Shown here piece after piece: positions 1-64,000 of a stretch of 64,000 nucleotides of DNA; position 1 is the stretch's first letter, and every line of letters begins with the position of its first letter. The stretch comes from Tepidanaerobacteraceae bacterium (GTDB taxonomy: Bacteria; Bacillota; Thermosediminibacteria; Thermosediminibacterales; Tepidanaerobacteraceae): NCBI GenBank assembly GCA_024655905.1, contig JANLFP010000001.1, positions 248,001 to 312,000 on the forward strand, given 5' to 3'. The position numbers were made by a program, and so were the translations under genes. The notes under the pieces are model-generated. The model did not search any database. It saw only the letters and a list, made by a program, of their open reading frames with translations, and was not told the DNA's origin.

Positions 1-215
1 GAGAGTTCTTCGGCTGCGCTAGAGGCTTCTTCCACTCCCGCTGAAAGCTGTGCGGTAGCTGTCGCTATTCTTTCCGCTATTTGCTGCTGTTTTGCCAGCG
101 TCCTCGCCCTTGCCCTTTCCTCGGCTTTTTTTCGCGCAAGTTCCCTTTTTCTCTCCATTTCCTCTGTTAGGTCTGTTGAAACGGAACTTTCAGGTTTTAA
201 CAGCTTTTTATCCAT
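1..215 (-). CDS. Methyl-accepting chemotaxis-type signalling protein, N-terminal part (runs off window)
   Basis: Translating the minus strand from the ATG at 215-213 gives 71 residues that run off the left edge. The start is chosen because an AGAGGTGG ribosome binding site lies about 6 nt upstream. The first 50 residues are charged, Lys/Glu/Arg/Gln-rich and probably coiled coil, with no signal peptide or membrane segment. They run into QLSAGVEEASSAAEEL, which resembles the beginning of an MCP cytoplasmic signalling domain. The gene would therefore be a soluble receptor or adaptor feeding CheA, but the hallmark hairpin tip lies outside the window. Its leader carries a c-di-GMP-I riboswitch and a terminator, so expression is probably set by c-di-GMP. 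A generic coiled-coil protein cannot be excluded. Confidence 0.7.
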   Translation of the reverse strand, partial: MDKKLLKPESSVSTDLTEEMERKRELARKKAEERARARTLAKQQQIAERIATATAQLSAGVEEASSAAEEL

Positions 216-289
216 TTGCCCCACCTCTTAAATTTTAATTTTGTGTTTTGTGTTGAACCATAATAATCAATTTGATGTACAAAATGCAT

Positions 290-314
290 AAAAAAGGGTA
301 CCCTGCCGGTACCT
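290..314 (-). terminator. Terminator hairpin in the riboswitch expression platform
   Basis: On the minus strand GGTACC (313-308) and GGTACC (302-297) can pair around a five-base loop, followed directly by six or more T. The hairpin lies between the c-di-GMP riboswitch and the chemotaxis gene start at 215, the position expected for a transcription-terminating expression platform. The stem is short (6 bp, GC-rich), so efficiency is uncertain. Confidence 0.65.
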
Positions 315-361
315 GTCAATAAAAAATTAATACTTACGATTTTTCGACAAAAATTGCATCA

Positions 362-445
362 TGGTCCGGCAACCCGGCAGCCATAGCTTTTCGGCCTTAG
401 GCCCGCGGCTTTGCGTCCCCACCTTTCGATGGGTTTGCTCTTTTC
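362..445 (-). ncRNA. Cyclic di-GMP-I (GEMM-I) riboswitch
   Basis: Read on the minus strand this stretch holds the class-I c-di-GMP aptamer signature: GAGCAAACCC, the P1b arm closed by a GAAA-type loop (ATCGAAAGGT), GGGACGCAAAGCC with the invariant ACGCAAAGCC, GGGCCTAAGGCC, then ATGGCTGCCGGGTTGCC closing the second helix. These elements come in the known order and spacing. The aptamer lies about 150 nt upstream of the start of the chemotaxis-type gene, with a terminator between them. Chemotaxis genes are common targets of this riboswitch class. Confidence 0.92.
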
Positions 446-538
446 GGTTTTGTCAAAAATTGATATTTTTAAGATTTATTTGTTATTATACGACACAAAT
501 TACCATAATCCTTCTTTTTTCGATTTATTTTTATATAA

Positions 539-566
539 TTTTTTTTTTTTTTTTTTTTTTTTTTTT
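539..566. repeat. Homopolymer of 28 T
   Basis: An uninterrupted run of 28 T on the plus strand (A on the minus strand) sits between the riboswitch and the broken SLH fragment. It lies in an unusually AT-rich 100 bp stretch. No gene uses it. Length may be affected by sequencing or assembly error. Confidence 0.85.
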
Positions 567-584
567 GAATTTTATAATATTTGT

Positions 585-1319
585 TTAAACAGAGTTACGC
601 ATTCTCCGCAAAATACTTCCCTTTTCAGGGCTGTAATCTCCGGAGCCGTATGTAAGGGTATGTTTTGCCTGCTGGAGCAGGGCGGACTGTCTGAACTCGC
701 CCTCCAGATAGTCGGCCCTGGTGATGTTGGCAGCGGGGGAGAAGGTATTCTTTGAAGTCCCGCTGATGATGCCCTTGGAAGCCATAACCTCAACGGGTTT
801 TCTGGCCCATTCCACACCACCCAGGTCATTGAAGGTCTTATGCACATAGGCTACGGCATAATGACTGAAATGAGTGGTGGTAAAGGTCACGGTCCCGGCG
901 GCCGGGTCGTAGCGCCCGTTGGGCACCGAGAACACGTTGCCGCTTGAGTCGATGTACCAGATGACGATATGCTCTGGATCAGCCAGCTCCGCTACTGTCG
1001 GCGTATAGGGGATGCTCACCGTCACCGGCGCGTCCGGATTGTTCCATTCGGTTTGCGCTCCGTCCAGGGTCAGGGTTAGCTGGATAATTGGCCGGTCGCC
1101 GACGGCCGCTTTTACTTCCTCCGGCAGGCCGGTTTTGTCGCCCCGGGCGATGGTGATGCCTGCCTGCTTTCCTTCCGTTCCCGGCATTCCCGCCAGCATG
1201 CCGGACGGGATGGTGACGCTGCCCGCGCCGGTGGAGAAGGTCAGCGATCCGCCGCCGGGTGTCGTCAGGCAGGCGGCGGGGATACCAAGCGAATAGCTGC
1301 TGACACCTGGATCTGAAAC
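585..1319 (-). pseudogene. Fragment of an SLH-domain surface protein
   Basis: In the minus frame that stays open from 1637 to 585, the part after about 1319 reads as the C-terminal half of a surface protein: a beta-rich segment (YSLGIPAACLTTPGGGSLTF onward, with TTHFSHYAVAYVHKTFNDL) followed by one SLH repeat (FNDLGGVEWARKPVEVMAS ... FSPAANITRADYL). At about 707 the SLH repeat breaks off right after ITRADYL, and an unrelated tail of about 40 residues follows (GEFRQSALLQQAKHTLTYG). The piece has no start of its own, no signal peptide, and is fused in frame to a regulator fragment. I read it as a deletion scar, not a working gene. The base composition is clearly richer in G+C than the flanking DNA. 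Confidence 0.7.
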
Positions 1320-1339
1320 GCCGTCAAAAGCGGCGGAAT

Positions 1340-1690
1340 CACTGGCGACGGTATCCTCGTTGTCCAGCAGCGCGAGGACGCGCTCCGTCTCGCCCGGGCG
1401 GCAGAGATAGCCGTACACAGTTCTATATTCCCCTCGCGCAAGGTGCCATTCGCCAAGCCGCCGGTAGAGCGCAGCACGTTCTTCTTCATCCTTCTGCTTA
1501 CCCCGGAGGAAATCCAGCAGCACATTGTGGATTTTATAGACCCCCGCTGCCTCGTCGAAGGCAACAAATGCGTTTTCGCGGCGCAGCTTTTTAAGGGTTG
1601 GCTTGTAAACCATCTCATTGATGATGGAAATAGCCATTGTCGTCTGCGGCGTGTCGGCAGGAACGCCGAGACTTTTGAGCCTGCTAGGAG
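1340..1690 (-). pseudogene. Fragment of a LuxR/MalT-type regulator
   Basis: The minus-strand reading frame contains YKPTLKKLRRENAFVAFDE and YKIHNVLLDFLRGKQ, then LGEWHLARGEYRTVYGYLCR and ETERVLALLDNED. This is the winged-helix/early TPR part of the large ATP-dependent LuxR (MalT-like) regulators that are common in Clostridia. The frame is open upstream to the group II intron remnant (PADTPQTTMAIS) and ends in a junction with an SLH-protein fragment near 1340. Nothing encodes the P-loop ATPase, the rest of the TPRs, or the HTH. The HTH end of a similar gene is found at 48.9-49.3 kb, but I cannot show that the two pieces came from one gene. Confidence 0.65.
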
Positions 1691-1935
1691 GTAAGTGGTT
1701 ATTTCACCTACCGACCTCTCACACCACCGTACGTACCGTTCGGTATACGGCGGTTCAAATAGGAATTAATGTACTTGTAAATACCTTTCAATTATTGTCG
1801 GAAACCCTTGTTTCCTAAACCTTTCATTGGTTAGGGCTCTTGCAAGTATAGGGCTGTTGGTAATTCTCCAGTAGCCTTTTCTTGTGTTCGCATACCCCCA
1901 CGCTTTGTAATTGTCAATCCCAAGCCTGTAAGTGT
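1688..1935 (-). mobile_element. 3' remnant of a group II intron
   Basis: On the minus strand the order is the last 54 codons of a maturase, a short linker, then domain V (around 1757-1723: CCGCCGTATACCG, ACGG loop region, GTACGTACGGTGG) and domain VI (around 1715-1690: GTAGGTGAAAT...ACTTACC) ending in CCTCCTA. GTACGTACGGTGGTGTGAGAGG is the familiar 3' end of bacterial group II introns. The 5' ribozyme domains I-IV and most of the reverse transcriptase are missing: the remnant begins right after a terminator hairpin. It cannot splice or move by itself. Its 3' edge abuts the LuxR fragment. Confidence 0.85.
1766..1930 (-). pseudogene. C-terminal end of a group II intron reverse transcriptase/maturase
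   Basis: Codons upstream of the TAA at 1768-1766 read YRLGIDNYKAWGYANTRK, GYWRITNSPILARALTNERF and GFPTIIERYLQVH. KAWxxANTRKxYWRIxNSPIL is the hallmark C-terminal segment of group II intron-encoded proteins. Only about 54 residues remain; polymerase motifs (YxDD), the maturase domain and the start are gone. It is embedded in the intron remnant. Confidence 0.85.
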
Positions 1936-1936
1936 T

Positions 1937-1975
1937 AAAAAAGCGGATGCATTTTCATTTGAAAACACATCCGCT
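1937..1975 (-). terminator. Intrinsic terminator beside the intron remnant
   Basis: AGCGGATG (1942-1949) and CATCCGCT (1968-1975) form an 8 bp stem around an AT-rich loop, followed on the minus strand by six T. Bacterial class C group II introns favour insertion just after such hairpins; here only the intron 3' end is left next to it. The gene it once ended is not recognisable. Confidence 0.6.
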
Positions 1976-2104
1976 CATTTTATTGAAAATCCTTATTCAG
2001 CTGTATACGAGGGTTCAAATCTCTCCAGATTGCCAAAAAAGCCCAATGTCATCTCTGATTTTGAAGTGTAAAAAATGGGAGTCTTTACCTCCATAAAAGC
2101 CTTA

Positions 2105-2130
2105 TGCCATGCGGCTTTGACCGCATGGCA
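2105..2130 (-). terminator. Terminator of ssrA
   Basis: TGCCATGCGG (2105-2114) and CCGCATGGCA (2121-2130) form a perfect 10 bp stem with a 6 nt loop, 20 nt beyond the CCA end of tmRNA. A short T-rich stretch follows (AAGGCTTTTATGG on the minus strand). Position and symmetry fit an intrinsic terminator, though the T-run is weak. Confidence 0.7.
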
Positions 2131-2150
2131 TCTATATTCACCTAAATTGA

Positions 2151-2500
2151 TGGTGGAGGCGAGGGGAATCGAACCCCTGTCCGAAGGCACATCGATAAAA
2201 GCGTCTACAGGTTTATCTCCCGTTTTGTTTCTCGCCGTCTTTTCTCCCGGGAGCAGGATAAAAGTGCGGCCAGCTCCGTTAGTTTCTCCTGCAGCGCCGG
2301 AGCGACACTGCGGGAAGATCCCGGATTTATGGCACCCTTTTCCCGGCCGCCGGGCGCTGCCGGGGAGGGCGCGCTACTTTAAATTAAGCAGCGAGTGCTA
2401 ATTCGTCTTTGGCGTTTATTTTACGCTTCCGGATTTACGAGTCGGAACGCTCGACCTGCAGCTTTTATCCCTGCCGCCCCCGTCGAAACCAAACGCCCCC
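2151..2500 (-). ncRNA. ssrA: Transfer-messenger RNA (tmRNA)
   Basis: The minus strand starts GGGGGCGTTTGGTTTCGACG and ends TTCGATTCCCCTCGCCTCC-A-CCA, so the 5' GGGGGCG pairs with 3' CGCCTCC as a 7 bp acceptor stem (one G-U pair) and the CCA is encoded. The tag reading frame is GCC AAA GAC GAA TTA GCA CTC GCT GCT TAA, giving AKDELALAA. The T-arm and GGGGxxTTTCGACxGG 5' end are the standard tmRNA marks. The RNA rescues stalled ribosomes together with SmpB and tags products for proteolysis. Length is 350 nt, normal for the family. A strong promoter precedes it and a hairpin follows it. Confidence 0.96.
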
Positions 2501-2523
2501 GTATTTATTTTTCTGCAATACTT

Positions 2524-2552
2524 ATTATACAACAAATTATATTATATGGCAA
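2524..2552 (-). promoter_or_regulatory. Sigma-A promoter of ssrA
   Basis: On the minus strand TTGCCA (2552-2547), 17 bp, then TATAAT (2529-2524), which is a perfect -10. Transcription should start near 2517, a short 5' leader ahead of the mature tmRNA end at 2500. Confidence 0.8.
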
Positions 2553-2852
2553 GCGAGCATATCTTCAGAGATCGTGTCAAGTATTTTTAGGTTTTTTAGT
2601 TAAAAAGGCCTCACCATAAGCTCCGCAGAATGGTAATATTTTTACATGGTTTTAACGATGCTTTTTAAGAATATGTTGATTTGATTTAAAAAATATTTTG
2701 AGGGTAAGTTTATGCCATGATACTTGGTCCTTCCATAATTCAGAGATTAGAAATTTTAAGCTGTTTTAGGAAAATGATATTTGGCTAATTTAGCTTGGTT
2801 TCTATTTTAAACATGGAGATATATGAGATCTTAATCTGCATTAAACGATTAT
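2553..2852. other. Non-coding flank between ssrA and the transposase
   Basis: About 300 AT-rich bases without a credible gene on either strand. I looked here for the left terminal inverted repeat of the ISLre2-type element (partner of GTGTAAAATTTTTATAGG near 4398-4372) and did not find one. The left end of the element may be deleted or diverged. Confidence 0.4.
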
Positions 2853-4268
2853 CTAAATCACACTCTGGGATAATAGGGATTTTATTGCCATGCTTGTAAA
2901 TGTCTTTTTGTAGGATAATACGGGCAGATTAGTTATGTTCTCTGATGCTGCCTGCTTTAATTTCTTGATTTTGTGTCTTTCTTTATACAAGGTTTGCTTT
3001 GGCAGTTTTATGGGTTTTAATGCCTCATAACGCTGTTTTAAAATGGCTTCTTTTATTGATATACCGTTTGCCTTCATGGCTCTTAATTGGGCTAATTTAT
3101 CGGCACTTGGTTCGCTCCAGGATATGGGGCCTCGGGAAAGTCTTTCTGAAAGTATATGGCTTACATGGCTTTCTGCACTACAGCCTATGACTTGATCTTT
3201 GTAAAGGCTATATGCACATATACCATCCCAGTTGCTGTTGATGTATTTCTGGCATTTGGTTATTGGATTCTCGGGGTTTTGGGGGTTGAGTTCTTTTAGC
3301 TTTTGATTTAGTATTTCATTGGCTTTATCCCTATCTTGTTTGAAAAGGGCTTTTAGTAATGCCCTCTTTGTTTTTTTATCGTCTTTTAGGGCCGCTGTTA
3401 TGTATTTTTGAAGGTGAAATAGGTCCAGGACATATACGACATTGGGAAGGTATTCTTTACTGTCTTTTATCCACCTTGCTCCATCTCCCGATACAAATAT
3501 ATGCTTTATGCTGTCTTCGTCATATACGTCTTTGATGTATGACCACACCTGCAACCATAGTTTTTCTATTTCTTTCCCGTCTCTGACTCCGGCAAAGTAT
3601 TTGACGTTTATTAAGCCGTTTCTGCCTTTTGTTATGTTATTTAGACCTTCATGGATATATACCAGCTTTACTTCCCCGGACTTTTTGTTGCCTTGCAGGT
3701 GTATGTGGTCTTCATCGGCTTCTATGTAGAGTACTTCAACTTTCTTTTTTTCTTGGGGTTTTTCGTAGGTTTGGAGGTTGTCTGTTTTTCTTATGGTGTT
3801 CATTACTGTCTGACGGCTGATGTTGCAGTTGGCCCCTTCCCTTTTTAGCTCCTGGGTACTTTTCTCGTAGGAGAGCATCGTTGAAAGGTCTAATATGTCT
3901 CCCCTAAGATCAAGGTCTACTCTTTCGTACTTGTCTATTCCCATTATTTTATCTACCAGATATGCTTTCTCCCCTGTTACTTTGTTTTCATAGTACCGCC
4001 TTTTGTATGTTATATCTCCAAATTCCCCTATAATGGTTCTCTTACAGTCTTTTTGTACTACTCGCCAATCTTTTCTTTCTTGCTTATCGCTATATATTTT
4101 TTTATCCATTTCTTCTATTACTTCGGTGCATACTTCTCTACCCAGTTCATTCAATATTTCCTTTAGTTGTTCTACAAATACTGGATAGGTATATTTACCA
4201 TCTAAAGTTTCTATGATTTTCTCTCCAGCTAGAAGGAATTTTTCATGTACACGTTGAATTATATCCAT
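2853..4268 (-). CDS. ISLre2-family (UPF0236) transposase
   Basis: The 471-residue product matches the ISLre2 transposase family as I know it: N-terminal FGDITYKRRYYENKVTGEKAYLVDKIMG, then LSYEKSTQEL, the acidic core VLYIEADEDHIHLQ, and VFVSGDGARWIK-like text (IFVSGDGARWIKDSKEYLPN) with FHLQKYI. The acidic residues in EADEDH and SGDGA are candidates for the catalytic triad. Length is typical for the family. The start ATG has AGGTGAGG six bases upstream. The C-terminal 25 residues (after NLPVLSYKK) look less family-like to me, so a late frameshift is possible. The ribosome binding site is buried in a hairpin, which should limit expression from outside transcripts. Confidence 0.88.
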   Translation of the reverse strand: MDIIQRVHEKFLLAGEKIIETLDGKYTYPVFVEQLKEILNELGREVCTEVIEEMDKKIYSDKQERKDWRVVQKDCKRTIIGEFGDITYKRRYYENKVTGEKAYLVDKIMGIDKYERVDLDLRGDILDLSTMLSYEKSTQELKREGANCNISRQTVMNTIRKTDNLQTYEKPQEKKKVEVLYIEADEDHIHLQGNKKSGEVKLVYIHEGLNNITKGRNGLINVKYFAGVRDGKEIEKLWLQVWSYIKDVYDEDSIKHIFVSGDGARWIKDSKEYLPNVVYVLDLFHLQKYITAALKDDKKTKRALLKALFKQDRDKANEILNQKLKELNPQNPENPITKCQKYINSNWDGICAYSLYKDQVIGCSAESHVSHILSERLSRGPISWSEPSADKLAQLRAMKANGISIKEAILKQRYEALKPIKLPKQTLYKERHKIKKLKQAASENITNLPVLSYKKTFTSMAIKSLLSQSVI

Positions 4269-4271
4269 ATT

Positions 4272-4328
4272 GACCTCACCTTTCTGAGTTTTATACTCAT
4301 CCTGAGAGAGGATGGTGAGGTCTTTTTT
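4272..4328 (+). terminator. Hairpin at the transposase start: plus-strand terminator and RBS trap
   Basis: GACCTCACC (4272-4280) and GGTGAGGTC (4314-4322) are exact inverted repeats. On the plus strand they are followed by TTTTTT, making a terminator that would stop transcripts leaving the element towards the glutamate synthase gene. On the minus strand the 3' arm is GGTGAGGTC, the ribosome binding site of the transposase; read-through transcripts from upstream would fold it away. Such hairpins are a known self-limiting device of insertion sequences. Confidence 0.65.
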
Positions 4329-4430
4329 CTACGTACGATCGCCTTTTCCCTGCTTTTTGACCTATAAAAATTTTACACTAACATCTTCAGAGGCATTCAG
4401 ATGGATTTGTATGTTTTGTATAAATATGCA

Positions 4431-4459
4431 TTGACAAGTTTTTGAATTTATGGTATTTT
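4431..4459 (+). promoter_or_regulatory. Probable sigma-A promoter of the glutamate synthase-like gene
   Basis: TTGACA (4431-4436), 17 bp, TATTTT (4454-4459). The -35 is perfect and the -10 is weaker. It leaves a leader of roughly 100 nt before the gene start. No riboswitch was recognised in that leader. Confidence 0.55.
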
Positions 4460-4565
4460 TAAATACATTAATCCAGCAATAACTGTACGCAGGTATTCAT
4501 CGAACTATTTTACAATTTTTTAATTACCAAAATAATTATATAATTTAAAAGAAAGGAAGATGCAA

Positions 4566-6206
4566 ATGTTTCAGTGGTCGAAAACCAACGATGTTCTTGG
4601 GACGGTAAACAGGGGGACTCCGGCAGAATCCGGCCTGTGCACGCTTTGCAGGGCTGACTGCCAGGGAAAATGCGAGACCTGGCTTTCCAGTCTCGTAGGA
4701 AGAAAAATGCTGTATCCCCGAGACTTTGGCACGGTAACCGCTGGAAGCGGCAACACCATCCACGTGGGGGTTTCTTACAATTCCCTGAGGATAATGGGCT
4801 ATAATTACGGCGCAGACGGAATTGGGGAAAATATATCAAATTCTCCCGATGATTGCATATTCCCCAATGTTAATATTGAAACAGAATTTGGATCCAGCAT
4901 AAAAACAAAATCAAAGCTTCCCATAATGACGGGAGCCCTCGGTTCGACGTTCATTGCAGCAAAATACTGGGATTCTCTGGCTATTGGCGCAGCCATCGCA
5001 GGCTTCCCCATAGTGATAGGCGAAAACGTAGCGGGCATCGATAAGGATGCCGTTATCGAGAACGGCAAAATTTTAAAGGCGCCCGAACTCGACAGAAGAA
5101 TAGAGACTTATCTTAAATATTTCAACGGCTACGGCGCAATCTTTGTGCAGATGAATGTGGAGGACACAAGAAACGGCGTTGCCGAATACGTAATCCAGAA
5201 ATACGGCGACAATGTCGTGATGGAATTAAAATGGGGCCAGGGGGCAAAATGCATCGGCGGTGAAATCCAGGTAAAGGATATCGACTATGCCGTTTTCCTC
5301 AAAATGCGCGGCTATGTGCTCGACCCGGATCCGGAAAAGCCAGAGATTGTTGAGGGGTACAAAAATGGTGCCATAAAATCCTTTGCAAGGCACAGCAGGC
5401 TCGGATATACCAATTTGTCTTCATATGAAGAGGTAAGAGAAGAATTCATGAAGGCCGTAGAATACCTGAGGAGTATTGGCTACAAGAAGATTACGCTGAA
5501 AACAGGTTCTTACGGCATGGAAAATCTGGCCATGGCCATTAAATTTGCAACGGACGCCAACCTTGACCTTCTTACCATAGATGGTTCAGGGGGAGGAACC
5601 GGCATGAGCCCGTGGAACATGATGGAGACATGGGGCGTGCCTTCGATACTTCTCCATTCCAAAGCGTACGAATATGCGTCCGTTCTCGCGGCAAAAGGCA
5701 AAAAGGTTGTGGATATTGCGTTTGCGGGAGGTTTCGCAAGGGAAGACCACATCTTCAAGGCCCTTGCCCTGGGCGCACCGTTTGCAAAGCTGGTATGCAT
5801 GGGGAGAGCCCTGATGATTCCCGCCTTTGCAGGTTCAAATATCGAAGGGGTGCTCCATCCCGAGAGAAAGGCTAAGGTGAACGGAAACTGGGATGCTCTG
5901 CCAAATACGGTGTCTCAGATTGGCCTGAAGGCCGAGGAAATCTTTTCAGGCTATCACGAAGTTAAAAAGATAGTAGGAGTAGAAGAAATGAAGAACATAC
6001 CTTACGGCGCAATTGCCGTGTGGACGCTTGCCGACAAGCTCGGAGCCGGCCTGCAGCAGCTCATGGCGGGGGCAAGAAAGTTTTCTCTTTCCGCTCTTTC
6101 CAGGCAGGATATCGCTTCTGCAAACCGCGAGACCGAAAGGGAAACCGGCATACCCTTCATTACGGATATAAAAAATGATGTCGCCTTAAAGATATTGAAT
6201 TCCTGA
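4566..6206 (+). CDS. FMN-binding glutamate synthase-type flavoprotein (stand-alone GltB2-like)
   Basis: The product (547 aa) resembles the central/FMN domain of glutamate synthase occurring as a single protein. Near the N-terminus C25, C28, C32 and C36 (CTLCRADCQGKC) suggest an Fe-S cluster. The FMN barrel follows, with KLPIMTGALGS, ELKWGQGAKCIGGEI, and the loop LLTIDGSGGGTGMSPW plus IAFAGGFARED. It lacks the N-terminal glutaminase domain, so it cannot by itself use glutamine. Members of this family may transfer ammonia to 2-oxoglutarate with another partner or have other roles. I choose ATG 4566 because AAAGGA lies 8 nt upstream; the in-frame ATG at 4560 is too close. A strong terminator follows at 6241. 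Confidence 0.8.
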   Translation: MFQWSKTNDVLGTVNRGTPAESGLCTLCRADCQGKCETWLSSLVGRKMLYPRDFGTVTAGSGNTIHVGVSYNSLRIMGYNYGADGIGENISNSPDDCIFPNVNIETEFGSSIKTKSKLPIMTGALGSTFIAAKYWDSLAIGAAIAGFPIVIGENVAGIDKDAVIENGKILKAPELDRRIETYLKYFNGYGAIFVQMNVEDTRNGVAEYVIQKYGDNVVMELKWGQGAKCIGGEIQVKDIDYAVFLKMRGYVLDPDPEKPEIVEGYKNGAIKSFARHSRLGYTNLSSYEEVREEFMKAVEYLRSIGYKKITLKTGSYGMENLAMAIKFATDANLDLLTIDGSGGGTGMSPWNMMETWGVPSILLHSKAYEYASVLAAKGKKVVDIAFAGGFAREDHIFKALALGAPFAKLVCMGRALMIPAFAGSNIEGVLHPERKAKVNGNWDALPNTVSQIGLKAEEIFSGYHEVKKIVGVEEMKNIPYGAIAVWTLADKLGAGLQQLMAGARKFSLSALSRQDIASANRETERETGIPFITDIKNDVALKILNS

Positions 6207-6240
6207 AATAACAGGGCCATCTAAAAAAGAAGTCTACAAA

Positions 6241-6272
6241 CTGTCGATAGATATTCTATCGACAGTTTTTTT
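6241..6272 (+). terminator. Intrinsic terminator after the glutamate synthase-like gene
   Basis: CTGTCGATAG and CTATCGACAG form a perfect 10-11 bp stem around ATATT, followed by TTTTTTT. It separates the gene before it from the sigma-54-controlled gene after it. Confidence 0.9.
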
Positions 6273-6283
6273 AACTTGCAATA

Positions 6284-6348
6284 TTTCATTTTGAAAAGAT
6301 AATTCAATATGAAATATTTTTTTCTTTACAATTTGCATATAAATCCGC
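6284..6348 (+). promoter_or_regulatory. Upstream activator sites of the 6380 sigma-54 promoter
   Basis: Holds TTTCATTTTGAAA (6284-6296), a degenerate copy ATTCAATATGAAAT (6302-6315) and TTGC-N8-CCGC (6333-6348). The same elements in the same order occur at three other sigma-54 promoters in the window (15.1, 51.8 and 62.9 kb). The palindrome is a plausible binding site for an enhancer-binding protein. Confidence 0.65.
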
Positions 6349-6379
6349 TTAATCCCTGAATTGCCTCATTTATCTCGGT

Positions 6380-6395
6380 TGGTACAAAAGTTGCT
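6380..6395 (+). promoter_or_regulatory. Sigma-54 promoter
   Basis: TGGTACAAAAGTTGCT matches the TGGCAC-N5-TTGCA consensus with GG and GC exactly 10 bases apart. It stands 47 bp upstream of the start codon of the next gene. Confidence 0.75.
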
Positions 6396-6441
6396 AAATA
6401 AACATTGTAACCAAATATTTTATTTCAGGAGGAGAGGAAAA

Positions 6442-7353
6442 ATGTTTGACAAAACGAGAGCCTTTATGAAAAAGCTGGGCTTGCCGGAGGGAGATCTTTA
6501 CGATTTGCCAACCTCCACAAAAAAATTCCCCGACGGCGCGGATTACCGTCTGGAAGTTCCAACCATTAATTCCGCAGAAGCCATGAAAGCGCTTCTGGAA
6601 GAGGCGGAAAAGCTGGGCATAACCATAAACCGGGTAGACGAAACTTACGGTTCATTCCGCCACACTCTGGCTGAATTGAAGGAATATGTCGCCATAGCCA
6701 AACATTACAAAGTGGAGTTGAACTTATCAGTAGGGCCGAGAGCCACTTACGACACCAGCGCAACAAGGCTGAGCCAGCAGGGAGTAAGAATCGGCTATCG
6801 CTTGAGGGGCATGGAGCAGGTAGTCAGAGCCGTGGAAGACGTAAAGAGAATCGCAGAAGTCGGCTGCCGCGGCGTCCTGGTTTACGACGAAGGCCTGCTC
6901 TGGGTATTGAATGAGCTTCGCAAGGCCGGAGAATTGCCAAAGAATATGCACTTCAAGTGCTCTGCTCATGTCGGCCACGGCAACCCCGCAAGCTTTAAGA
7001 TGCTGCAGGATTTAGGAGCCAATTCCATAAACCCCGTAAGAGACCTTACATTGCCGATGATTGCAGCTTTGAGAGCAACAGTGGATGTGCCTATCGACGT
7101 ACACACGGACAACCCTCCGGGTTCCGGCGGATTCATCCGAGTGTATGAAGCTCCCGAAATGGTGCGCGTGGGCGCTCCCATACACCTTAAGACCGGCAAC
7201 TCGGTAATCTCCGCTCACGGCGAATTGACGACAGCTCAGAATGGCAGAGATATGGCAAAACAGGCAGCAATCGTAAAAGAAATGGTTGAAAGATACTATC
7301 CGCAGGCGGTACAGAGCAAGGCCGGAACTGACGACATGGCCATCCCCGAGTAA
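6442..7353 (+). CDS. Conserved TIM-barrel-like protein (U32-peptidase-like), function unknown
   Basis: The product is 303 residues long, with no signal peptide or membrane segment, and should be cytosolic. Alternating beta/alpha pattern suggests a TIM barrel. Conserved-looking stretches are VDETYGSFRHT, SVGPRATYDTSA, GCRGVLVYDEGLLWVLNE, FKCSAHVGHGNPASF, INPVRDLTLPMIAALR and DVHTDNPPGSGGFIRVYEA. I recall similar proteins being named U32-family peptidases, but no activity is shown for them and I see no reason in the sequence to assign one. The start at 6442 has GGAGGAGAGG 8 nt upstream. It is preceded by its own sigma-54 promoter and enhancer sites, so it is regulated apart from the gene before it. 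Confidence 0.7.
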   Translation: MFDKTRAFMKKLGLPEGDLYDLPTSTKKFPDGADYRLEVPTINSAEAMKALLEEAEKLGITINRVDETYGSFRHTLAELKEYVAIAKHYKVELNLSVGPRATYDTSATRLSQQGVRIGYRLRGMEQVVRAVEDVKRIAEVGCRGVLVYDEGLLWVLNELRKAGELPKNMHFKCSAHVGHGNPASFKMLQDLGANSINPVRDLTLPMIAALRATVDVPIDVHTDNPPGSGGFIRVYEAPEMVRVGAPIHLKTGNSVISAHGELTTAQNGRDMAKQAAIVKEMVERYYPQAVQSKAGTDDMAIPE

Positions 7354-7361
7354 CTTTCAAA

Positions 7362-7388
7362 AGCCCCTACTATTCTTATAGTGGGGGC
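7362..7388 (+). terminator. Hairpin after the TIM-barrel gene
   Basis: AGCCCCTACTA and TATAGTGGGGGC pair in a GC-rich stem with a small loop, 10 nt after the stop codon. There is no T-run behind it, so it may protect the 3' end or only partly terminate. Confidence 0.5.
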
Positions 7389-7515
7389 GCTAACTTATTG
7401 CACATGATCGAATTTAGCGTCTCTTTACAAAAACTATGGCATTTTTTGCGCCCATATTGTAAAATAATTCTAACCCGTCGCTATAACAATTCTTATGAAA
7501 GGAGAATTGTTCAGA

Positions 7516-8361
7516 GTGAGAGAGATACATGCAAACCAAATTATTTCTACGGTTGAAAGATTATGCATCGAATCAAACATCAACCTGCCCGATGACGTCA
7601 AAAACGCTTTGGATGATGCATTAAAGATGGAGTCTTCCCCCCTCGGTCAGGAAATATTAAAAGACATCATCAAAAATGCCGAAATCGCCAAAGAAAAGAA
7701 CATACCCATATGCCAGGATACGGGATTTGCGGTGGTATTTCTGAAACTCGGCCAGGATGTCAGGATAACTGGTGGAAATCTCGTGGATGCCATAAACGAA
7801 GGAGTAAGGCGCGGATATATTAACGGCTACCTTCGCAAATCCATAGTTACAGACCCGTTTTTAACAAGAAAAAATACCAAAGACAACACCCCTGCCATAA
7901 TACACACCGAAATAGTACCGGGTGACAAAATCAATATAATACTAGCTCCAAAGGGCGGCGGCAGCGAAAACATGAGTGCCCTGCGCATGCTGAGCCCGGC
8001 AGACGGAGTGGAAGGCATAAAAAGATTTGTATTGGAAACAGTGGATAAAGCCGGTTCGAACCCATGCCCTCCGATTGTGGTTGGAATAGGCGTGGGAGGA
8101 ACCATTGAAGTTGCAACGCTTATAGCAAAAAAGGCTCTCCTTCGCCCCCTGGGCCAGCATCATCCGCAGCCGGAAGTAGCCGATCTTGAAAGGGAACTGC
8201 TGGCGGAGATTAATAAGCTCGGAATTGGGCCTCAGGGATTCGGAGGCTCTACCACCGCCCTGGCCGTCCATATAGAGACTTTCCCTGCGCATATTGCCAG
8301 CCTGCCGGTTGCCATAAACATTCAGTGCCATGTGGCAAGGCATATGGAAGCAGAAATATAA
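7516..8361 (+). CDS. Class I fumarate hydratase, alpha subunit
   Basis: About 281 residues: N-terminal half of the oxygen-sensitive 4Fe-4S fumarase, which interconverts fumarate and malate. CQDTG (C66 from the chosen start) is the hallmark cluster ligand region; KGGGSENMSAL and CPPIVVGIGVGGT are other family blocks, and HHPQPEVADLE and GFGGSTTALAVHIE close the domain. I choose the GTG at 7516 (giving MREIHANQI, the usual family start) with AAGGAG about 11 nt upstream; an in-frame ATG at 7495 overlaps that site. The beta subunit follows 17 nt later, then malic enzyme, which together would convert fumarate to pyruvate. Confidence 0.92.
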   Translation: MREIHANQIISTVERLCIESNINLPDDVKNALDDALKMESSPLGQEILKDIIKNAEIAKEKNIPICQDTGFAVVFLKLGQDVRITGGNLVDAINEGVRRGYINGYLRKSIVTDPFLTRKNTKDNTPAIIHTEIVPGDKINIILAPKGGGSENMSALRMLSPADGVEGIKRFVLETVDKAGSNPCPPIVVGIGVGGTIEVATLIAKKALLRPLGQHHPQPEVADLERELLAEINKLGIGPQGFGGSTTALAVHIETFPAHIASLPVAINIQCHVARHMEAEI

Positions 8362-8378
8362 ATCAGGTGGTGAATGGA

Positions 8379-8930
8379 ATGACTAAAATAGTGACAACGC
8401 CTTTGACCTTGGAGAAGGTGCAGGATTTAAAAAGCGGCGATAGGGTGCTGCTGAACGGCACTATATATACCGGCCGCGACGCCGCACATAAACGCCTGTT
8501 CGAAATGATACAGAGGGGAGAAAAACTTCCCTTTGATTTAAACGGCCAGGTAATATACTACGTGGGCCCCTGCCCTGCAAAACCAGGGACCGTAATCGGG
8601 TCTGCAGGCCCAACCACCAGCGGACGCATGGACCCATACACCCCCGCATTGCTTCAAAACGGGCTCAAAGGCATGATCGGCAAAGGCCTGCGTTCACAAG
8701 CGGTTGTAGATGCAATAATAAAATACAAGTGTGTTTACTTTGCCGCCATAGGAGGGGCCGGAGCACTTCTTGCCGAGTCGATTAAAGAGGCCGAAGTCCT
8801 AGCCTTCCCCGATTTGGGGCCGGAAGCCATATACAAATTGAGAGTGGAAAATTTCCCCGTCACTGTCATAATCGATTCGGAAGGCAATAATCTTTATACG
8901 GTTGGAAAAGAAAGATACAGGCAACACTAA
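8379..8930 (+). CDS. Class I fumarate hydratase, beta subunit
   Basis: The 183-residue product is the C-terminal half of two-subunit class I fumarase. Family blocks are LTLEKVQDLKSGDRVLLNG, TGRDAAHKRL, YVGPCPAKPGTVIGSAGPTT and the SGRMDPYTP catalytic loop, then AAIGGAGALLAESI. The start at 8379 has AGGTGG about 8 nt upstream and sits just after the alpha gene, so the two are translated together. C-terminal FPVTVIIDSEGNNLY is intact, so the gene looks functional. Confidence 0.92.
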   Translation: MTKIVTTPLTLEKVQDLKSGDRVLLNGTIYTGRDAAHKRLFEMIQRGEKLPFDLNGQVIYYVGPCPAKPGTVIGSAGPTTSGRMDPYTPALLQNGLKGMIGKGLRSQAVVDAIIKYKCVYFAAIGGAGALLAESIKEAEVLAFPDLGPEAIYKLRVENFPVTVIIDSEGNNLYTVGKERYRQH

Positions 8931-9022
8931 ACATTAATTTCTGATTGCATGTTTCTAGAATGCATCGCCAACCCAGGTACAGTTAATTTTAATTGATTTA
9001 ATCTGAAAGGGAGGACTATTTG

Positions 9023-10267
9023 ATGGCATTAAGGGAAGAAGCTTTAAAGCTGCACAAAGACAACCGAGGCAAGCTGGAAGTAATAAGCAAGGTGCCTGTG
9101 AAAGATAAGGAAAGTCTAAGCCTTGCATATACGCCTGGCGTTGCAGAACCGTGCAAGGAGATTCACGCGGATATAGCAAAAGTTTACGACTATACAGTCA
9201 AAGGCAACATGGTAGCCGTCATATCCGACGGCACGGCAGTTCTGGGGCTTGGAAACATAGGGGCCAGCGCTGCACTTCCGGTGATGGAAGGAAAATCGAT
9301 TTTATTCAAGTGTTTCGCAGGTATCGATGCTTTCCCGATATGCATCGATACCACCGATATAGATAAAATCGTTGAAACCGCTACCCTCATAGCACCGGTG
9401 TTTGGGGGAATAAATCTTGAGGACATTGCCGCTCCCGCCTGCTTTGAAGTGGAAAATCGCCTGAAGAAGATACTGCCCATACCCGTTTTCCATGACGATC
9501 AGCACGGCACTGCAATAATAGCTCTGGCCGGGCTCTTAAACGCTCTGAAGATTGTCAAAAAGAACCTTAAAGACCTTACAGTGGTGATAAACGGCTCTGG
9601 CGCCGCTGGTACCGCCATAGCAAAGATTTTCCTAAAAGCAGGAGTCGGCGACATATTGATGTGCGACCGCAGCGGAATAATTTACAGAGGCAGGACATCC
9701 GGCATGAACTGGGCCAAGGAAGAACTGGCACAGATAACAAATAAAGAAAACCGCCGGGGAACCCTTGCCGATGCATTAAAGGGTGCCGACGTATTCATCG
9801 GAGTATCCTCGGCAAAAATAGTAAGCCAGGAAATGGTAAAGAGCATGAAAAAAGACCCCATAATCTTTGCGATGGCCAACCCCGTTCCCGAAATAGACCC
9901 GGCAGAGGCCAAAGAAGCCGGAGCCCGCGTGGTGGGGACCGGTAGATCAGACTATCCGAATCAGATAAATAACGTGCTGGCCTTCCCCGGCGTATTCAGA
10001 GGAGCCCTGGATGTTCGGGCCAGCGAAATCAACGAAGAAATGAAACTGGCAGCATCTTACGCTTTAGCGGAACTAATTCCCGATAGCGAACTAAACGAAG
10101 ATTATATCATACCGAAGCCTTTCGACCCCAGAGTTGCCCCGCAAGTGGCCAAAGCTGTGGCTAAAGCAGCAATGGAAACCGGCGTGGCGAGATTGAAAGT
10201 TGACCCCGATGAAGTCGCCAAAAACACCATTGAAATGGTGAAAAAAGCCAATGCCTACTTCGAATGA
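9023..10267 (+). CDS. Malic enzyme (malate to pyruvate + CO2, NAD(P)-linked)
   Basis: A 414-residue bacterial short-type malic enzyme. The catalytic tyrosine region SLAYTPGVAEPC (Y36), the lysine in PVMEGKSILF (K91), the metal-binding FHDDQHGTA (D158-D159) and the Rossmann motif GSGAAGTA (191-198) are all present, as is the C-terminal FAMANPVPEI and NQINNVLAFPGVFRGALDVRA. The ATG at 9023 is preferred over a TTG one codon upstream, with GGGAGGA 8 nt before it. It lies 92 bp after fumarase and likely completes a fumarate-malate-pyruvate route, fitting the C4-dicarboxylate-type TRAP transporters nearby. The coenzyme (NAD or NADP) cannot be told by eye. Confidence 0.93.
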   Translation: MALREEALKLHKDNRGKLEVISKVPVKDKESLSLAYTPGVAEPCKEIHADIAKVYDYTVKGNMVAVISDGTAVLGLGNIGASAALPVMEGKSILFKCFAGIDAFPICIDTTDIDKIVETATLIAPVFGGINLEDIAAPACFEVENRLKKILPIPVFHDDQHGTAIIALAGLLNALKIVKKNLKDLTVVINGSGAAGTAIAKIFLKAGVGDILMCDRSGIIYRGRTSGMNWAKEELAQITNKENRRGTLADALKGADVFIGVSSAKIVSQEMVKSMKKDPIIFAMANPVPEIDPAEAKEAGARVVGTGRSDYPNQINNVLAFPGVFRGALDVRASEINEEMKLAASYALAELIPDSELNEDYIIPKPFDPRVAPQVAKAVAKAAMETGVARLKVDPDEVAKNTIEMVKKANAYFE

Positions 10268-10428
10268 CAAGCGTCACCCCGCAGCAGCTGCAAGTTTTTT
10301 ACAAAACAGGCAGCAGGCAAGGCAATTAACTTCTACCAGGCGGTCCGGAAGAAGTCAGGTTTTGGTGGCGATGACGGAAGACGCGGCATGGAGAAATTTC
10401 ATAAAAAAAGCGTATTTAAAACATCGCT

Positions 10429-10456
10429 AAAAGGGTGGGAGCTTTCCCACCCTTTT
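10429..10456. terminator. Bidirectional terminator between malic enzyme and TRAP genes
   Basis: AAAAGGGTGGGA and TCCCACCCTTTT form a strong stem with a 3-nt loop. It is A-flanked on one side and T-flanked on the other, so it can end both the plus-strand malic enzyme transcript and the minus-strand dctM transcript that converge here. Confidence 0.85.
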
Positions 10457-10506
10457 GCCCATAGTATTCCTTGTTTTAAAGCCCAATTTTCAAACCATGT
10501 CAGAGC

Positions 10507-11808
10507 TTATTTCATCAGACCGGGTAAAAAGGTTGCCAACTGCGGGAAGGCAATAACTATAATGCAGGCCACTATTAGAGTTATCCAAAACGGAACCACC
10601 CCGCGGAACACTTTCATGGGCTGTACTTTCGTGACGGAAGCTGTTACTAGGCTTACTACCCCAACGGGCGGAGTCAGCAGGCCGATATTGAGCATGAGAA
10701 CGGTTAAAACCCCGAACCAGACTCCGTTATATCCCAATGCTTTTATAATAGGATAAACCACGGGAGTCATGATCGCCAGGATGGCCATGCCATCCATCAA
10801 ACAGCCCAGGACAAAATATATGAGGAATATGACAGCCAGAACGAAATAGGGACTAACTTCCATCGTTTTGACAAAATCAGTCATAACCAACGGTATGCGG
10901 CTAAGTGAAAGAAATCTTCCAAACATCAATCCGCCAATCAGGATGATGAATGTCATGGCATTAATGCGCGCAGATTGATTCATCGCCTCTATGAAGCCTT
11001 TCCAGCTAAGTTTGCGCTGAATCACGGGTAAAATAAGAGCAAGAAAAGCCCCGACAGCTCCTGCTTCCGTTGGAGTAAAGGCTCCGACATATATCCCTCC
11101 GATGCTGATCAGAAAGATGGCCGGTATGACCCAAACCTCCTTTATCAAACGCCATGTGAGTTTGGTCTGATTATCTTCTAATGCCATTGGAGCCAATGAT
11201 GGCTTTCTCAATACCAATAGATATACTGTGATCATCAACAAAATGGTGGTAATGATTCCCGGTATAATGCCGGCAATAAGGCAACCCCCGATGGTCTCTT
11301 CCGTGAGTGCACCGTACAGCACCAATGTGGAGCTTGGCGGTATAAGAATGCCCAGCGTCCCGCCTACTGCGGCGCAGCCAGCGGCAAGCCCTTCATCGTA
11401 ATTATACTTGCGCATCTCGTCCACCGACACGCTGGCGATGGTCGTAGCTGTGGCGATTGCCGAACCGGAAACAGCGGCGAAAAGGGCGCTTGAGGCAATG
11501 GTTGCCATAGCGAGTCCTCCTCGAATGCGGCCCAGGAAGGCATCGAACATCTCATACAAAGCACTGCCCAATCCGGCACGGGATAGGAACATCCCCATCA
11601 TGATGAAAAGCGGCATAACACTGAGCGAATATATTTTCGAATACGCAAAAGCGTCTCCCCCAAGCTTGGCTAGGGCAGCAGCAGGCGAAACAAGCATGCT
11701 CGTCCCGATAAAAGAAACAGCAATCATGGCAATAGCCACTGGTACGCGAATTGCTATCATCAAAAGCATTATCAATATACCAAAGATGCCGATCATTTCT
11801 GGTGTCAT
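10507..11808 (-). CDS. dctM: TRAP transporter large permease (DctM), first set
   Basis: A 433-residue polytopic membrane protein with roughly a dozen hydrophobic segments, typical length for DctM. Family blocks are SVMPLFIMMGMFLSRAGL, FAAVSGSAIATATTIASV, GGTLGILIPPSSTLVLYG and FTPTEAGAVGAF, with NIGLLTPPVGV near the end. With DctQ and DctP it forms a Na+-driven secondary importer of a carboxylate. I start at ATG 11808 because AAGGAAGG lies just upstream and the codons before it overlap dctQ. It overlaps dctQ by 4 bp (ATGA), showing translational coupling. Substrate unknown; a C4-dicarboxylate would fit the fumarase and malic enzyme next door. Confidence 0.92.
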   Translation of the reverse strand: MTPEMIGIFGILIMLLMIAIRVPVAIAMIAVSFIGTSMLVSPAAALAKLGGDAFAYSKIYSLSVMPLFIMMGMFLSRAGLGSALYEMFDAFLGRIRGGLAMATIASSALFAAVSGSAIATATTIASVSVDEMRKYNYDEGLAAGCAAVGGTLGILIPPSSTLVLYGALTEETIGGCLIAGIIPGIITTILLMITVYLLVLRKPSLAPMALEDNQTKLTWRLIKEVWVIPAIFLISIGGIYVGAFTPTEAGAVGAFLALILPVIQRKLSWKGFIEAMNQSARINAMTFIILIGGLMFGRFLSLSRIPLVMTDFVKTMEVSPYFVLAVIFLIYFVLGCLMDGMAILAIMTPVVYPIIKALGYNGVWFGVLTVLMLNIGLLTPPVGVVSLVTASVTKVQPMKVFRGVVPFWITLIVACIIVIAFPQLATFLPGLMK

Positions 11809-12293
11809 GATTTGTTTTCCTTCCTTTCGCTCTTGTAAAACTTGATCATATTTGAAACAATCGCCATGGAATAGCACAAAGAGCCAAATGACGCTGCCAG
11901 GACAACAGGATAATAAGGTATGCCCAAAACACCGGTTTGATAATCTCCTGCTATCATGCGGCCGGCATATACATACAGCTGCCATGCCATCAAGAGAACT
12001 GTAGCAAAGGAAATCAGGCCCGCTGCCATATATAGAACGAATTGCACGGTCTTCGGCATTAATTTATATGCAGTGTCTATTACGACATGTTCATCAAAGT
12101 GTTCTGTATACCCCAATGTCAAATAAACAATCAGCACGAGGCTCAATTCGGTGACTTCTATAGTTCCCGGCAGCGGTTTATTAAAAACAAAGCGGCCGGT
12201 AATGTCAATTATGGTAATAAAAGTTAATAATAACATCATAATGGTGCTGATTCGGTTGATAATGCAATTGATATAATAGGAAATCTTCTCCAC
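11805..12293 (-). CDS. dctQ: TRAP transporter small permease (DctQ), first set
   Basis: Four hydrophobic helices in about 162 residues, the normal DctQ size, with ITGRFVFNKPLPGTIEVTEL (the conserved region after helix 1) and EHVVIDTAYKLMP. I choose GTG 12293 (VEKISYYINC) because AGGGAGG lies 8 nt upstream; upstream in-frame ATGs at 12389 and 12314 lack a good site. It sits between dctP and dctM, coupled to dctM by a 4 bp overlap. It bridges the binding protein and the DctM channel. Confidence 0.85.
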   Translation of the reverse strand: MEKISYYINCIINRISTIMMLLLTFITIIDITGRFVFNKPLPGTIEVTELSLVLIVYLTLGYTEHFDEHVVIDTAYKLMPKTVQFVLYMAAGLISFATVLLMAWQLYVYAGRMIAGDYQTGVLGIPYYPVVLAASFGSLCYSMAIVSNMIKFYKSERKENKS

Positions 12294-12483
12294 ATTAATG
12301 GCCTCCCTGCACATATTAGCTATATTAAGTTTGTCAGCAAATAGGATAAACATAAAAATAAAAATCAGCGCTGCAATCGCTATTGGCAACCACAGCGCTC
12401 AACATTGCAGCCTCTTATTGCAATTAAAAAAACTAGCCGTTTTTTAATCTACCCTATTAAATAGTTATATTTATTGATTGATT

Positions 12484-13554
12484 TTAAGGTTTGTATTCTT
12501 TAGCAAGCTTATGAACCAAATCCAATATCTGCTGACCGGGAAGACCTTTTTCATTTACCCTTTTCAGCCATTCATCAACAATGTCTTTGGTCTTGGCTTT
12601 CCATTCTTCCCTTTCTTCCGGGGTAATATCATTAATCACAACATTGGATTCTTTGGCCAAGTCCAATCCTTTTTGATACCCGGCGCTGTAAATATCTGTG
12701 GCTTTTCTGTAAATCACCTCTCCAGTGAGACTGGCCAATAACTTCTGGTCTTCAGGAGAAAGGCTGTCCCACTTATTCTTGTTCATGAATATAACCTGAG
12801 CTGAATAGAAGGAATTCAAACCGCGGGTGGTGTATTTAATAACCTCGTTCAACTTATAAGATTGAATAACAGAGGGACCATTGGCCACTCCATCAATAAC
12901 TCCGCGTTGCAAAGCGTCATACACTTCTGGCATGGCCATGCCTACCGGCGTGCCGCCGAATTTTTTGATCATGGATTCCTGAGCCGGGCCGGAAAAACGG
13001 ATCCTCATTCCTGCCAAATCCTCAGGCTTCTTGACAGGCTTTTTTGTCAACAATTCTCCAGGATCTGTCACCCAAAGACCCAACACCTTGACATCTCCAT
13101 ATTCCCTCTGAAAATCCTGGGATTGCTGGAACAACTCCCAGAGCACATAGGACGCCTGAAGAGTGGAATCGAACTGAAACGGCAATTCTATCACATCTGT
13201 CAGCGGGTACTTGCCGGGCGTATATCCCTGCAGCGTCCAGCCCATATCGATGGCTCCGTTGGCGACGTCCTCGCGGACCGTGGTAGCGCTCGTTACGGCG
13301 CCGCCCGCATGGATAGTCAGCGTGATCCGTCCTCCGCTCTTCTCTTTAAGTTCTTCCGCCAAAGGGATCAATATCTGCTGACTGATTGGATGCTGCGCTG
13401 CAAAAGGATGACCCATTACGATTTCTACCTTTTGTGGCTCTGAGCCGGCAGCAGGTTCAGAGGTTTTTTTGGCGCCACAGCCAGAAATAATCATGGCTAA
13501 TATTGTTATGACCAACACAGCAATTAAGGCAATATTCATTCCCTTTTTTGGCAT
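12484..13554 (-). CDS. dctP: TRAP transporter solute-binding lipoprotein (DctP), first set
   Basis: A 356-residue extracytoplasmic binding protein. The N-terminus is a lipoprotein signal (hydrophobic 8-24, lipobox ISGC with C26). Core blocks are VEIVMGHPFAAQHPIS, LTIHAGGAVTSATTVREDVANGAIDMGWT, and the DctP signature around AGMRIRFSGPAQESMIKKFGGTPVGMAMPEVYDALQRGVIDGV, where the arginine of MRIRF normally grips the substrate carboxylate. Start ATG 13554 follows AAGGAGGGGG. Gene order dctP-dctQ-dctM is standard. The gap of 123 bp to the small gene upstream has no clear terminator, so it may be co-transcribed with the methyltransferase from the sigma-54 promoter at 15.07 kb. Confidence 0.92.
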   Translation of the reverse strand: MPKKGMNIALIAVLVITILAMIISGCGAKKTSEPAAGSEPQKVEIVMGHPFAAQHPISQQILIPLAEELKEKSGGRITLTIHAGGAVTSATTVREDVANGAIDMGWTLQGYTPGKYPLTDVIELPFQFDSTLQASYVLWELFQQSQDFQREYGDVKVLGLWVTDPGELLTKKPVKKPEDLAGMRIRFSGPAQESMIKKFGGTPVGMAMPEVYDALQRGVIDGVANGPSVIQSYKLNEVIKYTTRGLNSFYSAQVIFMNKNKWDSLSPEDQKLLASLTGEVIYRKATDIYSAGYQKGLDLAKESNVVINDITPEEREEWKAKTKDIVDEWLKRVNEKGLPGQQILDLVHKLAKEYKP

Positions 13555-13677
13555 TAGGTTCCCCCTCCTTATCATTTTTTGTATATTCAATGACAAAATT
13601 AATCAACAAAGCAATAAAAGTTTAAGAATATACGCAAATCGGCGAAAACATCAGATGATTTCGTACAATCGATAAAC

Positions 13678-13824
13678 TCACATTAAAAGCGATAACACAA
13701 AATTAAGAACATAGTTATTCATATCTTTCCAATATTCCTCCATTTTAGGGTCTTCGGGAGGATTCTCCATGGTCTTTTTGACATCTTCCCATGGAATTAA
13801 ATATTTTGATAAAGTTTCTTCCAC
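13678..13824 (-). CDS. Small hypothetical protein (48 aa)
   Basis: I do not recognise this product. The acidic, tryptophan-containing peptide (YLIPWEDVKKTMENPPEDPK, then MEEYWKDMNNYVLNF) has no signal peptide or membrane anchor. A GTG at 13824 with AAGGGGG 8 nt upstream is the best start; the ATG at 13866 inside the preceding gene has no good site. It lies 28 bp after the methyltransferase-like gene and before dctP, in the same direction, so it is probably a real accessory gene of that operon. Its PPEDPKMEEYW stretch could be a partner-binding element, which is only a guess. Confidence 0.5.
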   Translation of the reverse strand: MEETLSKYLIPWEDVKKTMENPPEDPKMEEYWKDMNNYVLNFVLSLLM

Positions 13825-13852
13825 GATTTTTTCCCCCTTGCAGTTTACATGC

Positions 13853-15007
13853 TTAATAGTTTCCATGCTTGAAAAGATAATCTATAACCGCATGGTAATT
13901 TTCCATATTAACATCGCTCAAACCTATGAGGTTTTTGTCTGCTGAAAACATATAACCGCCGCCGGGAGCAAGAACTTCAATCAATTCCTTTATTTTATCA
14001 ACACATTGCTGTTTTGTTCCGTTGGCCAGCAGTGATTGCGGGAAGAAGCCTGTGATGCACATTGTTTTTCCCAGTTTTTCCTTGGCCAGTTTGGGATCGC
14101 CGTATTCCATCTTGGCAATAATTTTTTTGGCGGGAAGTTCCTGCAAATAATCGTAATACCTCGCCCAATCGCCTTCAAAAAAGATGTAGAAGCAGTGCCC
14201 GGCCTCAGCCAGGGTGGCAATCATTTTCTTAAAGGTTGGCCAGTAAAATCGGGCAAATTGCTGCTCGCGCAGGAAGGCCGGCATATGAAGGGGTATGAAT
14301 ATTTGAGATGTTATGCCGGGTTTGCCCGTCATGGCCTTTTTGATCATCAAATGCATGGCTGCTTCACAAGCCGCTTCCACTTCATCGGGATTTCGTCTGA
14401 TATCAAGAACAATCCCGGAAAATCCCCTGATAAAGTCAGCCACAAAATCCATTGGCGCTTCGATAGCTCCTCCTGTGACCATGGGCACGCCAAACTTTTG
14501 GGCAATAGACGCCTGAATGTCGCGGTATTTTGCCATCGCCGTATTATAAACATGCATGGCTTTGATCAAGGCCACCATATTATAAGGCTTGGGCTGATCA
14601 AGCTCTGTATAGAGTCTGGGAATGACTTTTTCCGTTAAACAACCGAAGGGATTCTCAATAAACTCGCGATATTCATTCGGTTCCAGGCCGTGCACTTCGG
14701 GATGCTGCATATAGCCTTTATTGCTCTGGATAAAGGTCTTTGCTCCAAGCACCTTATAAAACTGGGGAGAGCGAAAAGTAAAACTCCTGCAATAATCAAA
14801 CTCGAAGTCTGCAAAGCATTTTTCTATAGCCGCCCCCGCCTTATTGATGTCCCATGTGCCTTCAGTCAAAGAGTAACCGGCATATTGAATGCAAAAAGTG
14901 GCATCAAAAATAATTTCTACAGGAATTCTATCCGGTTCTTCCAATAGAAAAGCTTTTGTGAACCTTTCCAAACGCGCCTGATATTGATTTTTTTCATCTA
15001 ATTTCAT
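13853..15007 (-). CDS. Uroporphyrinogen decarboxylase-like (URO-D) family protein, probable methyltransferase
   Basis: The product (384 aa) has the URO-D superfamily fold pattern: ARLERFTKAFLLEEPDRIPVE at the start, MVTGGAIEAPMDFVADFIRG in the middle, GHCFYIFFEGDWARYYDYLQEL at the position where corrinoid methyltransferases bind zinc through His and Cys, and APGGGYMFSADKNLIG near the end. True HemE is excluded by low likeness and context. MtaA/MtbA-type relatives move methyl groups from corrinoid proteins; whether this one does is open, and no corrinoid protein gene is nearby. It starts at ATG 15007 with GGTGGGTGA upstream and is headed by a sigma-54 promoter at 15063-15078. A small ORF and TRAP genes follow. 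Confidence 0.72.
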   Translation of the reverse strand: MKLDEKNQYQARLERFTKAFLLEEPDRIPVEIIFDATFCIQYAGYSLTEGTWDINKAGAAIEKCFADFEFDYCRSFTFRSPQFYKVLGAKTFIQSNKGYMQHPEVHGLEPNEYREFIENPFGCLTEKVIPRLYTELDQPKPYNMVALIKAMHVYNTAMAKYRDIQASIAQKFGVPMVTGGAIEAPMDFVADFIRGFSGIVLDIRRNPDEVEAACEAAMHLMIKKAMTGKPGITSQIFIPLHMPAFLREQQFARFYWPTFKKMIATLAEAGHCFYIFFEGDWARYYDYLQELPAKKIIAKMEYGDPKLAKEKLGKTMCITGFFPQSLLANGTKQQCVDKIKELIEVLAPGGGYMFSADKNLIGLSDVNMENYHAVIDYLFKHGNY

Positions 15008-15062
15008 AACTCACCCACCTGTAAAACTTAAAATATTCTACGATTTTATACATGTTTATACA

Positions 15063-15078
15063 TGCAAGAAATGTACCA
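15063..15078 (-). promoter_or_regulatory. Sigma-54 promoter of the URO-D/TRAP operon
   Basis: On the minus strand TGGTACATTTCTTGCA fits TGGCAC-N5-TTGCA, with GG and GC 10 bases apart. It lies 56 bp before the gene start at 15007. Confidence 0.78.
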
Positions 15079-15100
15079 TTATGCAGAATTCAGGCATATT

Positions 15101-15168
15101 GCGGCTTGCTCCGTTTTATTCATGCAATAATATGTTCATTTTGAAATATTTAAAATTTCATTATGAAA
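15101..15168 (-). promoter_or_regulatory. Upstream activator sites of the 15.07 kb sigma-54 promoter
   Basis: Two palindromes, TTCATTTTGAAAT (15135-15147) and TTTCATTATGAAA (15156-15168), and a GCCGC motif (15105-15101 on the minus strand) lie 25-90 bp upstream of the -24 element. They match the sites at the three other sigma-54 promoters of the window. The stretch reaches the end of ptb, so the region is dedicated to control. Confidence 0.68.
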
Positions 15169-15187
15169 ACATCATTAAATACTCATT

Positions 15188-16084
15188 TTAGTCCGATAAA
15201 TATATGGCTAAAGCAATCGAAAGTATTTTATTATCAATCGTATCCGTCCTTGAGGTCATTACAATCGGCGCCGCCGCTCCCATTATGGCCGCTGCAACCC
15301 GCATCTTCGCAAAGTACACCAGGGCTTTTGTTAAAACATTTCCGACCTGCAGGTTTGGAACCAGCAATATATCTGCATTGCCCGCCACCTCGCTGTTGAT
15401 GTTTTTATGCCTGGCGGCCTCAATGGAAACGGCGTTATCCAGGGCGAAGGGGCCATCGACAATACAATTCTTTATCTGGCCTCTATCGGCCATTTTGCTC
15501 AATATGGCCGCATCCAATGTATCGGGAATTTCGGGATTTACTATTTCCAGGCAGGACAATACTGCCACCTTGGGTTTATCTATTCCCAATTTTCTTGCAC
15601 ATTCCACGGCATTCTCTATTATTTGCATTTTTTGTTCGAGAGTCGGCTGAATGCTTATGACGCAGTCTGTAAGTAATTGCAGGCCTTCTCCCTCGATTTT
15701 ATCATAAACCGAAATCTGGCTAATCAGGCTTCCTTTATTAAGACCCGTTTCTTTATTCAATACTGCTTTCAAAAATGTACCGGTATGAAGCAGGCCCTTC
15801 ATTATCACATTTGCATTTTTTTGCTTAACCAGATTGACTGCCATTTCCGCCGCCAGGGCATGGTCATTTAAATCAATTATTTCGGCATCAATCTTAATTT
15901 CATTCTGATCGGCAATCTTGATTATCTTTTTCCTATCGCCTACCAAAATGAAATCTGCGAGATTCATAGCTTTGCATTCATTTACGATTTTCACCACATC
16001 ATAATCTTCTGCGGCAGCTATCGCGATGGTTTTTTTGTCTTTGCTTTTAACATTGGCAATGAGCGAATCTATGCTTTTTATCAT
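15188..16084 (-). CDS. ptb: Phosphate butyryltransferase (Ptb-type phosphotransacylase)
   Basis: A 298-residue member of the phosphate acetyl/butyryltransferase family, of Ptb length (Pta is longer). It carries ADFILVGDRKKI, NVIMKGLLHTGTFLKAVLNKETGL (the acyl-CoA/phosphate site of Ptb) and ILLVPNLQVGNVLTKALVYF near the end, followed by MGAAAPIVMTSRTDT. It converts acyl-CoA (butyryl, isobutyryl or isovaleryl) and phosphate to acyl phosphate and CoA. It is downstream of buk by 38 bp in the same direction; together they make ATP from the acyl-CoA released by the 2-oxoacid oxidoreductase further up. Confidence 0.92.
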   Translation of the reverse strand: MIKSIDSLIANVKSKDKKTIAIAAAEDYDVVKIVNECKAMNLADFILVGDRKKIIKIADQNEIKIDAEIIDLNDHALAAEMAVNLVKQKNANVIMKGLLHTGTFLKAVLNKETGLNKGSLISQISVYDKIEGEGLQLLTDCVISIQPTLEQKMQIIENAVECARKLGIDKPKVAVLSCLEIVNPEIPDTLDAAILSKMADRGQIKNCIVDGPFALDNAVSIEAARHKNINSEVAGNADILLVPNLQVGNVLTKALVYFAKMRVAAAIMGAAAPIVMTSRTDTIDNKILSIALAIYLSD

Positions 16085-16122
16085 GCAACATTCCCCCTAA
16101 TTCGAGCAATTGTGAAATGAGT

Positions 16123-17226
16123 TCATGAAACCTTGCATTCCGTATAACAGCATTCTTCATAAATCTTGGCTTGTTCCTGACCGCTTAAAAATCTGAAAAC
16201 ACCTTCAGCCAGCGCTTCCATTTCGTTCTCGCCCGGGTACAAGTAAATCGGTGCAATGAAAGATACGCGTTCTTTAAGAAGGTTGACAAAACGCTCCGAA
16301 TAGGCAAGGCTGCCCGTCAGAGCAATGGCTTGAACATCGCCCTTCAAAACGGCGGCGGCGCTTCCGATTTCCTTGGAAACCTGATAAGCCATGGCCTCAT
16401 AGACTTCCCTCGCTTTCTCGTCTCCTTTATCGATTCGCTCTTCGACTTCCTGGCAGTTGTTTGTGCCCAGATAAGCGACCAGGCCGCCTTTTCCTGTCAG
16501 CATCTGAAGAATCTCCTTTTCTGTATACTTGCCAGAAAAACACAATCTCACCAGATCTGCAGTCGGAAGACTTCCTGCTCTTTCAGGAGAAAAAGGACCG
16601 TCGCCATCCAGAGAATTATTAGCATCAATGACTTTCCCTTTTTTATGAGCTCCTACCGAAATGCCTCCCCCCAGGTGGACCACTATCATATTTATTTCTT
16701 CATACTTTTTCCCCAGTTTTTCAGCTATTTTTTTTGCGGTGGCTTTGGAGTTTAATGCATGAAAACTGCTCATTCTTCGTATTATTGGCAATCCCGAATA
16801 CCTTGCCAAATTGCAGAATTCATCCGTAACCGGCGGATCCACCGTAAGCACCGGAATACCCAGCTCTTTCCCCAAATCCAGGGCAATGGCGCAGCCCACG
16901 TTGGTGGGATGGGTGCCGTACCTCCGACTTTTCATATCCATGATCATTTTTTCGTCTATAAAATATATTCCGCCCGGTATCGGCTTTGTATTGCCTCCCC
17001 GGCTGGCAACAGCACAAAGCGAGGTCAGGCCTACATTCTTTTCTTTAAGTTTTTCAAGTATTATATTTTTCCTGTAATCATATTGATCCCATATATCTGC
17101 AAATTTTTTTATTTCATCTGCCGAATGCTTCACCGATTCCTTGAATATCGCTTCGCCATCTTGAAATACCGCTATTTTGGTAGAAGTGGAACCAAGATTT
17201 AATACCAAAATTCTTTTTGCGGACAT
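16123..17226 (-). CDS. buk: Butyrate kinase (acyl phosphate to ATP)
   Basis: The 367-residue product belongs to the acetokinase/ASKHA family and has the Buk set: LVLNLGSTSTKIAVF (phosphate loop), RRYGTHPTNVGC, MIVVHLGGGISVGAHKKG, and the Buk-typical NNSLDGDGPFSPERAGSLP. It phosphorylates ADP with butyryl or branched-chain acyl phosphate. ATG 17226 is chosen because AGGGGTG is 6 nt upstream; longer in-frame starts lack a site. Ptb follows directly. Upstream comes the second TRAP set at a distance of 188 bp, with no terminator recognised between. Confidence 0.93.
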   Translation of the reverse strand: MSAKRILVLNLGSTSTKIAVFQDGEAIFKESVKHSADEIKKFADIWDQYDYRKNIILEKLKEKNVGLTSLCAVASRGGNTKPIPGGIYFIDEKMIMDMKSRRYGTHPTNVGCAIALDLGKELGIPVLTVDPPVTDEFCNLARYSGLPIIRRMSSFHALNSKATAKKIAEKLGKKYEEINMIVVHLGGGISVGAHKKGKVIDANNSLDGDGPFSPERAGSLPTADLVRLCFSGKYTEKEILQMLTGKGGLVAYLGTNNCQEVEERIDKGDEKAREVYEAMAYQVSKEIGSAAAVLKGDVQAIALTGSLAYSERFVNLLKERVSFIAPIYLYPGENEMEALAEGVFRFLSGQEQAKIYEECCYTECKVS

Positions 17227-17414
17227 CGAATCACCCCTATTCTCTTCAATAAATACCGTTTTAAGACTAATTTTAAATAATATTATCATAATTTTTATCT
17301 ATTACTCAAACTTTATAACGTGCTTGATGAAAGCATGGTTCATTCTGTATTAAGTCGTTTAAGTCATTCACTTCAATTATTAATATAAAATAAGTGATAT
17401 CCTATAAATTCAAC

Positions 17415-18677
17415 CTAAAGCATGAACATTACTGTTTTTGGTATATATGTTATTATGAGCAAAGCGATAACCATGGCTATAAAAAATGGTGCAATTTTTG
17501 CCGAAATTCTTTGTATGCTTGTATTGCCAACGCTGGAGGTCGTAAACAAGACAACGCCAAAGGGCGGCGTCATCAGACCTATTGCCAGATTTACGGTCAT
17601 GATTATGCCAAAATGCACCGGGTTAATTCCCAATTTAGTTATAATGGGCCATAATAAAGGCACTGTAATGACCTGGATGGAGCCGCTTTCCAAAAAGCAT
17701 CCCGCAATTAACAAAATTACGTTGATAATCATCAGAAGCAGGATTGGGCTGTTCGATACGGACAAAAAGCTTTCCATAATCTGCTGGGGGACTCGCTCAA
17801 TGGTTAGCACCCATGCGAAAAGAGCCGCATTGGAAATAATGAATAAAATTCTAACCGAAGTTTTGGCAGATATAATAAAAACATTGAGAATATCGTTCCA
17901 GGACATTTCTTTGTAAATATATCTGCCGACTACAATGGCATATGCTACTGCCACTACTGCCGATTCTGTTGGCGTAAAAATTCCGCCGAATACGCCGCCT
18001 ATGAGGATTAACGGAGTGCCCAAAGCCCAAATCGCATCTTTGAAGGCGTTCCAGATATTTTTTAAATCAAAGGGAATTTCCTCTCCTTTATAATTCTTTT
18101 TCTTGGACATCCAGACGGAAACTATAATCAAAGCAAGCCCGGTTATTATACCCGCAGGTATCCCCGCTTTATATAAATCCGATATGGACGTTCCGGAAAG
18201 AACTCCGATTATTACAAAAGAAATACTAGGCGGGATAATGACGCCGATTGGCGCAGCCGATGCCACCACTGCAGAGGCAAAATCAGTATCATACCCTCTC
18301 TTCACCATGGCCGGTATCATAATGCTTCCCAGAGCAGCAGCAGTAGCTACACCGCTGCCGGATATTGCCGCAAAAAACATGCATCCCAAAATCGTGACAA
18401 TTGCTAGTCCTCCTGTTGCATTTCCAATAATGGAGTTGGCCAAGCGCACCAGTCTTTTTGCCAGTCCTCCTATATTCATGAGATCGCCGGCCAGAACAAA
18501 AAATGGGATGGCCAGAATTGCTGCCATATCAATGCCTGCAAATAATCGCTGTATAATGATTAAAGGTTTTATCCCCGAAGCAAGTATATATAGGACAGAA
18601 GACAAACCAACTGTCACAGCGATTGGAAAGCCAAGGAATAAAAATAAAAGAGCAGACAATAAAAATATGGTTATCAT
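17415..18677 (-). CDS. dctM: TRAP transporter large permease (DctM), second set
   Basis: A 420-residue membrane protein with about 12 hydrophobic segments. Signature blocks: AILAIPFFVLAGDLMNIGG, FFAAISGSGVATAAALGSIM, APIGVIIPPSISFVIIGV, FTPTESAVVAVAYA and NLAIGLMTPPFGV. Start ATG 18677 follows AAGGGGGGAG and overlaps dctQ by 4 bp. The IGVIIPPSI motif and length are normal. It is only distantly like the DctM at 10.5 kb, so the two sets probably carry different acids. A branched-chain or 2-oxo acid would fit the genes around it (inference). Confidence 0.92.
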   Translation of the reverse strand: MITIFLLSALLFLFLGFPIAVTVGLSSVLYILASGIKPLIIIQRLFAGIDMAAILAIPFFVLAGDLMNIGGLAKRLVRLANSIIGNATGGLAIVTILGCMFFAAISGSGVATAAALGSIMIPAMVKRGYDTDFASAVVASAAPIGVIIPPSISFVIIGVLSGTSISDLYKAGIPAGIITGLALIIVSVWMSKKKNYKGEEIPFDLKNIWNAFKDAIWALGTPLILIGGVFGGIFTPTESAVVAVAYAIVVGRYIYKEMSWNDILNVFIISAKTSVRILFIISNAALFAWVLTIERVPQQIMESFLSVSNSPILLLMIINVILLIAGCFLESGSIQVITVPLLWPIITKLGINPVHFGIIMTVNLAIGLMTPPFGVVLFTTSSVGNTSIQRISAKIAPFFIAMVIALLIITYIPKTVMFML

Positions 18678-19150
18678 CTTTCTCCCCCCTTGATGCTGTC
18701 GTATATTTTGATTATCAAATGGATTACCATGAATATGGTGCTCAAGGGGATTACAGCATATATAACGCTCATGGGAAGACCCATGGCAGGAGACTTTTGC
18801 GTTTGGGCGAGATTTAAAGCAAGAATTGCGAGGTAGGTTATAATCACATAAAAAATTATTGTAAAAATATATTGAATTAGATGCAGCCATTTTTTTGTAT
18901 AGGGAAAAATATCTTCTATTAGAGTCATGCTAATCTGCGAACCTTCTTTAGTCAATACGGCAGCGCCGATATACGTCATGGCTATCATCAGATAGCGGAC
19001 CAATTCTTCCGCCCACGGCAATCCGGTATGAAAAAAATACCTCAATACTACCTGCCCGAAATATAGAACAAACATGGCTATAAAAAATACTGTTACTAAA
19101 AACCGGAAGAATTTATCGGATTTTTCGCTAATACGGTATAAAATACCCAT
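18674..19150 (-). CDS. dctQ: TRAP transporter small permease (DctQ), second set
   Basis: The product has 158 residues and four hydrophobic segments, with QVVLRYFFHTGLPWAEELVRYLMI, the usual DctQ region, and TKEGSQISMTLIEDIFP. Start ATG 19150 has AAGGAG 6 nt upstream. It lies between dctP and dctM and shares a 4 bp overlap with dctM, typical of coupled translation. Confidence 0.9.
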   Translation of the reverse strand: MGILYRISEKSDKFFRFLVTVFFIAMFVLYFGQVVLRYFFHTGLPWAEELVRYLMIAMTYIGAAVLTKEGSQISMTLIEDIFPYTKKWLHLIQYIFTIIFYVIITYLAILALNLAQTQKSPAMGLPMSVIYAVIPLSTIFMVIHLIIKIYDSIKGGER

Positions 19151-19246
19151 TTAGGCATCTCCTTTTTCCGGATAATTGGTTTTGCAAGAATAGGCTGGCA
19201 GAATTGACTTTCTGCCAACCTAACCATTAATAAAAACTCAATTTTT

Positions 19247-20296
19247 TTATTCCATTTCTTGTATCGGTTTTATATATTTATCGCCATTTTTGGCAATCCA
19301 ATCATCCACAACAGGTTTCGTAACTTTTGCAAAAGCTTCTCTGTCGACGTCATCATTGATTTCCATGCCTTTTTCCTGCAATTGCTTTATGAATCCAGCC
19401 TCACTTTCTCTCTGCAATTTCGTTTGGGTTTCCTGTGCTGCCAGAGCTGCTTCTCTGAATATCTTCTGGTCTTCGGCTGGCATCTTATCCCAGGTAGCCT
19501 TGCTTATTGTTACAATTCCCCATGCCGACATATGCTGGGTTAGAGAGAAATATTTCTGCACTTCGTAAAATCTTTCATATATATTGACAGCCGGAGTATT
19601 TTCTTGTGCATCGATGGTCTTCTGCTGCAAAGCCGTATAAACCTCTCCCGCTGCCATGGCAATAACTGTTCCTCCAAAAAGTTTAAAGGTGTTTACAAAA
19701 ACTGGGCTTTCAATAACCCTAATCTTGATGTCTTTCAAATCTTCAGGCACCCTGATCGGGTGTTTAGAATTAGTAATGCTTCTGAACCCTCTCGGCAGCA
19801 CGGCCAAATTTATCAAACCGGCTTTCTCTCCCTCCTTCAAAAGCTCTTGCAGCGCATCTGATTTGGCATACTTTTCTATATGGTCCCAGCTTTTAAACAC
19901 GTAGGGCAAGTCTAATACTCCCAGAGCCGGAACAAAGTTTACCATGGGCGAACTGGTCACAACGCCGGCATCAACGTTTCCATACTGCATGGCTTCGATG
20001 ATTTCCCTGTCTCCGCCCAACTGCCTGGCAGGATATATCTGAATGACGTACCGGCCGTTTGTTCTTTTTTCTACTTCCTCTTTAAATCTTTCAGCCATCA
20101 AATTGTATTCGTTTTCCAGCGAACCTATATGACCCAGTTTAAGAACTTTTGGTTCCTGTTTGCTCTCGGTATTGGCTGCAGAATTGCCTGATTGATTGTT
20201 GGACTCGCCGGGCGATTTTGCTCCCGAACAGGCTGCAGTGAATAAAACTGTCAATGTCAATAGTATGGCCAAATAAACATAATGTCTTTTTCTCAT
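19247..20296 (-). CDS. dctP: TRAP transporter solute-binding lipoprotein (DctP), second set
   Basis: A 349-residue binding protein with lipoprotein signal (hydrophobic 6-20, lipobox TAAC, C23) and a Ser/Asn/Gln-rich linker. Family blocks: VLKLGHIGSLENEYNLMAERFKEEVEKRTNGRYVIQIYPARQLGGDREIIEAMQYGNVDAGV and IKIRVIESPVFVNTFKLFGGTVIAMAAGEVYTALQQKTIDAQEN, with the substrate-binding arginine in IRVIE. Start ATG 20296 follows GGGAGGG. It comes 50 bp after the ketopantoate-reductase-type gene and starts the dctPQM set. Confidence 0.93.
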   Translation of the reverse strand: MRKRHYVYLAILLTLTVLFTAACSGAKSPGESNNQSGNSAANTESKQEPKVLKLGHIGSLENEYNLMAERFKEEVEKRTNGRYVIQIYPARQLGGDREIIEAMQYGNVDAGVVTSSPMVNFVPALGVLDLPYVFKSWDHIEKYAKSDALQELLKEGEKAGLINLAVLPRGFRSITNSKHPIRVPEDLKDIKIRVIESPVFVNTFKLFGGTVIAMAAGEVYTALQQKTIDAQENTPAVNIYERFYEVQKYFSLTQHMSAWGIVTISKATWDKMPAEDQKIFREAALAAQETQTKLQRESEAGFIKQLQEKGMEINDDVDREAFAKVTKPVVDDWIAKNGDKYIKPIQEME

Positions 20297-20346
20297 GTTT
20301 TTTCCCTCCCGTAAATTTTCACTTTAATGAAATGCCTGCAAATTTT

Positions 20347-21291
20347 TCACCGCTGAATTTCTGCACTTGCCTGACTGCCGTAAGTCTTTTCCTGAATTTT
20401 CACGAGACAGTAAAGAGTTTCCGTAACAGGGATGCTCAAGCCAATTGTTTTTGCCTCTCTCGCAACAGCTCCATTTAGCGAATCAATTTCCGTGGGACGT
20501 TTTGCCAAAATATCCTGAAGCATAGAGCTTTTATGATTAGGATGATTTGCTAATGCATTCTCTACAGCAGCTATTACTCTTTCCTGTTTTGCCCGTATTC
20601 CTTTTTTATTGGCGACCATTATCACCTCCTCAACAACTTTTTTTGCCAATTCAACGCCTTCAGGCACAGAGGCAATTCCACCATTTGTCAAATATGTCGC
20701 GGCGCCTATCGAGTTCAAAGATACATTAAAGGCCACCTTTTCCCATATATCGCAAAAAATATCAGGCGAGATTTCACAGGGCAAACCAGCTTCATTAAAT
20801 GCTTTACATACCGCCCCAAGCATATGGTGAGTTTTGCCGTCGGCTGACATAATTTTTGATTTGCCTTTTCCGATAGAACGAATATGACCCGGCGCTACCA
20901 TATCGCTGGGGTGATTTGTCATGCCGATTATTATTTTTGACAATTCAACGAATTTGTTTATCTTTTCCAGGTTTCCGAGGCCATTCTGAAGTGTCAATAT
21001 ATATGTGTTGTCACCGATTAAATGCCGGATTGATTTCATTGCTTCTTCAGTATGGTAAGTTTTCGTGAAAACCAATATGAGTTCTGCTTTTTCTTCAACT
21101 TCGCTGGCATATCTGGCAGGAATTCTTACCCTTTTTGGCCCTGTATCCGTTTCTATCATCAGGCCATTGCTGTTGATGGTGTCGACTTGGATTTGTGATA
21201 CATCTATCAGCGTCACATCATGGCCATTTAATTTCAGCAAGCCGCCAAACAGGCATCCCATCGCTCCTGCTCCAACCACAAATATATTCAT
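20347..21291 (-). CDS. Ketopantoate reductase family (ApbA/PanE) 2-oxoacid reductase
   Basis: A 314-residue NAD(P)-dependent reductase. The N-terminal Rossmann motif is VVGAGAMGCLFGGLL (GxGxxG), followed by KTYHTEEAM, LQNGLGNLE, a catalytic lysine/asparagine region IWEKVAFNVSLNSIGAATYL and KSSMLQDILAKRPTEIDSLNGAV at the C-terminal domain, all as in PanE. PanE reduces 2-dehydropantoate; relatives reduce other branched 2-oxo acids. Its place between a 2-oxoacid:ferredoxin oxidoreductase and a TRAP transporter suggests a role in 2-oxoacid/2-hydroxyacid exchange more than in CoA synthesis (inference). ATG 21291 is preferred over TTG 21306 for spacing from GCAGGTGA. Confidence 0.85.
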   Translation of the reverse strand: MNIFVVGAGAMGCLFGGLLKLNGHDVTLIDVSQIQVDTINSNGLMIETDTGPKRVRIPARYASEVEEKAELILVFTKTYHTEEAMKSIRHLIGDNTYILTLQNGLGNLEKINKFVELSKIIIGMTNHPSDMVAPGHIRSIGKGKSKIMSADGKTHHMLGAVCKAFNEAGLPCEISPDIFCDIWEKVAFNVSLNSIGAATYLTNGGIASVPEGVELAKKVVEEVIMVANKKGIRAKQERVIAAVENALANHPNHKSSMLQDILAKRPTEIDSLNGAVAREAKTIGLSIPVTETLYCLVKIQEKTYGSQASAEIQR

Positions 21292-21314
21292 TTTTTCACC
21301 TGCCAATTGCTTTT

Positions 21315-21455
21315 TAATTATCTTTGATTCAAGTGTAGATAGTCACTCTACCGCAAGAGATGGCCCTGCACCTCAATTCATCATCTTGCCGCTTTTGAGT
21401 TTGGAGCAAGCGGCGGCGGCCTCGCTAAACGTACAACTCAGCCATCTCTGACAGC
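21315..21455 (-). other. Structured intergenic region, possible cis-regulatory RNA
   Basis: No gene is seen in about 195 bp. On the minus strand AGAGATGGC (21449-21441) and GCCATCTCT (21364-21356) can close a long helix. Inside it GCCGCTT and AAGCGGC make a second stem, and GTAGA/TCTAC a third lies downstream. G+C is high for an intergenic stretch here. I could not match it to a riboswitch class I know. The beginning resembles a serine-type tRNA D-arm, but no T-arm follows. It precedes the PanE-family gene by about 25-165 nt and could control the panE-TRAP genes. Confidence 0.45.
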
Positions 21456-21488
21456 CAACTTAGTTTTTACACTAAAATCATCTTTAGA

Positions 21489-22364
21489 TTAATTCAGCTT
21501 TGCTTTCTCAATAAACCTAGCATAATGATCCCTTACTTGAATCTGCAGCTGCGCTATATCATGCTCTTTCAGATTATTAAACCTTCCCTGAGCCTTCAGA
21601 TAGGCTCCCACCGGCTTGAGTTCTTTCAGCGGCTTATTTATCACCCATTTGCCGTTTTCAAATTCGCACAGTATCCAGCAGCCTGTTTCAACCGCAGCCC
21701 TGGCAATCTCTATGGTCTTTGCCGGGTCATATCGCCACCCCGTGGGGCAAGGGGCATGAATGTGCAGCAAAGAAGGCCCATCCGTTTCTTTTGCTTTTTT
21801 TACTTTCTTCCGCAAATCCGTCAGATATGCTACAGACGCAGTGGCGGCATAAGGAATATCATGTGCAGCGGCAATGCCCACAAGGTCTTTTCTCTTTGTC
21901 GGTTTGCCGGCAGGCGTTGTAGTGGTGCTCGCCCCGAGAGGAGTAGAGCTGCTGCCCTGGATACCGGTGTTCATATATGCCTCATTGTCATAGCAAACAT
22001 ATATTACCTTTTCCATTCTTTCCATCATCCCGGAAAGGGACTGCAAGCCGATATCCACCGTTCCGCCATCTCCGGCAAATCCCAATACCGTCGTATGGGT
22101 ATTGCCCTGGGCGAGCAATCCCCTTTTAATTCCGGTGCAGCAAGCGGCAGTGGCTTCCAACGTCATCTGGGCTCCGGGGATTTTCACAGCCGTTTCTTTG
22201 CCATATCCGGAAAATAAGGCCGAACATCCGGGGGGAATGACGATTATCGTATCTTCTCCCAAAACATCCAGAACATTTCTAAAAATAAGCTCCAGGGCAC
22301 ATCCCGCGCAGGCGCTGACCCCATGGGACACCAGCCCCTTCGATTCAGCATTTATCTTATACAA
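21489..22364 (-). CDS. porB: 2-oxoacid:ferredoxin oxidoreductase, beta (TPP-binding) subunit
   Basis: The 291-residue subunit carries the thiamine diphosphate site: GFAGDGGTVDIGLQSLSG (GDGG...) and CYDNEAYMNTGIQGS (the DN-AYMNTG motif). Cysteines C19 and C22 (SACAGCALEL) and C48 region (PPGCSALFSG) bind a 4Fe-4S cluster in this family. Together with alpha, gamma and delta it decarboxylates a 2-oxo acid with CoA to acyl-CoA, reducing ferredoxin. Pyruvate or 2-oxoisovalerate are both possible; the ptb-buk genes nearby favour branched-chain acids. Start is TTG 22364 with GGGAGGTG upstream; it overlaps the alpha gene by 8 bp. Confidence 0.92.
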   Translation of the reverse strand: MYKINAESKGLVSHGVSACAGCALELIFRNVLDVLGEDTIIVIPPGCSALFSGYGKETAVKIPGAQMTLEATAACCTGIKRGLLAQGNTHTTVLGFAGDGGTVDIGLQSLSGMMERMEKVIYVCYDNEAYMNTGIQGSSSTPLGASTTTTPAGKPTKRKDLVGIAAAHDIPYAATASVAYLTDLRKKVKKAKETDGPSLLHIHAPCPTGWRYDPAKTIEIARAAVETGCWILCEFENGKWVINKPLKELKPVGAYLKAQGRFNNLKEHDIAQLQIQVRDHYARFIEKAKLN

Positions 22365-23562
22365 CTTTCAGCACCTCCCGAATCTCCATGGCATTGTCTT
22401 TAACATCTATCCAGTTTGTATGGAGGATTCTCTTGCCTTTATATATATCAAGCAATTCATTGAATATTTTTTCTATGGTTGTTTCAGGAACATCTCTCCC
22501 TCCGAGCCCGCCTACATATCCTCTGATATCGATATCCAGCCCCCTGAGAGCAGCACATACCTCGGTCCATACGGGCCCGCCCTGAGCGCCCAAACCCGCG
22601 CTTCTGTCGAATACTCCAACAACTTTCTTTGCTTTTAGAGCTTCTCTTATTTGTTTGAAAGGAAACGGCCTATACACAACAATCTTGAGGACCCCGACCC
22701 TAAGTCCCCTCTTTCTCATTTCATTTGCCACATGTTTGGCTGTGCCCGACATGGATCCCAGTGCAACCAACACCGCATCCGCATCCTCTGTCATATATTC
22801 CTCAATAATACTGGATTTTCTTCCAAAAATCCGATAGAATTCATCCTGGACTTCGGCGATGACATCAACGGCGTTATCCATTGCCACTTTTTGCTGATAT
22901 TTTAATTCGGTAAAATCTTCAGGCGGCGTCAAATCGCATATGAACATGGGATCTTCCGTGTTTAAATAGGTATTTTTGGGTATATATTCACCGATGAATT
23001 GGTCTACCAATTTCTGGTCATAAACTTCAACTTTCTGCATGGAATGCGAAAGGAAGAATCCATCCAGGCATACCATGGCCGGCAGCAGTACTTTTTCATG
23101 CTCCGCTATTTTATAGGCCATGATCATCAAATCCAAAACATCCTGCACATTTTGGCAGTAAAACTGAAGCCAGCCGCTGTCGCGGACAGACATGGCATCG
23201 CTATGGTCGCACCAGAGGCTCCAGGGTGCTACCAATGCCCGGTTTACCACAGGCATGACGATTGGGACCCTGCATCCCGCCGCCAATCCCACGACTTCGC
23301 TCATCAAAGCCAAACCCACCGAAGACGTGGCTGTAGCGGCTCTTACACCGGTCAACTGAGCAGCAGCGGCTGCAGACATGGCCGTATGCTCCGACTCGAC
23401 TCTAATGTATTCGGCGTCGAGTTCTCCCTTGGCCACCAATTCAGACAATTTTTCAGCGATCGAACTTTGAGGAGTGATGGGATAAGCCGAAACAACCTTA
23501 ACTCTGGCAAGTTTCATGGCTTCAACTGCAGCACCATTTCCATCAAGCATTTTGTAGGTCAT
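22357..23562 (-). CDS. porA: 2-oxoacid:ferredoxin oxidoreductase, alpha subunit
   Basis: A 401-residue subunit with the POR alpha pattern: MLDGNGAAVEAMKLARVKVVSAYPITPQSSIAEKL at the N-terminus (the YPITPxS motif), VESEHTAMSAAAAAQLTGVRAATATSS (substrate-site region), and the transketolase-C-like ILKIVVYRPFPFKQI, FDRSAGLGAQGGPVWTEV and YVGGLGGRDVP near the end. ATG 23562 with AGGAAAA upstream is the family start, overlapping the delta gene by 20 bp. The operon order is gamma-delta-alpha-beta. Confidence 0.93.
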   Translation of the reverse strand: MTYKMLDGNGAAVEAMKLARVKVVSAYPITPQSSIAEKLSELVAKGELDAEYIRVESEHTAMSAAAAAQLTGVRAATATSSVGLALMSEVVGLAAGCRVPIVMPVVNRALVAPWSLWCDHSDAMSVRDSGWLQFYCQNVQDVLDLMIMAYKIAEHEKVLLPAMVCLDGFFLSHSMQKVEVYDQKLVDQFIGEYIPKNTYLNTEDPMFICDLTPPEDFTELKYQQKVAMDNAVDVIAEVQDEFYRIFGRKSSIIEEYMTEDADAVLVALGSMSGTAKHVANEMRKRGLRVGVLKIVVYRPFPFKQIREALKAKKVVGVFDRSAGLGAQGGPVWTEVCAALRGLDIDIRGYVGGLGGRDVPETTIEKIFNELLDIYKGKRILHTNWIDVKDNAMEIREVLKVV

Positions 23563-23845
23563 TTTTCCTCGCGCTCCTCTCGTCAACCATTTCAATGCAG
23601 CCCACGGGGCATTCATTGGCACAAATGCCGCAGCCCTTGCAGTAATAGTAATCTATGACAACACATTCTCTTTCATCTTTAAATATATCGATGATGTTGG
23701 CCGGGCAATATCTGGCACAGGTTCCGCATTTAATACAATCTTCAAATTTTACTACCGGACGTTCTATTCTCCAGCTCCCGGTATTGGCGCTGTCAAAGAT
23801 TGTGGCCACTGGCCCCAACACTTTACAGCTTTTTAACGTTTTCAT
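23543..23845 (-). CDS. porD: 2-oxoacid:ferredoxin oxidoreductase, delta (2x4Fe-4S ferredoxin) subunit
   Basis: A 100-residue ferredoxin-like subunit with two complete cluster motifs, CIKCGTCARYCP and CKGCGICANECP, which pass electrons from the catalytic subunits to free ferredoxin. The chosen start (MKTLKSCKVL) matches the family N-terminus but has only a weak binding site; an in-frame ATG at 23869 with GGGTGA before it is a real alternative. It overlaps the gamma gene by 23 bp and the alpha gene by 20 bp. Confidence 0.92.
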   Translation of the reverse strand: MKTLKSCKVLGPVATIFDSANTGSWRIERPVVKFEDCIKCGTCARYCPANIIDIFKDERECVVIDYYYCKGCGICANECPVGCIEMVDERSARKNDLQNA

Positions 23846-24377
23846 AGGCTTTTCTGGCCGCCGCTGCATTCATATCACCCGCCTTTTCGCCAAATGATTC
23901 TCTTATGGCCTTTTCAATCGAATCTATTTCAACAACTCCTGTAGCGGCAAGCGCCCCCAGCATGGATCCATTGGGGATGCCTTTGCCTATAACTTCCAGA
24001 GCAATATGGGTAGCGTCTACATAGAAAATTTCGTTGGCGTTGAATATTTTTTTATAACGTTCCAGCATAAAGGGTTCTTCCGAATTCAATACCAAAACTG
24101 TCCCATCATGCTTTCCTGCGCTAACATCCACATGTTTGTCGATGATCGTCTCATCCATGACAACAACTATATCAGGAACATATACAAAAGAATTCATCAG
24201 GATGGGTTCGCTGTCCATGACCACATCTGTAATAACCGGAGCTCCGCGTCTTTCATGACCGTAAGCAGGAACGGTTATGGCATGCATGTCTTCATAAAGG
24301 GAAACGGCTGTAGAAAAGATTTTTGCAGCGGTAACCACCCCTTGCCCGCCTGTTCCAAAAAACTTTAGCTTTTTCAA
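23823..24377 (-). CDS. porG: 2-oxoacid:ferredoxin oxidoreductase, gamma subunit
   Basis: The 184-residue gamma subunit shows FFGTGGQGVVTAAKIFSTAV (GTGGQG), TVPAYGHERRGAPVITDVVMDSEPI (the typical SYGPE-RGG-like block) and SMLGALAATGVVEIDSIEKAI. It is the first gene of the operon. Start is TTG 24377, 7 nt behind GGAGGTG; no better start is near. The LysR gene lies divergently 307 bp away and is a good candidate for its regulator. Confidence 0.92.
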   Translation of the reverse strand: MKKLKFFGTGGQGVVTAAKIFSTAVSLYEDMHAITVPAYGHERRGAPVITDVVMDSEPILMNSFVYVPDIVVVMDETIIDKHVDVSAGKHDGTVLVLNSEEPFMLERYKKIFNANEIFYVDATHIALEVIGKGIPNGSMLGALAATGVVEIDSIEKAIRESFGEKAGDMNAAAARKAYENVKKL

Positions 24378-24684
24378 TATCGCACCTCCAAATGAGTTTT
24401 GATAACTTTTTTTAATAAAATGCCATAAGGTCTGCTAATTTTTTGCAAAAAAGAGTTTATTGTCTAATATATGAGCGTTTCATCGCAATGTAAAAATATT
24501 TATCTTCGAATCTTCTTAGATAATTCTATTACTTATGCGGTTATTTTACAAATATATTTTATCGATTGAATTTATTCACAAATATAATAAATCCATATTT
24601 AACTTTTTTATTTATTATGTTATAATATTCTCTAATGATTATTAATTAAAAATAATAAATCTTAAACAAGGGGAGTTGCTATTT
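24378..24684. promoter_or_regulatory. Divergent control region between porG and lysR
   Basis: About 307 very AT-rich bases without a gene. On the plus strand TTTAAC (24598-24603), 17 bp and TATAAT (24621-24626) make a likely lysR promoter. The porG promoter should lie in 24400-24560 but I cannot point to a convincing one. LysR-type T-N11-A half-sites would be expected here; AT richness makes eye-picking unreliable. Confidence 0.55.
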
Positions 24685-25629
24685 ATGGAAATCCATCAGT
24701 TGGAATATGTTCTTGCCGTAGCAACGCACCAGAGTTTTACCCGCGCCGCTGAGAAATTAAATGTTTCACAGTCTTCCCTTTCCCAGCAGATAAGCAAACT
24801 CGAAAAAGAACTGGGCGTAAATTTATTTCTCAGGACAACCCGGGCCGTGCAACTCACCCCTGCAGGAGCTGAATTTTGTATACATGCCCGAAAAATACTT
24901 TCAGAAATCAGCCTAACCCGACAGAGCATCAATGAATATTCATCTTATGAGCGCGGCTCCATCGCTCTCGGGGTTATGCCGGTAATCGGATATTATAAGC
25001 TTCATCGCCTTGTAGCATCTTTTAAGAAAAATTTCCCGGGGATTGATTTAAATCTCCTCGAAGCGGAATGTGAGGACCTTTTGCAAATGCTTCATGATTC
25101 AAAAATAGATGCTGCCATCCTCAGCCAAACAAATTCCGATCCGCATTTTCAGTTTTATCCCCTCATAACGGACAAAATGGTAGTAGTAACAGACAACCTC
25201 CATCCTATTTCTCATGAAAAATCGGTTAATATAGCCAGCCTTGCCAATGAAAATTTTATAGTTCCGCCGCCAAACTCAGGCAATTATCAGGATTTTCGCA
25301 ACGCCTGTTGCGCCGCAGGCTTCGAGCCCAAAATATTATTGCATTGTTCGCAGGTAGAAACAATTCTTGGTCTCGTAAGTGAAGGCCTTGGAATATCGGT
25401 GCTTGCATATCCCGTGGCAGTCAAAAGCGCGAGCACCGGACTTTCCATTCTCTCACTGGAGCCAACAATATTTAGAAAGATATTTCTGGCAATACATAAA
25501 AATGAAAACAACAATCCCGCTATTAAGGTTTTTATTAAGTTCAGTTGTCAATGGATCAACATCAAAAACACTCACAACGGTTTTAGCCCCGACTCCAAAG
25601 AAATCGCATTAAATGATATGGTTTTTTAG
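24685..25629 (+). CDS. LysR-family transcriptional regulator
   Basis: The 314-residue protein has the LysR winged HTH at 1-60 (MEIHQLEYVLAVATHQSFTRAAEKLNVSQSSLSQQISKLEKELGVNLF, with LFxRTTRxVQLTPAG) and a periplasmic-binding-like effector domain (GSIALGVMPVIGYYKLHRLV onward, VSEGLGISVLAYPVA). It should bind DNA between itself and porG and respond to a small effector, likely an intermediate of 2-oxoacid metabolism (inference). ATG 24685 has AAGGGGAG 10 nt upstream; TTG 24676 is less likely. A terminator follows the stop codon. Confidence 0.9.
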   Translation: MEIHQLEYVLAVATHQSFTRAAEKLNVSQSSLSQQISKLEKELGVNLFLRTTRAVQLTPAGAEFCIHARKILSEISLTRQSINEYSSYERGSIALGVMPVIGYYKLHRLVASFKKNFPGIDLNLLEAECEDLLQMLHDSKIDAAILSQTNSDPHFQFYPLITDKMVVVTDNLHPISHEKSVNIASLANENFIVPPPNSGNYQDFRNACCAAGFEPKILLHCSQVETILGLVSEGLGISVLAYPVAVKSASTGLSILSLEPTIFRKIFLAIHKNENNNPAIKVFIKFSCQWINIKNTHNGFSPDSKEIALNDMVF

Positions 25630-25651
25630 AGATTAGAGATGTAATAAACCC

Positions 25652-25697
25652 AAGAAAAAAAGTGCTGGAAACATTCAAATTCCCGCACTTTTTTCTT
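25652..25697 (+). terminator. Intrinsic terminator after lysR
   Basis: AAGAAAAAAAGTGC and GCACTTTTTTCTT form a long A/T stem with a loop of about 20 nt and end in T's. The symmetry would let it work in both directions, but no minus-strand gene ends here. Confidence 0.75.
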
Positions 25698-25976
25698 GCA
25701 GTCCCATAATTATCATTCATTTAATGAAAAAGGTTGTTTTAGATTAACTCAAAGAGTTTTCCTTAACTGCATCAATAATATGCGTTTTCACAGCACCAAA
25801 TTTACTTATAACAATTCTTTTTGGATGATGTATAAATCTTATCCACTCTTATGCAGGAATCCACCTTCAAGGTCCCTTCATCAATGCCGCTTTTGTCCGC
25901 TTAACGATCAATCTGCACATGACTTGGATATCCGCCAACCGCTCAAGTTCTTGCTTGTTATGCAGATTGCATGAAG
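25698..25976. other. Intergenic stretch, nothing recognised
   Basis: About 280 bases between the lysR terminator and the end of the giant SLH gene. The open frame on the plus strand has no ribosome binding site and no recognisable family. No terminator for the SLH transcript was seen. It may hold decayed sequence. Confidence 0.35.
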
Positions 25977-28900
25977 CTATTTATTGATTAATCCCGCCTC
26001 AATGAGCAGATTTCTGACGGCAGTGGCTGCTTCGGCACAGGTAAATGCGCCTCGAGGAGCAATAGTGTCAGTGCTTCTGCCGTTGAACACAGAACTGCCC
26101 AAAGCTTTCTTTACGGCATCGTATGCCCAAGCGGATACTTGTTCCTTATCTTCATATTTCCGAATCCTGCTGCTGTCTTTCTCCTGCAATTCTACTATAT
26201 CCATCGCCCTTGCGAACATAACCATGGCTTCTTCGCGGGCAATCAAAGCTTGCGGCCTGAAGCGCCCGTCCGTATATCCTTTTATTATCCCGAATTCTGA
26301 AGCAATCGCAATGGCATCCGCCAGTTCGTCATTTTCTGGCACATCTGCAAATAGCTGCCCTCCGGCCACTCCAGTCCTATATATGCCCAGTGCTTTCGTT
26401 ATATACTCGGCAAACTCTCCCCTGGTAATGGGCTTATCCGGAGCAAAGTCTTCCGGATTCTTGACAATCAGTCTGGCCGCCATATCGTTTACAGCAGCCT
26501 TTGACCAGTGGCTATCCACAGCTTTAACTTCTACCGGATTCCATAATATTACATATGTGGAATTCATCAGTGAGTTAAGTTTCGCATAATATCTGCCTTC
26601 CCTTTCTAATACTTGAGTGGGGATATGGGCAAAGGTTCCATCTGCGTTGCGCACAGCTCCCGTAGTAATCCTGTCTGGAGATACGCCTTCCGGTAGCAGT
26701 ATTTCTCTTTGTACATACCTTTTGAATCTTGTAATTTCATATTCTTTCTCCTTTCCCTGTGTCTTCGTCTTGACTGTCACTGAAAAATCCACAGGTTTTA
26801 CGATCACTTCGCAATTATTTAGTTTTGCTCTTTCAGCTATCTCATTAGCTTCCGCTTCTTCGATTTTATTTATCCTTATTTCAATTTCTACGTCATTCAA
26901 CCTTTCTTTCTCCGTCTGCAAAGCCTTCGCTGCGTTTACTATATTAATTTCTTCTGCAGGTATAATATACCTAATTTCCCCTGTATCTATGGAAAGCCTG
27001 AATTTGTTCTCCGATAATTTATCGAAGATTTCTCCGTTCAGTTTAGCAGCGACACTGCTAGCGTTCTTGGCCGAAACCGGAACTTCTACATTGTTTTCCG
27101 ACTGTCCCAAATCTTTTTGTCCAGGCTCTGGCTTAGCAGCAATCATTTCTTCTATTTTTTGAATTAAAGGCAACGATTCGACAGTAATTTCCACTTCTTT
27201 TCGACTGCCATTTTCCCTAACGATTTCTTTTCCTGTCATCTGCTTCTGCCCATTGATGACGACAGTCGCATGTGTTTCAGTTTTTTCTTGATTATCTTTT
27301 CTATTTGAAGATTCCTTTTCTGCGGTTGGATTGTCCTTCTTAATCCACTTGGCATATAAAGTCAGATTTCCTGTTATTGAGGTACTGAAATCAAAAAGTG
27401 TCATCAAGCTTTGCTCCCTGTACCATCCGCTAAAAACATATCCGCTTCTGGAAGGGTTTTGCGGAACGCTTGCTTTTGAGCCATAATCCACCGTTTGTAC
27501 AGGGACTTCGCTTCCACCCAAAGAGTTGAACACTACGTTATATGCTTTTATCTCGTAATGGGGGAAAACTGTTAGATCCGAAGTAACATGCTCAAACGCT
27601 TTATCCCATTCAATAAAAACATATCCCTCTTTTTCCGGCGCTGCCGGTGCTGTTGCACTTGCTCCGTGCACAACATCTTCTTCTTTTAGGAGATTGCCCT
27701 TGTCATCGAGAAATCTTACTGTATGTTCCCCTTTTACCGTTATTTCAGCAATTAACGGTAACCGACTCTTTTCTAAAACTTCCGGACTTATAATGATTTC
27801 ACCTATGCCCTTTTTGTCAAATCCTCCATAAACCGTTTCATAAACGGCTGCAGTAATAGTAGTGGACGTGCAGTTCATAACTTCAACGGACAATCCGTCA
27901 AATACACCGCCAAGGCTCAAATCCTTGTTTTGGACTTCTTTATGAAAATAATCGTTTGCGATGGTCAATATGAATTCTTTTCTTGAGTAATTTCCAGTCC
28001 TGATAGAATCCGGCTCGGCCGCTGCATAAGCCTCACCTGAAGATTCCCATTGAGCGTACAGGATTACATTGCTGTCACCGATTGAAATGGTATCTCCTTC
28101 TTTAAACCATATTCCCGTACCATCTTTAATGGTGTTCCATCCCGCAAACGTATATCCTGTCTTCTGCATGCTTCCTTTCCCTGAAACAATTGCCGTATCA
28201 TTTTTCTTATAACTATTGCTGTCTATCGGCGCGCTCCCAAAGTTGTTGCCGTTGCCGTCATAAATGATACTATATGTTTCATCTGCCATACCTCTGTTGA
28301 CAATAACTGTATATGTGTTGACAACACTCCCATCTTCCGAAGTAACCCTGAACTGAATTCTATTGGAGCCCGTCGCTAATTGGAATTGCTTCGAACTGCC
28401 GCTTGGAATCTCTTCAAAAACTTCTTCTCCCAGCCTGGTTTCAATTTTTTGTGTAAGCAGTTGCGTTTCCGGGGTAAAGCTTATACTATATACTGCCTCC
28501 GCTACGCTCAGTGTGTAGTCAAATACCTGCGGACTAAAGGACAAATCTCCCGCATCGGTTGTAAGGGAAAGCAGTCCAGCGCTGCTGCTGTCAAGATACA
28601 AATTTTCCACAGCCATAATGTTCATAATTTTTTCCGTCCTGTTGCCAGCCTGATCGGTTAATTCAAAATCCAAAGGCGTCGTTACATTATACGAAAGACC
28701 GCCCACATGATGCGAAAACTCTCCATCTTCCCCGATCGAAACTTCTTCATTGTTAATTTTTAAAATAGAACCGGCTTCGGCTTCTCCCACGATATCAACA
28801 GAATCCCCGCTCACAAGCCCGTCTTTTCCCGGAGATAATATACCGATATGCGGACTGGTTATATCAACAATCAACCTCTCCTCCAAAGTATTCTCCGTTC

Positions 28901-31900
28901 CGTCTTCCGTAACCGCAACAACAACGATTTCATGGGCGCCTTCGCTTAAATCTGTCAAGGCAACATTCAGTGAAGACGCATTCTCTCTGCTTTCCCTCAA
29001 TATGCCATCAAGGTAAAATTCAATATCGCAAGATTCTCCGCCGACAATACCGATATTTACATCAGCCGAAGCCGCGTTGATAAGCGTTGTCTTCTCTGTT
29101 AATGTTCTTGTTCTTTCCTCAAGCTTCCATACGCCTGTTACTCCATTCTTTACATACTCAAAATACTGGTAAGGTGTTTCATGAACTTTTTCAGTCTTGC
29201 TCCTGTCGGCGGCAACATTTATTGTCAAGGCAATCTCCGGCAAAACAGGCGTCGGCAAAAAGACCTCCAAACATTCCGATGGCACACTCGTATAATATGT
29301 TTCTCCTTGTTTTGCAACCGCTAAAACCACAATTCGATAAGTTTTCTCCGGGGCTAGGCCACTCAAAACTGCATGCTGTTCCTGCGATTCTGCGGGTGTG
29401 ACTTCAAGCATCGGCCCACTTTTATCCAGAGTGCCATCTTCGTTTTGCATCATTACAACATAGTGATCCACCTGATCAAAGTTTGGATCAGCAAATTTGA
29501 TCTTTATTTCCCCATTAGCGCCGGATACCAGTTCCGGCTTTCCGGGGGTCGGCGGGACGTTCGGGTAAGTGACATTAATATAACTGTCATGTGCAAGATA
29601 TTGCGCGCCATATCCCGAATTCTCCGATTTCAGCACTAAATAGTACTTGCCGGGGAGAAGCCCTTCAGGCATCACAACCTCCGCCTTTCCAGAACTGTAA
29701 AGCCCTGTCGCAAGCTCCGTGCCGAAATAATCCACGCTATTTTTGGCTGCTTCGTCAATCAGCAAGATGCTAACTTGCTCATCAGGCTCCGGATTTGCTA
29801 CTTTCCATTCTACGCTGTATCTTCCGCCCCCTTGGTCTGCAAATGCAAATTTTTCTATCTCGGGAATGGGTTCTATTTCCCGAACTGTAACATCGACCAT
29901 TTTTGATGAACTTATTTTCCACTCACCCGCGTTGCTTTCATCAACCGGCACAGATATAACCAGGGTATCCCCGTTCCGATAGGCATTATATCCGTCACCG
30001 CTTGCGTCTTCCGGGATAATGCTTAAAGGATATTCGTTTCCGGAAGGATCATAAAGACTTACTCCGCTGTCATACGGCGTTACTTCCAGAAGCCATTTTT
30101 TACCGGCCGTCAATTCTACCGATGTGTTAAAACCTCCGGGAGGATTTAAAAATTTATCAATTGTGTCGATCGTCTCACCGTTTTCTGTAATGATTCTATA
30201 CTCCAATTCAAATGGGTCAGAAGATTTTATGCGCCATTTCTTGTCCAAGTCATCCTCTCCGACTCGCAAGAGTACATACAGAGCATCTCCTTCCTGCTTC
30301 GCATTATCTTGCGTCAGTTGGATCGGAGCCACGATTTTAAAATCATCGTCTGTCCTTCGCTGGGATCTGTCATAATATACCTGCTCTATAACCGTGTTTT
30401 CAACCTCCGCTCCGTGCAGTTCCAGGGCCACAAGCTGCGGCGCTTTAAACTCAAGGAACTCCTCGTACAATGTGCCGGCTTCAACCGTGGCCTTGATATT
30501 GCCCATCAACTCTCCGTAGGAGTTGTTCACTTCAACATATTCCGCTTTGGGGGCAATTATCTGCCATGTGCCGGTTTCTTCCACATCATGCAGGATAAAT
30601 AATCTGTTATCATCTTCCTTGAAATAGGCGTTCCAGGACGGGGAAGTTTCATCAAAATCAAGCTCGAGAGATTCGCCATTTGGCTTGATGACTTCTATAT
30701 CCTCACTTACATTTACCGTCTGATCATCTGCAAACTTCACTTCCATTACCACCGATGCGTAGTGGTCTATCTTCACCGGATAGCTGTCATATTCTTCAGC
30801 ATTTTTATATCCTTCGACAATTTCTGCTAGACCGCCCAGCTCATTTTTATTGATATAGTAAGTCGATACCTTCACATTGTTGCCGGTCACAAGCTGCCAG
30901 GCTCCTTTTTGCGGTTTGTCCACGATGAAATATAAAACATTGTCTCCTTCATATGCCAGCTTTTCCACAGATTCTTTCATATTGATACCGGCAGGGCTTA
31001 TGATAGCGATAACATCCGTTGCTCCTTCAACTTTAAAAAGCAGGCTGCCCCCATTGGCTTGCGCTTCATCGTCCACCTTTATTGAAGTCACATGCGCCGA
31101 CATACTGCCACTGATCAAGTCCTGCATATCCGCATACTGGTCTGCATTGTAAGTTATCACTTGCGCGTCGCCGTCATAAAGCAAATACCATTCACCGGCA
31201 ACATCTGCATCCACCAAAACACTGACGCTTGAGCCATCCTGCGCGCAAACTGCGTTGAAGCCCCCGTTTCCTTCGTCAAATACTAAAGGATACTGGCTTC
31301 CATCCGGCCTATACAATCTTGGATTCGTGTTTTTGCCCAATACCTGGATCAATATTTTCCCGGTGTTCTCCACATGCAGCGTCATTTTACCGGGAGCCTT
31401 GGCCAAATTTTGCAGCGCTTGCTTGTTATCTCCGGATATCTCATATATTTTTACGCTATCCCCGGCGATTTTCCATCCTTCCGTTTCCCCGGAAGCAACC
31501 TCAACAATAGCGTACACCTTGTTCAAATCTTCATACCAAACAGCATTCCATGCATCTTCATAAGGTGCAAATTCCAAAGGATAAGCCCCTCCCAATGGAG
31601 TATGGATCTTAATATCCGCCATGTTTCCAGCTATTTCCAGCATATACCTTCCGGGAGCAGGAAAATCCAGTTCAGTTGATTTTCCGTTTTCCAAAATGTT
31701 GTCTACAACATACCGCATATTAGCATGTTCAGGTATCTCATAGGCGGTTACATCCGCATATTTATAAACATCCGGCCGTAAATCCTCAGGAATGGCATTA
31801 ATCCAGTTCCAGTCTATAAATGCCCATTCCCCGGTCATATTGACATCCAACACCAGGTAAACCTTGTTTTCTTCCGGTATATACAGGGCATTCCAGTTGG

Positions 31901-34900
31901 GGTCGTTTTGATCAAAGACCAGCCTGAGCGCCGGATCTTCCTGATCTTTTCGGTAGCGGGTATCATAATCAGGAGCCTGCACCACAATATTGTCGCTGAC
32001 AACTCCATTGAATTCAAACAGCATCCTGCCCTTTTCGTTGATTTCCAAAGCGACGGAATCCCGGTATTCCTCACAGAATAATTTCTTTTTCACATTGTTA
32101 AATGTTTTTTTGGCTACGTCTTTTACTTTTTTGGCTGTCTCAATCACTTCTTTCTGCGGCGCGACAATGGCTTTGGCCACGTCTTTGCCAACAACCTTAC
32201 TCAGTGCCATTTCGGTCACTTTCGTGCAGACAAGGGCTGTACTTGTGGCAATATCAAAAGCCTTTTCCGTCATTCCAAGAGGAGTGCCGTATTTAATAAA
32301 AGTTCCGACGGGATCTTTCATAGCGTCATTAATAATATTCGTAGCTTTGTTCAATAAATCTTTTACAACCCCGGTAGGATTTTTTACGGCATTATATAAG
32401 CTGGTAGAAAGCTTTTCAGCAGCATTATATAGACCGGTTGCCACTTCTTTGGGCTTGGGCGGATCAATGTGCGGCTCGAAAATCACCTTGTTGCTTTTAA
32501 AATTGTATCCTGCTGTAACCCCTATGCCCAGCACGGTACTGGTTGCTTTAACTTCTTCATTGTTTCCGCGCAGGGTCATTTCATTAATTTTAGCCCCGCC
32601 CACGGCTTCCAGGAATGACGGCAACTTAAAAGGCATAATGGTCTTCAATTCAGCATCAATGTTCTTTTTACCCCATGCGCTTACCTGGACCTTGGTTTTG
32701 CCGATAATATCAAGAGGGCTCTTTGTTTCCCCTTTCAGCTCAAATCCATTTTGCGCATATCCCGGATGCTTAGCTGCATTCCATACCGCCACAAAAGCAA
32801 TATCTCCCACATCCACCATGCCATAGATTTTGGCTTGGCCCGAAGCATCCATATGATATTGGGACAAGCCCAGCCTCATATTTTCAATATTGAGAAAATC
32901 CCTACCCTGATAGGTCATTTCAAGCATGTCCGACATGCTTGATAATGCCACAACAGTAGTTGGCCCGGAACTTCTGTCCGACAAGTTCTCAATTCCACCG
33001 CCAAATGAGGTAAATTTCATCATGATGGGAGGAACATCCACTTCCAATCCGCTCAAAACAAATTTCACATAATTGACTTTGCCTTTCCTGACGGTAAAAG
33101 CCATATCAAACCCATATTCGGTAATCCCGCTGATTTTGGCATTGGCAGCGAATGAGTATTCCGGTGTCAAGGTATCAACGCCCGCCTTGAGGCCGGCCGC
33201 TTCAAACGGAGGTATGTATATCCCTTTATTAATTTGAAACACCTTTTTTATCCCGATTCCTCGGGCACCTATGCCGATATCATCGAGGTTGAACCAGTCG
33301 CCAACGCTGGTTGATTTATCGATGTCCAGTCCCACCCAGATATCGCCGTTAACTTTAAATCCATCATTGCTAAAATAAAATTCATTGATTCTGATGGGCA
33401 TTTTCATGCCTAGCATATCAACTTCCTGTTTGCCGCCGGAAAGCTTGAATCTAAAACTGCCGGGGTCCAGGTAAAAATCGCCCTCATAAATGGTTACCGT
33501 GGATACGATCCCTGTAGAATCCGCCGTATCCACATAGAACCTTCCTGCCCCCATCAAGCTCCCATGCCCCTTGCGGGTATCTATGGTTAAACTGCTCCCC
33601 TTAAATTTTAAATAAGAGTTAAACGTTACAGCCTGGCCCGTATCATTCAGGGTGTATAAACCCTTTCTCTCAATATCTTCTTCAAATATTCCCTTTATGC
33701 TAATCTGCTTTCTTTCAATATCAGGATTTTCTGTTGTCAGCACCACTTCTTCCACATTGGGACGCTTATACCTGGAGTCTGCGGTGATTTCATAGGCATT
33801 TGCCTTTTTAATCGTTCCAAAATCCATGTGCTCGATTATTACGGTGTACGCGCCTTCGCAATTTCCGTCGGCTGCTGGAACCGCCAGAGCCATCAGGTTG
33901 TCACTGTAAATTTTTATATTTTCCGCCGGAACCGCACCCGTCCAGCCTTCTTTAGCGACACTCACGTTTAATTTGCTTTTATCTGCAAAGGCCCTAAATC
34001 CCTTGCCGGCAATATAGATCTTTTTATCCTCGTCCACATAGATTTTCTCCGGTGTAACCCCATCTATCCGGATATCCACATTTGCATCCATCAAAACCCT
34101 GATATCGGGGAAAACCTTGGTTTCCGACAACCCACCGCTTGAAATGGTTGCTGTAAGTGTTACATACGCGTCCCCGCCGCTTGCCGGCCGCATTACCGCA
34201 CCGGTAGGTGTAATGACATTTGGATTTGAGGATGTCCAGGTAACTGTCGCGCCGTAGGCAGCCCCGTTATCCATAAGCTGTAAGTTTTCTGTTACCGAAT
34301 CTTCACTATCTCCCGGTGCATAAATGATATGAATTGATTCTTTTACCATATTAATAATGGATTCATAAGAGATCTCAAAGTATGCCGTAACTGTTTTATT
34401 TTCCGTTACATTGGCATCTACCCTTGGATTGTCTGTCCTGCCGTCACTCCAGTGGGAAAAAGCATAGCCTGGGTTTGGAACTGCCGTAACAGCCGTTCCG
34501 CTGCCGCCGGTTCCCACAACCTGATTGGCATTTCCGGAGATTGTTCCGTTGAGTCCAGCTGCGTATGTAAGTGAAAAATTTGTATAAGGCGAACAACGAT
34601 TTGGATAAGAATTCAAGTCATCCACGTTTTTATTTTTTAAAAAACTTCCGTTTGTATATGAAATAATACTGACGTTGTGGTTTACAACATCACCGTGTTT
34701 TTTCGGTTCAATCGACACAAAATAATTTTGGGATCTATCTCCAAAATATATGAATCCCAAGGGGCCCAAGTACATTATCGAGCCGCTGTTTTGTATCGTT
34801 TTTACAAAACTCCCGTCTTTTTCATATAAATTCAGTTTTACCTTTACCGGGTAATCGCCTATGCTTGTGTTTTGATAATTGGGCTCAAACTGCACATAAC

Positions 34901-35156
34901 GGTCTCCACTGGGACCCCAGTCTACTTTTTTCCAGCTTTCATCATCAATATTTCCTTCCAATTTATATTCTGTAGAAGAGAGCTGGCTAAAACTGAAAAT
35001 CTGTGCATTTCCATACTTGTTGCTGTAAAAATTATTGCCCGCCGCATAGCTTTTTTGAGGAAAAAACAATAAATTGTTAAAAATTAATGCGAACACCAAA
35101 AATAACCCTATAACGGAACTAAGATTTTTTTTGTTTCCCCCCGCCAAGACTTTCAT
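25977..35156 (-). CDS. Giant multi-domain SLH surface protein (3059 aa)
   Basis: After a Sec signal peptide (hydrophobic SVIGLFLVFALIFNNLLFF, cut near SYAAG) come an InlB-B-type repeat (about 200-265), a Big_4-like Ig domain (270-355) and an IPT-like domain (360-455). A long beta-rich region is followed by a helical stretch near 905-1010 (VKNPTGVVKDLLNKATNII), then about seven tandem modules of 100-115 residues with the core WNAxYxxxxNxVYxxVDVxxxGEW (DNA 31.9-29.9 kb). Next are a fibronectin III domain (PPTPGKPEL...), Ig-like segments (29.1-28.6 kb), a cadherin-like beta domain (FSPQVFDYTLSV), further InlB-B repeats, a charged linker and three C-terminal SLH repeats that anchor it to the cell wall. 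The third SLH repeat lacks a good TRAE motif. ATG 35156 has GGAG upstream. Likely adhesive or structural. Confidence 0.85.
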   Translation of the reverse strand: MKVLAGGNKKNLSSVIGLFLVFALIFNNLLFFPQKSYAAGNNFYSNKYGNAQIFSFSQLSSTEYKLEGNIDDESWKKVDWGPSGDRYVQFEPNYQNTSIGDYPVKVKLNLYEKDGSFVKTIQNSGSIMYLGPLGFIYFGDRSQNYFVSIEPKKHGDVVNHNVSIISYTNGSFLKNKNVDDLNSYPNRCSPYTNFSLTYAAGLNGTISGNANQVVGTGGSGTAVTAVPNPGYAFSHWSDGRTDNPRVDANVTENKTVTAYFEISYESIINMVKESIHIIYAPGDSEDSVTENLQLMDNGAAYGATVTWTSSNPNVITPTGAVMRPASGGDAYVTLTATISSGGLSETKVFPDIRVLMDANVDIRIDGVTPEKIYVDEDKKIYIAGKGFRAFADKSKLNVSVAKEGWTGAVPAENIKIYSDNLMALAVPAADGNCEGAYTVIIEHMDFGTIKKANAYEITADSRYKRPNVEEVVLTTENPDIERKQISIKGIFEEDIERKGLYTLNDTGQAVTFNSYLKFKGSSLTIDTRKGHGSLMGAGRFYVDTADSTGIVSTVTIYEGDFYLDPGSFRFKLSGGKQEVDMLGMKMPIRINEFYFSNDGFKVNGDIWVGLDIDKSTSVGDWFNLDDIGIGARGIGIKKVFQINKGIYIPPFEAAGLKAGVDTLTPEYSFAANAKISGITEYGFDMAFTVRKGKVNYVKFVLSGLEVDVPPIMMKFTSFGGGIENLSDRSSGPTTVVALSSMSDMLEMTYQGRDFLNIENMRLGLSQYHMDASGQAKIYGMVDVGDIAFVAVWNAAKHPGYAQNGFELKGETKSPLDIIGKTKVQVSAWGKKNIDAELKTIMPFKLPSFLEAVGGAKINEMTLRGNNEEVKATSTVLGIGVTAGYNFKSNKVIFEPHIDPPKPKEVATGLYNAAEKLSTSLYNAVKNPTGVVKDLLNKATNIINDAMKDPVGTFIKYGTPLGMTEKAFDIATSTALVCTKVTEMALSKVVGKDVAKAIVAPQKEVIETAKKVKDVAKKTFNNVKKKLFCEEYRDSVALEINEKGRMLFEFNGVVSDNIVVQAPDYDTRYRKDQEDPALRLVFDQNDPNWNALYIPEENKVYLVLDVNMTGEWAFIDWNWINAIPEDLRPDVYKYADVTAYEIPEHANMRYVVDNILENGKSTELDFPAPGRYMLEIAGNMADIKIHTPLGGAYPLEFAPYEDAWNAVWYEDLNKVYAIVEVASGETEGWKIAGDSVKIYEISGDNKQALQNLAKAPGKMTLHVENTGKILIQVLGKNTNPRLYRPDGSQYPLVFDEGNGGFNAVCAQDGSSVSVLVDADVAGEWYLLYDGDAQVITYNADQYADMQDLISGSMSAHVTSIKVDDEAQANGGSLLFKVEGATDVIAIISPAGINMKESVEKLAYEGDNVLYFIVDKPQKGAWQLVTGNNVKVSTYYINKNELGGLAEIVEGYKNAEEYDSYPVKIDHYASVVMEVKFADDQTVNVSEDIEVIKPNGESLELDFDETSPSWNAYFKEDDNRLFILHDVEETGTWQIIAPKAEYVEVNNSYGELMGNIKATVEAGTLYEEFLEFKAPQLVALELHGAEVENTVIEQVYYDRSQRRTDDDFKIVAPIQLTQDNAKQEGDALYVLLRVGEDDLDKKWRIKSSDPFELEYRIITENGETIDTIDKFLNPPGGFNTSVELTAGKKWLLEVTPYDSGVSLYDPSGNEYPLSIIPEDASGDGYNAYRNGDTLVISVPVDESNAGEWKISSSKMVDVTVREIEPIPEIEKFAFADQGGGRYSVEWKVANPEPDEQVSILLIDEAAKNSVDYFGTELATGLYSSGKAEVVMPEGLLPGKYYLVLKSENSGYGAQYLAHDSYINVTYPNVPPTPGKPELVSGANGEIKIKFADPNFDQVDHYVVMMQNEDGTLDKSGPMLEVTPAESQEQHAVLSGLAPEKTYRIVVLAVAKQGETYYTSVPSECLEVFLPTPVLPEIALTINVAADRSKTEKVHETPYQYFEYVKNGVTGVWKLEERTRTLTEKTTLINAASADVNIGIVGGESCDIEFYLDGILRESRENASSLNVALTDLSEGAHEIVVVAVTEDGTENTLEERLIVDITSPHIGILSPGKDGLVSGDSVDIVGEAEAGSILKINNEEVSIGEDGEFSHHVGGLSYNVTTPLDFELTDQAGNRTEKIMNIMAVENLYLDSSSAGLLSLTTDAGDLSFSPQVFDYTLSVAEAVYSISFTPETQLLTQKIETRLGEEVFEEIPSGSSKQFQLATGSNRIQFRVTSEDGSVVNTYTVIVNRGMADETYSIIYDGNGNNFGSAPIDSNSYKKNDTAIVSGKGSMQKTGYTFAGWNTIKDGTGIWFKEGDTISIGDSNVILYAQWESSGEAYAAAEPDSIRTGNYSRKEFILTIANDYFHKEVQNKDLSLGGVFDGLSVEVMNCTSTTITAAVYETVYGGFDKKGIGEIIISPEVLEKSRLPLIAEITVKGEHTVRFLDDKGNLLKEEDVVHGASATAPAAPEKEGYVFIEWDKAFEHVTSDLTVFPHYEIKAYNVVFNSLGGSEVPVQTVDYGSKASVPQNPSRSGYVFSGWYREQSLMTLFDFSTSITGNLTLYAKWIKKDNPTAEKESSNRKDNQEKTETHATVVINGQKQMTGKEIVRENGSRKEVEITVESLPLIQKIEEMIAAKPEPGQKDLGQSENNVEVPVSAKNASSVAAKLNGEIFDKLSENKFRLSIDTGEIRYIIPAEEINIVNAAKALQTEKERLNDVEIEIRINKIEEAEANEIAERAKLNNCEVIVKPVDFSVTVKTKTQGKEKEYEITRFKRYVQREILLPEGVSPDRITTGAVRNADGTFAHIPTQVLEREGRYYAKLNSLMNSTYVILWNPVEVKAVDSHWSKAAVNDMAARLIVKNPEDFAPDKPITRGEFAEYITKALGIYRTGVAGGQLFADVPENDELADAIAIASEFGIIKGYTDGRFRPQALIAREEAMVMFARAMDIVELQEKDSSRIRKYEDKEQVSAWAYDAVKKALGSSVFNGRSTDTIAPRGAFTCAEAATAVRNLLIEAGLINK

Positions 35157-35238
35157 AGAACGCTCCACTCCTCTTCTTTCTTTTCGTTAATTACTGGTAA
35201 GCCGGCTTTTATTTCAGCCTTAGCATTCCCGCGATACG

Positions 35239-37032
35239 TTACTCTACTGTATAAGGCTTTTCCAAATTTCCGCATCCCTTCAAACTTCGCAATTTTTTTG
35301 CATCCAGCACGACTGCCGGTACCACCGCAACTTCGGATTGTGCCGCAAAAGTTGCACTGACATTGCCGTTTTTGTGCAAAAACCTGACTTCCGTAGTCGT
35401 AAAATCCAAGGCATTGCGGTCCGTATACGGGGTCCTGAGCCAATAATCCACATATTCTGCAGGCTTGTTTGCCCAACCTTTTTTGCATTCCCAGCCCCTG
35501 TCCCACACATATTCTTTCAGTTCCTGCAAAGACAAGAGAAACACCGTATCCGTTATATTCTGATACCGCGCATCGGCATAATTTTGCAAAGCCTCGTTAG
35601 GTTTTCCGTACCGGTAACGGTGATCCTCAACACCCCCGTTTTTTGCCGATTGATCCGCTTCCGCCATGAGCACCCTGTGGGTAATTGGTTTTAGCAATTC
35701 CCTTTCCCTTTGGGTAAAGCCGGCCAAAAATCCCGGCTCCTCATCGTAAGGATTGCTCCCCTTCCACAGGGCATTTGCCTTGGGAGGCTGGGTGGTCCAA
35801 TTAACCTTCTGATCCGCAGAATTAAGCCACTCCCGTATATTGGAATTTTCCCATCGGTTGCTGCCCCATTTCTGCCGCTGCAAATCAAGGCTGTAAGTTC
35901 CTCCCTGACTCCTTATTATGCCGCTTTCCGCAGCGTCAAATGCTTTTTTCCCAATGGCATACTCCGACCACAGTAAAGGATTGCCTTCATTGTCGACATT
36001 GATGACGCGCCACAATAGCTTTTCTCCCTTATAAGCGCCAAACAGCACATAATCTCCTTCTCTTAAAGAAATGGCATGTCTTTCCTTTAGCGTGTATGGA
36101 TCTTCTCTGCTGCCTGTGCCGGAACCAATCTCGACTTTGCCAAAATCAACCATAACCGCTGGGGCTACGCCGCCGCTTACGCTGCAGGCAAATGTGTTGC
36201 TGATGAGCCCATCTGCCGTGATAAACCGCACTCCCTGTCCGGAACCGTTAGCCGGGGTGCGCAGCCATGCATTCCAGTACTGTTCCTCTCCCAATCCGGC
36301 AAACTTCAAAGTACTTTTGCTTACAGCCTGCTCTGTCGGCTTCTTTCTGTATTCCCAGCCTCGATCAGCCACATATTGCTTGACCTCTTTGACCGACAGC
36401 AAAAATACCTTGTCCTTTACTATTTGATACCTTGCATTGTCATAATTTTGAACTGCCTTATCTATTTTCGCTTGATAAATATGCTTCAAACTGCTGCTTT
36501 TTGGATCCTTCATCCCATCATCGAGATACGACAACAGCACCTTATGCTCGGTTTCTTGAATAAGCTCCTTCTCAAAGCTTGTGAAATTACGGTCGGATAA
36601 AAAGCCGCTTTCCGCGTCGTAAGCATTGTTTCCATTCCAGAGGTTTTCCCTCGAAGGCGGATTTTGCTTCCACTGGATAACTTGTTCTTCGCTGTTCAGC
36701 CACTGCCTGATATTTGAGTATTCCCAGTTGTTGCTGCCACCCTCCCGTCTGCTTATCTCCCTATGCTTATCTCCTCCTGCATCAAACGGCTTCAAGCTGA
36801 TGATATATTCTGACCAAAGCAGCAGCCTGCCATTTTCATCTTTGTCGATTGCCCTCCACAATATGGGTTGCCGGTCATACGAACCAAACAGCACATAATC
36901 TCCTGTTTCCACTGTTTTTTGTATGTCATCGGCTTTAGCTAAATTTCCAAAAAAGCAGCAGCTTATCGCCACAAGGACAATTATTGAACCGGCGGTTCTT
37001 CTTATAACCTTTTTCCATTCTGGCAAAATCAT
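35239..37032 (-). CDS. Secreted protein with two DUF6273-like repeats
   Basis: A signal peptide (hydrophobic 13-30, cut near LAKA) is followed by two homologous halves of about 280 residues. Each begins GDYVLFGSYDRQPILWR / GDYVLFGAYKGEKLLWR and continues LLLWSEYIISLKPFDA, SNIRQWLNS, YNDARYQI-like text (YDNARYQIVKDKVFLLS / YADARYQNITDTVFLLS) and ends WLRTPxxxxxx...VAPAVMVD / VVPAVVLD. These are the marks of DUF6273, found in Firmicute surface proteins; activity is unknown, though the fold is related to sugar-binding, C-type-lectin/FGE-like proteins (from memory). No SLH or other anchor is present, so it may be released or bind the SLH proteins encoded on both sides. ATG 37032 follows GGGGGAG. 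Confidence 0.75.
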   Translation of the reverse strand: MILPEWKKVIRRTAGSIIVLVAISCCFFGNLAKADDIQKTVETGDYVLFGSYDRQPILWRAIDKDENGRLLLWSEYIISLKPFDAGGDKHREISRREGGSNNWEYSNIRQWLNSEEQVIQWKQNPPSRENLWNGNNAYDAESGFLSDRNFTSFEKELIQETEHKVLLSYLDDGMKDPKSSSLKHIYQAKIDKAVQNYDNARYQIVKDKVFLLSVKEVKQYVADRGWEYRKKPTEQAVSKSTLKFAGLGEEQYWNAWLRTPANGSGQGVRFITADGLISNTFACSVSGGVAPAVMVDFGKVEIGSGTGSREDPYTLKERHAISLREGDYVLFGAYKGEKLLWRVINVDNEGNPLLWSEYAIGKKAFDAAESGIIRSQGGTYSLDLQRQKWGSNRWENSNIREWLNSADQKVNWTTQPPKANALWKGSNPYDEEPGFLAGFTQRERELLKPITHRVLMAEADQSAKNGGVEDHRYRYGKPNEALQNYADARYQNITDTVFLLSLQELKEYVWDRGWECKKGWANKPAEYVDYWLRTPYTDRNALDFTTTEVRFLHKNGNVSATFAAQSEVAVVPAVVLDAKKLRSLKGCGNLEKPYTVE

Positions 37033-37085
37033 CTATCTCCCCCGATCTCATTTTATTAATATTTCAATTTATATGATAAATCTAC

Positions 37086-37126
37086 TTATTCAAGGTAGAT
37101 AATCAATAATTACCTACCTTGAATAA
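37086..37126. terminator. Hairpin after the lectin-SLH gene
   Basis: TTATTCAAGGTAG (37086-37098) and CTACCTTGAATAA (37114-37126) are a 13 bp perfect inverted repeat in the gap between two minus-strand genes. There is no T-run, so partial termination or mRNA end protection is likelier than full stop. Confidence 0.55.
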
Positions 37127-37131
37127 TCCCA

Positions 37132-40100
37132 TTATTGATTTATTAAATTTGTTTCAGTCAATAAATTTCTGATTGCTTGAGCGGCTTCAGCATATGTGAA
37201 GGATTTTAACGGCAATAATTTTAATTCATCATTACCATTAAATACTTTCGCGCTTACCACTTTCTTAACATGCTCATATGCCCAAACGGGCACAGAATCT
37301 TTATCCTCATAGCTGTCGATTCTGTTTTTGCCAGAGCCTATTAAACCGACTATATCCATTGCTCTGGAATACATCACCATTGCTTCCGCTCTAGTAATAT
37401 GCTGATCCGGCTTAAAACTTCCATCCGGATATCCTTTTACTATCCCGTATTCAATTGCTGTCTTTATTGCATTTGCTTTTGGATGCATTTTATCAACATC
37501 ATTGAATTCTATTTCATTGACCGCTTCAATTCTATAGACTCCCATAGCTTTAACAATATACTCCGCAAATTCTGCTCTTGTTATTTGATTATCTGGGATA
37601 AACTCATCCGGATCGCCTATGATTAATCTTGAAGCCATATCATTTACTGCGCCTTTTGACCAATGGTTCTCAACTGACTTTACAGTTACGGGATTCCATA
37701 TTACTGAATAAATTGAATCTGTTAAGGAGTTTATCTCTGCGTAATATTTTCCATGCTTTATAGAAATGTACGTTGGAACGTGAGAAAAACTTCCATCAGA
37801 ATTATACACAACGCCCGTGGTTATTTTGTTTGGATCAACTCCTTCAGGTATTGCCACAATTCTTTTCACATATTGATTAAAGTTTGCAATCTCAAATTTA
37901 TTTTCTTTTTCTCCTGTTTTTGTCTGTGCCACCACTCGAAAATCCACGGGAGACAATACTACTTCATAATTCTTTTGTTCAGCTTGCTTTTTTATCTGTT
38001 CGGCAAACGATTTTTCTAGCTTGTCTATTTTTATTTCTATTTCAATTTGATCCAATGCCCCTTCATCTGCTCCCAATATTTTGGCTACATTTTCAATGTT
38101 TATTTCTTTGGCGGGAATAATAAAATTAATTTCTCCCGTGTTTATTGAAAGATTGAATTTGTTTGCCTCCATCTGCTTTAATGTTTCTCCAGTTAATTTG
38201 GTGGTTACACTGTTTGCTTCTTTTTCTTTTACCGGAATTTCCACTATATTTGATGAGGATTCATTATCCGTTTGGTCCGCTCCCTGTTTTGCTCTTAAGA
38301 CTTCTTCAATCTTTTGTATGACAGGCTTTGCTTCTACATAGATCTCCACTTGTTTTAAATTGTTGTTTTCCTTAACCACTTCCTTGCCAGCTGTTTGACT
38401 TTGCCCATTAACAACGACTGATATTCCATCTCCCGCTTTATCAGTTTCTCTTCCTCCGGACTTCGTTTTCGAATTTTTAATCCATTTTGCATATAATGTT
38501 ATATCATCTGTTACCGGTGCATCAAAATCATACGGTATGTTAAAGTTTTCGTCTGAATACCACCCTCCAAATGTATATCCTGCCCTTGTTGGTTCAGCCG
38601 GCTTTACTGCTTTATCTTTGTAGTTTACTGCTTGTTCCGATATATCGCTCCCAATATATTTGATTATGCATTTTTTTATCTCGTATTGAGCTGTTGCAGT
38701 AAGATCGGAAGAAACTTTGCCAAATTCCTTGTCCCATCCAATAAAAACATATCCTTCTTTCTCCGGGGGCACCGGTGCAGTTGCACCTTTCCCGCTTACT
38801 ATGTCTTCTTCTTTTAGCACATTTCCCTTATCATCCAAGAACCTTACTGTATATTCTCCTTTTACTGTCACTTTGGCAACAAGCGGCGTTTCGCTCTTGT
38901 CCAAAACTTCAGGATTAATTATAATTTCACCTATGCCTTTCTGATCAAATCCTCTATATACACTTCCGTATACGCTTTCATATACTGATGCAGTAACAGT
39001 CGTATTTGTATATGTTAATACTTCAACTTTTAAATCGCTAAATACGCCTCCTAAACTCAAATCATTATCTGTTATCTTTCGTTTTATGCTGTCATTTTCC
39101 AAAATTAGTAAAAATTCCTTATGCGTGTAACTACCTGTTTTTATAGTATTCGGGTCTACAATTACATAAGCCTCTCCATTAGAAATCCACTTCGCATATA
39201 ACGTTATATCACCCGTTACCGGCGCATCAAAATCATACGGCACTGTCAGTCCTTCATCCGCATACCATCCTTCAAAGGTATAGCCTATCCTGGTCGGTTC
39301 CGCAGGCTCAGCCGCTCTTTCATTGTGGTTTACCGTTTGGTCGGCCACTTCACTCCCGCCATTTTCTTCAAAGCTCACTGTATGCTGAGCTATATCTCTA
39401 TTTATAGTTACGGCATAGTACCTTACTGTGGTTCTATCCTCTGCCGTCACTTTTATATATACTGTTGCTGCACTTCCTGCTGTAAGAGCAATTGTGTCAT
39501 CTCCCGCTGCTTCTCCAGTAAAATCACTGTTCCTGTAAAGATTTTTGCTTGCATTTTCGGAAACAGATATATCAGCCAACCCTATTGTTTCCTTTTCATT
39601 AGGCAAGGTTATATACCAAATAATTGCTGCATCCGGTGTATTGCCATTCCCTCCAGCAGGAGTGCTGTCTGTCTGACCCGCTACACTGATTAATGCATTC
39701 TCAGAACTTTGCTGACTATAAATGGTTACATTAGTTACTGCCGATATTGAAGATGCAGAAAGATCAATATATTCGCCACCGTATTCCACAACATAGCCTT
39801 GAATAGTAGACGTGCTTAATGGGAAATCATTCCAATCTCCCGGCTTATAATTCCACGCCCAGTAAGGTAAATTTTTTCCCATTATATGAAGATAGTCTTC
39901 GCCGGGAAAATCGTTGTTTGGTTCTAAGCCTGTTTTCCAGTTATTATATTGTCCTCCAACAGGACTTCCATTTTCATTACCCTGCCAAAACTGCGTTCCA
40001 GCTTCGGGGCCTGTGACCCACTTCCATACACCCTCAGTTTCTTCGTCACTCGCGCCCAACCATCCTGCGCCATCACATTTGGATGTTACAAAATCATTTT

Positions 40101-40692
40101 CACCCTGGGAAGTTATGGTAGCAAGATATCCCTGATGCCCGTCATAATATCTGGCTTCTGCAGCCGCTTTTGCATCATGCCAGGATATACCCGGTGCATT
40201 TACAAATTCATAATAATGGCCTGTTCCATCATAATAAATTACTTTTCCGTCCGAAGTATTTACTAAAAATACAATGGTTCTCGTCCCTGAAACAGCATTT
40301 GTCTGAAATGCAACAGTCCTTAAAACCTCCTGGTATGCGTTCACAGAAGCCATACCCGACACTGTGAGCACACCTGACTCCGAATTATATTCTGCTGAAA
40401 GTCCTGCATCTGCAGCCATAGACATATTGCAGCTCAATATATCTCCGCTTTCCTCGCTAAAACCATTATCAATATTTACTGTAGCGCTATAAATATTTCC
40501 TATTCCCGCAATAGTCAGTTCCGGATCTATTACCTGCGAGTTCCCGGTTGCAGAATAATCGATGTTTGAAACTACAGTAATGGACTCTATGCTGCCATCT
40601 GCATAGACTTCTGCAGGAATACCTATAAATAAATTCATGATCATTGAAAGAACCATTACCCAGCATACAAAACCAATTTTCTTAAAATTCAT
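37132..40692 (-). CDS. SLH surface protein with C-type lectin-like domain (1186 aa)
   Basis: A signal peptide (FVCWVMVLSMIMNLFIGI, cut after VYA) is followed by a cadherin-like segment (35-150) and a C-type lectin-like domain at about 155-310: YYEFVNAPGISWHDAKAAAEA, GHQGYLATITSQGENDFV, GWLGASDEETEGVWKW, the Ca/sugar loop EPNN, and WND before GYVVEYGG. Both EPN and WND motifs of sugar-binding lectins are intact. A bacterial Ig-like segment, three InlB-B-type repeats and a region closely related to the 3059-aa protein (GEAYxxxDPxxIKTGxYxxKEF) follow, then three SLH repeats at the C-terminus for cell-wall anchoring. ATG 40692 is preferred over 40698 for spacing from GGGGG. Confidence 0.85.
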   Translation of the reverse strand: MNFKKIGFVCWVMVLSMIMNLFIGIPAEVYADGSIESITVVSNIDYSATGNSQVIDPELTIAGIGNIYSATVNIDNGFSEESGDILSCNMSMAADAGLSAEYNSESGVLTVSGMASVNAYQEVLRTVAFQTNAVSGTRTIVFLVNTSDGKVIYYDGTGHYYEFVNAPGISWHDAKAAAEARYYDGHQGYLATITSQGENDFVTSKCDGAGWLGASDEETEGVWKWVTGPEAGTQFWQGNENGSPVGGQYNNWKTGLEPNNDFPGEDYLHIMGKNLPYWAWNYKPGDWNDFPLSTSTIQGYVVEYGGEYIDLSASSISAVTNVTIYSQQSSENALISVAGQTDSTPAGGNGNTPDAAIIWYITLPNEKETIGLADISVSENASKNLYRNSDFTGEAAGDDTIALTAGSAATVYIKVTAEDRTTVRYYAVTINRDIAQHTVSFEENGGSEVADQTVNHNERAAEPAEPTRIGYTFEGWYADEGLTVPYDFDAPVTGDITLYAKWISNGEAYVIVDPNTIKTGSYTHKEFLLILENDSIKRKITDNDLSLGGVFSDLKVEVLTYTNTTVTASVYESVYGSVYRGFDQKGIGEIIINPEVLDKSETPLVAKVTVKGEYTVRFLDDKGNVLKEEDIVSGKGATAPVPPEKEGYVFIGWDKEFGKVSSDLTATAQYEIKKCIIKYIGSDISEQAVNYKDKAVKPAEPTRAGYTFGGWYSDENFNIPYDFDAPVTDDITLYAKWIKNSKTKSGGRETDKAGDGISVVVNGQSQTAGKEVVKENNNLKQVEIYVEAKPVIQKIEEVLRAKQGADQTDNESSSNIVEIPVKEKEANSVTTKLTGETLKQMEANKFNLSINTGEINFIIPAKEINIENVAKILGADEGALDQIEIEIKIDKLEKSFAEQIKKQAEQKNYEVVLSPVDFRVVAQTKTGEKENKFEIANFNQYVKRIVAIPEGVDPNKITTGVVYNSDGSFSHVPTYISIKHGKYYAEINSLTDSIYSVIWNPVTVKSVENHWSKGAVNDMASRLIIGDPDEFIPDNQITRAEFAEYIVKAMGVYRIEAVNEIEFNDVDKMHPKANAIKTAIEYGIVKGYPDGSFKPDQHITRAEAMVMYSRAMDIVGLIGSGKNRIDSYEDKDSVPVWAYEHVKKVVSAKVFNGNDELKLLPLKSFTYAEAAQAIRNLLTETNLINQ

Positions 40693-40824
40693 AAGCATAT
40701 TCCCCCTTCATTCTTCTGATTAGACATTCAGGCTGCAAAATGCATCGCCCTCAGATAATGAAAATGCTGCTTCGTATTCCTGGGATAGTTGCAACAATTT
40801 CTCAATTTTGCAATAGATTATAAA

Positions 40825-43800
40825 TTATCTGGAAGGGACGTAATCCGGATTGAAGAACGGGTATTTTTCCCCTTCCTTTATATACCATAAGGTGTTTTCA
40901 CCCGAACCTTCCTCCGATATGCTCCACCCGTCAAAGGTGCCGATTTGCTTCAGCTCTGCCTCAGTCTTGCCTTCAATATCGACGGTCGCTCCGACGATGT
41001 TGAAAACGGCTGAGGTGGAGGGGTTTTCTGTTGTATTATAGTAGCAGCCGGAAATTTCGGTACCATCGACTACTTCGAATGCAAAGCCTAAGTTGTTGGC
41101 AACATCGCCTGACACGTAGGCGTTTTGGATGACGACATTGCTGGCTTCATATATAAATCCCGCTCCCCAGCCCGCACCGCCTTCTATGTCACGGCTTTCT
41201 TCCATTTTCCCGGCAAAATAATTATTCCGCAAAGTGCTGTCCTTAACCCTCGCGGCAAAGCCGGCCGCATTCCACGGAAAATCTCCCAATTGTTCGGGAG
41301 CGTCATTTCCTCCCACCAGACCCGACGCATAGCAGCGGGTGACGTTACTACTGTCCTCTATAAAAAGCGAAAATCCGCTTATAAAACCTAATCCCAGGAC
41401 ATCACCCTCTGCGCTGCAGAGGTCTAGATGGCTGTCCACAATCCAGCCGGCAAAGCCGCCGCCCCCCAAAAACGCGCTGTCCAGGTTACCGTGGGCATGG
41501 CAGTTTGTTACCCAAGTTTTAATCAGCTTGCTGGCAAAGCCGCCCGCAGGCCCGTTCGTAAGATAAACATCCAAAACGTTGGAGTCTATGTCCAGATTGT
41601 TGATATCCACAGAGGCGCTGCAGTTTTCGATCGTAATATAGCCGGAATGGGTATTGGTCCCGTCTGCATAGCCGATAAACCCGCCGACTTTTTCCGTTGC
41701 CAAGCCTTTTCCTTTTCCTTGAATGATGCCTTGAACGGTGCTGTCTTTGATGACAATATCGCCCTGGGTATCAGTAAACTGCGAAGTATCAATGACGCCG
41801 ATCACCCCGCCTTTTCCGTCGCTTCCAATATAATAAATGGAATTTGAATCGCCTGCTATAATTTCCAAGCCTGAAACTACGCAATTGTCTACATCTAATT
41901 CATCCGCCGATGAATTTTGCAGTTCTCCTGCCACACCCCCTGTCGAATAAAACATGAGCATTTTGTCGTCGTTATGACTGCTGTCCTCGTCAATTTCATT
42001 GACAGCTTCTATATGAATATTTTTCACACGGATGTCTGCCAAGCCGCCTCCATCTAATAGGCCGGTTATGCCCCCTACATTATGAACTGCGGGAACTGTG
42101 TCAAAATCTCCGGTTCTATAGGAAATCATACTGAGACCATCCAGCTCAAGGTTTTTAAAATACGTATTTTCACTCTTGCCGACAAATCCTCCGATGTATT
42201 TGGGGTTACGAAAACGCCATTTATATGCCATGTCAACAATATCATACTGAGCATTCCTAACCGTGCAATTTTCTATCCTGGCGCCGGTTGCCGTGCCTGC
42301 AACAGCTCCGAATTTGGCAAAAGCCGTAATATTGACATCCTCCAGCGTCAAATCTTCTATAAGTGCCCCCTCACCCAGGCTGCTGAACAAGCCTTGCGGT
42401 TCATGCTCGTCGTCGATTGTCAGGTTCATTATTTTGTGACCTTGACCGGAAAAAATTCCCGTAAAGTCAATTGCCATTGTATCTTCCGGGAAATACCCGA
42501 TTGACTCAAAATTATCCCCCGCCAGGTCGATGTCGGCCACCAGCATGTATTTCTTGTCCATGCCGCCGGTGTAGGTGCCTTCCCACCTGGTACCCGCGCC
42601 GAAGGTGTTGTCAACGGGGTTTTCTATCTGCTTTAGTTCCTCTTTGTTGGCTATGGGGATCCAGCCTTCCCTGATCTTTGCCGTAACTGGGTCTACGGTT
42701 ACACGGCCAATGGGATCACTTATCGCCGTCCCAGTATAATTGCCGGTTCCTGTTACGATGACCCTAATTTTTGTATCAGAGTCTTCCTCCGTCAGCGTGT
42801 AGCTCGGCCCGGTTGCTCCTGCTATGTCCGCAAATTCATCTGCCCTTTTGCCGCGCTGCCACTTATATGTCACCGTAGCGCCTGAAGGTTTCACCTCGGC
42901 ATATACCGTCTCTCCCACGATTGCCGTCCCCGTTATTTCCACGCCCGTTACAGAAATCAGAAAAGGATCAATAGGCCCGATGCTGCCGCTTGCTGCCGTG
43001 CCTTTATAACTTCCAGTTCCCTCTACGACGACTCTGATCTGTTTTCCTTCGTCTTCTTCTGTCAGCACATAGCTTGATTCTACTGCTCCCTCGATGTCTT
43101 CATAGTCTGCTCCGTTGCTGCGCTGCCACCGGTATACTGCCGTGGCGCCGCTGGGATAAACCGCGGCATATACCGCCTCTCCCACGGTAGCTGTTCCCGT
43201 TATTTCAACACCCGTTATGGAAATAAGCTGGGGTGTCTGGTTTCCTGATGAGCTCCCCGATGAGCTTTTTCTTCTTGTTGATGACCCCTGATCGGCATTT
43301 GATTGGCTTATTTGCTCGCCGCCAATGTTTACTACGATATTTTTGCCGAGTATTTCCGTATATTCCGGTTTTTTCTCCAGTTTTACATCATCTGCGTCAA
43401 TGTACGCCTTTTTGATTTTTCCTTCGCCGCTGATCCGGACACCGGCACTGATTTTTGCCGTGACTATGGTGGTTTTGCTGTCCGTATTTATTTTGGCTGT
43501 TGATTTGATTTTCAGTTCCTTTATATTTGAGGATTCTATTTCCAGCCTTGGCTCTTCTTTGGCTCTGGTGATGATAAGCTTGTCCGCCGTTACGTTTTCA
43601 AGAAGAATCGGCTTGCCAGCGCTTCCGCCGCCGATCTCCAGCTTCCCTTTTATAGTGGAGTTTTGTATGGTTATGTTCCCGGCTACACCCGGCGTTATGT
43701 ATAGGTCTGCTTTGATCTCCTTATCTTTTATGACGATATCCGGTTTGATTATGGTGATTTTTTTGACATCATCCGGTATGTTTTCCAAATCCTCCTGACT

Positions 43801-44430
43801 GGTTACGATGTAGCCCAGCACGTTTTGTGCAATGGTCATGATTTCGGCGCGGTTTATTATCCGATCGGGCCGGAAGGTGCCGTCCGGGTATCCCTGCAGG
43901 TACCCCATCTGGCTGAATGCCTGTATGTCTTCTTTTATCCCTTCGTCCAGATCCCCTATATCGGAAAAATCTGTGCCTTGTTTGATGCGCTCCTGTTCCG
44001 CCAGATCCAGGAGCAGGGAAACCATCTGTACCACGTCTCCCCTGGTGGCGAATTCCTCAGGCCTCGCCTTCAGCCCATCAAGATAGCCGTAATACCTGGC
44101 CCTTGCCGTGTCGGGGGCATACCATTCCGTCCCCTTTACATCCTCGAAGTTATTCCTGCTTTGTTGTATCAGCCCGAAATAGCGGTTGATAAGACTGACA
44201 AGTTCACAACGCCTCATCCCCTGATCGGGCCGGAAGGTCCCGTCTGGGTATCCTTTTAGAAAGCCCTTGCTTGCATGTTCAATTATTGTTTTTTCGGCCC
44301 AGTGGCCCTGTATGTCGCTGAAGGGCAGACCGCCCTGCCCGCTGTCCGCCGCGCCATACCCGTTTGGCGCCATGGTCAAAAGCAATGCAACTGTAAGAAT
44401 GATGCTCCACGCTTTTTTTATTTTTCTCAT
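40825..44430 (-). CDS. SLH surface protein with Ig-like domains and GLUG/beta-helix region (1201-1205 aa)
   Basis: Signal peptide (AWSIILTVALLLTMAPNGYGA), then three SLH repeats at the N-terminus (FSDIQGHWAEKTIIEHASKGFLKGYPDGTFRPDQGMRR; the second degenerate; GYLQGYPDGTFRPDRIINRAE). A short beta-helix-like strip (KPDIVIKDKEIKADLYITPG) and a Ser-rich linker follow, then two Ig-like repeats of about 85 residues (ITGVEITGTATVGEAVYA ... VYRWQRSNGADYEDIEGA and its copy). The last 600 residues are a GLUG-like right-handed beta-helix (FSGQGHKIMNLTID, GLFSSLGEGALIEDLTLEDVNI). SLH at the N-terminus is opposite to the other two surface proteins. ATG 44430 has AGGGGGAT upstream, rather far at 12 nt. Confidence 0.85.
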   Translation of the reverse strand: MRKIKKAWSIILTVALLLTMAPNGYGAADSGQGGLPFSDIQGHWAEKTIIEHASKGFLKGYPDGTFRPDQGMRRCELVSLINRYFGLIQQSRNNFEDVKGTEWYAPDTARARYYGYLDGLKARPEEFATRGDVVQMVSLLLDLAEQERIKQGTDFSDIGDLDEGIKEDIQAFSQMGYLQGYPDGTFRPDRIINRAEIMTIAQNVLGYIVTSQEDLENIPDDVKKITIIKPDIVIKDKEIKADLYITPGVAGNITIQNSTIKGKLEIGGGSAGKPILLENVTADKLIITRAKEEPRLEIESSNIKELKIKSTAKINTDSKTTIVTAKISAGVRISGEGKIKKAYIDADDVKLEKKPEYTEILGKNIVVNIGGEQISQSNADQGSSTRRKSSSGSSSGNQTPQLISITGVEITGTATVGEAVYAAVYPSGATAVYRWQRSNGADYEDIEGAVESSYVLTEEDEGKQIRVVVEGTGSYKGTAASGSIGPIDPFLISVTGVEITGTAIVGETVYAEVKPSGATVTYKWQRGKRADEFADIAGATGPSYTLTEEDSDTKIRVIVTGTGNYTGTAISDPIGRVTVDPVTAKIREGWIPIANKEELKQIENPVDNTFGAGTRWEGTYTGGMDKKYMLVADIDLAGDNFESIGYFPEDTMAIDFTGIFSGQGHKIMNLTIDDEHEPQGLFSSLGEGALIEDLTLEDVNITAFAKFGAVAGTATGARIENCTVRNAQYDIVDMAYKWRFRNPKYIGGFVGKSENTYFKNLELDGLSMISYRTGDFDTVPAVHNVGGITGLLDGGGLADIRVKNIHIEAVNEIDEDSSHNDDKMLMFYSTGGVAGELQNSSADELDVDNCVVSGLEIIAGDSNSIYYIGSDGKGGVIGVIDTSQFTDTQGDIVIKDSTVQGIIQGKGKGLATEKVGGFIGYADGTNTHSGYITIENCSASVDINNLDIDSNVLDVYLTNGPAGGFASKLIKTWVTNCHAHGNLDSAFLGGGGFAGWIVDSHLDLCSAEGDVLGLGFISGFSLFIEDSSNVTRCYASGLVGGNDAPEQLGDFPWNAAGFAARVKDSTLRNNYFAGKMEESRDIEGGAGWGAGFIYEASNVVIQNAYVSGDVANNLGFAFEVVDGTEISGCYYNTTENPSTSAVFNIVGATVDIEGKTEAELKQIGTFDGWSISEEGSGENTLWYIKEGEKYPFFNPDYVPSR

Positions 44431-44492
44431 ATAAAAATCTATCCCCCTGAAATTTATGATTTGAAAAATATCCATGAAGATATTTTTGAAAT

Positions 44493-44525
44493 ATTATATC
44501 ACCCTTTTCTTACAAATTTCTTACA
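44493..44525 (-). promoter_or_regulatory. Promoter of the SLH genes with SARP-like operator
   Basis: On the minus strand two TGTAAGA heptamers (44525-44519 and 44514-44508) repeat with an 11 bp period, 9 bp ahead of a perfect TATAAT (44498-44493). There is no good -35. Direct heptamers 11 bp apart overlapping the -35 position are how SARP/BTAD regulators bind, and such a regulator is encoded right upstream. Confidence 0.6.
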
Positions 44526-44539
44526 TGAAAGTAATATAT

Positions 44540-44577
44540 AAAAAAACCAAAAATCCAGAAAATATAAGGATTTTTGG
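44540..44577 (-). terminator. Terminator of the kinase-regulator operon
   Basis: CCAAAAATCC (44547-44556) and GGATTTTTGG (44568-44577) form a perfect 10 bp stem; on the minus strand seven T follow. It lies 42 bp after the response regulator stop codon and separates it from the SLH genes. Confidence 0.88.
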
Positions 44578-44619
44578 CGTTGTGCCCACGTTTCGACCGC
44601 AAGCTTCAGTAAAAATATT

Positions 44620-45612
44620 TCAAAATTTTGTCGTAATCATGCGTTTTATGTCGGGCAGGTCTTCTTTGCGAAGTAAGAATTTAGCTTTATTGTATAACTT
44701 TTTTAAATCAGAGGTGCATTCATTTGCTATGTAATACGACGCTGCTCTTTTTACAAGCTCAACATAATTCTCATAGCACTTTTCCCTCTCTGCAATGCTC
44801 CACCAGTAGTCTCTGTCCGCAAACAGGTCTCCCCTGTAAAGTGAGATGGCTTCTTCATACTCGCCAATTGTCTGCCGATCGACCGTAATTTTCTTTTTGA
44901 TAAAAGCTTCAAATTCTAAAAAATCGCAGAAAACATCTTCCAGGTTCATGCGGTACACTCCCGCGCGATTTTCTATCTCTGCTTTTATGCCGGTGTCCTT
45001 CAAGGTTTTCTTTAGTCTGAATATGCTGGTATACAAATTCTGCATGGATTTCTCGCTATCGGATTCCCCCCATAAAAGATCTATAATTTTCCATTTGCTG
45101 GCTCCTCTTTCATGATTTAACAGCAGCAGAGCAAAAAGCTCTTCGACTTTTGAAGTAATCCATTTGACTTTTTTGCCGGTTTTATTTGTCAAAATGCATA
45201 CGTCTCCGAATACAAATATTTTGCCCCTATCCTGCGATTGCACCCCATTTCCGCGCCTTTTTGCTATCCTGTTTACGGTTTCATCTATGGATTCCCTGTC
45301 CGCAGGCTTTAGAATGTAGTTCACGGCATTGAGCTTAAAGGCATGGATGGCATACTGCTCATAGGCGGTAACGAATACAATGTCAATTTCCTTTTCAAGT
45401 TCCAGTAATTCTGTCCCCAACTCTATACCGTTAATCCCCGGCATTTCCACATCCAGAAACACCACGTCAGGCTTGAGCCTGGCTATTTCTTCCAAGGCAA
45501 TATCGGGGTCGGTGAATTCGCCTACAATTCTTACCTTACCGCTTTCTTTCAACAATCTTTTCAAATGGTCGAGCACCAATACTTCATCGTCCACAACCAC
45601 TGCATTAATCAT
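44620..45612 (-). CDS. Response regulator with SARP-type (winged HTH + BTAD) output
   Basis: The 330-residue protein has a receiver domain (1-120: DD at 8-9, phospho-acceptor D54 in VFLDVEMP, T82, K102) and an OmpR-type winged helix (about 130-225: IFVFGDVCILTNKTGKKVKWITSKVEELFALLLL ... SIFRLKKTLKDTG), followed by a bacterial transcriptional activator domain (BTAD, 226-330: CDFLEFEAFIKK ... EEAISLYRGDLFADRDYWW). This is the SARP architecture fused to a receiver. It overlaps the kinase gene by 8 bp, so kinase and regulator are one system. Its likely target is the SLH promoter at 44.5 kb. Confidence 0.9.
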   Translation of the reverse strand: MINAVVVDDEVLVLDHLKRLLKESGKVRIVGEFTDPDIALEEIARLKPDVVFLDVEMPGINGIELGTELLELEKEIDIVFVTAYEQYAIHAFKLNAVNYILKPADRESIDETVNRIAKRRGNGVQSQDRGKIFVFGDVCILTNKTGKKVKWITSKVEELFALLLLNHERGASKWKIIDLLWGESDSEKSMQNLYTSIFRLKKTLKDTGIKAEIENRAGVYRMNLEDVFCDFLEFEAFIKKKITVDRQTIGEYEEAISLYRGDLFADRDYWWSIAEREKCYENYVELVKRAASYYIANECTSDLKKLYNKAKFLLRKEDLPDIKRMITTKF

Positions 45613-48600
45613 CTTCTCCCTCCTCTGCATCTGCTTGCGCAGGGACTGCAAAAAAAACTTTTGTCCCCTCTTTTCCTGTTTCAAATTTCAGTTTCTCATT
45701 ATAAAATCTTTTCAGCCTTCTGTTTATGTTGACAAGTCCCACCCCGCTTCCCTCATCCAAACCTTTCTCCCTCTCGCAATACTTTTCGATCCTGTCTATC
45801 TCCCTGCCGCTTATTCCCTTGCCGTTGTCCTCAACAACGACAAGGACCTTTTCGCCCGCCTTCTTTACGCTGAGCCTTACGCTGCCGCCCTGTTTGTTTT
45901 TGAGCGCGCCGTGCCGTATGGCGTTTTCGACCAAAGGTTCTATTACAAAAGGTATGATTTTCAGCGGCAGTGCTTCCTGGTCCACATCGTATTCCATTTT
46001 CAGCCTGTCACCAAATCTCTCCTTTTGAATTTCAACAAAACACTTCACATGCTTCAATTCCCTTTCTATGCTAATCAAACTTGAATTATCGCTGATTTCA
46101 AAAGAATGCTTAAGGTAATGCGACAGTTTCTCAAGCATTTCTCCGGCCCTTTGCCCGTCGGTATAGCAGAGGCTAATGACGCTGTTTAAGGTATTGAACA
46201 AAAAATGTGGCTTGATCTGCGACTGAAGCATTGCCGTTTCCCTGGCAACAGCCGCCTCAGTCGCCGCCTTCATACTGCAGAGGGTATTGATCCTCGCTTT
46301 TAATTCCTCCGCGTCAAAAGGCTTGTGAAGTATATCGTTGGCGCCTTCTTTAAAGCTTCTTACAACCGCGTCCATTTGCGTGCGGGCCGTGAGAACAATT
46401 ACAGGCATTTCATAAAGCGTGTACCTTTCCCTGATTTTGCGGCATATTTCATAGCCGGACATTTCCGGCATCATCAAATCAACTACTGCCAGCACCGTAT
46501 TTTTGTTTGCAAATAGCTCTTCCAAACCCTCGGCAGGATTTACAAATCCCTTTACTGAATAACCTTCCGTTTTCAAAATGCCGGCAACTCCGGCTATGTT
46601 TGCGTAATTGTCGTCGATGATTACAACCGTATCGTTCCTTTCTCCCTTCATATCCAGCCTTGGAAACAGTTGCTCTTTTCTTTCATTTATTCGGACGGAT
46701 TGACCGCTTTCCTCCGCTGCTTTGCTGTTATCATCAACTATGGGTATATAAAACTCAAATTCAGAGCCCTCGCCCAAAAAACTTCTAACCCTTATGTCCC
46801 CGCCGTGGGCCCTCGCTATTTGCCTTGATATGCTGAGCCCCAACCCCATGCCTCCGTATCTCGGCGCATTTACCTGCGAAAAAGGCTTGAATATGTCTTC
46901 CAGCCTGTCTTCCGGTATTCCTATCCCAGTATCCCTGACTCGAATGCACAAATTATTTTTTTCCGCGCATACCTTTACGGTAACGAGCCCCCCGCCTGGT
47001 GTAAATTTGACCGCATTTCCCATAAGGTTGTAAATAGCCTGAATAACTCGGTATTTATCTGCATAAATCTTTGGGATTCCGGAAGATACCTCGGCCCTTA
47101 CCGTTATCTTTTTGCCCGCGGTCACAAATTCAAACTCTCTTGCCAGGCTCTCAATAACGCTTTCTATATTGAAATATCCCTTGCTAAGGCATAATTCCCC
47201 GCTTCTCATGCTTTCAAAATCCAGTATGTCGTTAATCAGTTTAGATAACCTTTTGCCGCTTTCTATAACAAGACCGAGGTCTTGCTTCTGCTGTGCGTTG
47301 ATATCGCCCTTGGCGCCTCCAACGACCGATTCGGCAATTGTTATCATGCCGTTTAGGGGCGTTCTCAATTCATGAGCGGTGTTTATAAGGAATTCATCCT
47401 TGTGCCTGTCCATCAGAATCATCTTTTCCGACAGTTTTTCCAACTCGTCAAAGGCTTTGGAAAATCTCGCAGCCAGAACATACGCCTGAATGAATACGGC
47501 GACAAATGTCGCTATCCCTATCATGCCGCCGGGCAAGCTGTCAATGGTATTCCTGAAATAAAAAACATCGTTTGCAAAGGTGAGCAAAACCAGGATAATG
47601 CTCAATAACATCACGGCCGCTCCTTCCCTGTTCCTGAGCACGGCTAAAAAGACACAATATGCTGCATAAAGGAAAACAATCAATGCCAAACCTTCCGGGA
47701 CTGCCAAATATGACGTGTAAGCACGTATTGGCGCAACCACTGTAAACATCGTAAAAAGCACTGCGGCAAAAATAAAGGCTCTTGAAACTTTTTGTGAAAA
47801 CTCATCAGGATAAAGACTTTGAATAAAGAGTATCCACATCGCCGGGCCCCAGTATATTGTCATATATTCGACAAATATGATCCATTGAAAATCAAGGGCT
47901 GGGATAATTCTGGCTATATAGTACTCTCCTGTGAAAAGAATTCTTATGCCAATGACAAAAAGCGTAAGGACCATATACAATGTAGGCCTGTTCCTTTTTA
48001 AGAGCCAGTACATGGCAGCATGATAAACTATCATTATCACTATAACACCGAAAAGGAACATCTCTCTTCTGTCGGCATTTTCTTTCATGGCACGGATTTG
48101 CTCATCCGTTCCCATATAAAGGGAATGCCAGAAACCGCCCCTTGAATAGGTATAATTTGCAATTTGAATAATGATTTCAAAATCCCTAGAATCGCTTTTA
48201 AAACTGACGGTCCCGGGATTATACTCCGGCAAGGCAGCATCCGGGCTTGTCCCCACAATGCCGCCGGAAGCGACGAGTTCATCATTGACCATGAGCCTGT
48301 AGGCAGTGGAAAATGTCAATATTTTTAGTCCATTCAAAACATTTCCTCTATTTGTTTTGATTTTTAATCTGTATGTGGCATAACCTTCCCCGGGAATTGC
48401 GTTGCCGGCAATGATTTGCCCGTTCCATACTCCGGGGACTTTTAAATATCCATCGGCCTCAGGCGAACTCTCTTTGCCATGGAAATCTTCATAGGTAAGC
48501 AGTCGCTTCCAGTAAAATTCCCATTCCCCGTCGAGTTTTACGATTCCATCTTTATCAAAATCCCAACCGGTCAGATCGAGAACACCTTTCTTTGCAGAAG

Positions 48601-48709
48601 GGGCTTTTTTAGGCGGATTATACGCCGAAATTGACAGAATCATGCCCACCAGGGATAAAATAAGTATTGAAACCGCGGCAATACGCTTTTTATGTAAAAA
48701 AAACTTCAT
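45605..48709 (-). CDS. Giant hybrid sensor histidine kinase with 7TMR-DISM sensor and two kinase modules
   Basis: The 1034-residue protein has a signal/anchor helix (7-28), an extracytoplasmic 7TMR-DISM jelly-roll-like domain (45-200), seven transmembrane helices (215-415), and a HisKA dimerisation domain with H446 (TAHELRTPLNG). An HATPase domain follows (N565, DTGIGI 593-598, GGMGLGLS), then a receiver domain (D744, K796). The C-terminal half is a LytS-type His_kinase (H835 in QIKPHFLFNTLNS) plus a second HATPase (N929, DNGKGI 961-966, GSGVGL). Start at ATG 48709 has GAGGAG 8 nt upstream. The response regulator follows with overlap. It probably senses an outside ligand and controls surface genes. 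Confidence 0.9.
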   Translation of the reverse strand: MKFFLHKKRIAAVSILILSLVGMILSISAYNPPKKAPSAKKGVLDLTGWDFDKDGIVKLDGEWEFYWKRLLTYEDFHGKESSPEADGYLKVPGVWNGQIIAGNAIPGEGYATYRLKIKTNRGNVLNGLKILTFSTAYRLMVNDELVASGGIVGTSPDAALPEYNPGTVSFKSDSRDFEIIIQIANYTYSRGGFWHSLYMGTDEQIRAMKENADRREMFLFGVIVIMIVYHAAMYWLLKRNRPTLYMVLTLFVIGIRILFTGEYYIARIIPALDFQWIIFVEYMTIYWGPAMWILFIQSLYPDEFSQKVSRAFIFAAVLFTMFTVVAPIRAYTSYLAVPEGLALIVFLYAAYCVFLAVLRNREGAAVMLLSIILVLLTFANDVFYFRNTIDSLPGGMIGIATFVAVFIQAYVLAARFSKAFDELEKLSEKMILMDRHKDEFLINTAHELRTPLNGMITIAESVVGGAKGDINAQQKQDLGLVIESGKRLSKLINDILDFESMRSGELCLSKGYFNIESVIESLAREFEFVTAGKKITVRAEVSSGIPKIYADKYRVIQAIYNLMGNAVKFTPGGGLVTVKVCAEKNNLCIRVRDTGIGIPEDRLEDIFKPFSQVNAPRYGGMGLGLSISRQIARAHGGDIRVRSFLGEGSEFEFYIPIVDDNSKAAEESGQSVRINERKEQLFPRLDMKGERNDTVVIIDDNYANIAGVAGILKTEGYSVKGFVNPAEGLEELFANKNTVLAVVDLMMPEMSGYEICRKIRERYTLYEMPVIVLTARTQMDAVVRSFKEGANDILHKPFDAEELKARINTLCSMKAATEAAVARETAMLQSQIKPHFLFNTLNSVISLCYTDGQRAGEMLEKLSHYLKHSFEISDNSSLISIERELKHVKCFVEIQKERFGDRLKMEYDVDQEALPLKIIPFVIEPLVENAIRHGALKNKQGGSVRLSVKKAGEKVLVVVEDNGKGISGREIDRIEKYCEREKGLDEGSGVGLVNINRRLKRFYNEKLKFETGKEGTKVFFAVPAQADAEEGEDD

Positions 48710-48779
48710 GAGGCATTCTCCTCGCAAGTGTTTTAATGCCATAAATACGCGTTTCATGGAAAAACCTATTACACGCACA

Positions 48780-49298
48780 TTATTTTATCAAATATTTTGC
48801 TTCAAATCCAGAATTTATAAATTTTTCGATTGCATTAAGCAAACCCTGCCTACACCCTTTAAAATATGCTCCAACAGATGTACCAAGGCTATCAAATGAG
48901 GATTGATCCGAGCCGACACATATGGCCAAAAATCCTCTAACTCCCACAATATGAGGCTTTCCAAAACTCAAGGTTATGAGCGTCGCCGGGAGCGCAAGTG
49001 TAGGGCGCCCCGCAAGCTCCTCCCGGCAGGATACATACAGCTTTTCGCAAATCTCCAGCATGATGTTTTTGAGCCTGCCCACGGAAATGCAGTGCTGCCT
49101 GGCAATTTTGGCGCAAGGGACGCGCTGCGCCACAAGCAGGGCGAGGCGCATGGCAGAAAGCAGCCAGCGCCGGGCCTCGTCTTCGCATCCGAGACAATGG
49201 CAGGCGACGGCGCAGGTCACCCGCAGATAAATATCGGTTGTCGTGAATCCCTGCGGCTGTGCGGACAGGGTCAGGGCGGTCTGCGCCACGGCCAACAT
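48780..49298 (-). pseudogene. Broken C-terminal end of a LuxR/MalT-type regulator
   Basis: The minus-strand frame reads LAVAQTALTLSAQPQGFTTTDIYLRVTCAVACH and EDEARRWLLSAMRLAL (last TPR-type helices), then jumps to LLVAQRVPCAKIARQHCISVGRLKNIMLEICEKLYVSCREELAG, which is the LuxR-type HTH. About 100 residues that normally join the two are missing, and the 60 residues after the HTH (ICVGSDQSSFDSLGTSVGAY) are unrelated read-through. Upstream the frame is stopped by TAG at about 49308. I read it as a deletion relic. Confidence 0.7.
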
Positions 49299-49388
49299 GG
49301 CGTCATACTACTGATCGACCCGGCCGGCGGGAGCTGGATGCAAAGCGCCGCAAAGACCCGAACCGGCAGACTTTTTCAAGTTAACGGC

Positions 49389-49417
49389 AAAAGCAGGCAA
49401 CAAAGTCTGCTGCCTGC
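49389..49417 (-). terminator. Hairpin between two remnants
   Basis: GCAGGCA (49393-49399) and TGCCTGC (49411-49417) form a 7 bp GC-rich stem followed on the minus strand by TTTT. It may be left over from the lost gene. A short T-run makes it a weak call. Confidence 0.45.
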
Positions 49418-49480
49418 CTGCCCTAAAACTCACGGTTCATTTTGTGTCACTATGGACACGCGCCAAAATCCCCACCCTTT

Positions 49481-49777
49481 TCAAGACTTGCTAATTGACT
49501 CTATGCATTCCTTTAATGCAATTTTCCAGTCTCTTAGTTTTATACCAAAAGTATTGTAAAATGCTATTCCATTAAATAAGGTGAATTTTGGACGTGTAGC
49601 ATATTTCATTTCTGAATTGCAGCATGCATCAAAATTATTCATCATTCCCTCTTGATACATTTTGCAGCATATCTCGGGAAAAGCATTTGCAAGGCCGGGT
49701 ATAAAAGCCTCTGCCCCCAGCGCCTTCGCCGAAAGCCACATCGCCGGTTCCCAGCACCACATCAAAATTACACTCAA
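49481..49777 (-). pseudogene. C-terminal remnant of a dihydrodipicolinate synthase-family gene
   Basis: The reading frame includes WLSAKALGAEAFIPGLANAFPEICCKMYQEGM, which resembles the C-terminal third of DapA/aldolase-family proteins (ALGAxGxIxGLAN-xPE). The catalytic lysine and N-terminal barrel are missing, and a frame change seems to occur just upstream (FDVVLGTGDV is in another frame). It ends at 49481 with IESISKS. The true 5' end is cut by the tannase gene end at 49787. It is non-functional. Confidence 0.6.
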
Positions 49778-49786
49778 AGAAGATCC

Positions 49787-51697
49787 TTATTTTTTAGTGA
49801 TGCGATCTATCCAGTCAAATAGTTCATCGAGGTCGTAATCTCCACCGTGGCCTTGACCCCAGGGCAGCATGAAGTCAACGTCGAATCCCTCGTTCTCCAG
49901 CTTTGTGGCTAAGATGACGGGGATTGCAAGCGAAGTATCCCTATCCACGGCTCCATGGCGGATCCGCCAGTACTTAGCGGTGGTGGTCCCCTCTGTACCG
50001 ATATAGTTCATTGGGTTCATCATCTTGATAATTTTTGCATCGGCAATCGAGCCGTCTTTTGTGCTATTCTCCTGGCTGAATTTTGTAAAGTGCTGGTTGT
50101 CAACGGCAGCGGTGCCGAACAGGCTGTTTTCAAAACTGCTTAAGTCCAAAGCGTCAAAGGCTGGGGCTGGCTTCATTCTTGTGGCATATACGGCATATTT
50201 TTCAAAGTCTATGTCTGTGACTGTTCCATTGTTTATGGTTATCCAGTCAAGTCCCGAAAGATCCGTTCCATTGTCCAGCGCTTTTTGCGCCGATGCGATT
50301 ACGAAAGACTTGACGTAGTCTTTAAAAGTACCGTCGCCGTTTAAATCCAGTGTCAAAGCAGTCCCATCAGCCTTCTTAAGTCCCAGACTATTCAAATACG
50401 CTGGAAACATAGCTTTCAGCTGGTTAGACACCTTGATCTGATCTTCCGTCAATGTGCCTTTTGTACCCCTGAAGTCGTAATCGTTTATGCCGTTAAAAAG
50501 CCACTCATAAGCCGTGTCCGCATTATCCAGATTCGTGATGGGGCAGTAACATGAAGCGGCAAAGATGTCGTCCGGCTCGTTTGCCGCACCGATTTCTTCC
50601 AGATAAGGCGCATAATCCGCATTGTTGCCTGTTGCTCCGAGCAGCGCCGATAGCGCGCCGCCCGCGCTTGTGCCATTGGAGACGATCCTTTCGGCGCTGC
50701 CGGGCATGATCTCGTCGTTATAACGCAAGTAGCGGACAGCTGCCTTAAGGTCCACGATGCATGCAGGCGCCTTGCCGGTAAATGTGCCATTTTCTCCCTG
50801 CAGAGTGCGCCCGCGCGCTCCGGGCGCCGCCACTACATAGCCTTTTGACAGGGCCATGAGTATTGCATTTGGATTGCCGGCATTGTCTACGCCTGGGCTC
50901 CCGGGTTTTGCAGGCATGTAGCCGCCCACCATGTTCGGGAAAAAGATTGGGGCCGTTTCTGCATTATAGTTGCCGATGGACTTGCCCCCAAAGTACTCCT
51001 CGGGGATGTAAATGTTCATCACCTCATAATCGGCATCCACGGGATTAGACACATAAACGATATTTTCATAGGCACGGTAGGCAATGGTTTTTCCTTCAAA
51101 ATCCGAAGTCTTCACAGCGTAATTCGAATCATTGAACACAAGGCTTATCTTTCCGCTGGTAATGACCGCGGCGTTTTTGCTGCTGTCATAGGCCACGGCA
51201 AATCCAAAAGCAGTGCCAAGGTCGCGCAGCTTAAAAAAGTTATTGCCTCCGATTATGTATTTGCTTGCATTTACATTGAGCCCGTTCACCTTGAATACCC
51301 AATTGCTTGAAGCACAAGCGGCAGATTTATCAGCACCTATGGATAGTTCCCCACCCACAGGCTGATATGCTTCACCTGTTTTGGCGATGATAGTATTTGC
51401 ACCAGCGTCATAGTCAACGGAAAATTGGGATTTTGTCCCGCTCAGCAGCCGTGCAATGTCACGAAGCTTGAAGTAGTTGTACCCATTGATGTTATAGGCT
51501 TCAACCCTAACTTCTCTGCCGTCTACAAAGACTTTCTGCGGGCTGGCTATTGCCTTGTCTGCGCCTTGAGTCGCGGAAATCGCGGCAAGCGGGCTGGCCA
51601 TCACCCCGGCAGCATCCGCAGCCGCATATGCCATAGTAAACGGCATAATCATAAATGACAAGGCAATGATTACAGCAAGCAATTTCTTAACATTCAT
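49787..51697 (-). CDS. Secreted tannase (subtype B)-like alpha/beta hydrolase with stalk domains
   Basis: The 636-residue protein has a signal peptide (LLAVIIALSFMIMPFTMAYA), two copper-amine-oxidase-N-like stalk repeats (55-105 VFVDGREVRVEAYNINGYNYFKLRD; 133-180 NWVFKVNGLNVNASKYIIGGNNFFKLRD), and a hydrolase domain from about 200. The nucleophile elbow is GTSAGG (S344); the acid is in HGAVDRDTSLAIP (D585 or D587) and the histidine in WGQGHGGDYDLDELFDW (H617). SNGTSAGGALS and WRIRHGAxDRDTS are what I recall for subtype B tannases/feruloyl-type esterases. It may release gallate- or phenolic-type acids outside the cell. A sigma-54 promoter lies at 51789-51804. Start ATG 51697. Confidence 0.82.
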   Translation of the reverse strand: MNVKKLLAVIIALSFMIMPFTMAYAAADAAGVMASPLAAISATQGADKAIASPQKVFVDGREVRVEAYNINGYNYFKLRDIARLLSGTKSQFSVDYDAGANTIIAKTGEAYQPVGGELSIGADKSAACASSNWVFKVNGLNVNASKYIIGGNNFFKLRDLGTAFGFAVAYDSSKNAAVITSGKISLVFNDSNYAVKTSDFEGKTIAYRAYENIVYVSNPVDADYEVMNIYIPEEYFGGKSIGNYNAETAPIFFPNMVGGYMPAKPGSPGVDNAGNPNAILMALSKGYVVAAPGARGRTLQGENGTFTGKAPACIVDLKAAVRYLRYNDEIMPGSAERIVSNGTSAGGALSALLGATGNNADYAPYLEEIGAANEPDDIFAASCYCPITNLDNADTAYEWLFNGINDYDFRGTKGTLTEDQIKVSNQLKAMFPAYLNSLGLKKADGTALTLDLNGDGTFKDYVKSFVIASAQKALDNGTDLSGLDWITINNGTVTDIDFEKYAVYATRMKPAPAFDALDLSSFENSLFGTAAVDNQHFTKFSQENSTKDGSIADAKIIKMMNPMNYIGTEGTTTAKYWRIRHGAVDRDTSLAIPVILATKLENEGFDVDFMLPWGQGHGGDYDLDELFDWIDRITKK

Positions 51698-51788
51698 TTT
51701 TTTCCCTCCGTTTCATCCTTTTTTTGCCGGGTCTTGCCGGCGTAAAATCTAGGATAACAATACTTTTAATATTCTCATTTTTATATAT

Positions 51789-51804
51789 AGCAAGAAATAT
51801 GCCA
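51789..51804 (-). promoter_or_regulatory. Sigma-54 promoter of the tannase-like gene
   Basis: On the minus strand TGGCATATTTCTTGCT matches the -24/-12 consensus with GG and GC 10 bases apart. It is 92 bp upstream of the start codon. Confidence 0.8.
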
Positions 51805-51825
51805 TTTAGCATAATTCAAGTATTT

Positions 51826-51893
51826 TGCGGATTTTCGCATTTTATTATTGCAATTAAAAAATTCAATTTGCAGCTTTTATTTCATTTTGAAAT
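51826..51893 (-). promoter_or_regulatory. Upstream activator sites of the tannase promoter
   Basis: TGCGGATTTTCGCA (51826-51839, a near-perfect palindrome) and ATTTCATTTTGAAAT (51879-51893, palindrome) lie 20 and 75 bp upstream of the -24 element. They match the sites at the other three sigma-54 promoters and help define the shared pattern. Confidence 0.68.
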
Positions 51894-51943
51894 CTTGCAT
51901 TTTTTCGGCTGACCGGCATTTATGCTACATAAAAAAACGAAGA

Positions 51944-52786
51944 TCAAATAATCTTCGATATGCTTTCAAGGTCAATAATTAAAGAATTCAATTCCTGAAT
52001 TGCTCCAGATATATCATTTGAGGTCAATGCTTGATTTTTTGAAAGCTCATAAGTTTTTTGGATTTCAGCACTTATTCTTGACATTTTCTGCTTTATTCCT
52101 TCTGTAATCGCCTCTATTTTTTTTACCGAATCAGCGCTGCTTTTTGCCATTTTGCGTATTTCTTCCGCTAATATATTAAAACCTTGCCCATTTTTGCCTG
52201 CTCGAGTGGCTTCAATTGCAGCATTTATCCCCAGAATGTTTGATTTTGATGCAATATTTTTAATAAAATATAGAATCTCTTCAGTCTCATGCATTTTTTC
52301 TTCCATCTCTTTTTTCATTGCATCCACAATTTCCATGCATGTCGATAATTCTTGAGCAGAAGCAGCCAATTCTTCTGCGGAAGCAACAACTTCTTCACTT
52401 GTAGCAGATAAAGTATTTATAGCCTGTTCTAATCTTTCCTGATTCTTTAAGCTCATTCCTAGAGCTATACACCCAATTGTTTTTCCTTTTTCATCTTTAA
52501 TGGGAACAGATATTGATTTAAAAGGAACTCCATACACTTCTTTAGGCAATACATATTTTTGAATTTCTCCCGTTGTTATAACCCTTCTGATGCCGCTGTT
52601 TTCTGGTATTTTTTTCCCTTTTTGCTGATCAAGATTGAATTCTCCTGTAGAGAAATTTGCTAAAAAGCATTCCGTATCGGTTATTGAAATATTGCAATCC
52701 AAAGGTATAAGCTGTATAAAAATTGGCATGACCTCTATTAAAGTTTCCAAAATTGACTTTTTTTCCATTTCACCCCGGCCTTGCAT
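51944..52786 (-). CDS. Soluble methyl-accepting chemotaxis-type protein
   Basis: The 280-residue protein has no membrane segment. Residues 1-115 form a small sensory domain (IPLDCNISITDTECFLANF ... VYGVPFKSISVPIKDEKGKTIGCIALG), followed by a coiled coil and the MCP signalling tip (about 181-213: KSNILGINAAIEATRAGKNG and FNILAEEIRKMA). It matches the short cytoplasmic receptors of Clostridia. It may sense an internal metabolite and talk to CheA. ATG 52786 follows AGGAGG at a normal distance. It is convergent with nothing and lies downstream of the tannase promoter region, reading in the same direction. Confidence 0.85.
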   Translation of the reverse strand: MQGRGEMEKKSILETLIEVMPIFIQLIPLDCNISITDTECFLANFSTGEFNLDQQKGKKIPENSGIRRVITTGEIQKYVLPKEVYGVPFKSISVPIKDEKGKTIGCIALGMSLKNQERLEQAINTLSATSEEVVASAEELAASAQELSTCMEIVDAMKKEMEEKMHETEEILYFIKNIASKSNILGINAAIEATRAGKNGQGFNILAEEIRKMAKSSADSVKKIEAITEGIKQKMSRISAEIQKTYELSKNQALTSNDISGAIQELNSLIIDLESISKII

Positions 52787-53073
52787 TTTTATCCTCCTCT
52801 CGCATTAAATAGGAAACCCCGGGGTTTTGCTTGGAAGCTCCTAGCACAATAGTCTTAATCATTTTCATTTTTTTGCGTTCATGAAGGGATTTTTAAGCTG
52901 GTTCAACAAAGCTTTTTATAATGAAAAGCATGCCGATGCGGGCTCTATCCCAATGCATTTTATGCTTGTTCGAGGCAGTTTGTGATACAGCCCGCAAGGC
53001 GTCAGTACAATTCGTCAGTACAATTCAAGAATATCTAGCTTTGTATGAATATTTTATCCTGATGTCAAATCTA
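52787..53073. other. Intergenic stretch ahead of the chemotaxis gene
   Basis: About 287 bases between the end of the cupin gene and the chemotaxis gene. AACCCCGGGGTT (52815-52826) is a perfect palindrome about 29 bp upstream of the gene and may be an operator. I checked for a c-di-GMP riboswitch and a correctly spaced sigma-54 element and found neither. Confidence 0.4.
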
Positions 53074-53430
53074 TCAGCTCAAGTGTTCCGGCAGTGGAGG
53101 CCCGTAAGCCCAGACTATTTTAAAGGGTTCATCGCCTGTATTCACTATCTCATGTTTTACGCCCACCGGCGAAAATATGGCTGTACCGGGGGTGAGTTCA
53201 TATTCCTCGCCGTCTGCAATCAGCTTGCCCTTGCCGGAAATGACATACATGGCTTCTTCCTGATTTTCATGGCTGTGAAGCGGAATCCTGCTGCCAACTT
53301 CAGTTATATTTACTCCCATGGATATTTTCGTGGCACCAACGGTTTTGTTGCATATAAGCACCTTGGAAACCCTGGGCGGTATCCTTTTTGTACCTTCAAT
53401 TTCGCTTTCTTTTACAATCAGTTTTGCCAT
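53074..53430 (-). CDS. Small cupin-domain protein
   Basis: A single cupin barrel of 118 residues. Metal-binding motif 1 is PLHSHENQEEAMYVISGKG (two His, Glu) and motif 2 ends PVGVKHEIVNTGDEPF with a third His. Such proteins are isomerases, dioxygenases or sugar/acid binding factors; the sequence does not tell which. It has no signal peptide and lies 40 bp after the MoaD-like gene at the tail of the AOR cluster. Start ATG 53430 has AAAGGAG upstream. Confidence 0.88.
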   Translation of the reverse strand: MAKLIVKESEIEGTKRIPPRVSKVLICNKTVGATKISMGVNITEVGSRIPLHSHENQEEAMYVISGKGKLIADGEEYELTPGTAIFSPVGVKHEIVNTGDEPFKIVWAYGPPLPEHLS

Positions 53431-53470
53431 TTAATTTTGCTCCTTTCATTTTTTAATATTTATTCCAATA

Positions 53471-53692
53471 TTATCCCCCGTCCATGTAGGGGAACAATTC
53501 CACTGCGTCATTATCTTTTATGATGCAATCCTTCTGCCGCCATCTTCCGTTAACGATTACCATGCCCACATCATCTTCGGGCACTCCTATGGCATTTAAG
53601 ATTTCCTTAAGACAAGTTTCTTTACTCAAATCAAGCTCGATCTCTTTTTTTTTAAAATTTTTTATCAGGTGATGCGCCCTTATTCTAACCAT
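53471..53692 (-). CDS. MoaD/ThiS-like sulfur carrier protein
   Basis: A 73-residue beta-grasp protein ending in MDGG: the C-terminal diglycine is what MoaE/MoaB-type enzymes activate for sulfur transfer. The body (EIELDLSKETCLKEILNAIGVPEDDVGMVIVNGRWRQKDCIIKDNDAVELFPYMDGG) fits MoaD. It follows the AOR gene by 16 bp; AOR-family genes often have a private MoaD, probably for building the tungsten/molybdenum pterin. Start ATG 53692 is preferred over GTG 53701. Confidence 0.85.
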   Translation of the reverse strand: MVRIRAHHLIKNFKKKEIELDLSKETCLKEILNAIGVPEDDVGMVIVNGRWRQKDCIIKDNDAVELFPYMDGG

Positions 53693-53708
53693 CGCTCTCA
53701 CCGTCTTT

Positions 53709-55412
53709 TTATAAAATAGCTTTGCTCATTTCTTCAGGCGTCAAATCAAAAACGGAATTTGTCGGGGGCAGCGGTTCCACATAACAGAATTCGGGAAGCT
53801 TATCCTGAGCGGGGCTTATGCCTGCCTTCAAATTAAATTCTCTTTCGATTTTCAAAGTATTGATTCCTATATCCCATACGTCATTTGCGCTTATGTTTAC
53901 ACCAAGCAGAAAGTTTATCATTGATGACATCGTCGAGGGATCCTTGAACAATGGCCCGCGCGCAAAAATGCAAAAGCCCAGGCTGTCAAGGGTCGTCATC
54001 TTCTTCTGCAAGTTGTTTGACAGTTCTCCCTGTTTATCACGTCCCAAAGGATCAACTTCGTTTCTTGAGCCGAATGCATTTCCTGCCGTATGGTCCGCAC
54101 CCATGGGCGATGTTGCATAAAGCACACCATTGCCCTTCAATGCCCTCGGGTCATACCCCGGAAAGCCCTGCCCTTTTGCCGCCGGAACTCTGCTGATTCC
54201 GAGCACTTTCCCGGTAATTTCGGCGCCATTGCCAAGAACTTTTCCGAGCACCGTGTCTTGCCTGATTTCCTCAAGCAGCTTCATGCATCCTTTCTCATCG
54301 CCGAATTCAGCCAGTCCCGCTTCAATAGCCACGCCGAGAGTTGCTCCCATTTCGATTGTATCGAGTCCTATATCGTCGCACATTCTATTCAATTTTGCAA
54401 CCGAGTCCAGATTGTCAAATCCCAGATTGGACCCCAAAAGGGCTATTGTCTCGTATTGAAGGGTGGATACAATCTTTTGGCCGTTTTCATCCGGATATAT
54501 ATTGCTGCACTGGATTACGCATCCCGCCATGCACGGAATTCCCGTCTTTCCGCAGCCTCCTCTTTTCGTAATGGTTTCATGCATCACATCGCCGCTCAAG
54601 TTTTCTGCATATTCAAATGACCCGTAACGGAAATTCTTGGTCGGAAGAGCTCCCATTGCATTTACAGCCAGCACAATCCCCGCAGTCCCATTTTTCTTAT
54701 ATGCAACACCGGTCTTGGGATCCGACAACAATTCTTTGTTGATTCTTCTCGCAACTTCCATAAATTCATTTTTTGAATGATAATCTATTTGCCTGTTGCG
54801 GTTATCATGCACTACAACCGCTTTTATGCCTTTGCTGCCCATTACGGCTCCTACGCCGCCCCGGGCGGCGAATTTTAGTTCTCCGGTCGGGTCTGTAGCA
54901 GCAATAGACGCGGCCCTCATGCCCCTTTCGCCGGCAGGTCCTATGCACAATATTGCTATATCTTTGCCGTAGATTTCATATAATCTGGCAACCGTATCGT
55001 ATGTGCCGAGATGCCTGAGTTCATTATGCGCGGCAAGCTTGATATTTTCGCCGTCGATTTCCAGCACATGACAATTATCATCATTCGGCAGCCCTTCGAT
55101 TATAATCGCCTTAACATCATTCCTAGCCAGCGCCGTGCCGATTACCCCGCCGCAGTTGGCTTCCTTTATTCCGCCTGTCAGAGGGCTTTTGCATCCCACA
55201 GAAAGCCTTCCCGCGCTTGAAACGGCAGTACCTGCCAGAAGGCCGGGAGCCAGGACCAATTTGTTGAACTTGCCCAAAGGATCGCATGTCGGTTCAACCT
55301 CATCAAAAATTATTCTGGAAGTCAGAGCCCTGCCGCCCAGGATTTTATATTCTTCGTTGCTTGATATGCCGATTTGCTTGTTGCTCATATTCAATCGCAC
55401 AATCTTATTCAA
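53709..55412 (-). CDS. Aldehyde:ferredoxin oxidoreductase family (tungsten-pterin enzyme)
   Basis: The 567-residue protein shows AOR family blocks: N-terminal GGRALTSRIIFDEV, LVLAPGLLAGTAVSSAGRLSVGCKSPLTGGIKEANCGG (first pterin site), ARGGVGAVMGSKGIKAV, the cluster cysteines C294, C298, C302 (GIPCMAGCVIQC) and C481 (TLDSLGFCIF, second pterin region). It would oxidise an aldehyde to the acid, or run in reverse, with ferredoxin. The C294-x3-C298-x3-C302 spacing is slightly wider than the CxxC form I know. The TTG start (55412) follows AGGAGGGG. It is flanked by tctA, MoaD and a ferredoxin gene. Confidence 0.92.
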   Translation of the reverse strand: MNKIVRLNMSNKQIGISSNEEYKILGGRALTSRIIFDEVEPTCDPLGKFNKLVLAPGLLAGTAVSSAGRLSVGCKSPLTGGIKEANCGGVIGTALARNDVKAIIIEGLPNDDNCHVLEIDGENIKLAAHNELRHLGTYDTVARLYEIYGKDIAILCIGPAGERGMRAASIAATDPTGELKFAARGGVGAVMGSKGIKAVVVHDNRNRQIDYHSKNEFMEVARRINKELLSDPKTGVAYKKNGTAGIVLAVNAMGALPTKNFRYGSFEYAENLSGDVMHETITKRGGCGKTGIPCMAGCVIQCSNIYPDENGQKIVSTLQYETIALLGSNLGFDNLDSVAKLNRMCDDIGLDTIEMGATLGVAIEAGLAEFGDEKGCMKLLEEIRQDTVLGKVLGNGAEITGKVLGISRVPAAKGQGFPGYDPRALKGNGVLYATSPMGADHTAGNAFGSRNEVDPLGRDKQGELSNNLQKKMTTLDSLGFCIFARGPLFKDPSTMSSMINFLLGVNISANDVWDIGINTLKIEREFNLKAGISPAQDKLPEFCYVEPLPPTNSVFDLTPEEMSKAIL

Positions 55413-55429
55413 TCCTATCCCCTCCTGAT

Positions 55430-56902
55430 TTACCGATTGTTTTCCAATTTCTCCATTTTAGACAAAATAAGCGACTGTGTAACGAAAGTGGCTATAATTA
55501 TTATCAATAAAATTAAACTCAGCGGGCGGGTGACAAAGGATGCGAGCAGGCTGCCCATACTTCCCGTAATAATCAGGGCCTTCCTGAAATTGGTTTCTAT
55601 CATTGACCCTAGTATCAGTGCCAGAACTATAGGGCTTACCGGAAAACCGGCTTTTTCAAATAGATATCCGATGAAACCGAATATAAGCATGAACAGCACA
55701 TCGTATATGTTGTTCTGCAGCGCATATGAACCTACAACGCACAGAATGCTTATAAACGGTATGAGATACCACTTCGGAAGGCTAAGCATTCGCAGCATGA
55801 CGTTACTTCCCAGAATCCCCAGAAAATAGGCTATGAACTCGCTTATAAGCAAAAATACGATTATAAGATAAAAATAGTTTTTCTGGGTCATCATGAATGT
55901 CGGCCCCGGCAGAATGCCATGCAGATAAAATGACCCCAAGATAACGGCTGTTATGGAATCCCCCGGAATTCCCAAGGTAAGCATCGTTGTAATTGCTCCG
56001 CCTATGGCTGCATCGTTGGCCACTTCAGGCGCTGCTACCCCTTCATACGCCCCTTCGCCAAAGGGCCTGCTGGGATTTTTTACAAGCTGCTTAGTAAATC
56101 CATACGCCACAAGAGAACCAATATCCCCGCCGGTCCCTGGAAGCAGGCCTATAATAGCCCCGATAGGAGCGGACCATGTCATGCAGGCCAGAGTCTTTTT
56201 TATGATATCAAACTTTGGGAACAGGTCTCTAATCCTGTAGCGTTCATTTTCAATTTTAAAAGTCTTTTTGCTGCTTAGTGAAACGAAAACTTCCTTCATT
56301 CCAAACAGGCCTATCATGGCCACAATATAATTGATGCCGCCGCCAAGCAGCTTAGATCCGAACGTAAATCTCATCAATCCAGTTATGGGATCCATCCCTA
56401 TCATGGCTATGATCAGGCCCACGCATGTGGCAGCAATTCCCTTTAGAATGTTGCCCTTGCTCAAAACCGCTATCAGGGTCAATCCCCACAGAGTAATGAG
56501 AAAATATTCCTGGCTCCCGAATTTCAGCGCAACTTCGCCGAGCAGGGTCCCAAATACCACGAGAAATACAATGCCGAACAATCCTCCTATCAAACTCACA
56601 AACAGTGCTATGCTCAGGGCGTTTGCGGCTTCACCCCTTTTCTTCAAAGGATAGCCGTCAAATATGGTCGAGACCGCAGCTGCAGTTCCCGGTATGTTTA
56701 AGGTTATTGCCGAAATGGAACCCCCCATGACGCCTCCGCAAAAAGCGCCGATTATGAAAGCCAGCGCGTCAACCATGTTCCAGCCAAAAGTCAGCGAAAC
56801 CACCAGAACTATTGTCATCGTGACCGTAAGGCCCGGCAGCGCTCCCATGATTAATCCGATTATCGCGCCTACTGTCATGTAAATCAGCAATAAAATGTTC
56901 AT
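55430..56902 (-). CDS. tctA: Tripartite tricarboxylate transporter large permease (TctA)
   Basis: A 490-residue, roughly 12-helix permease with the TctA hallmark near the N-terminus (MGALPGLTVTMTIVLVV ... FIIGAFCGGVMGGSISAITLNIPGTAAAVSTIFDGYPLKKRGEAANAL) and a second repeated G-x-x-P-G-x-G (GLLPGTGGDIGSLVAYG). It works with TctB and the TctC binding protein. ATG 56902 with GGAGG 7 nt upstream is chosen over the ATG at 56920. The tctB gene precedes it by about 20 bp. Confidence 0.93.
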   Translation of the reverse strand: MNILLLIYMTVGAIIGLIMGALPGLTVTMTIVLVVSLTFGWNMVDALAFIIGAFCGGVMGGSISAITLNIPGTAAAVSTIFDGYPLKKRGEAANALSIALFVSLIGGLFGIVFLVVFGTLLGEVALKFGSQEYFLITLWGLTLIAVLSKGNILKGIAATCVGLIIAMIGMDPITGLMRFTFGSKLLGGGINYIVAMIGLFGMKEVFVSLSSKKTFKIENERYRIRDLFPKFDIIKKTLACMTWSAPIGAIIGLLPGTGGDIGSLVAYGFTKQLVKNPSRPFGEGAYEGVAAPEVANDAAIGGAITTMLTLGIPGDSITAVILGSFYLHGILPGPTFMMTQKNYFYLIIVFLLISEFIAYFLGILGSNVMLRMLSLPKWYLIPFISILCVVGSYALQNNIYDVLFMLIFGFIGYLFEKAGFPVSPIVLALILGSMIETNFRKALIITGSMGSLLASFVTRPLSLILLIIIIATFVTQSLILSKMEKLENNR

Positions 56903-56923
56903 TACATATCCTCCTCGCATTCC

Positions 56924-57406
56924 CTAAGGCAGTATTACGTGGAATATGCCGCTGAAAACAAAGTATACAGCTGGAACCGTAATCAGGCATGGGATAAGGA
57001 TTTTTACGACCTTGTCGGCAGACCGTTTTGCCTCATGCAGCAGATACATTATTGCAAGCATATATATAATTGTGCCAGTAAGAAAATGCAGGTTTTTTAA
57101 AACAAGGATGTAAGCAGCCGTTCCCGCAAAATATGCCGCCACCGCTATTAAATCCTTTATGTTTTCAGGTTCATCTTTGTCTGTGCCTTTTTCATGAGAG
57201 CTTTTTTTCATTTCTCCGGCAATAACCATTATCAAACTGATTAAAAGAACCAAATCAATGAGAAAGGGGAATATTATGGGTGAATCCACGGTCAGAAGCG
57301 GAATTCCCTGGGAAAAAACGAAATATGCTATATCCCCAAAAGCCAGAAGACATACGGCTGCAATCACTATAATCGATACTTTGGTCAAAAGTTTCGATTC
57401 TCCCAC
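56924..57406 (-). CDS. tctB: Tripartite tricarboxylate transporter small permease (TctB)
   Basis: Product of about 160 residues with four hydrophobic segments (VSIIVIAAVCLLAFGDIAYFVF, FLIDLVLLISLIMVIAGEM, DLIAVAAYFAGTAAYILVL, KILIPCLITVPAVYFVFSGI), the normal TctB size. TctB proteins have few conserved residues, so the call rests on topology and the tctC-tctB-tctA context. GTG 57406 with AAGGAG 8 nt upstream is preferred; the GTG at 57415 overlaps that site and the ferredoxin stop. Confidence 0.85.
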   Translation of the reverse strand: MGESKLLTKVSIIVIAAVCLLAFGDIAYFVFSQGIPLLTVDSPIIFPFLIDLVLLISLIMVIAGEMKKSSHEKGTDKDEPENIKDLIAVAAYFAGTAAYILVLKNLHFLTGTIIYMLAIMYLLHEAKRSADKVVKILIPCLITVPAVYFVFSGIFHVILP

Positions 57407-57411
57407 CTCAG

Positions 57412-57606
57412 TCACTCCTTGCCTGCATTTTCATCAGCCTCAAATATTGCTTCCTGAGGGCATACATTCATGCAGGCGTAACATTCCACGCACACGTCTG
57501 CAGAAATTTCGGCCTTGCCGTTATCCGTCATATGTGCTGCTCCAGTGGGGCATACCGTGGTGCATACCTGATCGCCCGTGCATTTTTTCCTGTCTACTTT
57601 CAGCAT
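57412..57606 (-). CDS. Ferredoxin with Asp in the first cluster motif (7-Cys + Asp)
   Basis: A 64-residue ferredoxin. The first cluster has C9-x2-D12-x2-C15-x3-C19 (CTGDQVCTTVCP), with Asp where a Cys would normally sit, as in Pyrococcus furiosus ferredoxin (from memory: CIGDAIC). The second cluster is complete (C39, C42, C45, C49 in CVECYACMNVCP), each motif ending in CP. The Asp site could bind a 4Fe-4S of altered potential or a 3Fe-4S cluster. It sits between tctC and tctB, in a row with the AOR gene, for which it may be the electron partner. Start ATG 57606. Confidence 0.9.
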   Translation of the reverse strand: MLKVDRKKCTGDQVCTTVCPTGAAHMTDNGKAEISADVCVECYACMNVCPQEAIFEADENAGKE

Positions 57607-57662
57607 TTATAATCCTCCTTGTAAGATATGGTTAGATATAAAATCCGAAGATTGCTACGATG

Positions 57663-57693
57663 CATCCGCCCTCTAAGTTTTAGAGGGCGGATG
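57663..57693. terminator. Strong hairpin between tctC and the ferredoxin gene
   Basis: CATCCGCCCTCTA (57663-57675) and TAGAGGGCGGATG (57681-57693) are a perfect 13 bp inverted repeat. No T-run follows on the minus strand, so it probably acts as a partial terminator or 3' stabiliser that leaves more tctC than downstream mRNA, common behind binding-protein genes. Confidence 0.7.
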
Positions 57694-57727
57694 TTTTCGG
57701 GTTTTAAATTATCCTTGGATTTTAATA

Positions 57728-58804
57728 CTATTGTTGAGGCTTGGGTATCCCGAAATCTGCCGGAGAATGCTTGGCACCGCCGGCATCATATAAAATCCAT
57801 GCCGATTTTGAAGTCCAGTCGTTAAGGAATTTCACCGCTTCATCACCGCTGTAATCTATGGGAACCAGATACAGACTCTTGCAGTAATCGAGCCATTTCT
57901 GATCCTTTATTGCCTCATCCATTGCACTCTTCAACACATCCACGACATCCTGTGGCGTTCCTTTTGCCGCAAACAGGCCGAAATACGGACCGTATGGCAG
58001 ATATTTCGACAGTGCAGGATACAGCTTTCCTATCGGCTCTATCTTTTCCAGACCGGAAATGGGTTCATTGGTAAAGGATGCCAGTATCTTCAGTTTGTTA
58101 GCCTTATACGCTTCAACCATGGACTGCACCATCTCAATCGTAGCGTCAACCTGTCCTCCCATGACCGCCGTTACAGCGGGACGGCCTCCATCAAAGGGGA
58201 CAAAAGTGAATTTGCACCCGAGTTCTTTTTCAAGGAGCAGTCCGGAAATATGGGGTACGGTTCCGGGACCGGCCGTCCCAATCCTCAATTTCCCCGGGTT
58301 TTCTTTTGCATATTTCACAAAGTCCTCAGCTTTTTCGAATTTCGAATCCGGAGGAACAGCCAAAACAGGTATGGCTTGAGCTACCAATTTGATAGGAATG
58401 AAGTCTTTGGTCGGATTCAAATCGATGACGCCCATCGTCTGCCATATTGACATTATTTCTGACCCGAAGAACAGCGTATAGCCATCCTTGGGCTGCGACA
58501 GCACGTTTGAAGCTGCAGTGGCGCTGGAAGCACCCGGCATGTTCGTTATTCCTATTCCCACGCCAAGCTTCTCCTGCAGTATGGGCAAAATGCCCCGCCC
58601 GATAAGGTCTGTAGGACCTCCCGCTGCAAAGCCTATAACTGCATTTATAGACCTTTCGGGGTATTTGACCTTTGTTTCTTCTGTTTTATTGCTTGCACCA
58701 TTTTGTTGCTGCTGCTCCTTATTCGGCTGACTGCACCCTGTTAAAACAATCGAAAGCACAAACACTGCCAGTAGGACCAGAACAAGAAGGTTGATTTTTT
58801 TCAT
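57728..58804 (-). CDS. tctC: Tricarboxylate transporter binding lipoprotein (TctC/Bug family)
   Basis: A 358-residue binding protein with lipoprotein signal (LTGC, C24) and Gln/Asn-rich linker. Family blocks: INAVIGFAAGGPTDLIGRGILPILQEKLGVGIGITNMPGASSATAASNVLSQPKDGYTLFFGS, LRIGTAGPGTVPHISGLLLEKELGCKFTFVPFDGGRPAVTAVMGGQVDATIE and FGLFAAKGTPQDVVDVLKSA. The GAGG-type carboxylate site is of Bug type. Substrate unknown (dicarboxylic, aromatic or other acid). Start ATG 58804 follows AAGGAGG. It is followed by a strong hairpin, then ferredoxin, tctB and tctA. Confidence 0.93.
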   Translation of the reverse strand: MKKINLLVLVLLAVFVLSIVLTGCSQPNKEQQQQNGASNKTEETKVKYPERSINAVIGFAAGGPTDLIGRGILPILQEKLGVGIGITNMPGASSATAASNVLSQPKDGYTLFFGSEIMSIWQTMGVIDLNPTKDFIPIKLVAQAIPVLAVPPDSKFEKAEDFVKYAKENPGKLRIGTAGPGTVPHISGLLLEKELGCKFTFVPFDGGRPAVTAVMGGQVDATIEMVQSMVEAYKANKLKILASFTNEPISGLEKIEPIGKLYPALSKYLPYGPYFGLFAAKGTPQDVVDVLKSAMDEAIKDQKWLDYCKSLYLVPIDYSGDEAVKFLNDWTSKSAWILYDAGGAKHSPADFGIPKPQQ

Positions 58805-58900
58805 TACTCAGTCTACCTCCTTTTTTTATGGGGTCAAACAAAAATTTTTTATCATACCCCCCTTCCTCACAATATTCCCCTAACAACCACTGACATGCTG

Positions 58901-59662
58901 TTATATATACATCTTCAGAGGGTCGATGCGATTTCGCAGCAGATAAATTTCCTCATCGGTGGGTTCACCGGTTTTTGCCGCATTATCCGGAATATGAACT
59001 TTTACTCCGGTGTTTTCCAGGACATCCCGAGCGGCAACACCGGGATGCAGCGATTCTATTTTCAAAACCTTTTCATCCTCATCAAATCCGAAAACGCACA
59101 GATTCGTAATTATTTTAATGTATTCGCATTGCGGAACGCCTTCTTTGCGGCGGGTATCCAAGCCTCTCAAATGTCCCACGCTTGTGATGAAATCCACGTT
59201 TTCCACCAGTTTTCTCTTGTCGTGCTTCATTATCACCAGAATCCGCCTGGCAAAGCATGCTATATCAGCAGCCCCGCCGCTGCCATTTATATGCCTGCTG
59301 CCGGACTCGGTTTTCACCAGGGTGCTGTTTATGTTTCCGTATTTATCAACCTGCAAGCCGCCCAAAAAGCCAACATCGATAAGACCTTTCTGCAGAACAT
59401 GGCCCAGCGTGCCTACAAAACTTGTAAAGTGCTCGGTGTTATGCCAGAGCCTGGGGTCAGCAATCCCAACTCCCATTTCGACCGCATCGGGATTTATTAC
59501 ACCTATTTCGTAAACTATATTTAAGCCCGGAGCATGGGTTGCTTTTGCAAGCAGGGAAGCTATTTGCGGCAAGCCCAATCCTACCACCACATTATCGCCG
59601 TCTCTCAAAAGCCGCGATGCAGTTACAGCCATCAGTTCATTGGTTGTATACTCCACGGTCAT
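58901..59662 (-). CDS. CoA transferase, beta subunit (glutaconate CoA-transferase type)
   Basis: A 253-residue class I CoA-transferase subunit. E52 in YEIGVINP is at the place of the catalytic glutamate (E54 of the Acidaminococcus beta subunit, from memory). Blocks: NVVVGLGLPQIASLLAKATHAPGLNIVYEIG, GTLGHVLQKGLIDVGFLGGLQVDKYGNIN, GSGGAADIACFARRILVIM. It moves CoA from acetyl-CoA or another donor to a carboxylic acid. ATG 59662 has GAGGTGA upstream. The alpha gene ends only 10 bp before it. It lies 96 bp ahead of tctC, so uptake is tied to activation. Confidence 0.85.
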   Translation of the reverse strand: MTVEYTTNELMAVTASRLLRDGDNVVVGLGLPQIASLLAKATHAPGLNIVYEIGVINPDAVEMGVGIADPRLWHNTEHFTSFVGTLGHVLQKGLIDVGFLGGLQVDKYGNINSTLVKTESGSRHINGSGGAADIACFARRILVIMKHDKRKLVENVDFITSVGHLRGLDTRRKEGVPQCEYIKIITNLCVFGFDEDEKVLKIESLHPGVAARDVLENTGVKVHIPDNAAKTGEPTDEEIYLLRNRIDPLKMYI

Positions 59663-59672
59663 AAAATTCACC

Positions 59673-60581
59673 TCATGCTTTATATCCAAATACTGGATCT
59701 GCTTTAATGCCATTCAGTCTGGCAAGTCCGCCCGCTTTTTCCAAAAACTCGTTGTGATTCCGAGTGCCGAAAACGTATTCTTCCAGGAATTTCTTGTATT
59801 CTCCAGCATTTTTATTTGTTTTTGCATAATTTGCCAGGAAATCCTTATCATAGTCATATGCCTTATAAACAGCGGTGGGAAAAGCACCGTAAGGAACTTC
59901 TATTACCGCATGGGTGTACATGCTTGGTATTGCCACTTTTTCAGGGTTCCTCTTCACAAACTCTGTGGACACTATTTTTTCCACAGTTACGTACAGTTTT
60001 TTCGCAGACTTGGCCATTTCTACATCCCACAGCGGTCCCTCTATTATCACATTTCCCTTTTCGTCTGCATACTGTGCATGAATGACTGCAAAATCCGGCT
60101 GCAGCGACTTTAAATATACGTATTTCTCACCATCGAAGGGAGATGTTTCTATTTTTATCGAATCATCATTTTTGCGGATTAAATCCCTGAGCATGTCGGT
60201 GCCCAAAAGAGATTTGGTAGGAATAAATGGGATTCCCATAGAACCTGCGAGAAATCTCAGGGAGATGCTCAATCCGCTGTATTCTCGAATATCCAGTCTG
60301 CCCTGATCTATGGCCTCGTTTATTCGTTCCAGCCTCCCGAACCTGTCCAGCGAACCGCCGCTATAGGCGAGCTTCTTTACGGCGCCCGCACCCACTAGCA
60401 AGTCCGTGTCCATTCCGGCAACAGTTTGATAAACATTGAGTTCTTTCTTGCCCTGCCTTATTATTTCATTCACAAAGGCAATGGGGTTCCTCGCAATAGC
60501 AAATCCGCCCAATGCCAAATGAGCGTTACTTTCTGGGATTTCTCCCACCGCCTGGCTCAATTCCATTACTTTGCTTTTCAA
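59673..60581 (-). CDS. CoA transferase, alpha subunit (glutaconate CoA-transferase type)
   Basis: A 302-residue partner subunit. Blocks: ALGGFAIARNPIAFVNEIIRQGKKELNVYQTVAGMDTDLLVGAGAVKKL (nucleotide-type CoA site), YSGLSISLRFLAGSMGIPFIPTKSLLGTDM, ADEKGNVIIEGPLWDVEMAKSAKKLYVTVEKIV and MYTHAVIEVPYGAFPTAVYKAYDYDKDFL. Start is TTG 60581 with AGAGGTGA upstream. Together with the beta subunit it forms a heteromer. It is 6 bp after the preceding unknown gene, suggesting a shared transcript. Confidence 0.85.
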   Translation of the reverse strand: MKSKVMELSQAVGEIPESNAHLALGGFAIARNPIAFVNEIIRQGKKELNVYQTVAGMDTDLLVGAGAVKKLAYSGGSLDRFGRLERINEAIDQGRLDIREYSGLSISLRFLAGSMGIPFIPTKSLLGTDMLRDLIRKNDDSIKIETSPFDGEKYVYLKSLQPDFAVIHAQYADEKGNVIIEGPLWDVEMAKSAKKLYVTVEKIVSTEFVKRNPEKVAIPSMYTHAVIEVPYGAFPTAVYKAYDYDKDFLANYAKTNKNAGEYKKFLEEYVFGTRNHNEFLEKAGGLARLNGIKADPVFGYKA

Positions 60582-60587
60582 GGCAGC

Positions 60588-61028
60588 TCACCTCTTTACA
60601 ACATCGGAAGTGGCCATTTTTGCCAGCGTCAGCCTGCAATATTCGTTTTCTTTTCCAATCGGCAAAAGTTCCGGGGAAAGTCCAGTGTTCATTTCAAGAG
60701 AATGCATGAATACATTTGCAATGGGGCACCCCAATGGCTGCATGCCTTCGCGGTCAAAATAATCCCTTATATTTTTTAAACAGCAATTTTTTACTGAAAT
60801 GCCCAGCGAAATGTCGTCTTCCTTGAAATCTATTTCTTCGCAGAAATTGTTTTCTGTAAGATATTTTTTAATATTTTCTTTATCCGCAAGTTTTTCACCC
60901 AACTTTTCTTTAAAAAAGTTGACTCCTGCCAGCGTGAGCCTGTACCGCGCTCCCCTTCCGCGCTCATTCCAGAATTCCTTCTGTACTTCGAAAATCAGTT
61001 CGTCTTTGAATTTGTTGAGTTCATCCAT
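60588..61028 (-). CDS. Hypothetical protein with conserved-looking cysteines
   Basis: I do not recognise this 146-residue product. The N-terminus (FKDELIFEVQKEFWNERGRGARYRLTLAGVNFFKEKLGEK) reads like a helix-rich segment and the C-terminal part has cysteines FCEEIDF, SVKNCCLKNI, GCPIANVFMHSL and EYCRLTLAKM (C82-C83 pair, C100 and C131 region), so a small metal or Fe-S site is possible. There is no signal peptide or transmembrane helix. It starts ATG 61028 with GGGAGG upstream and lies 21 bp after the nitroreductase-type gene and 6 bp before the CoA transferase, so it probably works in the same pathway. Confidence 0.7.
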   Translation of the reverse strand: MDELNKFKDELIFEVQKEFWNERGRGARYRLTLAGVNFFKEKLGEKLADKENIKKYLTENNFCEEIDFKEDDISLGISVKNCCLKNIRDYFDREGMQPLGCPIANVFMHSLEMNTGLSPELLPIGKENEYCRLTLAKMATSDVVKR

Positions 61029-61049
61029 GTAAAAAACCTCCCATCCGTA

Positions 61050-61709
61050 TTATTCTGTATAATAGCGGTTTCCAAACTTCTCTTTGAAAACCAGTTCCTG
61101 CAAAGGTATTCTGGGGCGAGCATTTGGTATCCTGGCAGGCTGACCAACCGATATTATGCTCACTACCTTGTATTCCTCGGGAATATCAAAATAGGATTTT
61201 ATCTTCAGTTCATCCCTGATATCGATGCACGGAGCCACCAGCCAGCAAGCGCCTAAATCCAGACTGGTCACGGTCAGCAGTATGTTTTCAATGGCGGCGG
61301 AACAATCAAAAGGCAGGTCCCACACATCTTTTTTCCCAATAACTATCAGGATCAAATCGGACTCGCCGACAAAACCCGAGACATCTCCTGATGTAAGCTT
61401 TTTAAATGCCGCCAGTTTTTTCTCTTCATCCTGCAAAGTCTTAAATCTTTCCTGCATCTGTTTGCTCAAGAATTCTCCGGTAAACCTTCTTCCGCTGGCA
61501 TTTTTGGATATTTTCGCCAGGTAATTCTTGCCTTCCTCATCCTTTACAACAATGAACCTCCACGGCTGAGCATTCTCCCCTGAAGGGGCCTGTCTCCCGC
61601 TCTCAAGGATCAATTGAAGGTCCTCTTCAGACACCTTGTCTTTAGTATAGTTCCTTATACTCCTTCGGTCCGCGACGACCTGAAAAAAGATATCCTTTTT
61701 TTCCCCCAT
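61050..61709 (-). CDS. Nitroreductase-family flavoprotein
   Basis: The 219-residue protein shows FMN-binding blocks: DRRSIRNYTKDKVSEEDLQLILESGRQAPSGENAQPWRFIVVK, AAIENILLTVTSLDLGACWLVAPC and the end VVSIISVGQPARIPNARPRIPLQE. These enzymes reduce nitro groups, quinones or enoates with NAD(P)H, or are oxidases. An electron-transfer or enoate-type role would suit the catabolic cluster (inference). ATG 61709 is chosen for its 7 nt spacing from GGAGG over ATG 61715. It is 97 bp behind the creatininase gene. Confidence 0.9.
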   Translation of the reverse strand: MGEKKDIFFQVVADRRSIRNYTKDKVSEEDLQLILESGRQAPSGENAQPWRFIVVKDEEGKNYLAKISKNASGRRFTGEFLSKQMQERFKTLQDEEKKLAAFKKLTSGDVSGFVGESDLILIVIGKKDVWDLPFDCSAAIENILLTVTSLDLGACWLVAPCIDIRDELKIKSYFDIPEEYKVVSIISVGQPARIPNARPRIPLQELVFKEKFGNRYYTE

Positions 61710-61806
61710 AATCATTCCTCCTATAAATTCAATTTGCTAATTTCCCACAAAAGTGCAGTAGCATATGTCTCAAGGAAGGCTGGCTTTGCGGCCTTTTAAA
61801 TAGATT

Positions 61807-62763
61807 TTATGCAGGATGATGAATTGCGTATATGCTTTTGCCTCCGTTGAATGGACCTTTTATTACCGCCTCGATTAAATCCTTATCCCGTTCAGTCACG
61901 AGATTTATATCCGGCAGTTTTCCCGGCGGGAATTTTTCCCTGATATCGTTGTGCAGCTTGATTAAATAATCAAACAAAGCATCCAAGCCTGCTTCCGCCT
62001 TTGAGGCATCGGCGAGCGTGGGCTTGCCTATTACCCCTTCGGGATACAGTATGACCTCCAGACCGCCGCATCCTATCTGGGCATGGCCCGGAATGGGATA
62101 TTGGTATATATCCCCGCCTTTATCGATGTGGCCTTCGGGCATGAATCCCGTGGGAACGGTGTCTTCCATCTTTTCCTTGTCGTTCATTTCGGGAAATAGA
62201 GCCAGCGAATATGACGCTTCGACCTCATCCGCGTGCCTGAACGCGGTTTCAAAGGGACCGCCGTGGGCCTTGTCTTTTATATAATCGTGAATTACTGTAG
62301 GCCAGTTGACAAATGTGATGACAGCCGGCACTTGGTATATCTTGCCGAACTGCTGTATAGCATTGGGTATAACGTATTCCTGCCCATGGCCGTTGATGAG
62401 GATTTGCTTCCTGAAACCCGCATTCCAGTAGCCCGCTATTATCGCTCTAAGATAATTTGTGAAGGTTTCTTCAGGAATAATCACGGTGCCAGGCATGCCC
62501 ATCTGATTCCAGGGATGGGAACCGAACCATATGGGCTGAGAAACCGTACACCCGACCTCGCGCGCCACAGTCTCGGCCATTCGCGTCACCAGAAATGTAT
62601 CCTCTCCGTAGCACTGACCCTTGCCGTGATATTCCGTGCTTCCAACGGGTATAATTATGATATCGTTTTGCTTCAATCTTTCAGCCACCTGATATCCCGT
62701 CATGTTTTGAAAATAGATGCCATCTGCTTTGTCCATGGACCCTTTCGAAATTTTGTACTTCAT
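61807..62763 (-). CDS. Creatininase-family amidohydrolase (3-dehydro-scyllo-inosose hydrolase-like)
   Basis: A 318-residue metal hydrolase. E44, H46 and D55 (PVGSTEYHGKGQCYGEDTFL), H126 and E129 (ILINGHGQEYVIP) and E181 area (HADEVEASYSLALFPEM) match the metal-binding pattern of creatininase, which uses Zn or Mn. I recall very similar proteins labelled 3-dehydro-scyllo-inosose hydrolase (inositol route), chiefly from KGSMxKADGIYFQNMTG and AHGGPFETAF; no inositol genes are near, so the substrate is open. Start ATG 62763 with GGAGGTG upstream. A sigma-54 promoter and activator sites precede it. Confidence 0.82.
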   Translation of the reverse strand: MKYKISKGSMDKADGIYFQNMTGYQVAERLKQNDIIIIPVGSTEYHGKGQCYGEDTFLVTRMAETVAREVGCTVSQPIWFGSHPWNQMGMPGTVIIPEETFTNYLRAIIAGYWNAGFRKQILINGHGQEYVIPNAIQQFGKIYQVPAVITFVNWPTVIHDYIKDKAHGGPFETAFRHADEVEASYSLALFPEMNDKEKMEDTVPTGFMPEGHIDKGGDIYQYPIPGHAQIGCGGLEVILYPEGVIGKPTLADASKAEAGLDALFDYLIKLHNDIREKFPPGKLPDINLVTERDKDLIEAVIKGPFNGGKSIYAIHHPA

Positions 62764-62833
62764 TTTAGCACCTCCATTTTTGTAAAGATCGCATTTTATT
62801 TATAAAAATTGCAATCATCATATTTTTTAATAA

Positions 62834-62849
62834 AGCAAGAAGTATGCCA
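62834..62849 (-). promoter_or_regulatory. Sigma-54 promoter of the creatininase gene
   Basis: On the minus strand TGGCATACTTCTTGCT, GG and GC 10 bases apart, 71 bp upstream of the start codon. It is nearly identical to the one at 51.79 kb. Confidence 0.8.
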
Positions 62850-62870
62850 TTTGAATTGATTTGTGCATTA

Positions 62871-62938
62871 TGCGGCTTTTCCCAAATCATCACGCAATCA
62901 GAATTTCGATTTGAAATATGAAAATTTTCATTTTGAAA
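62871..62938 (-). promoter_or_regulatory. Upstream activator sites of the creatininase promoter
   Basis: Contains TGCGGC...CACGCA (62871-62896, a gapped inverted repeat around a 14-nt middle), ATTTCGATTTGAAAT (62903-62917) and TTTCATTTTGAAA (62926-62938). The same set occurs at the other sigma-54 promoters. The region lies between the end of the dehydrogenase gene and the creatininase promoter. Confidence 0.68.
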
Positions 62939-62969
62939 TACTTTTTGCTGAATACATATATGGCAAATC

Positions 62970-64000
62970 TCAGAGCCTAGCAACGCCATAACGCTCTGCC
63001 AGGCTATTAAGGGTCTTGATGACATCCCGCTCTACCGGCAACCCTTCTTTTCTTCTTTTTTTCTCCAGGTTATGCTCGATCTCGCCGGGCGTGTAAATGT
63101 CATTGTTGTCTATCGCCGGTAAAGATTTTATTTTTCTAATTACCGCATCTATATTGGTTTTGAACCTTTCCACATCGATGAAGCTGGATATGTTTACAGC
63201 GCAGAAAATATGGCCGGTATTGGAAGGCCCATTTGTGTCAGTAATGTTTTTCACCTCTCCTGTCAAGCAGCTGTCGGTCAATATCCCGCACAGTATGTCT
63301 ACAATCAGCGACAGGCCCGAGCCTTTGACGCCGCCAATCGGAATAAGGCTGCCTTTCAACGCTTCCTGCGGATTGGTTGTGGGTTTGCCTTCGGCATCCA
63401 GAGCCCAGCCGAATGGAATCTCTTCTCCCGTCAATGCGGCATAGCGTATCTTCCCCCGTGCGACCACCGACATCGACATGTCGAGAACGATAGGTATTTC
63501 TTTGCCTGCAGGGACCGCTATGGATATGGGATTTGTCCCGAGCAACGGTTTTTTTGTCCCGTACGGCGCGATGGCGGGCGAAGCGTGGGTAAGGACTATT
63601 CCTATCATATTTTCATTCATTGCCAGCATGGAATAATACGAAGCTATCCCAAAGTGGTTGGAGTTTCTTACTCCGACCATCCCTATTCCGTATGTTCCCG
63701 CTTTATCCATGGCGGCTTTCATTGCCATGTATCCGGCCACCTGTCCGAATCCGTTTCGCGCATTCAGCAAAGCTACTGCGGCAAAGTTTTTTTCAAATTC
63801 CATTTTAGCGCAGGGATCGAGTACGCCTTTTTCTATTCTTTCTATATAAGTGGGCAGTCTCACGATGCCGTGAGATTTTACGCCGCGCAAATCGGCGCAT
63901 ATCAATGATTCTGTTATAATTTCCGCGTTCTGATTCTCCACGCCTGTTTTCAACAGAATATTGGCGCTAAAATCTTTTAAGATATCGATATCGTACAGCA
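62970..64000 (-). CDS. Malate/L-lactate (ureidoglycolate)-type dehydrogenase, 5' end outside window
   Basis: The frame is open to the right edge, so the first codons are outside; 343 codons are seen. Family blocks of the Ldh2/MDG2 dehydrogenases: SLICADLRGVKSHGIVRLPTYIERIEKG (catalytic His in SHG), VALLNARNGFGQVAGYMAMKAAMDKA, GVRNSNHFGIASYYSMLA, LTHASPAIAPYGTKKPLLGTNPISIAVPA and GGVKGSGLSLIVDILCG. It interconverts a 2-hydroxy acid and a 2-oxo acid with NAD(P)H. Its place at the start of the catabolic row suggests oxidation of an imported hydroxy acid (inference). Its end is 136 bp upstream of the sigma-54 promoter. Confidence 0.9.
   Translation of the reverse strand, partial: LYDIDILKDFSANILLKTGVENQNAEIITESLICADLRGVKSHGIVRLPTYIERIEKGVLDPCAKMEFEKNFAAVALLNARNGFGQVAGYMAMKAAMDKAGTYGIGMVGVRNSNHFGIASYYSMLAMNENMIGIVLTHASPAIAPYGTKKPLLGTNPISIAVPAGKEIPIVLDMSMSVVARGKIRYAALTGEEIPFGWALDAEGKPTTNPQEALKGSLIPIGGVKGSGLSLIVDILCGILTDSCLTGEVKNITDTNGPSNTGHIFCAVNISSFIDVERFKTNIDAVIRKIKSLPAIDNNDIYTPGEIEHNLEKKRRKEGLPVERDVIKTLNSLAERYGVARL

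Follow-up and report, generated by a model that had tools for sequence, protein, structure and literature searches.

RESULTS

Genes and promoter elements at the SLH1 locus

The window, that is, the whole 64,000-nt stretch of DNA analysed, contains on its minus strand a hybrid sensor kinase gene, a regulator gene, a promoter with a double heptamer, genes for three SLH surface proteins and a DUF6273 gene (Table 1). On this strand we confirmed the arrangement described in an earlier sequence-only reading, namely two copies of TGTAAGA exactly 11 bp apart, the second lying 9 nt before a perfect TATAAT, with no −35 element. Specifically, the order from 5′ to 3′ is TGTAAGA AATT TGTAAGA AAAGGGTGA TATAAT, with 4 nt between the heptamers, and no −35-like hexamer was found 16–18 nt from the SLH1 −10. 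A terminator-like hairpin closes the regulator gene just upstream, indicating that the double heptamer belongs to the SLH1 promoter. The SLH1 transcript would start at about position 44486, and the 5′ hairpin of the SLH1 leader is no more stable than those of shuffled sequences (z −1.0).

Table 1. Positions of the genes and regulatory features at the SLH1 locus (window coordinates)
Feature	Position	Strand	Remarks
Hybrid sensor kinase	45605–48709	−	7TMR-DISM, HisKA-HATPase-receiver, then LytS-type His_kinase-HATPase; probable ATG start at 48709, with the ORF open from 48778
Regulator gene	44620–45609	−	LytTR/BtsR-like receiver, SARP-like winged helix, truncated BTAD; probable ATG start at 45609, with the ORF open from 45684
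Terminator-like hairpin and T run	44540–44578	−	3′ of regulator gene; z −2.5, 2/200 shuffles equally stable
Upstream heptamer TGTAAGA	44519–44525	−	From sequence; conserved in relatives
Downstream heptamer TGTAAGA	44508–44514	−	11 bp from upstream heptamer; conserved in relatives
Extended −10, TGA TATAAT	44493–44501	−	From sequence; TATAAT at 44498–44493
SLH1, first gene after the promoter	40825–44430	−	ORF open from 44475; likely start at 44430 with signal peptide
SLH2 surface protein	37132–40698	−	Likely co-transcribed with SLH1
19-bp hairpin without T run	37086–37126	−	Between SLH2 and DUF6273 gene; z −4.2, 0/200 shuffles as stable
DUF6273 gene	35239–37032	−	Membership in transcription unit uncertain
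SLH3, 3063-aa surface protein	25977–35168	−	Membership in transcription unit uncertain

Within the window an exact double heptamer is present a single time (0/100 shuffles), and the genome (3,195,216 bases) contains no further perfect copy. When up to two mismatches are allowed, the genome contains 28 matches, versus 35 for a reversed-pattern control; the near matches are thus in no excess and no regulon is visible genome-wide. These counts argue against a genome-wide regulon, and the match in the window is the only one with a −10 at 9 nt.

The hybrid kinase comprises two complete kinase modules, one HisKA-HATPase and one LytS-type His_kinase-HATPase, with a receiver in between. The LytS-type module is present in all eight kinases examined (that of the window and seven from the loci of relatives), and HisKA and the inner receiver in five of the eight. 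Upstream of the kinase gene lie an ORF without a Pfam match (48780–49298), which by eye resembles a remnant of a LuxR/MalT-like regulator, and a gene for a subtype B tannase (49787–51697; NCBIfam 680 bits, cut-off 300).

The output half of the regulator is predicted to adopt a SARP-like fold

A receiver, a winged helix and a BTAD had been assigned to the regulator from its translation. Pfam bears out the receiver (residues 29–137, 85.6 bits, closest to BtsR) and, barely above the cut-off, the winged helix (26.4 bits), while the BTAD falls below the cut-off (15.2 versus 22.1 bits) and is a truncated domain that is recognized by its predicted fold. All 20 aligned proteins have the phosphorylation residues D78 (numbered from the ORF start at 45684), T106 and K126. 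A BTAD match at E 0.001 is found in 16 of the 20 aligned regulators, with the regulator of the window among the non-matching ones.

With the whole model, receiver matches crowded the fold search; AlphaFold was therefore run on the output half by itself (20 sequences; mean pLDDT 92). The best match among solved chains is EmbR (Z 15.6, rmsd 3.2, 199 residues aligned), and AfsR scores similarly (Z 14.7, rmsd 3.5, 195 residues aligned); both matches span the whole output half (model residues 2–205), whereas the best purely OmpR-type chain (Z 11.3) matches the winged helix only. The model thus supports a SARP-like fold, in which an OmpR-like winged helix is predicted to sit beside an all-helical BTA domain. 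The AfsR match stops at about AfsR residue 223, where the last BTA helices are absent. AfsR residues 243–252 are reported to hold sigma region 4 (R4) (PMC10936776), and the regulator of the window thus has no counterpart of this segment.

AfsR Thr88 and Arg92 are described as contacting bases (PMC10936776). A HMMER alignment places AfsR RTYASRLRK over YTSIFRLKK of the regulator, with Thr88 and Arg92 kept. The contact set of helix α3, comprising Thr88, Arg92 and basic residues at 94 and 95, is present in the helix LYTSIFRLKK.

An 11-bp period recurs behind related regulators

SARP operators are direct repeats 11 bp apart, with the last repeat about 8 bp before the −10, according to the AfsR study (PMC10936776). 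We scanned a discovery set of 65 loci, made up of the window plus 64 sites that encode a full-length relative of its regulator (near-duplicate pairs included, three weak loci, L186–L188, excluded), for two heptamers at least 6/7 alike, followed at 6–12 nt by a −10 (TAnnnT with one mismatch allowed), behind the regulator gene. A held-out set of 80 loci was composed of the best by E-value among the matches listed, with previously used genomes left out, and the predictions for it were recorded before the sequences were fetched.

The SARP-type spacing that the sequence-only reading had invoked is found at the window's promoter (11 and 9 bp) and recurs in both sets. In the discovery set, a period of 11 was found in 23 of 65 loci (11 of them with 7/7 identity), versus 0–3 loci at periods 8–10 and 12–21 and 4 at period 22, and the same scan returned no such site in the other 42. 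Period-11 matches behind regulators number 25, versus 0.93 expected from the frequency in the other parts of these loci. With 8/8 repeats and the −10 requirement dropped, period 11 was found in 15 loci versus 0–3 at other periods, and exact pairs at all positions number 25 at period 11 versus 0–7 at others. In the held-out set, period 11 was found in 11 of 80 loci, several of which (e.g. L243 and L272) resemble chance matches, versus 0–2 at other periods, and 69 loci gave no such site.

Some loci show further arrangements. In L110, about 115–150 nt behind the regulator stop, TAGGAGA, TGGGAGA and TGGGAGA follow one another in 11-bp steps before a TATAAT. Seven related loci (L161, L170, L175 and L177–L180) have common CATTTAGGGTT-type pairs behind the regulator.

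The double heptamer is conserved within the regulator subfamily

The regulators closest to that of the window are those of L097 (57% identity), L204 (50%), L205 (47%) and L203 (46%). In a tree of 145 regulators, these four and the window form one clade with support of 1.0, and all five loci carry GTAAG N6 GTAAG with zero mismatches directly downstream of the regulator. L105 and L114, which join the clade with weak support, likewise carry GTAAG N6 GTAAG. When the window and L097 are compared over their whole intergenic regions, the longest exact match is an 18-nt site, ATGTAAGAAATTTGTAAG, that covers both heptamers, while the rest of the L097 intergenic DNA is unlike that of the window. Similarly, the site is the longest exact intergenic match between L105 and L114 (17 nt) and between L203 and L205 (16 nt). 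No ortholog was found at E 1e-30 in 25 other genomes of the window's own class (26 searched), and named genome contigs yielded only four weak relatives, which were left out of the analysis.

The heptamer at the same position varies between related loci together with the adjacent regulator. GTAAG pairs are present in 7 of 8 discovery loci with Arg92 versus 2 of 57 others, and in 3 of 14 held-out Arg92 loci versus 0 of 66 others (p 0.004). Arg92 is therefore associated with GTAAG pairs, yet on its own it does not suffice: 11 of the 14 held-out Arg92 loci are without such pairs, which rejects a simple one-residue code. GTTCAG pairs were found in 8 of 20 held-out Gln/Asn loci versus 5 of 60 others (p 0.002), and a predicted correspondence of Leu with ATTTAGG failed (0/17 held-out loci). 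A Mantel test of heptamer likeness against helix likeness over hand-chosen sites (23, reduced to 22) gave a weak correlation (r 0.16; 51 of 2000 permutations as high). On the tree, the GTAAG label changes 5 times versus 11.7 times with shuffled labels, indicating that much of the association between helix and heptamer reflects common descent.

Genes under putative control

It had been proposed that the kinase and the regulator control all three SLH genes and the DUF6273 gene. Comparative genomics favours this for SLH1 and, probably, SLH2; for the DUF6273 gene and SLH3 gene order is the sole argument, and their control is uncertain because a strong hairpin with a perfect 19-bp stem precedes them. 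This hairpin is possibly an end, an attenuation point or a processing point, while the gap between SLH1 and SLH2 contains no fold more stable than shuffles.

In 22 of 65 loci the ORF after the regulator is 1000 aa or longer (two of these ORFs are kinases), a length reached by 33 of the 307 remaining ORFs of these loci. In the six GTAAG-group loci examined, the next ORF is of surface type, and the kinds are unrelated: NHL beta-propellers with Ig domains (L097), CWB2 (L105), SLH (L100), collagen-binding domains with LPXTG (L114), Ig (L204) and LRR (L205). The scan of next-ORF domains left out L203, where the next gene is not obviously of surface type, and L149, L153, L158 and L162. Judged by sequence, the controlled gene would often be a large, otherwise unrelated surface protein.

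Alternative readings of the repeats

The double heptamer is very probably an operator of the neighbouring regulator that activates SLH1 and probably SLH2, a reading that draws broad support from comparison of loci across genomes. The main rival is that the double TGTAAG is a site for WalR, an essential regulator of cell-wall genes. In a WalR study (PMC9210968), the consensus TGTWAH-N5-TGTWAH is itself a direct repeat with an 11-bp period, and WalR is described as influencing S-layer genes of C. difficile. Each half of the window's TGTAAG-AAATT-TGTAAG fits this consensus at 5 of 6 bases, and walRK is encoded in the genome close to repeats that resemble WalR sites well. However, at position six both halves have G where the consensus has H, a G that the four nearest relatives share with the window, and the site is absent from the 29 exact matches to the WalR pattern in the genome. 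Moreover, a heptamer that varies by locus with the adjacent regulator is inexplicable by a universal WalR, and we consider a WalR site very unlikely. Elsewhere in the genome (L189, C31:172000–183000), a triple TGTAAYA with an 11-bp period lies near walRK, YycH and a gene for an M23/LysM/G5 peptidase and fits WalR boxes.

An extended −10 promoter can do without a −35. The TGA-TATAAT of SLH1 is such an element, and could partly excuse the missing −35 or work without an activator, in which case the repeats would be incidental. That the repeats are the longest exact intergenic match to the best ortholog, whose intergenic DNA is otherwise dissimilar, and that their period and position recur across loci, makes this extremely improbable. 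It is also highly improbable that the regulator binds the repeats as a repressor, or that binding has autoregulation or some other role as its main purpose. The direction of control is not readable from sequence, there is no regulon to indicate it, and similar sites precede the regulator or kinase gene in L151, L152 and L168; in the window, by contrast, the site takes the place of the −35, which is the AfsR activator position, and the terminator-like hairpin parts it from the upstream regulator gene.

DISCUSSION

Sequence comparison and structure prediction show here the anatomy of the site, the family-wide 11-bp architecture, the conservation of the site among the closest regulators and a predicted fold of SARP type. 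For the candidate operator of the neighbouring regulator, the following mechanism can be proposed. On triggering of the 7TM sensor kinase, the LytS-type module at its C-terminus would phosphorylate the receiver of the regulator. Two regulator protomers would then bind side by side at the place of the −35, one per 11-bp repeat, and, as AfsR does, would turn on the SLH1 promoter by way of sigma region 4 and the flap of RNA polymerase, with the operator driving SLH1 and probably SLH2. Binding, phosphotransfer and activation rather than repression are inferred here from AfsR (PMC10936776) and from a SARP review (PMC10972967), and how far the transcript reaches is likewise inferred.

More tentatively, and with some doubt, the LytS-type 7TM kinase, the receiver-SARP regulator and the heptamer-pair operator may form a private cassette that is widespread among Firmicutes-like bacteria and stays together while unrelated surface proteins (SLH, CWB2, LPXTG, beta-propeller, Ig, LRR) are exchanged behind it, each cassette being insulated by its own heptamer. 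If so, surface coats could be swapped without rewiring, and operators could be predicted from the recognition helix. SARP binding rules so far derive from actinomycete regulators of antibiotic genes; if the operator reading is right, the same rule would govern a group of two-component regulators that often target giant surface proteins, and would offer testable operators for many orphan systems as well as natural variation for a SARP recognition code. A search of the open-access literature, by titles and the openings of abstracts, found no study of the operators that receiver-SARP regulators use in Bacillota, which is not proof of absence.

The regulator combines features of three known systems. 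Like SARP activators (AfsR, EmbR and the ActII-ORF4 class), it has a winged helix with a BTA fold, putative target repeats of 11-bp period near the −10, and the Thr and Arg that contact bases in AfsR. Unlike classical SARPs, in which the winged helix is N-terminal and no receiver is present, it has an N-terminal receiver; its BTAD is truncated and under the Pfam cut-off, its host is probably a member of the Bacillota, and its probable target is a surface-layer operon instead of antibiotic genes. With OmpR/PhoB-type regulators such as WalR and PhoB it shares a receiver and a winged helix, and the WalR consensus is an 11-bp direct repeat as well, but the regulator of the window has an extra C-terminal BTA-like domain and its fold match to this type is limited to the winged helix. 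Finally, the LytS-type His_kinase module of the kinase and a receiver nearest to BtsR are reminiscent of LytS/LytTR-type two-component systems, except that the output domain is SARP-like, not LytTR.

Follow-up and report, generated by a model that had tools for sequence, protein, structure and literature searches.

On the minus strand of the 64 kb window, by which we mean the whole stretch of DNA that was analyzed, 13 closely spaced genes run from position 53074 to just past 64000, and their families could be assigned with Pfam and NCBIfam profiles (Table 1). The intergenic gaps are mostly below 125 bp and several are negative, with the genes overlapping. The larger gaps are those between the Ldh2 and IolN-type genes (207 bp, containing a sigma-54 promoter) and between the cupin and a chemotaxis-type gene (287 bp). 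A similar chemotaxis-type gene also lies beside the tannase of another genome (G411, locus L115). The original prediction had counted about 13 genes from Ldh2 to the cupin. All 13 are present and the families it gave are right, but it did not flag the nitroreductase. The cluster it drew at 53-63 kb is real, but the functional unit is wider and takes in a tannase, a regulator past the window edge and a U303-fumarase-malic enzyme unit (6442-10267) located 45 kb from the main cluster.

Table 1. Genes and promoter elements of the proposed functional unit, with positions in the window unless a locus (L007) is given.
Feature	Position	Strand	Basis or remark
U303, TIM-barrel protein, proposed 4-carboxy-2-oxoadipate lyase (to pyruvate + fumarate)	6442-7353	+	context, fold
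Class I fumarase, alpha subunit	7495-8361	+	PF05681; adjoins module in relatives
Class I fumarase, beta subunit	8325-8930	+	PF05683
Malic enzyme	9020-10267	+	PF00390/PF03949
UroD-like methyltransferase, first gene of TRAP transporter operon	13853-15007	-	sigma-54 15064-15078, palindrome 15156-15168
Secreted subtype-B tannase, N-terminal Cu-amine-oxidase-N1-like domain	49787-51697	-	NF041556
Methyl-accepting chemotaxis-type protein, separates module from tannase	51944..52786	-	PF00015
Cupin, proposed ketose/aldose isomerase	53074-53430	-	PF07883; conserved neighbour
ThiS/MoaD-type sulfur carrier, C-terminal GG, presumably serves AOR cofactor	53471-53701	-	PF14451/PF02597
AOR (aldehyde:ferredoxin oxidoreductase), proposed aldehyde to acid, reducing ferredoxin	53709-55412	-	PF02730 + PF01314
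TctA	55430-56920	-	PF01970
TctB	56924-57415	-	PF07331
2[4Fe-4S] ferredoxin, 7 Cys + Asp12	57412-57606	-	Pfam, alignment
TctC periplasmic receptor	57728-58804	-	PF03401
Class I CoA-transferase beta subunit (GctB-like), catalytic Glu E69	58901-59713	-	Pfam, homology
Class I CoA-transferase alpha subunit (GctA-like)	59673-60581	-	Pfam, homology
U146, 146-aa protein, proposed ring reductase partner	60588-61028	-	fold, conservation
Nitroreductase-family flavoprotein, proposed ring reductase subunit	61050-61715	-	PF00881
IolN-type creatininase-family hydrolase, would open reduced ring by retro-Claisen hydrolysis	61807-62763	-	NF041098
Ldh2-family 2-hydroxyacid dehydrogenase	62970..64019	-	Pfam Ldh_2, 413 bits; 5' end 19 bases past window edge
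Sigma-54 -24/-12 element TGGCATACTTCTTGC of IolN...cupin operon	62835..62849	-	
Palindrome TTTCATTTTGAAA upstream of main operon	62926..62938		imperfect second copy 62904-62916
Sigma-54 element TGGCATATTTCTTGC of tannase	51790..51804	-	
Palindrome TTTCATTTTGAAA of tannase promoter	51880..51892		
Sigma-54 element TGGTACAAAAGTTGC of U303 operon	6380..6394	+	palindrome 6284-6296
Ldh2's own sigma-54 site and palindrome	L007:12060/12162		
PrpR-type sigma-54 activator	L007:12189-14135		beyond window edge

About 60 genomes share the core genes. They belong to Bacillota, Atribacteria, Chloroflexota, Desulfobacterota and other groups, and two of them (L033 and L040) carry near-identical full operons. 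Break-up of the cluster among relatives had been named as the outcome that would speak against a single unit for an imported acid. The neighborhoods do not break up; the same genes stay together, which supports this unit as well as the grouping of CoA-transferase, AOR, ferredoxin and MoaD into one set. The best relatives, Sedimentibacter hydroxybenzoicus among them, extend the module by four genes, those for U303, the two fumarase subunits and malic enzyme, and U303 (61-90% identical) adjoins the module in most relatives. We are close to certain that the gene set is a conserved, co-regulated pathway and no chance grouping. The genomes that carry the module come from digesters, groundwater, termite guts and thermal habitats.

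A palindrome together with a sigma-54 promoter is found upstream of five units, namely U303-fumarase-malic enzyme, the main operon, Ldh2, the UroD-like/TRAP operon and the tannase. The combination of the palindrome TTTCANNNTGAAA with a sigma-54 element occurs 6 times in the 3.2 Mb genome and 0 times in the reversed control, and five of the occurrences are these promoters. Perfect palindromes number only 4 in the 64 kb, against 0.18 expected, and the copy upstream of the main operon is among them. The presence of the palindrome is partly circular because some of these promoters are where it was first recognized, and the independent part of this evidence is the UroD promoter and the promoters of the relatives. 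Among the latter, the same architecture lies upstream of the module in six loci (L022, L024, L033, L036, L040 and L046), and in two relatives it lies upstream of a tannase, with tannase and module on different contigs. We infer that the PrpR-type activator controls the regulon, and likewise which protein binds the palindrome.

The nitroreductase is the same-strand neighbor of U146 in all 64 loci. U146 itself has no match in Pfam or NCBIfam profile searches. By fold alone, in an AF2 model with structural comparison and with no sequence-level match, it looks V4R/TRAPP-like (Z of 8.4 to TRAPP, 8.1 to YslB and 8.0 to the MopR sensor domain), it resembles phenol-sensing V4R domains (Z 7.2-8.0), and it has an invariant Cys3Glu set (C82, C101, E120 and C131). 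To our knowledge no genes have been assigned to the resorcinol reductase and 1,3-cyclohexanedione hydrolase activities, and the nitroreductase-U146 pair is a candidate for an enzyme of the resorcinol reductase kind. The ferredoxin that may feed it does contain the predicted Asp, which replaces the second Cys of cluster I (CTGDQVC). This is not a defining feature; since close relatives have Cys at that position it is a lineage variant.

The hydrolase scores 554 bits against the IolN profile NF041098 (cut-off 245) and its E44, H46, D55 and H126 are invariant in 29 sequences. The AOR has AFOR_N and AFOR_C domains, and its alignment with aldehyde oxidoreductases spans the whole protein (E=1e-79). 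The equivalents of E313 and H448 of PfAOR (E321 and H441) and the four cluster Cys are invariant, with a cluster motif, Cx3Cx3C, that is one residue longer. It thus retains both catalytic residues, Glu and His, of aldehyde-oxidizing AORs and is predicted from sequence to be a tungsten-pterin aldehyde oxidoreductase. BamB of class II benzoyl-CoA reductase was considered as its closest kin and rejected, with BamB coming last among the matches as a partial, weak, N-terminal one. In the MoaD-like protein the C-terminal GG needed of a sulfur carrier is invariant in 14 sequences. For Ldh2 the nearest NCBIfam model is L-sulfolactate dehydrogenase, with a score under its cut-off. The CoA-transferase consists of two PF01144 subunits, and E69 of the beta subunit is invariant in 45 sequences.

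The tannase scores 680.6 bits against NF041556 (cut-off 300) and matches 6yq4 (E=1e-162) and the Lactobacillus plantarum tannase 4j0c (E=7e-133). It aligns identically with the latter at the Ser of GTSAGGA, the Asp/His pair and a Lys/Glu pair, which we take to be the catalytic Ser, the Asp/His of the triad and the galloyl-binding residues. Tannase and module co-occur in 3 genomes versus 0.23 expected (9 and 10 of 398; P=0.0009, kinship ignored). Strong tannases are also found in module-bearing genomes of Atribacteria, Desulfobacterota and Chloroflexota, and among 400 Chloroflexota a tannase at E<1e-100 is found only in the module-bearing center genome. At E<1e-20, 9 of 47 module genomes have a tannase; the majority have none, so possession of a tannase may be optional and the module may act on another substrate.

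The presence of the tannase within the regulon, together with the U303-fumarase-malic enzyme unit, points to gallate, and with moderate confidence we propose that the gene set serves anaerobic degradation of gallate (3,4,5-trihydroxybenzoate). The original prediction had named no specific substrate beyond hydroxy, aromatic or inositol-derived acids in general, and it made no connection to the tannase, the U303-fumarase-malic enzyme unit or the shared sigma-54 regulon. The co-regulated tannase would release gallate from tannins and TctABC would import it. The nitroreductase and U146, fed by ferredoxin, would then carry out a two-electron reduction to 5-carboxy-2-hydroxycyclohexane-1,3-dione ("dihydrogallate") or to the CoA ester of this compound. 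Resorcinol reductase is a precedent for such ferredoxin-linked ring reduction of meta-dihydroxy aromatics (PMC10470551). The IolN-type enzyme could open this ring by retro-Claisen hydrolysis, leaving a CO-CH2OH end; we assign it to dihydrogallate because the known substrate of IolN, 3-dehydro-scyllo-inosose, is the same kind of 2-hydroxy-1,3-dione. The cupin may isomerize CO-CH2OH to CHOH-CHO, and AOR would oxidize the aldehyde, passing electrons to ferredoxin and so paying for the ring reduction. Ldh2 would oxidize the resulting 2-hydroxy-4-carboxyadipate to 4-carboxy-2-oxoadipate (C7H8O7), which U303 would cleave to pyruvate (C3) and fumarate (C4), and fumarase with malic enzyme would convert fumarate to pyruvate and CO2. 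GctAB would move CoA, activating either the aromatic acid ahead of its reduction or the C7 acid ahead of its cleavage. Through the U303 step the net reaction would be gallate + 2 H2O to pyruvate + fumarate + 2[H]. The electron and carbon balances of the proposed route close, and U303, fumarase and malic enzyme account for C7 = C3 + C4.

The substrate and every reaction are what we infer from this gene set, above all the ring reductase and U303 steps. The fold of U303, which is annotated elsewhere as "U32 peptidase", matches many unrelated barrels equally (CutC, RuBisCO-like proteins, class II aldolases and methylisocitrate lyase), and we know of no precedent for a retro-Michael cleavage to pyruvate and fumarate by a TIM-barrel enzyme. 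We give about an even chance to the full scheme, in which the ferredoxin-driven nitroreductase and the V4R-like zinc protein reduce gallate or galloyl-CoA directly, the IolN-type enzyme opens the ring, AOR regenerates exactly the ferredoxin spent and a new TIM-barrel lyase yields fumarate and pyruvate.

Several other readings can be weighed against this one. The module could serve one or more other (poly)hydroxy- or methoxy-aromatic acids such as resorcylates, protocatechuate or syringate by the same logic of reduction and hydrolytic opening, with the tannase and the UroD-like methyltransferase merely widening the feed. The minority share of tannase among module genomes would fit this, as would the UroD-like homologues (36-38% identity) that flank the module in L025, L026, L035 and L047, once together with a corrinoid protein. 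Additionally, the ferredoxin-dependent resorcinol reductase is biochemically known (PMC10470551). We nevertheless find this reading unlikely, as ring opening in the case of 3,5-dihydroxybenzoate would end in a methyl ketone, with nothing left for the cupin, AOR and Ldh2 to do, two-electron reduction of protocatechuate yields no 1,3-dione, and the tannase, which has its promoter type in common with the module, yields gallate. Degradation of a cyclitol or cyclitol acid of the inositol, quinate or shikimate type is suggested by the IolN name that NCBIfam gives to the hydrolase and by 3-dehydroshikimate being isomeric with dihydrogallate. It is very unlikely, however, given that the inositol-pathway partners of IolN (the dehydrogenases IolG and IolM, and IolO) are absent from the module, as are AroD and AroE, and that such a route does not need a ferredoxin and a nitroreductase. 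The inositol-type contexts belong to separate clusters in G000 and G362, where a distant IolN paralogue (304-323 bits; about 40% identical in G362) is paired with Zn-ADH, Gfo/Idh or IolO-like genes.

The scheme of the original prediction, with CoA transfer to activate an imported acid and AOR to handle the aldehyde/acid pair, draws on GctAB being adjacent to U146 in 50 of the 64 loci and on the type III CoA-transferases that L029, L036 and L038, which do not have GctAB, carry within or close to the module. Yet CoA transfer is not shared by all modules: L025, L026 and L035 do not have GctAB and otherwise keep the core (L035 also has no local AOR). The scheme leaves five conserved genes (nitroreductase, U146, IolN-type hydrolase, cupin and Ldh2) with no role, and we regard it as highly improbable. 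Lastly, AOR could itself be a BamB-like ring reductase, with the nitroreductase and U146 doing something else. The two enzymes belong to one superfamily, but the end-to-end alignment and the invariant Glu and His described above make this the least credible reading, with very little probability.

The gallate route can be compared with known systems. Tannins belong to the most abundant polyphenols of plants, and without oxygen they are believed to be degraded through pyrogallol and phloroglucinol. The classical route (Eubacterium oxidoreducens, Pelobacter acidigallici and Clostridium scatologenes) uses gallate decarboxylase, pyrogallol-phloroglucinol transhydroxylase, phloroglucinol reductase and dihydrophloroglucinol cyclohydrolase. 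In the genome no UbiD-type gallate decarboxylase was found, the single UbiD adjoining UbiA/prenyl synthase, and no transhydroxylase, the one DMSO-reductase-family protein (672 aa) being formate-dehydrogenase-like and without an Fe-S partner subunit; the classical route thus looks absent. A route by ring reduction, water cleavage and drain to pyruvate and fumarate is probably previously undescribed. If true, a separate anaerobic gallate pathway would span several phyla, candidate genes would be named for a ferredoxin-dependent reductase that acts on a meta-hydroxylated aromatic, and functions would be gained for an uncharacterized V4R-like family, for a TIM-barrel family misnamed as a peptidase and for a distinct IolN clade.

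As in the classical route, a trihydroxybenzene would be reductively dearomatized to a cyclic 1,3-dione that then undergoes metal-dependent retro-Claisen hydrolysis. The proposal differs in having no decarboxylation or transhydroxylation, in using ferredoxin and a flavoprotein instead of an NADPH reductase and a creatininase/IolN-family instead of a cyclase-family hydrolase (DPGC), and in ending at pyruvate and fumarate rather than acetoacetate and acetate. The inositol pathway of Thermotoga maritima (IolG-IolM-IolN-IolO) likewise has an IolN-type hydrolase acting on a 2-hydroxy-1,3-dione, which there arises by alcohol oxidation and here, where IolG, IolM and IolO are missing, would arise by ring reduction. 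The resorcinol reductase and 1,3-cyclohexanedione hydrolase of fermenting clostridia also combine ferredoxin-linked reduction of a meta-dihydroxy aromatic with hydrolytic opening. Both CoA-transferase subunits have their best sequence match in glutaconate CoA-transferase GctAB of Acidaminococcus fermentans, with the catalytic Glu kept, and IpdAB-like hydrolases, which have the same fold, are less closely related. Finally, aerobic meta-cleavage of gallate (DesB/GalA to 4-oxalomesaconate to pyruvate and oxaloacetate) similarly splits a C7 compound into pyruvate and a C4 dicarboxylate, but it needs O2, whereas the C4 product proposed here is fumarate.

The genes of the module are those of a catabolic unit that is larger than first described. 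The original prediction listed 13 minus-strand genes, all of which were found with the families as named; one of them can further be identified as a nitroreductase-family flavoprotein (NTR). The unit is also wider than reported, because the TIM-barrel protein U303, both fumarase subunits and a malic enzyme lie in the same window. The host genome comprises 3.2 Mb in 37 contigs, with the window at bases 248001-312000 of contig 11. Against the NCBIfam model of IolN, the 3-dehydro-scyllo-inosose hydrolase, the creatininase-type protein reaches 554 bits (cut-off 245). The CoA-transferase pair GctAB best matches glutaconate CoA-transferase and retains the catalytic Glu, and the aldehyde:ferredoxin oxidoreductase (AOR), one of six in the genome, retains the acid/base Glu and His of the P. 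furiosus enzyme and 4/4 cluster cysteines.

Positions of module genes and of copies of the palindrome (window coordinates unless a locus is named)
Feature	Position	Context	Basis
Palindrome	6284	ahead of U303	
U303, fumarase alpha/beta, malic enzyme	6442-10267		
Palindrome	15156	ahead of UroD-like methyltransferase/TRAP operon	
Tannase	49787-51697		
Palindrome	51880	ahead of tannase gene	
NTR	61050-61715		
Palindrome	62926	ahead of IolN operon	
Ldh2	past window edge by 19 bases	minus strand	sequence beyond window
Fifth palindrome	outside window	ahead of Ldh2	
PrpR_N-PAS-sigma54-Fis regulator	L007:12189-14135	beyond Ldh2, outside window	domain searches

Several related genes were seen along the way. 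A second AOR with its own ThiS-like protein (L135:1945-4114, genome contig 34) adjoins two transketolase halves and Zn-alcohol dehydrogenases, and in two Atribacteria (L038:14573-16426 and L044:14422-15789) the module AOR is apparently replaced by a distant AOR of 26% identity. At position 12 the module ferredoxin (57412-57606) and the ferredoxins of loci L021-L029 have either Asp or Cys, with switches between close relatives, which offers a natural series for comparing Asp- and Cys-ligated clusters.

The module is almost certainly a conserved, co-regulated catabolic unit. Using the 146-aa protein U146 as a tracer, we found it in 9/398 genomes of the host phylum, and a genome collection yielded 60 loci (a few from the same genomes). 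The hits are spread over Bacillota, Atribacteria, Spirochaetes, Synergistes, Chloroflexota and Desulfobacterota. Its same-strand neighbours include NTR in 64/64 loci and GctA in 50/64. A first group takes in all but Chloroflexota and Desulfobacterota; among its 20 loci with a length of 12 kb or more, the IolN-type gene occurs in 16, U303 and Ldh2 in 15 each, cupin and ferredoxin in 14 each, fumarase with malic enzyme in 13, AOR with ThiS in 10, GctAB in 10-12 and TctA/TctC in 8-9. UBA6113 (L033) and Sedimentibacter hydroxybenzoicus (L040) carry the single run U303-FumA-FumB-ME-Ldh2-[IolN]-NTR-U146-GctA-GctB-TctC-Fd-TctB-TctA-AOR-ThiS-cupin, with IolN behind Ldh2 or behind the cupin. The concern that the cluster would break into separate units in relatives is thus not borne out by the neighbourhoods. 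The enzymes are constant while the transporter type changes (Tct, TRAP, ABC). GctAB is absent from L029, L036 and L038, which have type III CoA-transferases in or near the module, and L025, L026 and L035 have neither type nearby.

Co-regulation is indicated by the palindrome TTTCANNNTGAAA, which in the upstream regions read lies about 90-100 bp ahead of a -24/-12 sigma-54 element. The window holds four perfect copies against 0.18 expected. Across the whole genome the palindrome and sigma-54 pair was counted six times, with no occurrence in the reversed control. Some of the counted promoters are those in which the palindrome had first been seen; it was defined without the UroD promoter, the module promoters of the relatives and the tannase promoters found in two relatives. 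The sixth pair (C34:59558-59668; L135:8559-8669) lies about 430 bp ahead of a sodium:solute symporter gene, a candidate regulon member. Scans for sigma-70 promoters and terminators gave no more matches than chance.

A further catabolic region of the window, at 10507-25629, holds the UroD-like gene with the module's promoter type, two TRAP transporters, a phosphotransbutyrylase/butyrate kinase-like pair, a ketopantoate-reductase-like gene, a 2-oxoacid:ferredoxin oxidoreductase-like pair and a LysR regulator. Surface-type proteins of very large size (3063, 1188 and 1216 aa) lie in tandem at 25977-44475 and are repeat-rich with SLH-like segments, and a hybrid sensor kinase (1057 aa) adjoins a response regulator whose C-terminus is SARP-like (44620-48778).

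A clue to the substrate comes from the gene at 49787-51697. Its product scores as a subtype B tannase with 681 bits where the cut-off is 300, and alignment shows in it the catalytic residues of the L. plantarum enzyme. Tannases are scarce (10/398 genomes of the host phylum), and three genomes carry both tannase and module against 0.23 expected (hypergeometric P=0.0009 over 398 genomes, kinship ignored). Strong tannases are likewise encoded by module-bearing genomes of the Atribacteria, Desulfobacterota and Chloroflexota, and the sole tannase at E<1e-100 among 400 Chloroflexota belongs to the module-bearing centre genome. The tannase promoters of G021 and Thermovorax (G017/G409) share the palindrome/sigma-54 architecture, and the pair was not found at the tannase promoters in Atribacteria, Desulfobacterota and Chloroflexota. 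Only for the host's order is the regulon link established. In two genomes (L115:441-3389 and window 49787-52786) the tannase adjoins a methyl-accepting chemotaxis-type protein, which suggests taxis towards a tannin product. We consider gallate or a close derivative the probable substrate.

Several other readings are disfavoured. The IolN match invites an inositol pathway, whose partner genes are missing at the module and are found beside distant paralogues; an inositol-type cluster on contig 2 (L096:5470-13369), apart from the module, holds two IolN paralogues, a Zn-ADH, a Gfo/Idh and IolO/IolE-like genes. Heteroaromatic substrates (dipicolinate, citrazinate) and tartrate/malate-type acids neither employ all the genes nor account for the tannase. 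An IpdAB-type ring hydrolase is an unlikely identity for the PF01144 pair, which retains the catalytic Glu and matches Gct far better. A BamB-type ring reductase role for AOR is improbable, as its closest matches are aldehyde oxidoreductases and BamB comes last with a partial hit. The hydrolase is not a dihydrophloroglucinol cyclohydrolase, which belongs to the cyclase/isatin-hydrolase family, not to creatininases (PMC10470551). The anaerobic gallate route already known uses gallate decarboxylase and pyrogallol-phloroglucinol transhydroxylase (PMC10470551). The host has one UbiD-family gene, adjoining UbiA and a prenyl synthase, and one DMSO-reductase-family gene (672 aa), without a partner subunit. 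A search of the open-access literature (creatininase, AOR, Tct, gallate, dihydrogallate) found no paper describing this gene set, a weak negative.

We favour gallate with a different route, whose complete step assignment, reasoned from the chemistry, remains tentative. Tannase releases gallate, and two electrons would convert it to 5-carboxy-2-hydroxycyclohexane-1,3-dione. The known IolN substrate of the T. maritima pathway has this same 2-hydroxy-1,3-dione. Intermediates of that pathway are listed in PMC5931981. Hydrolysis by the IolN-type enzyme would leave a CO-CH2OH end, isomerised to an aldehyde, which AOR would oxidise to an acid and Ldh2 to a 2-oxo acid, 4-carboxy-2-oxoadipate (C7H8O7). 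This equals pyruvate (C3H4O3) plus fumarate (C4H4O4), and fumarate as product would give a role to the fumarase and malic enzyme, which are otherwise hard to place. The U303 model is a confident TIM barrel (pLDDT 90) resembling many families, so its lyase role rests on gene context; its identity across the set is 61-90%, higher conservation than U146. Among plasmid relatives of IolN, NTR and U303 only distant homologues in unrelated contexts were found; one U303 homologue (30% identical) on an Enterobacter chuandaensis plasmid (L092) sits in an apparent small-molecule biosynthetic cluster with an aminotransferase, an iron-containing redox enzyme, an M14 peptidase and an MFS protein.

The tight linkage of GctAB to NTR-U146 favours activation of the aromatic acid by the CoA-transferase. 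The U146 model has a V4R/TRAPP-like fold (pLDDT 82; Z 8.0 to the MopR phenol-sensor domain), and its invariant C82, C101, E120 and C131 are reminiscent, by residue type, of the Cys3Glu zinc site that phenol sensors have. Two reduced ferredoxins from AOR would match the number needed for ring reduction; a dedicated ferredoxin linking these two steps would then make sense. Resorcinol, a meta-dihydroxy aromatic, is known to be reduced in a ferredoxin-dependent way (PMC10470551), and gallate has the same 3,5-relation of hydroxyls.
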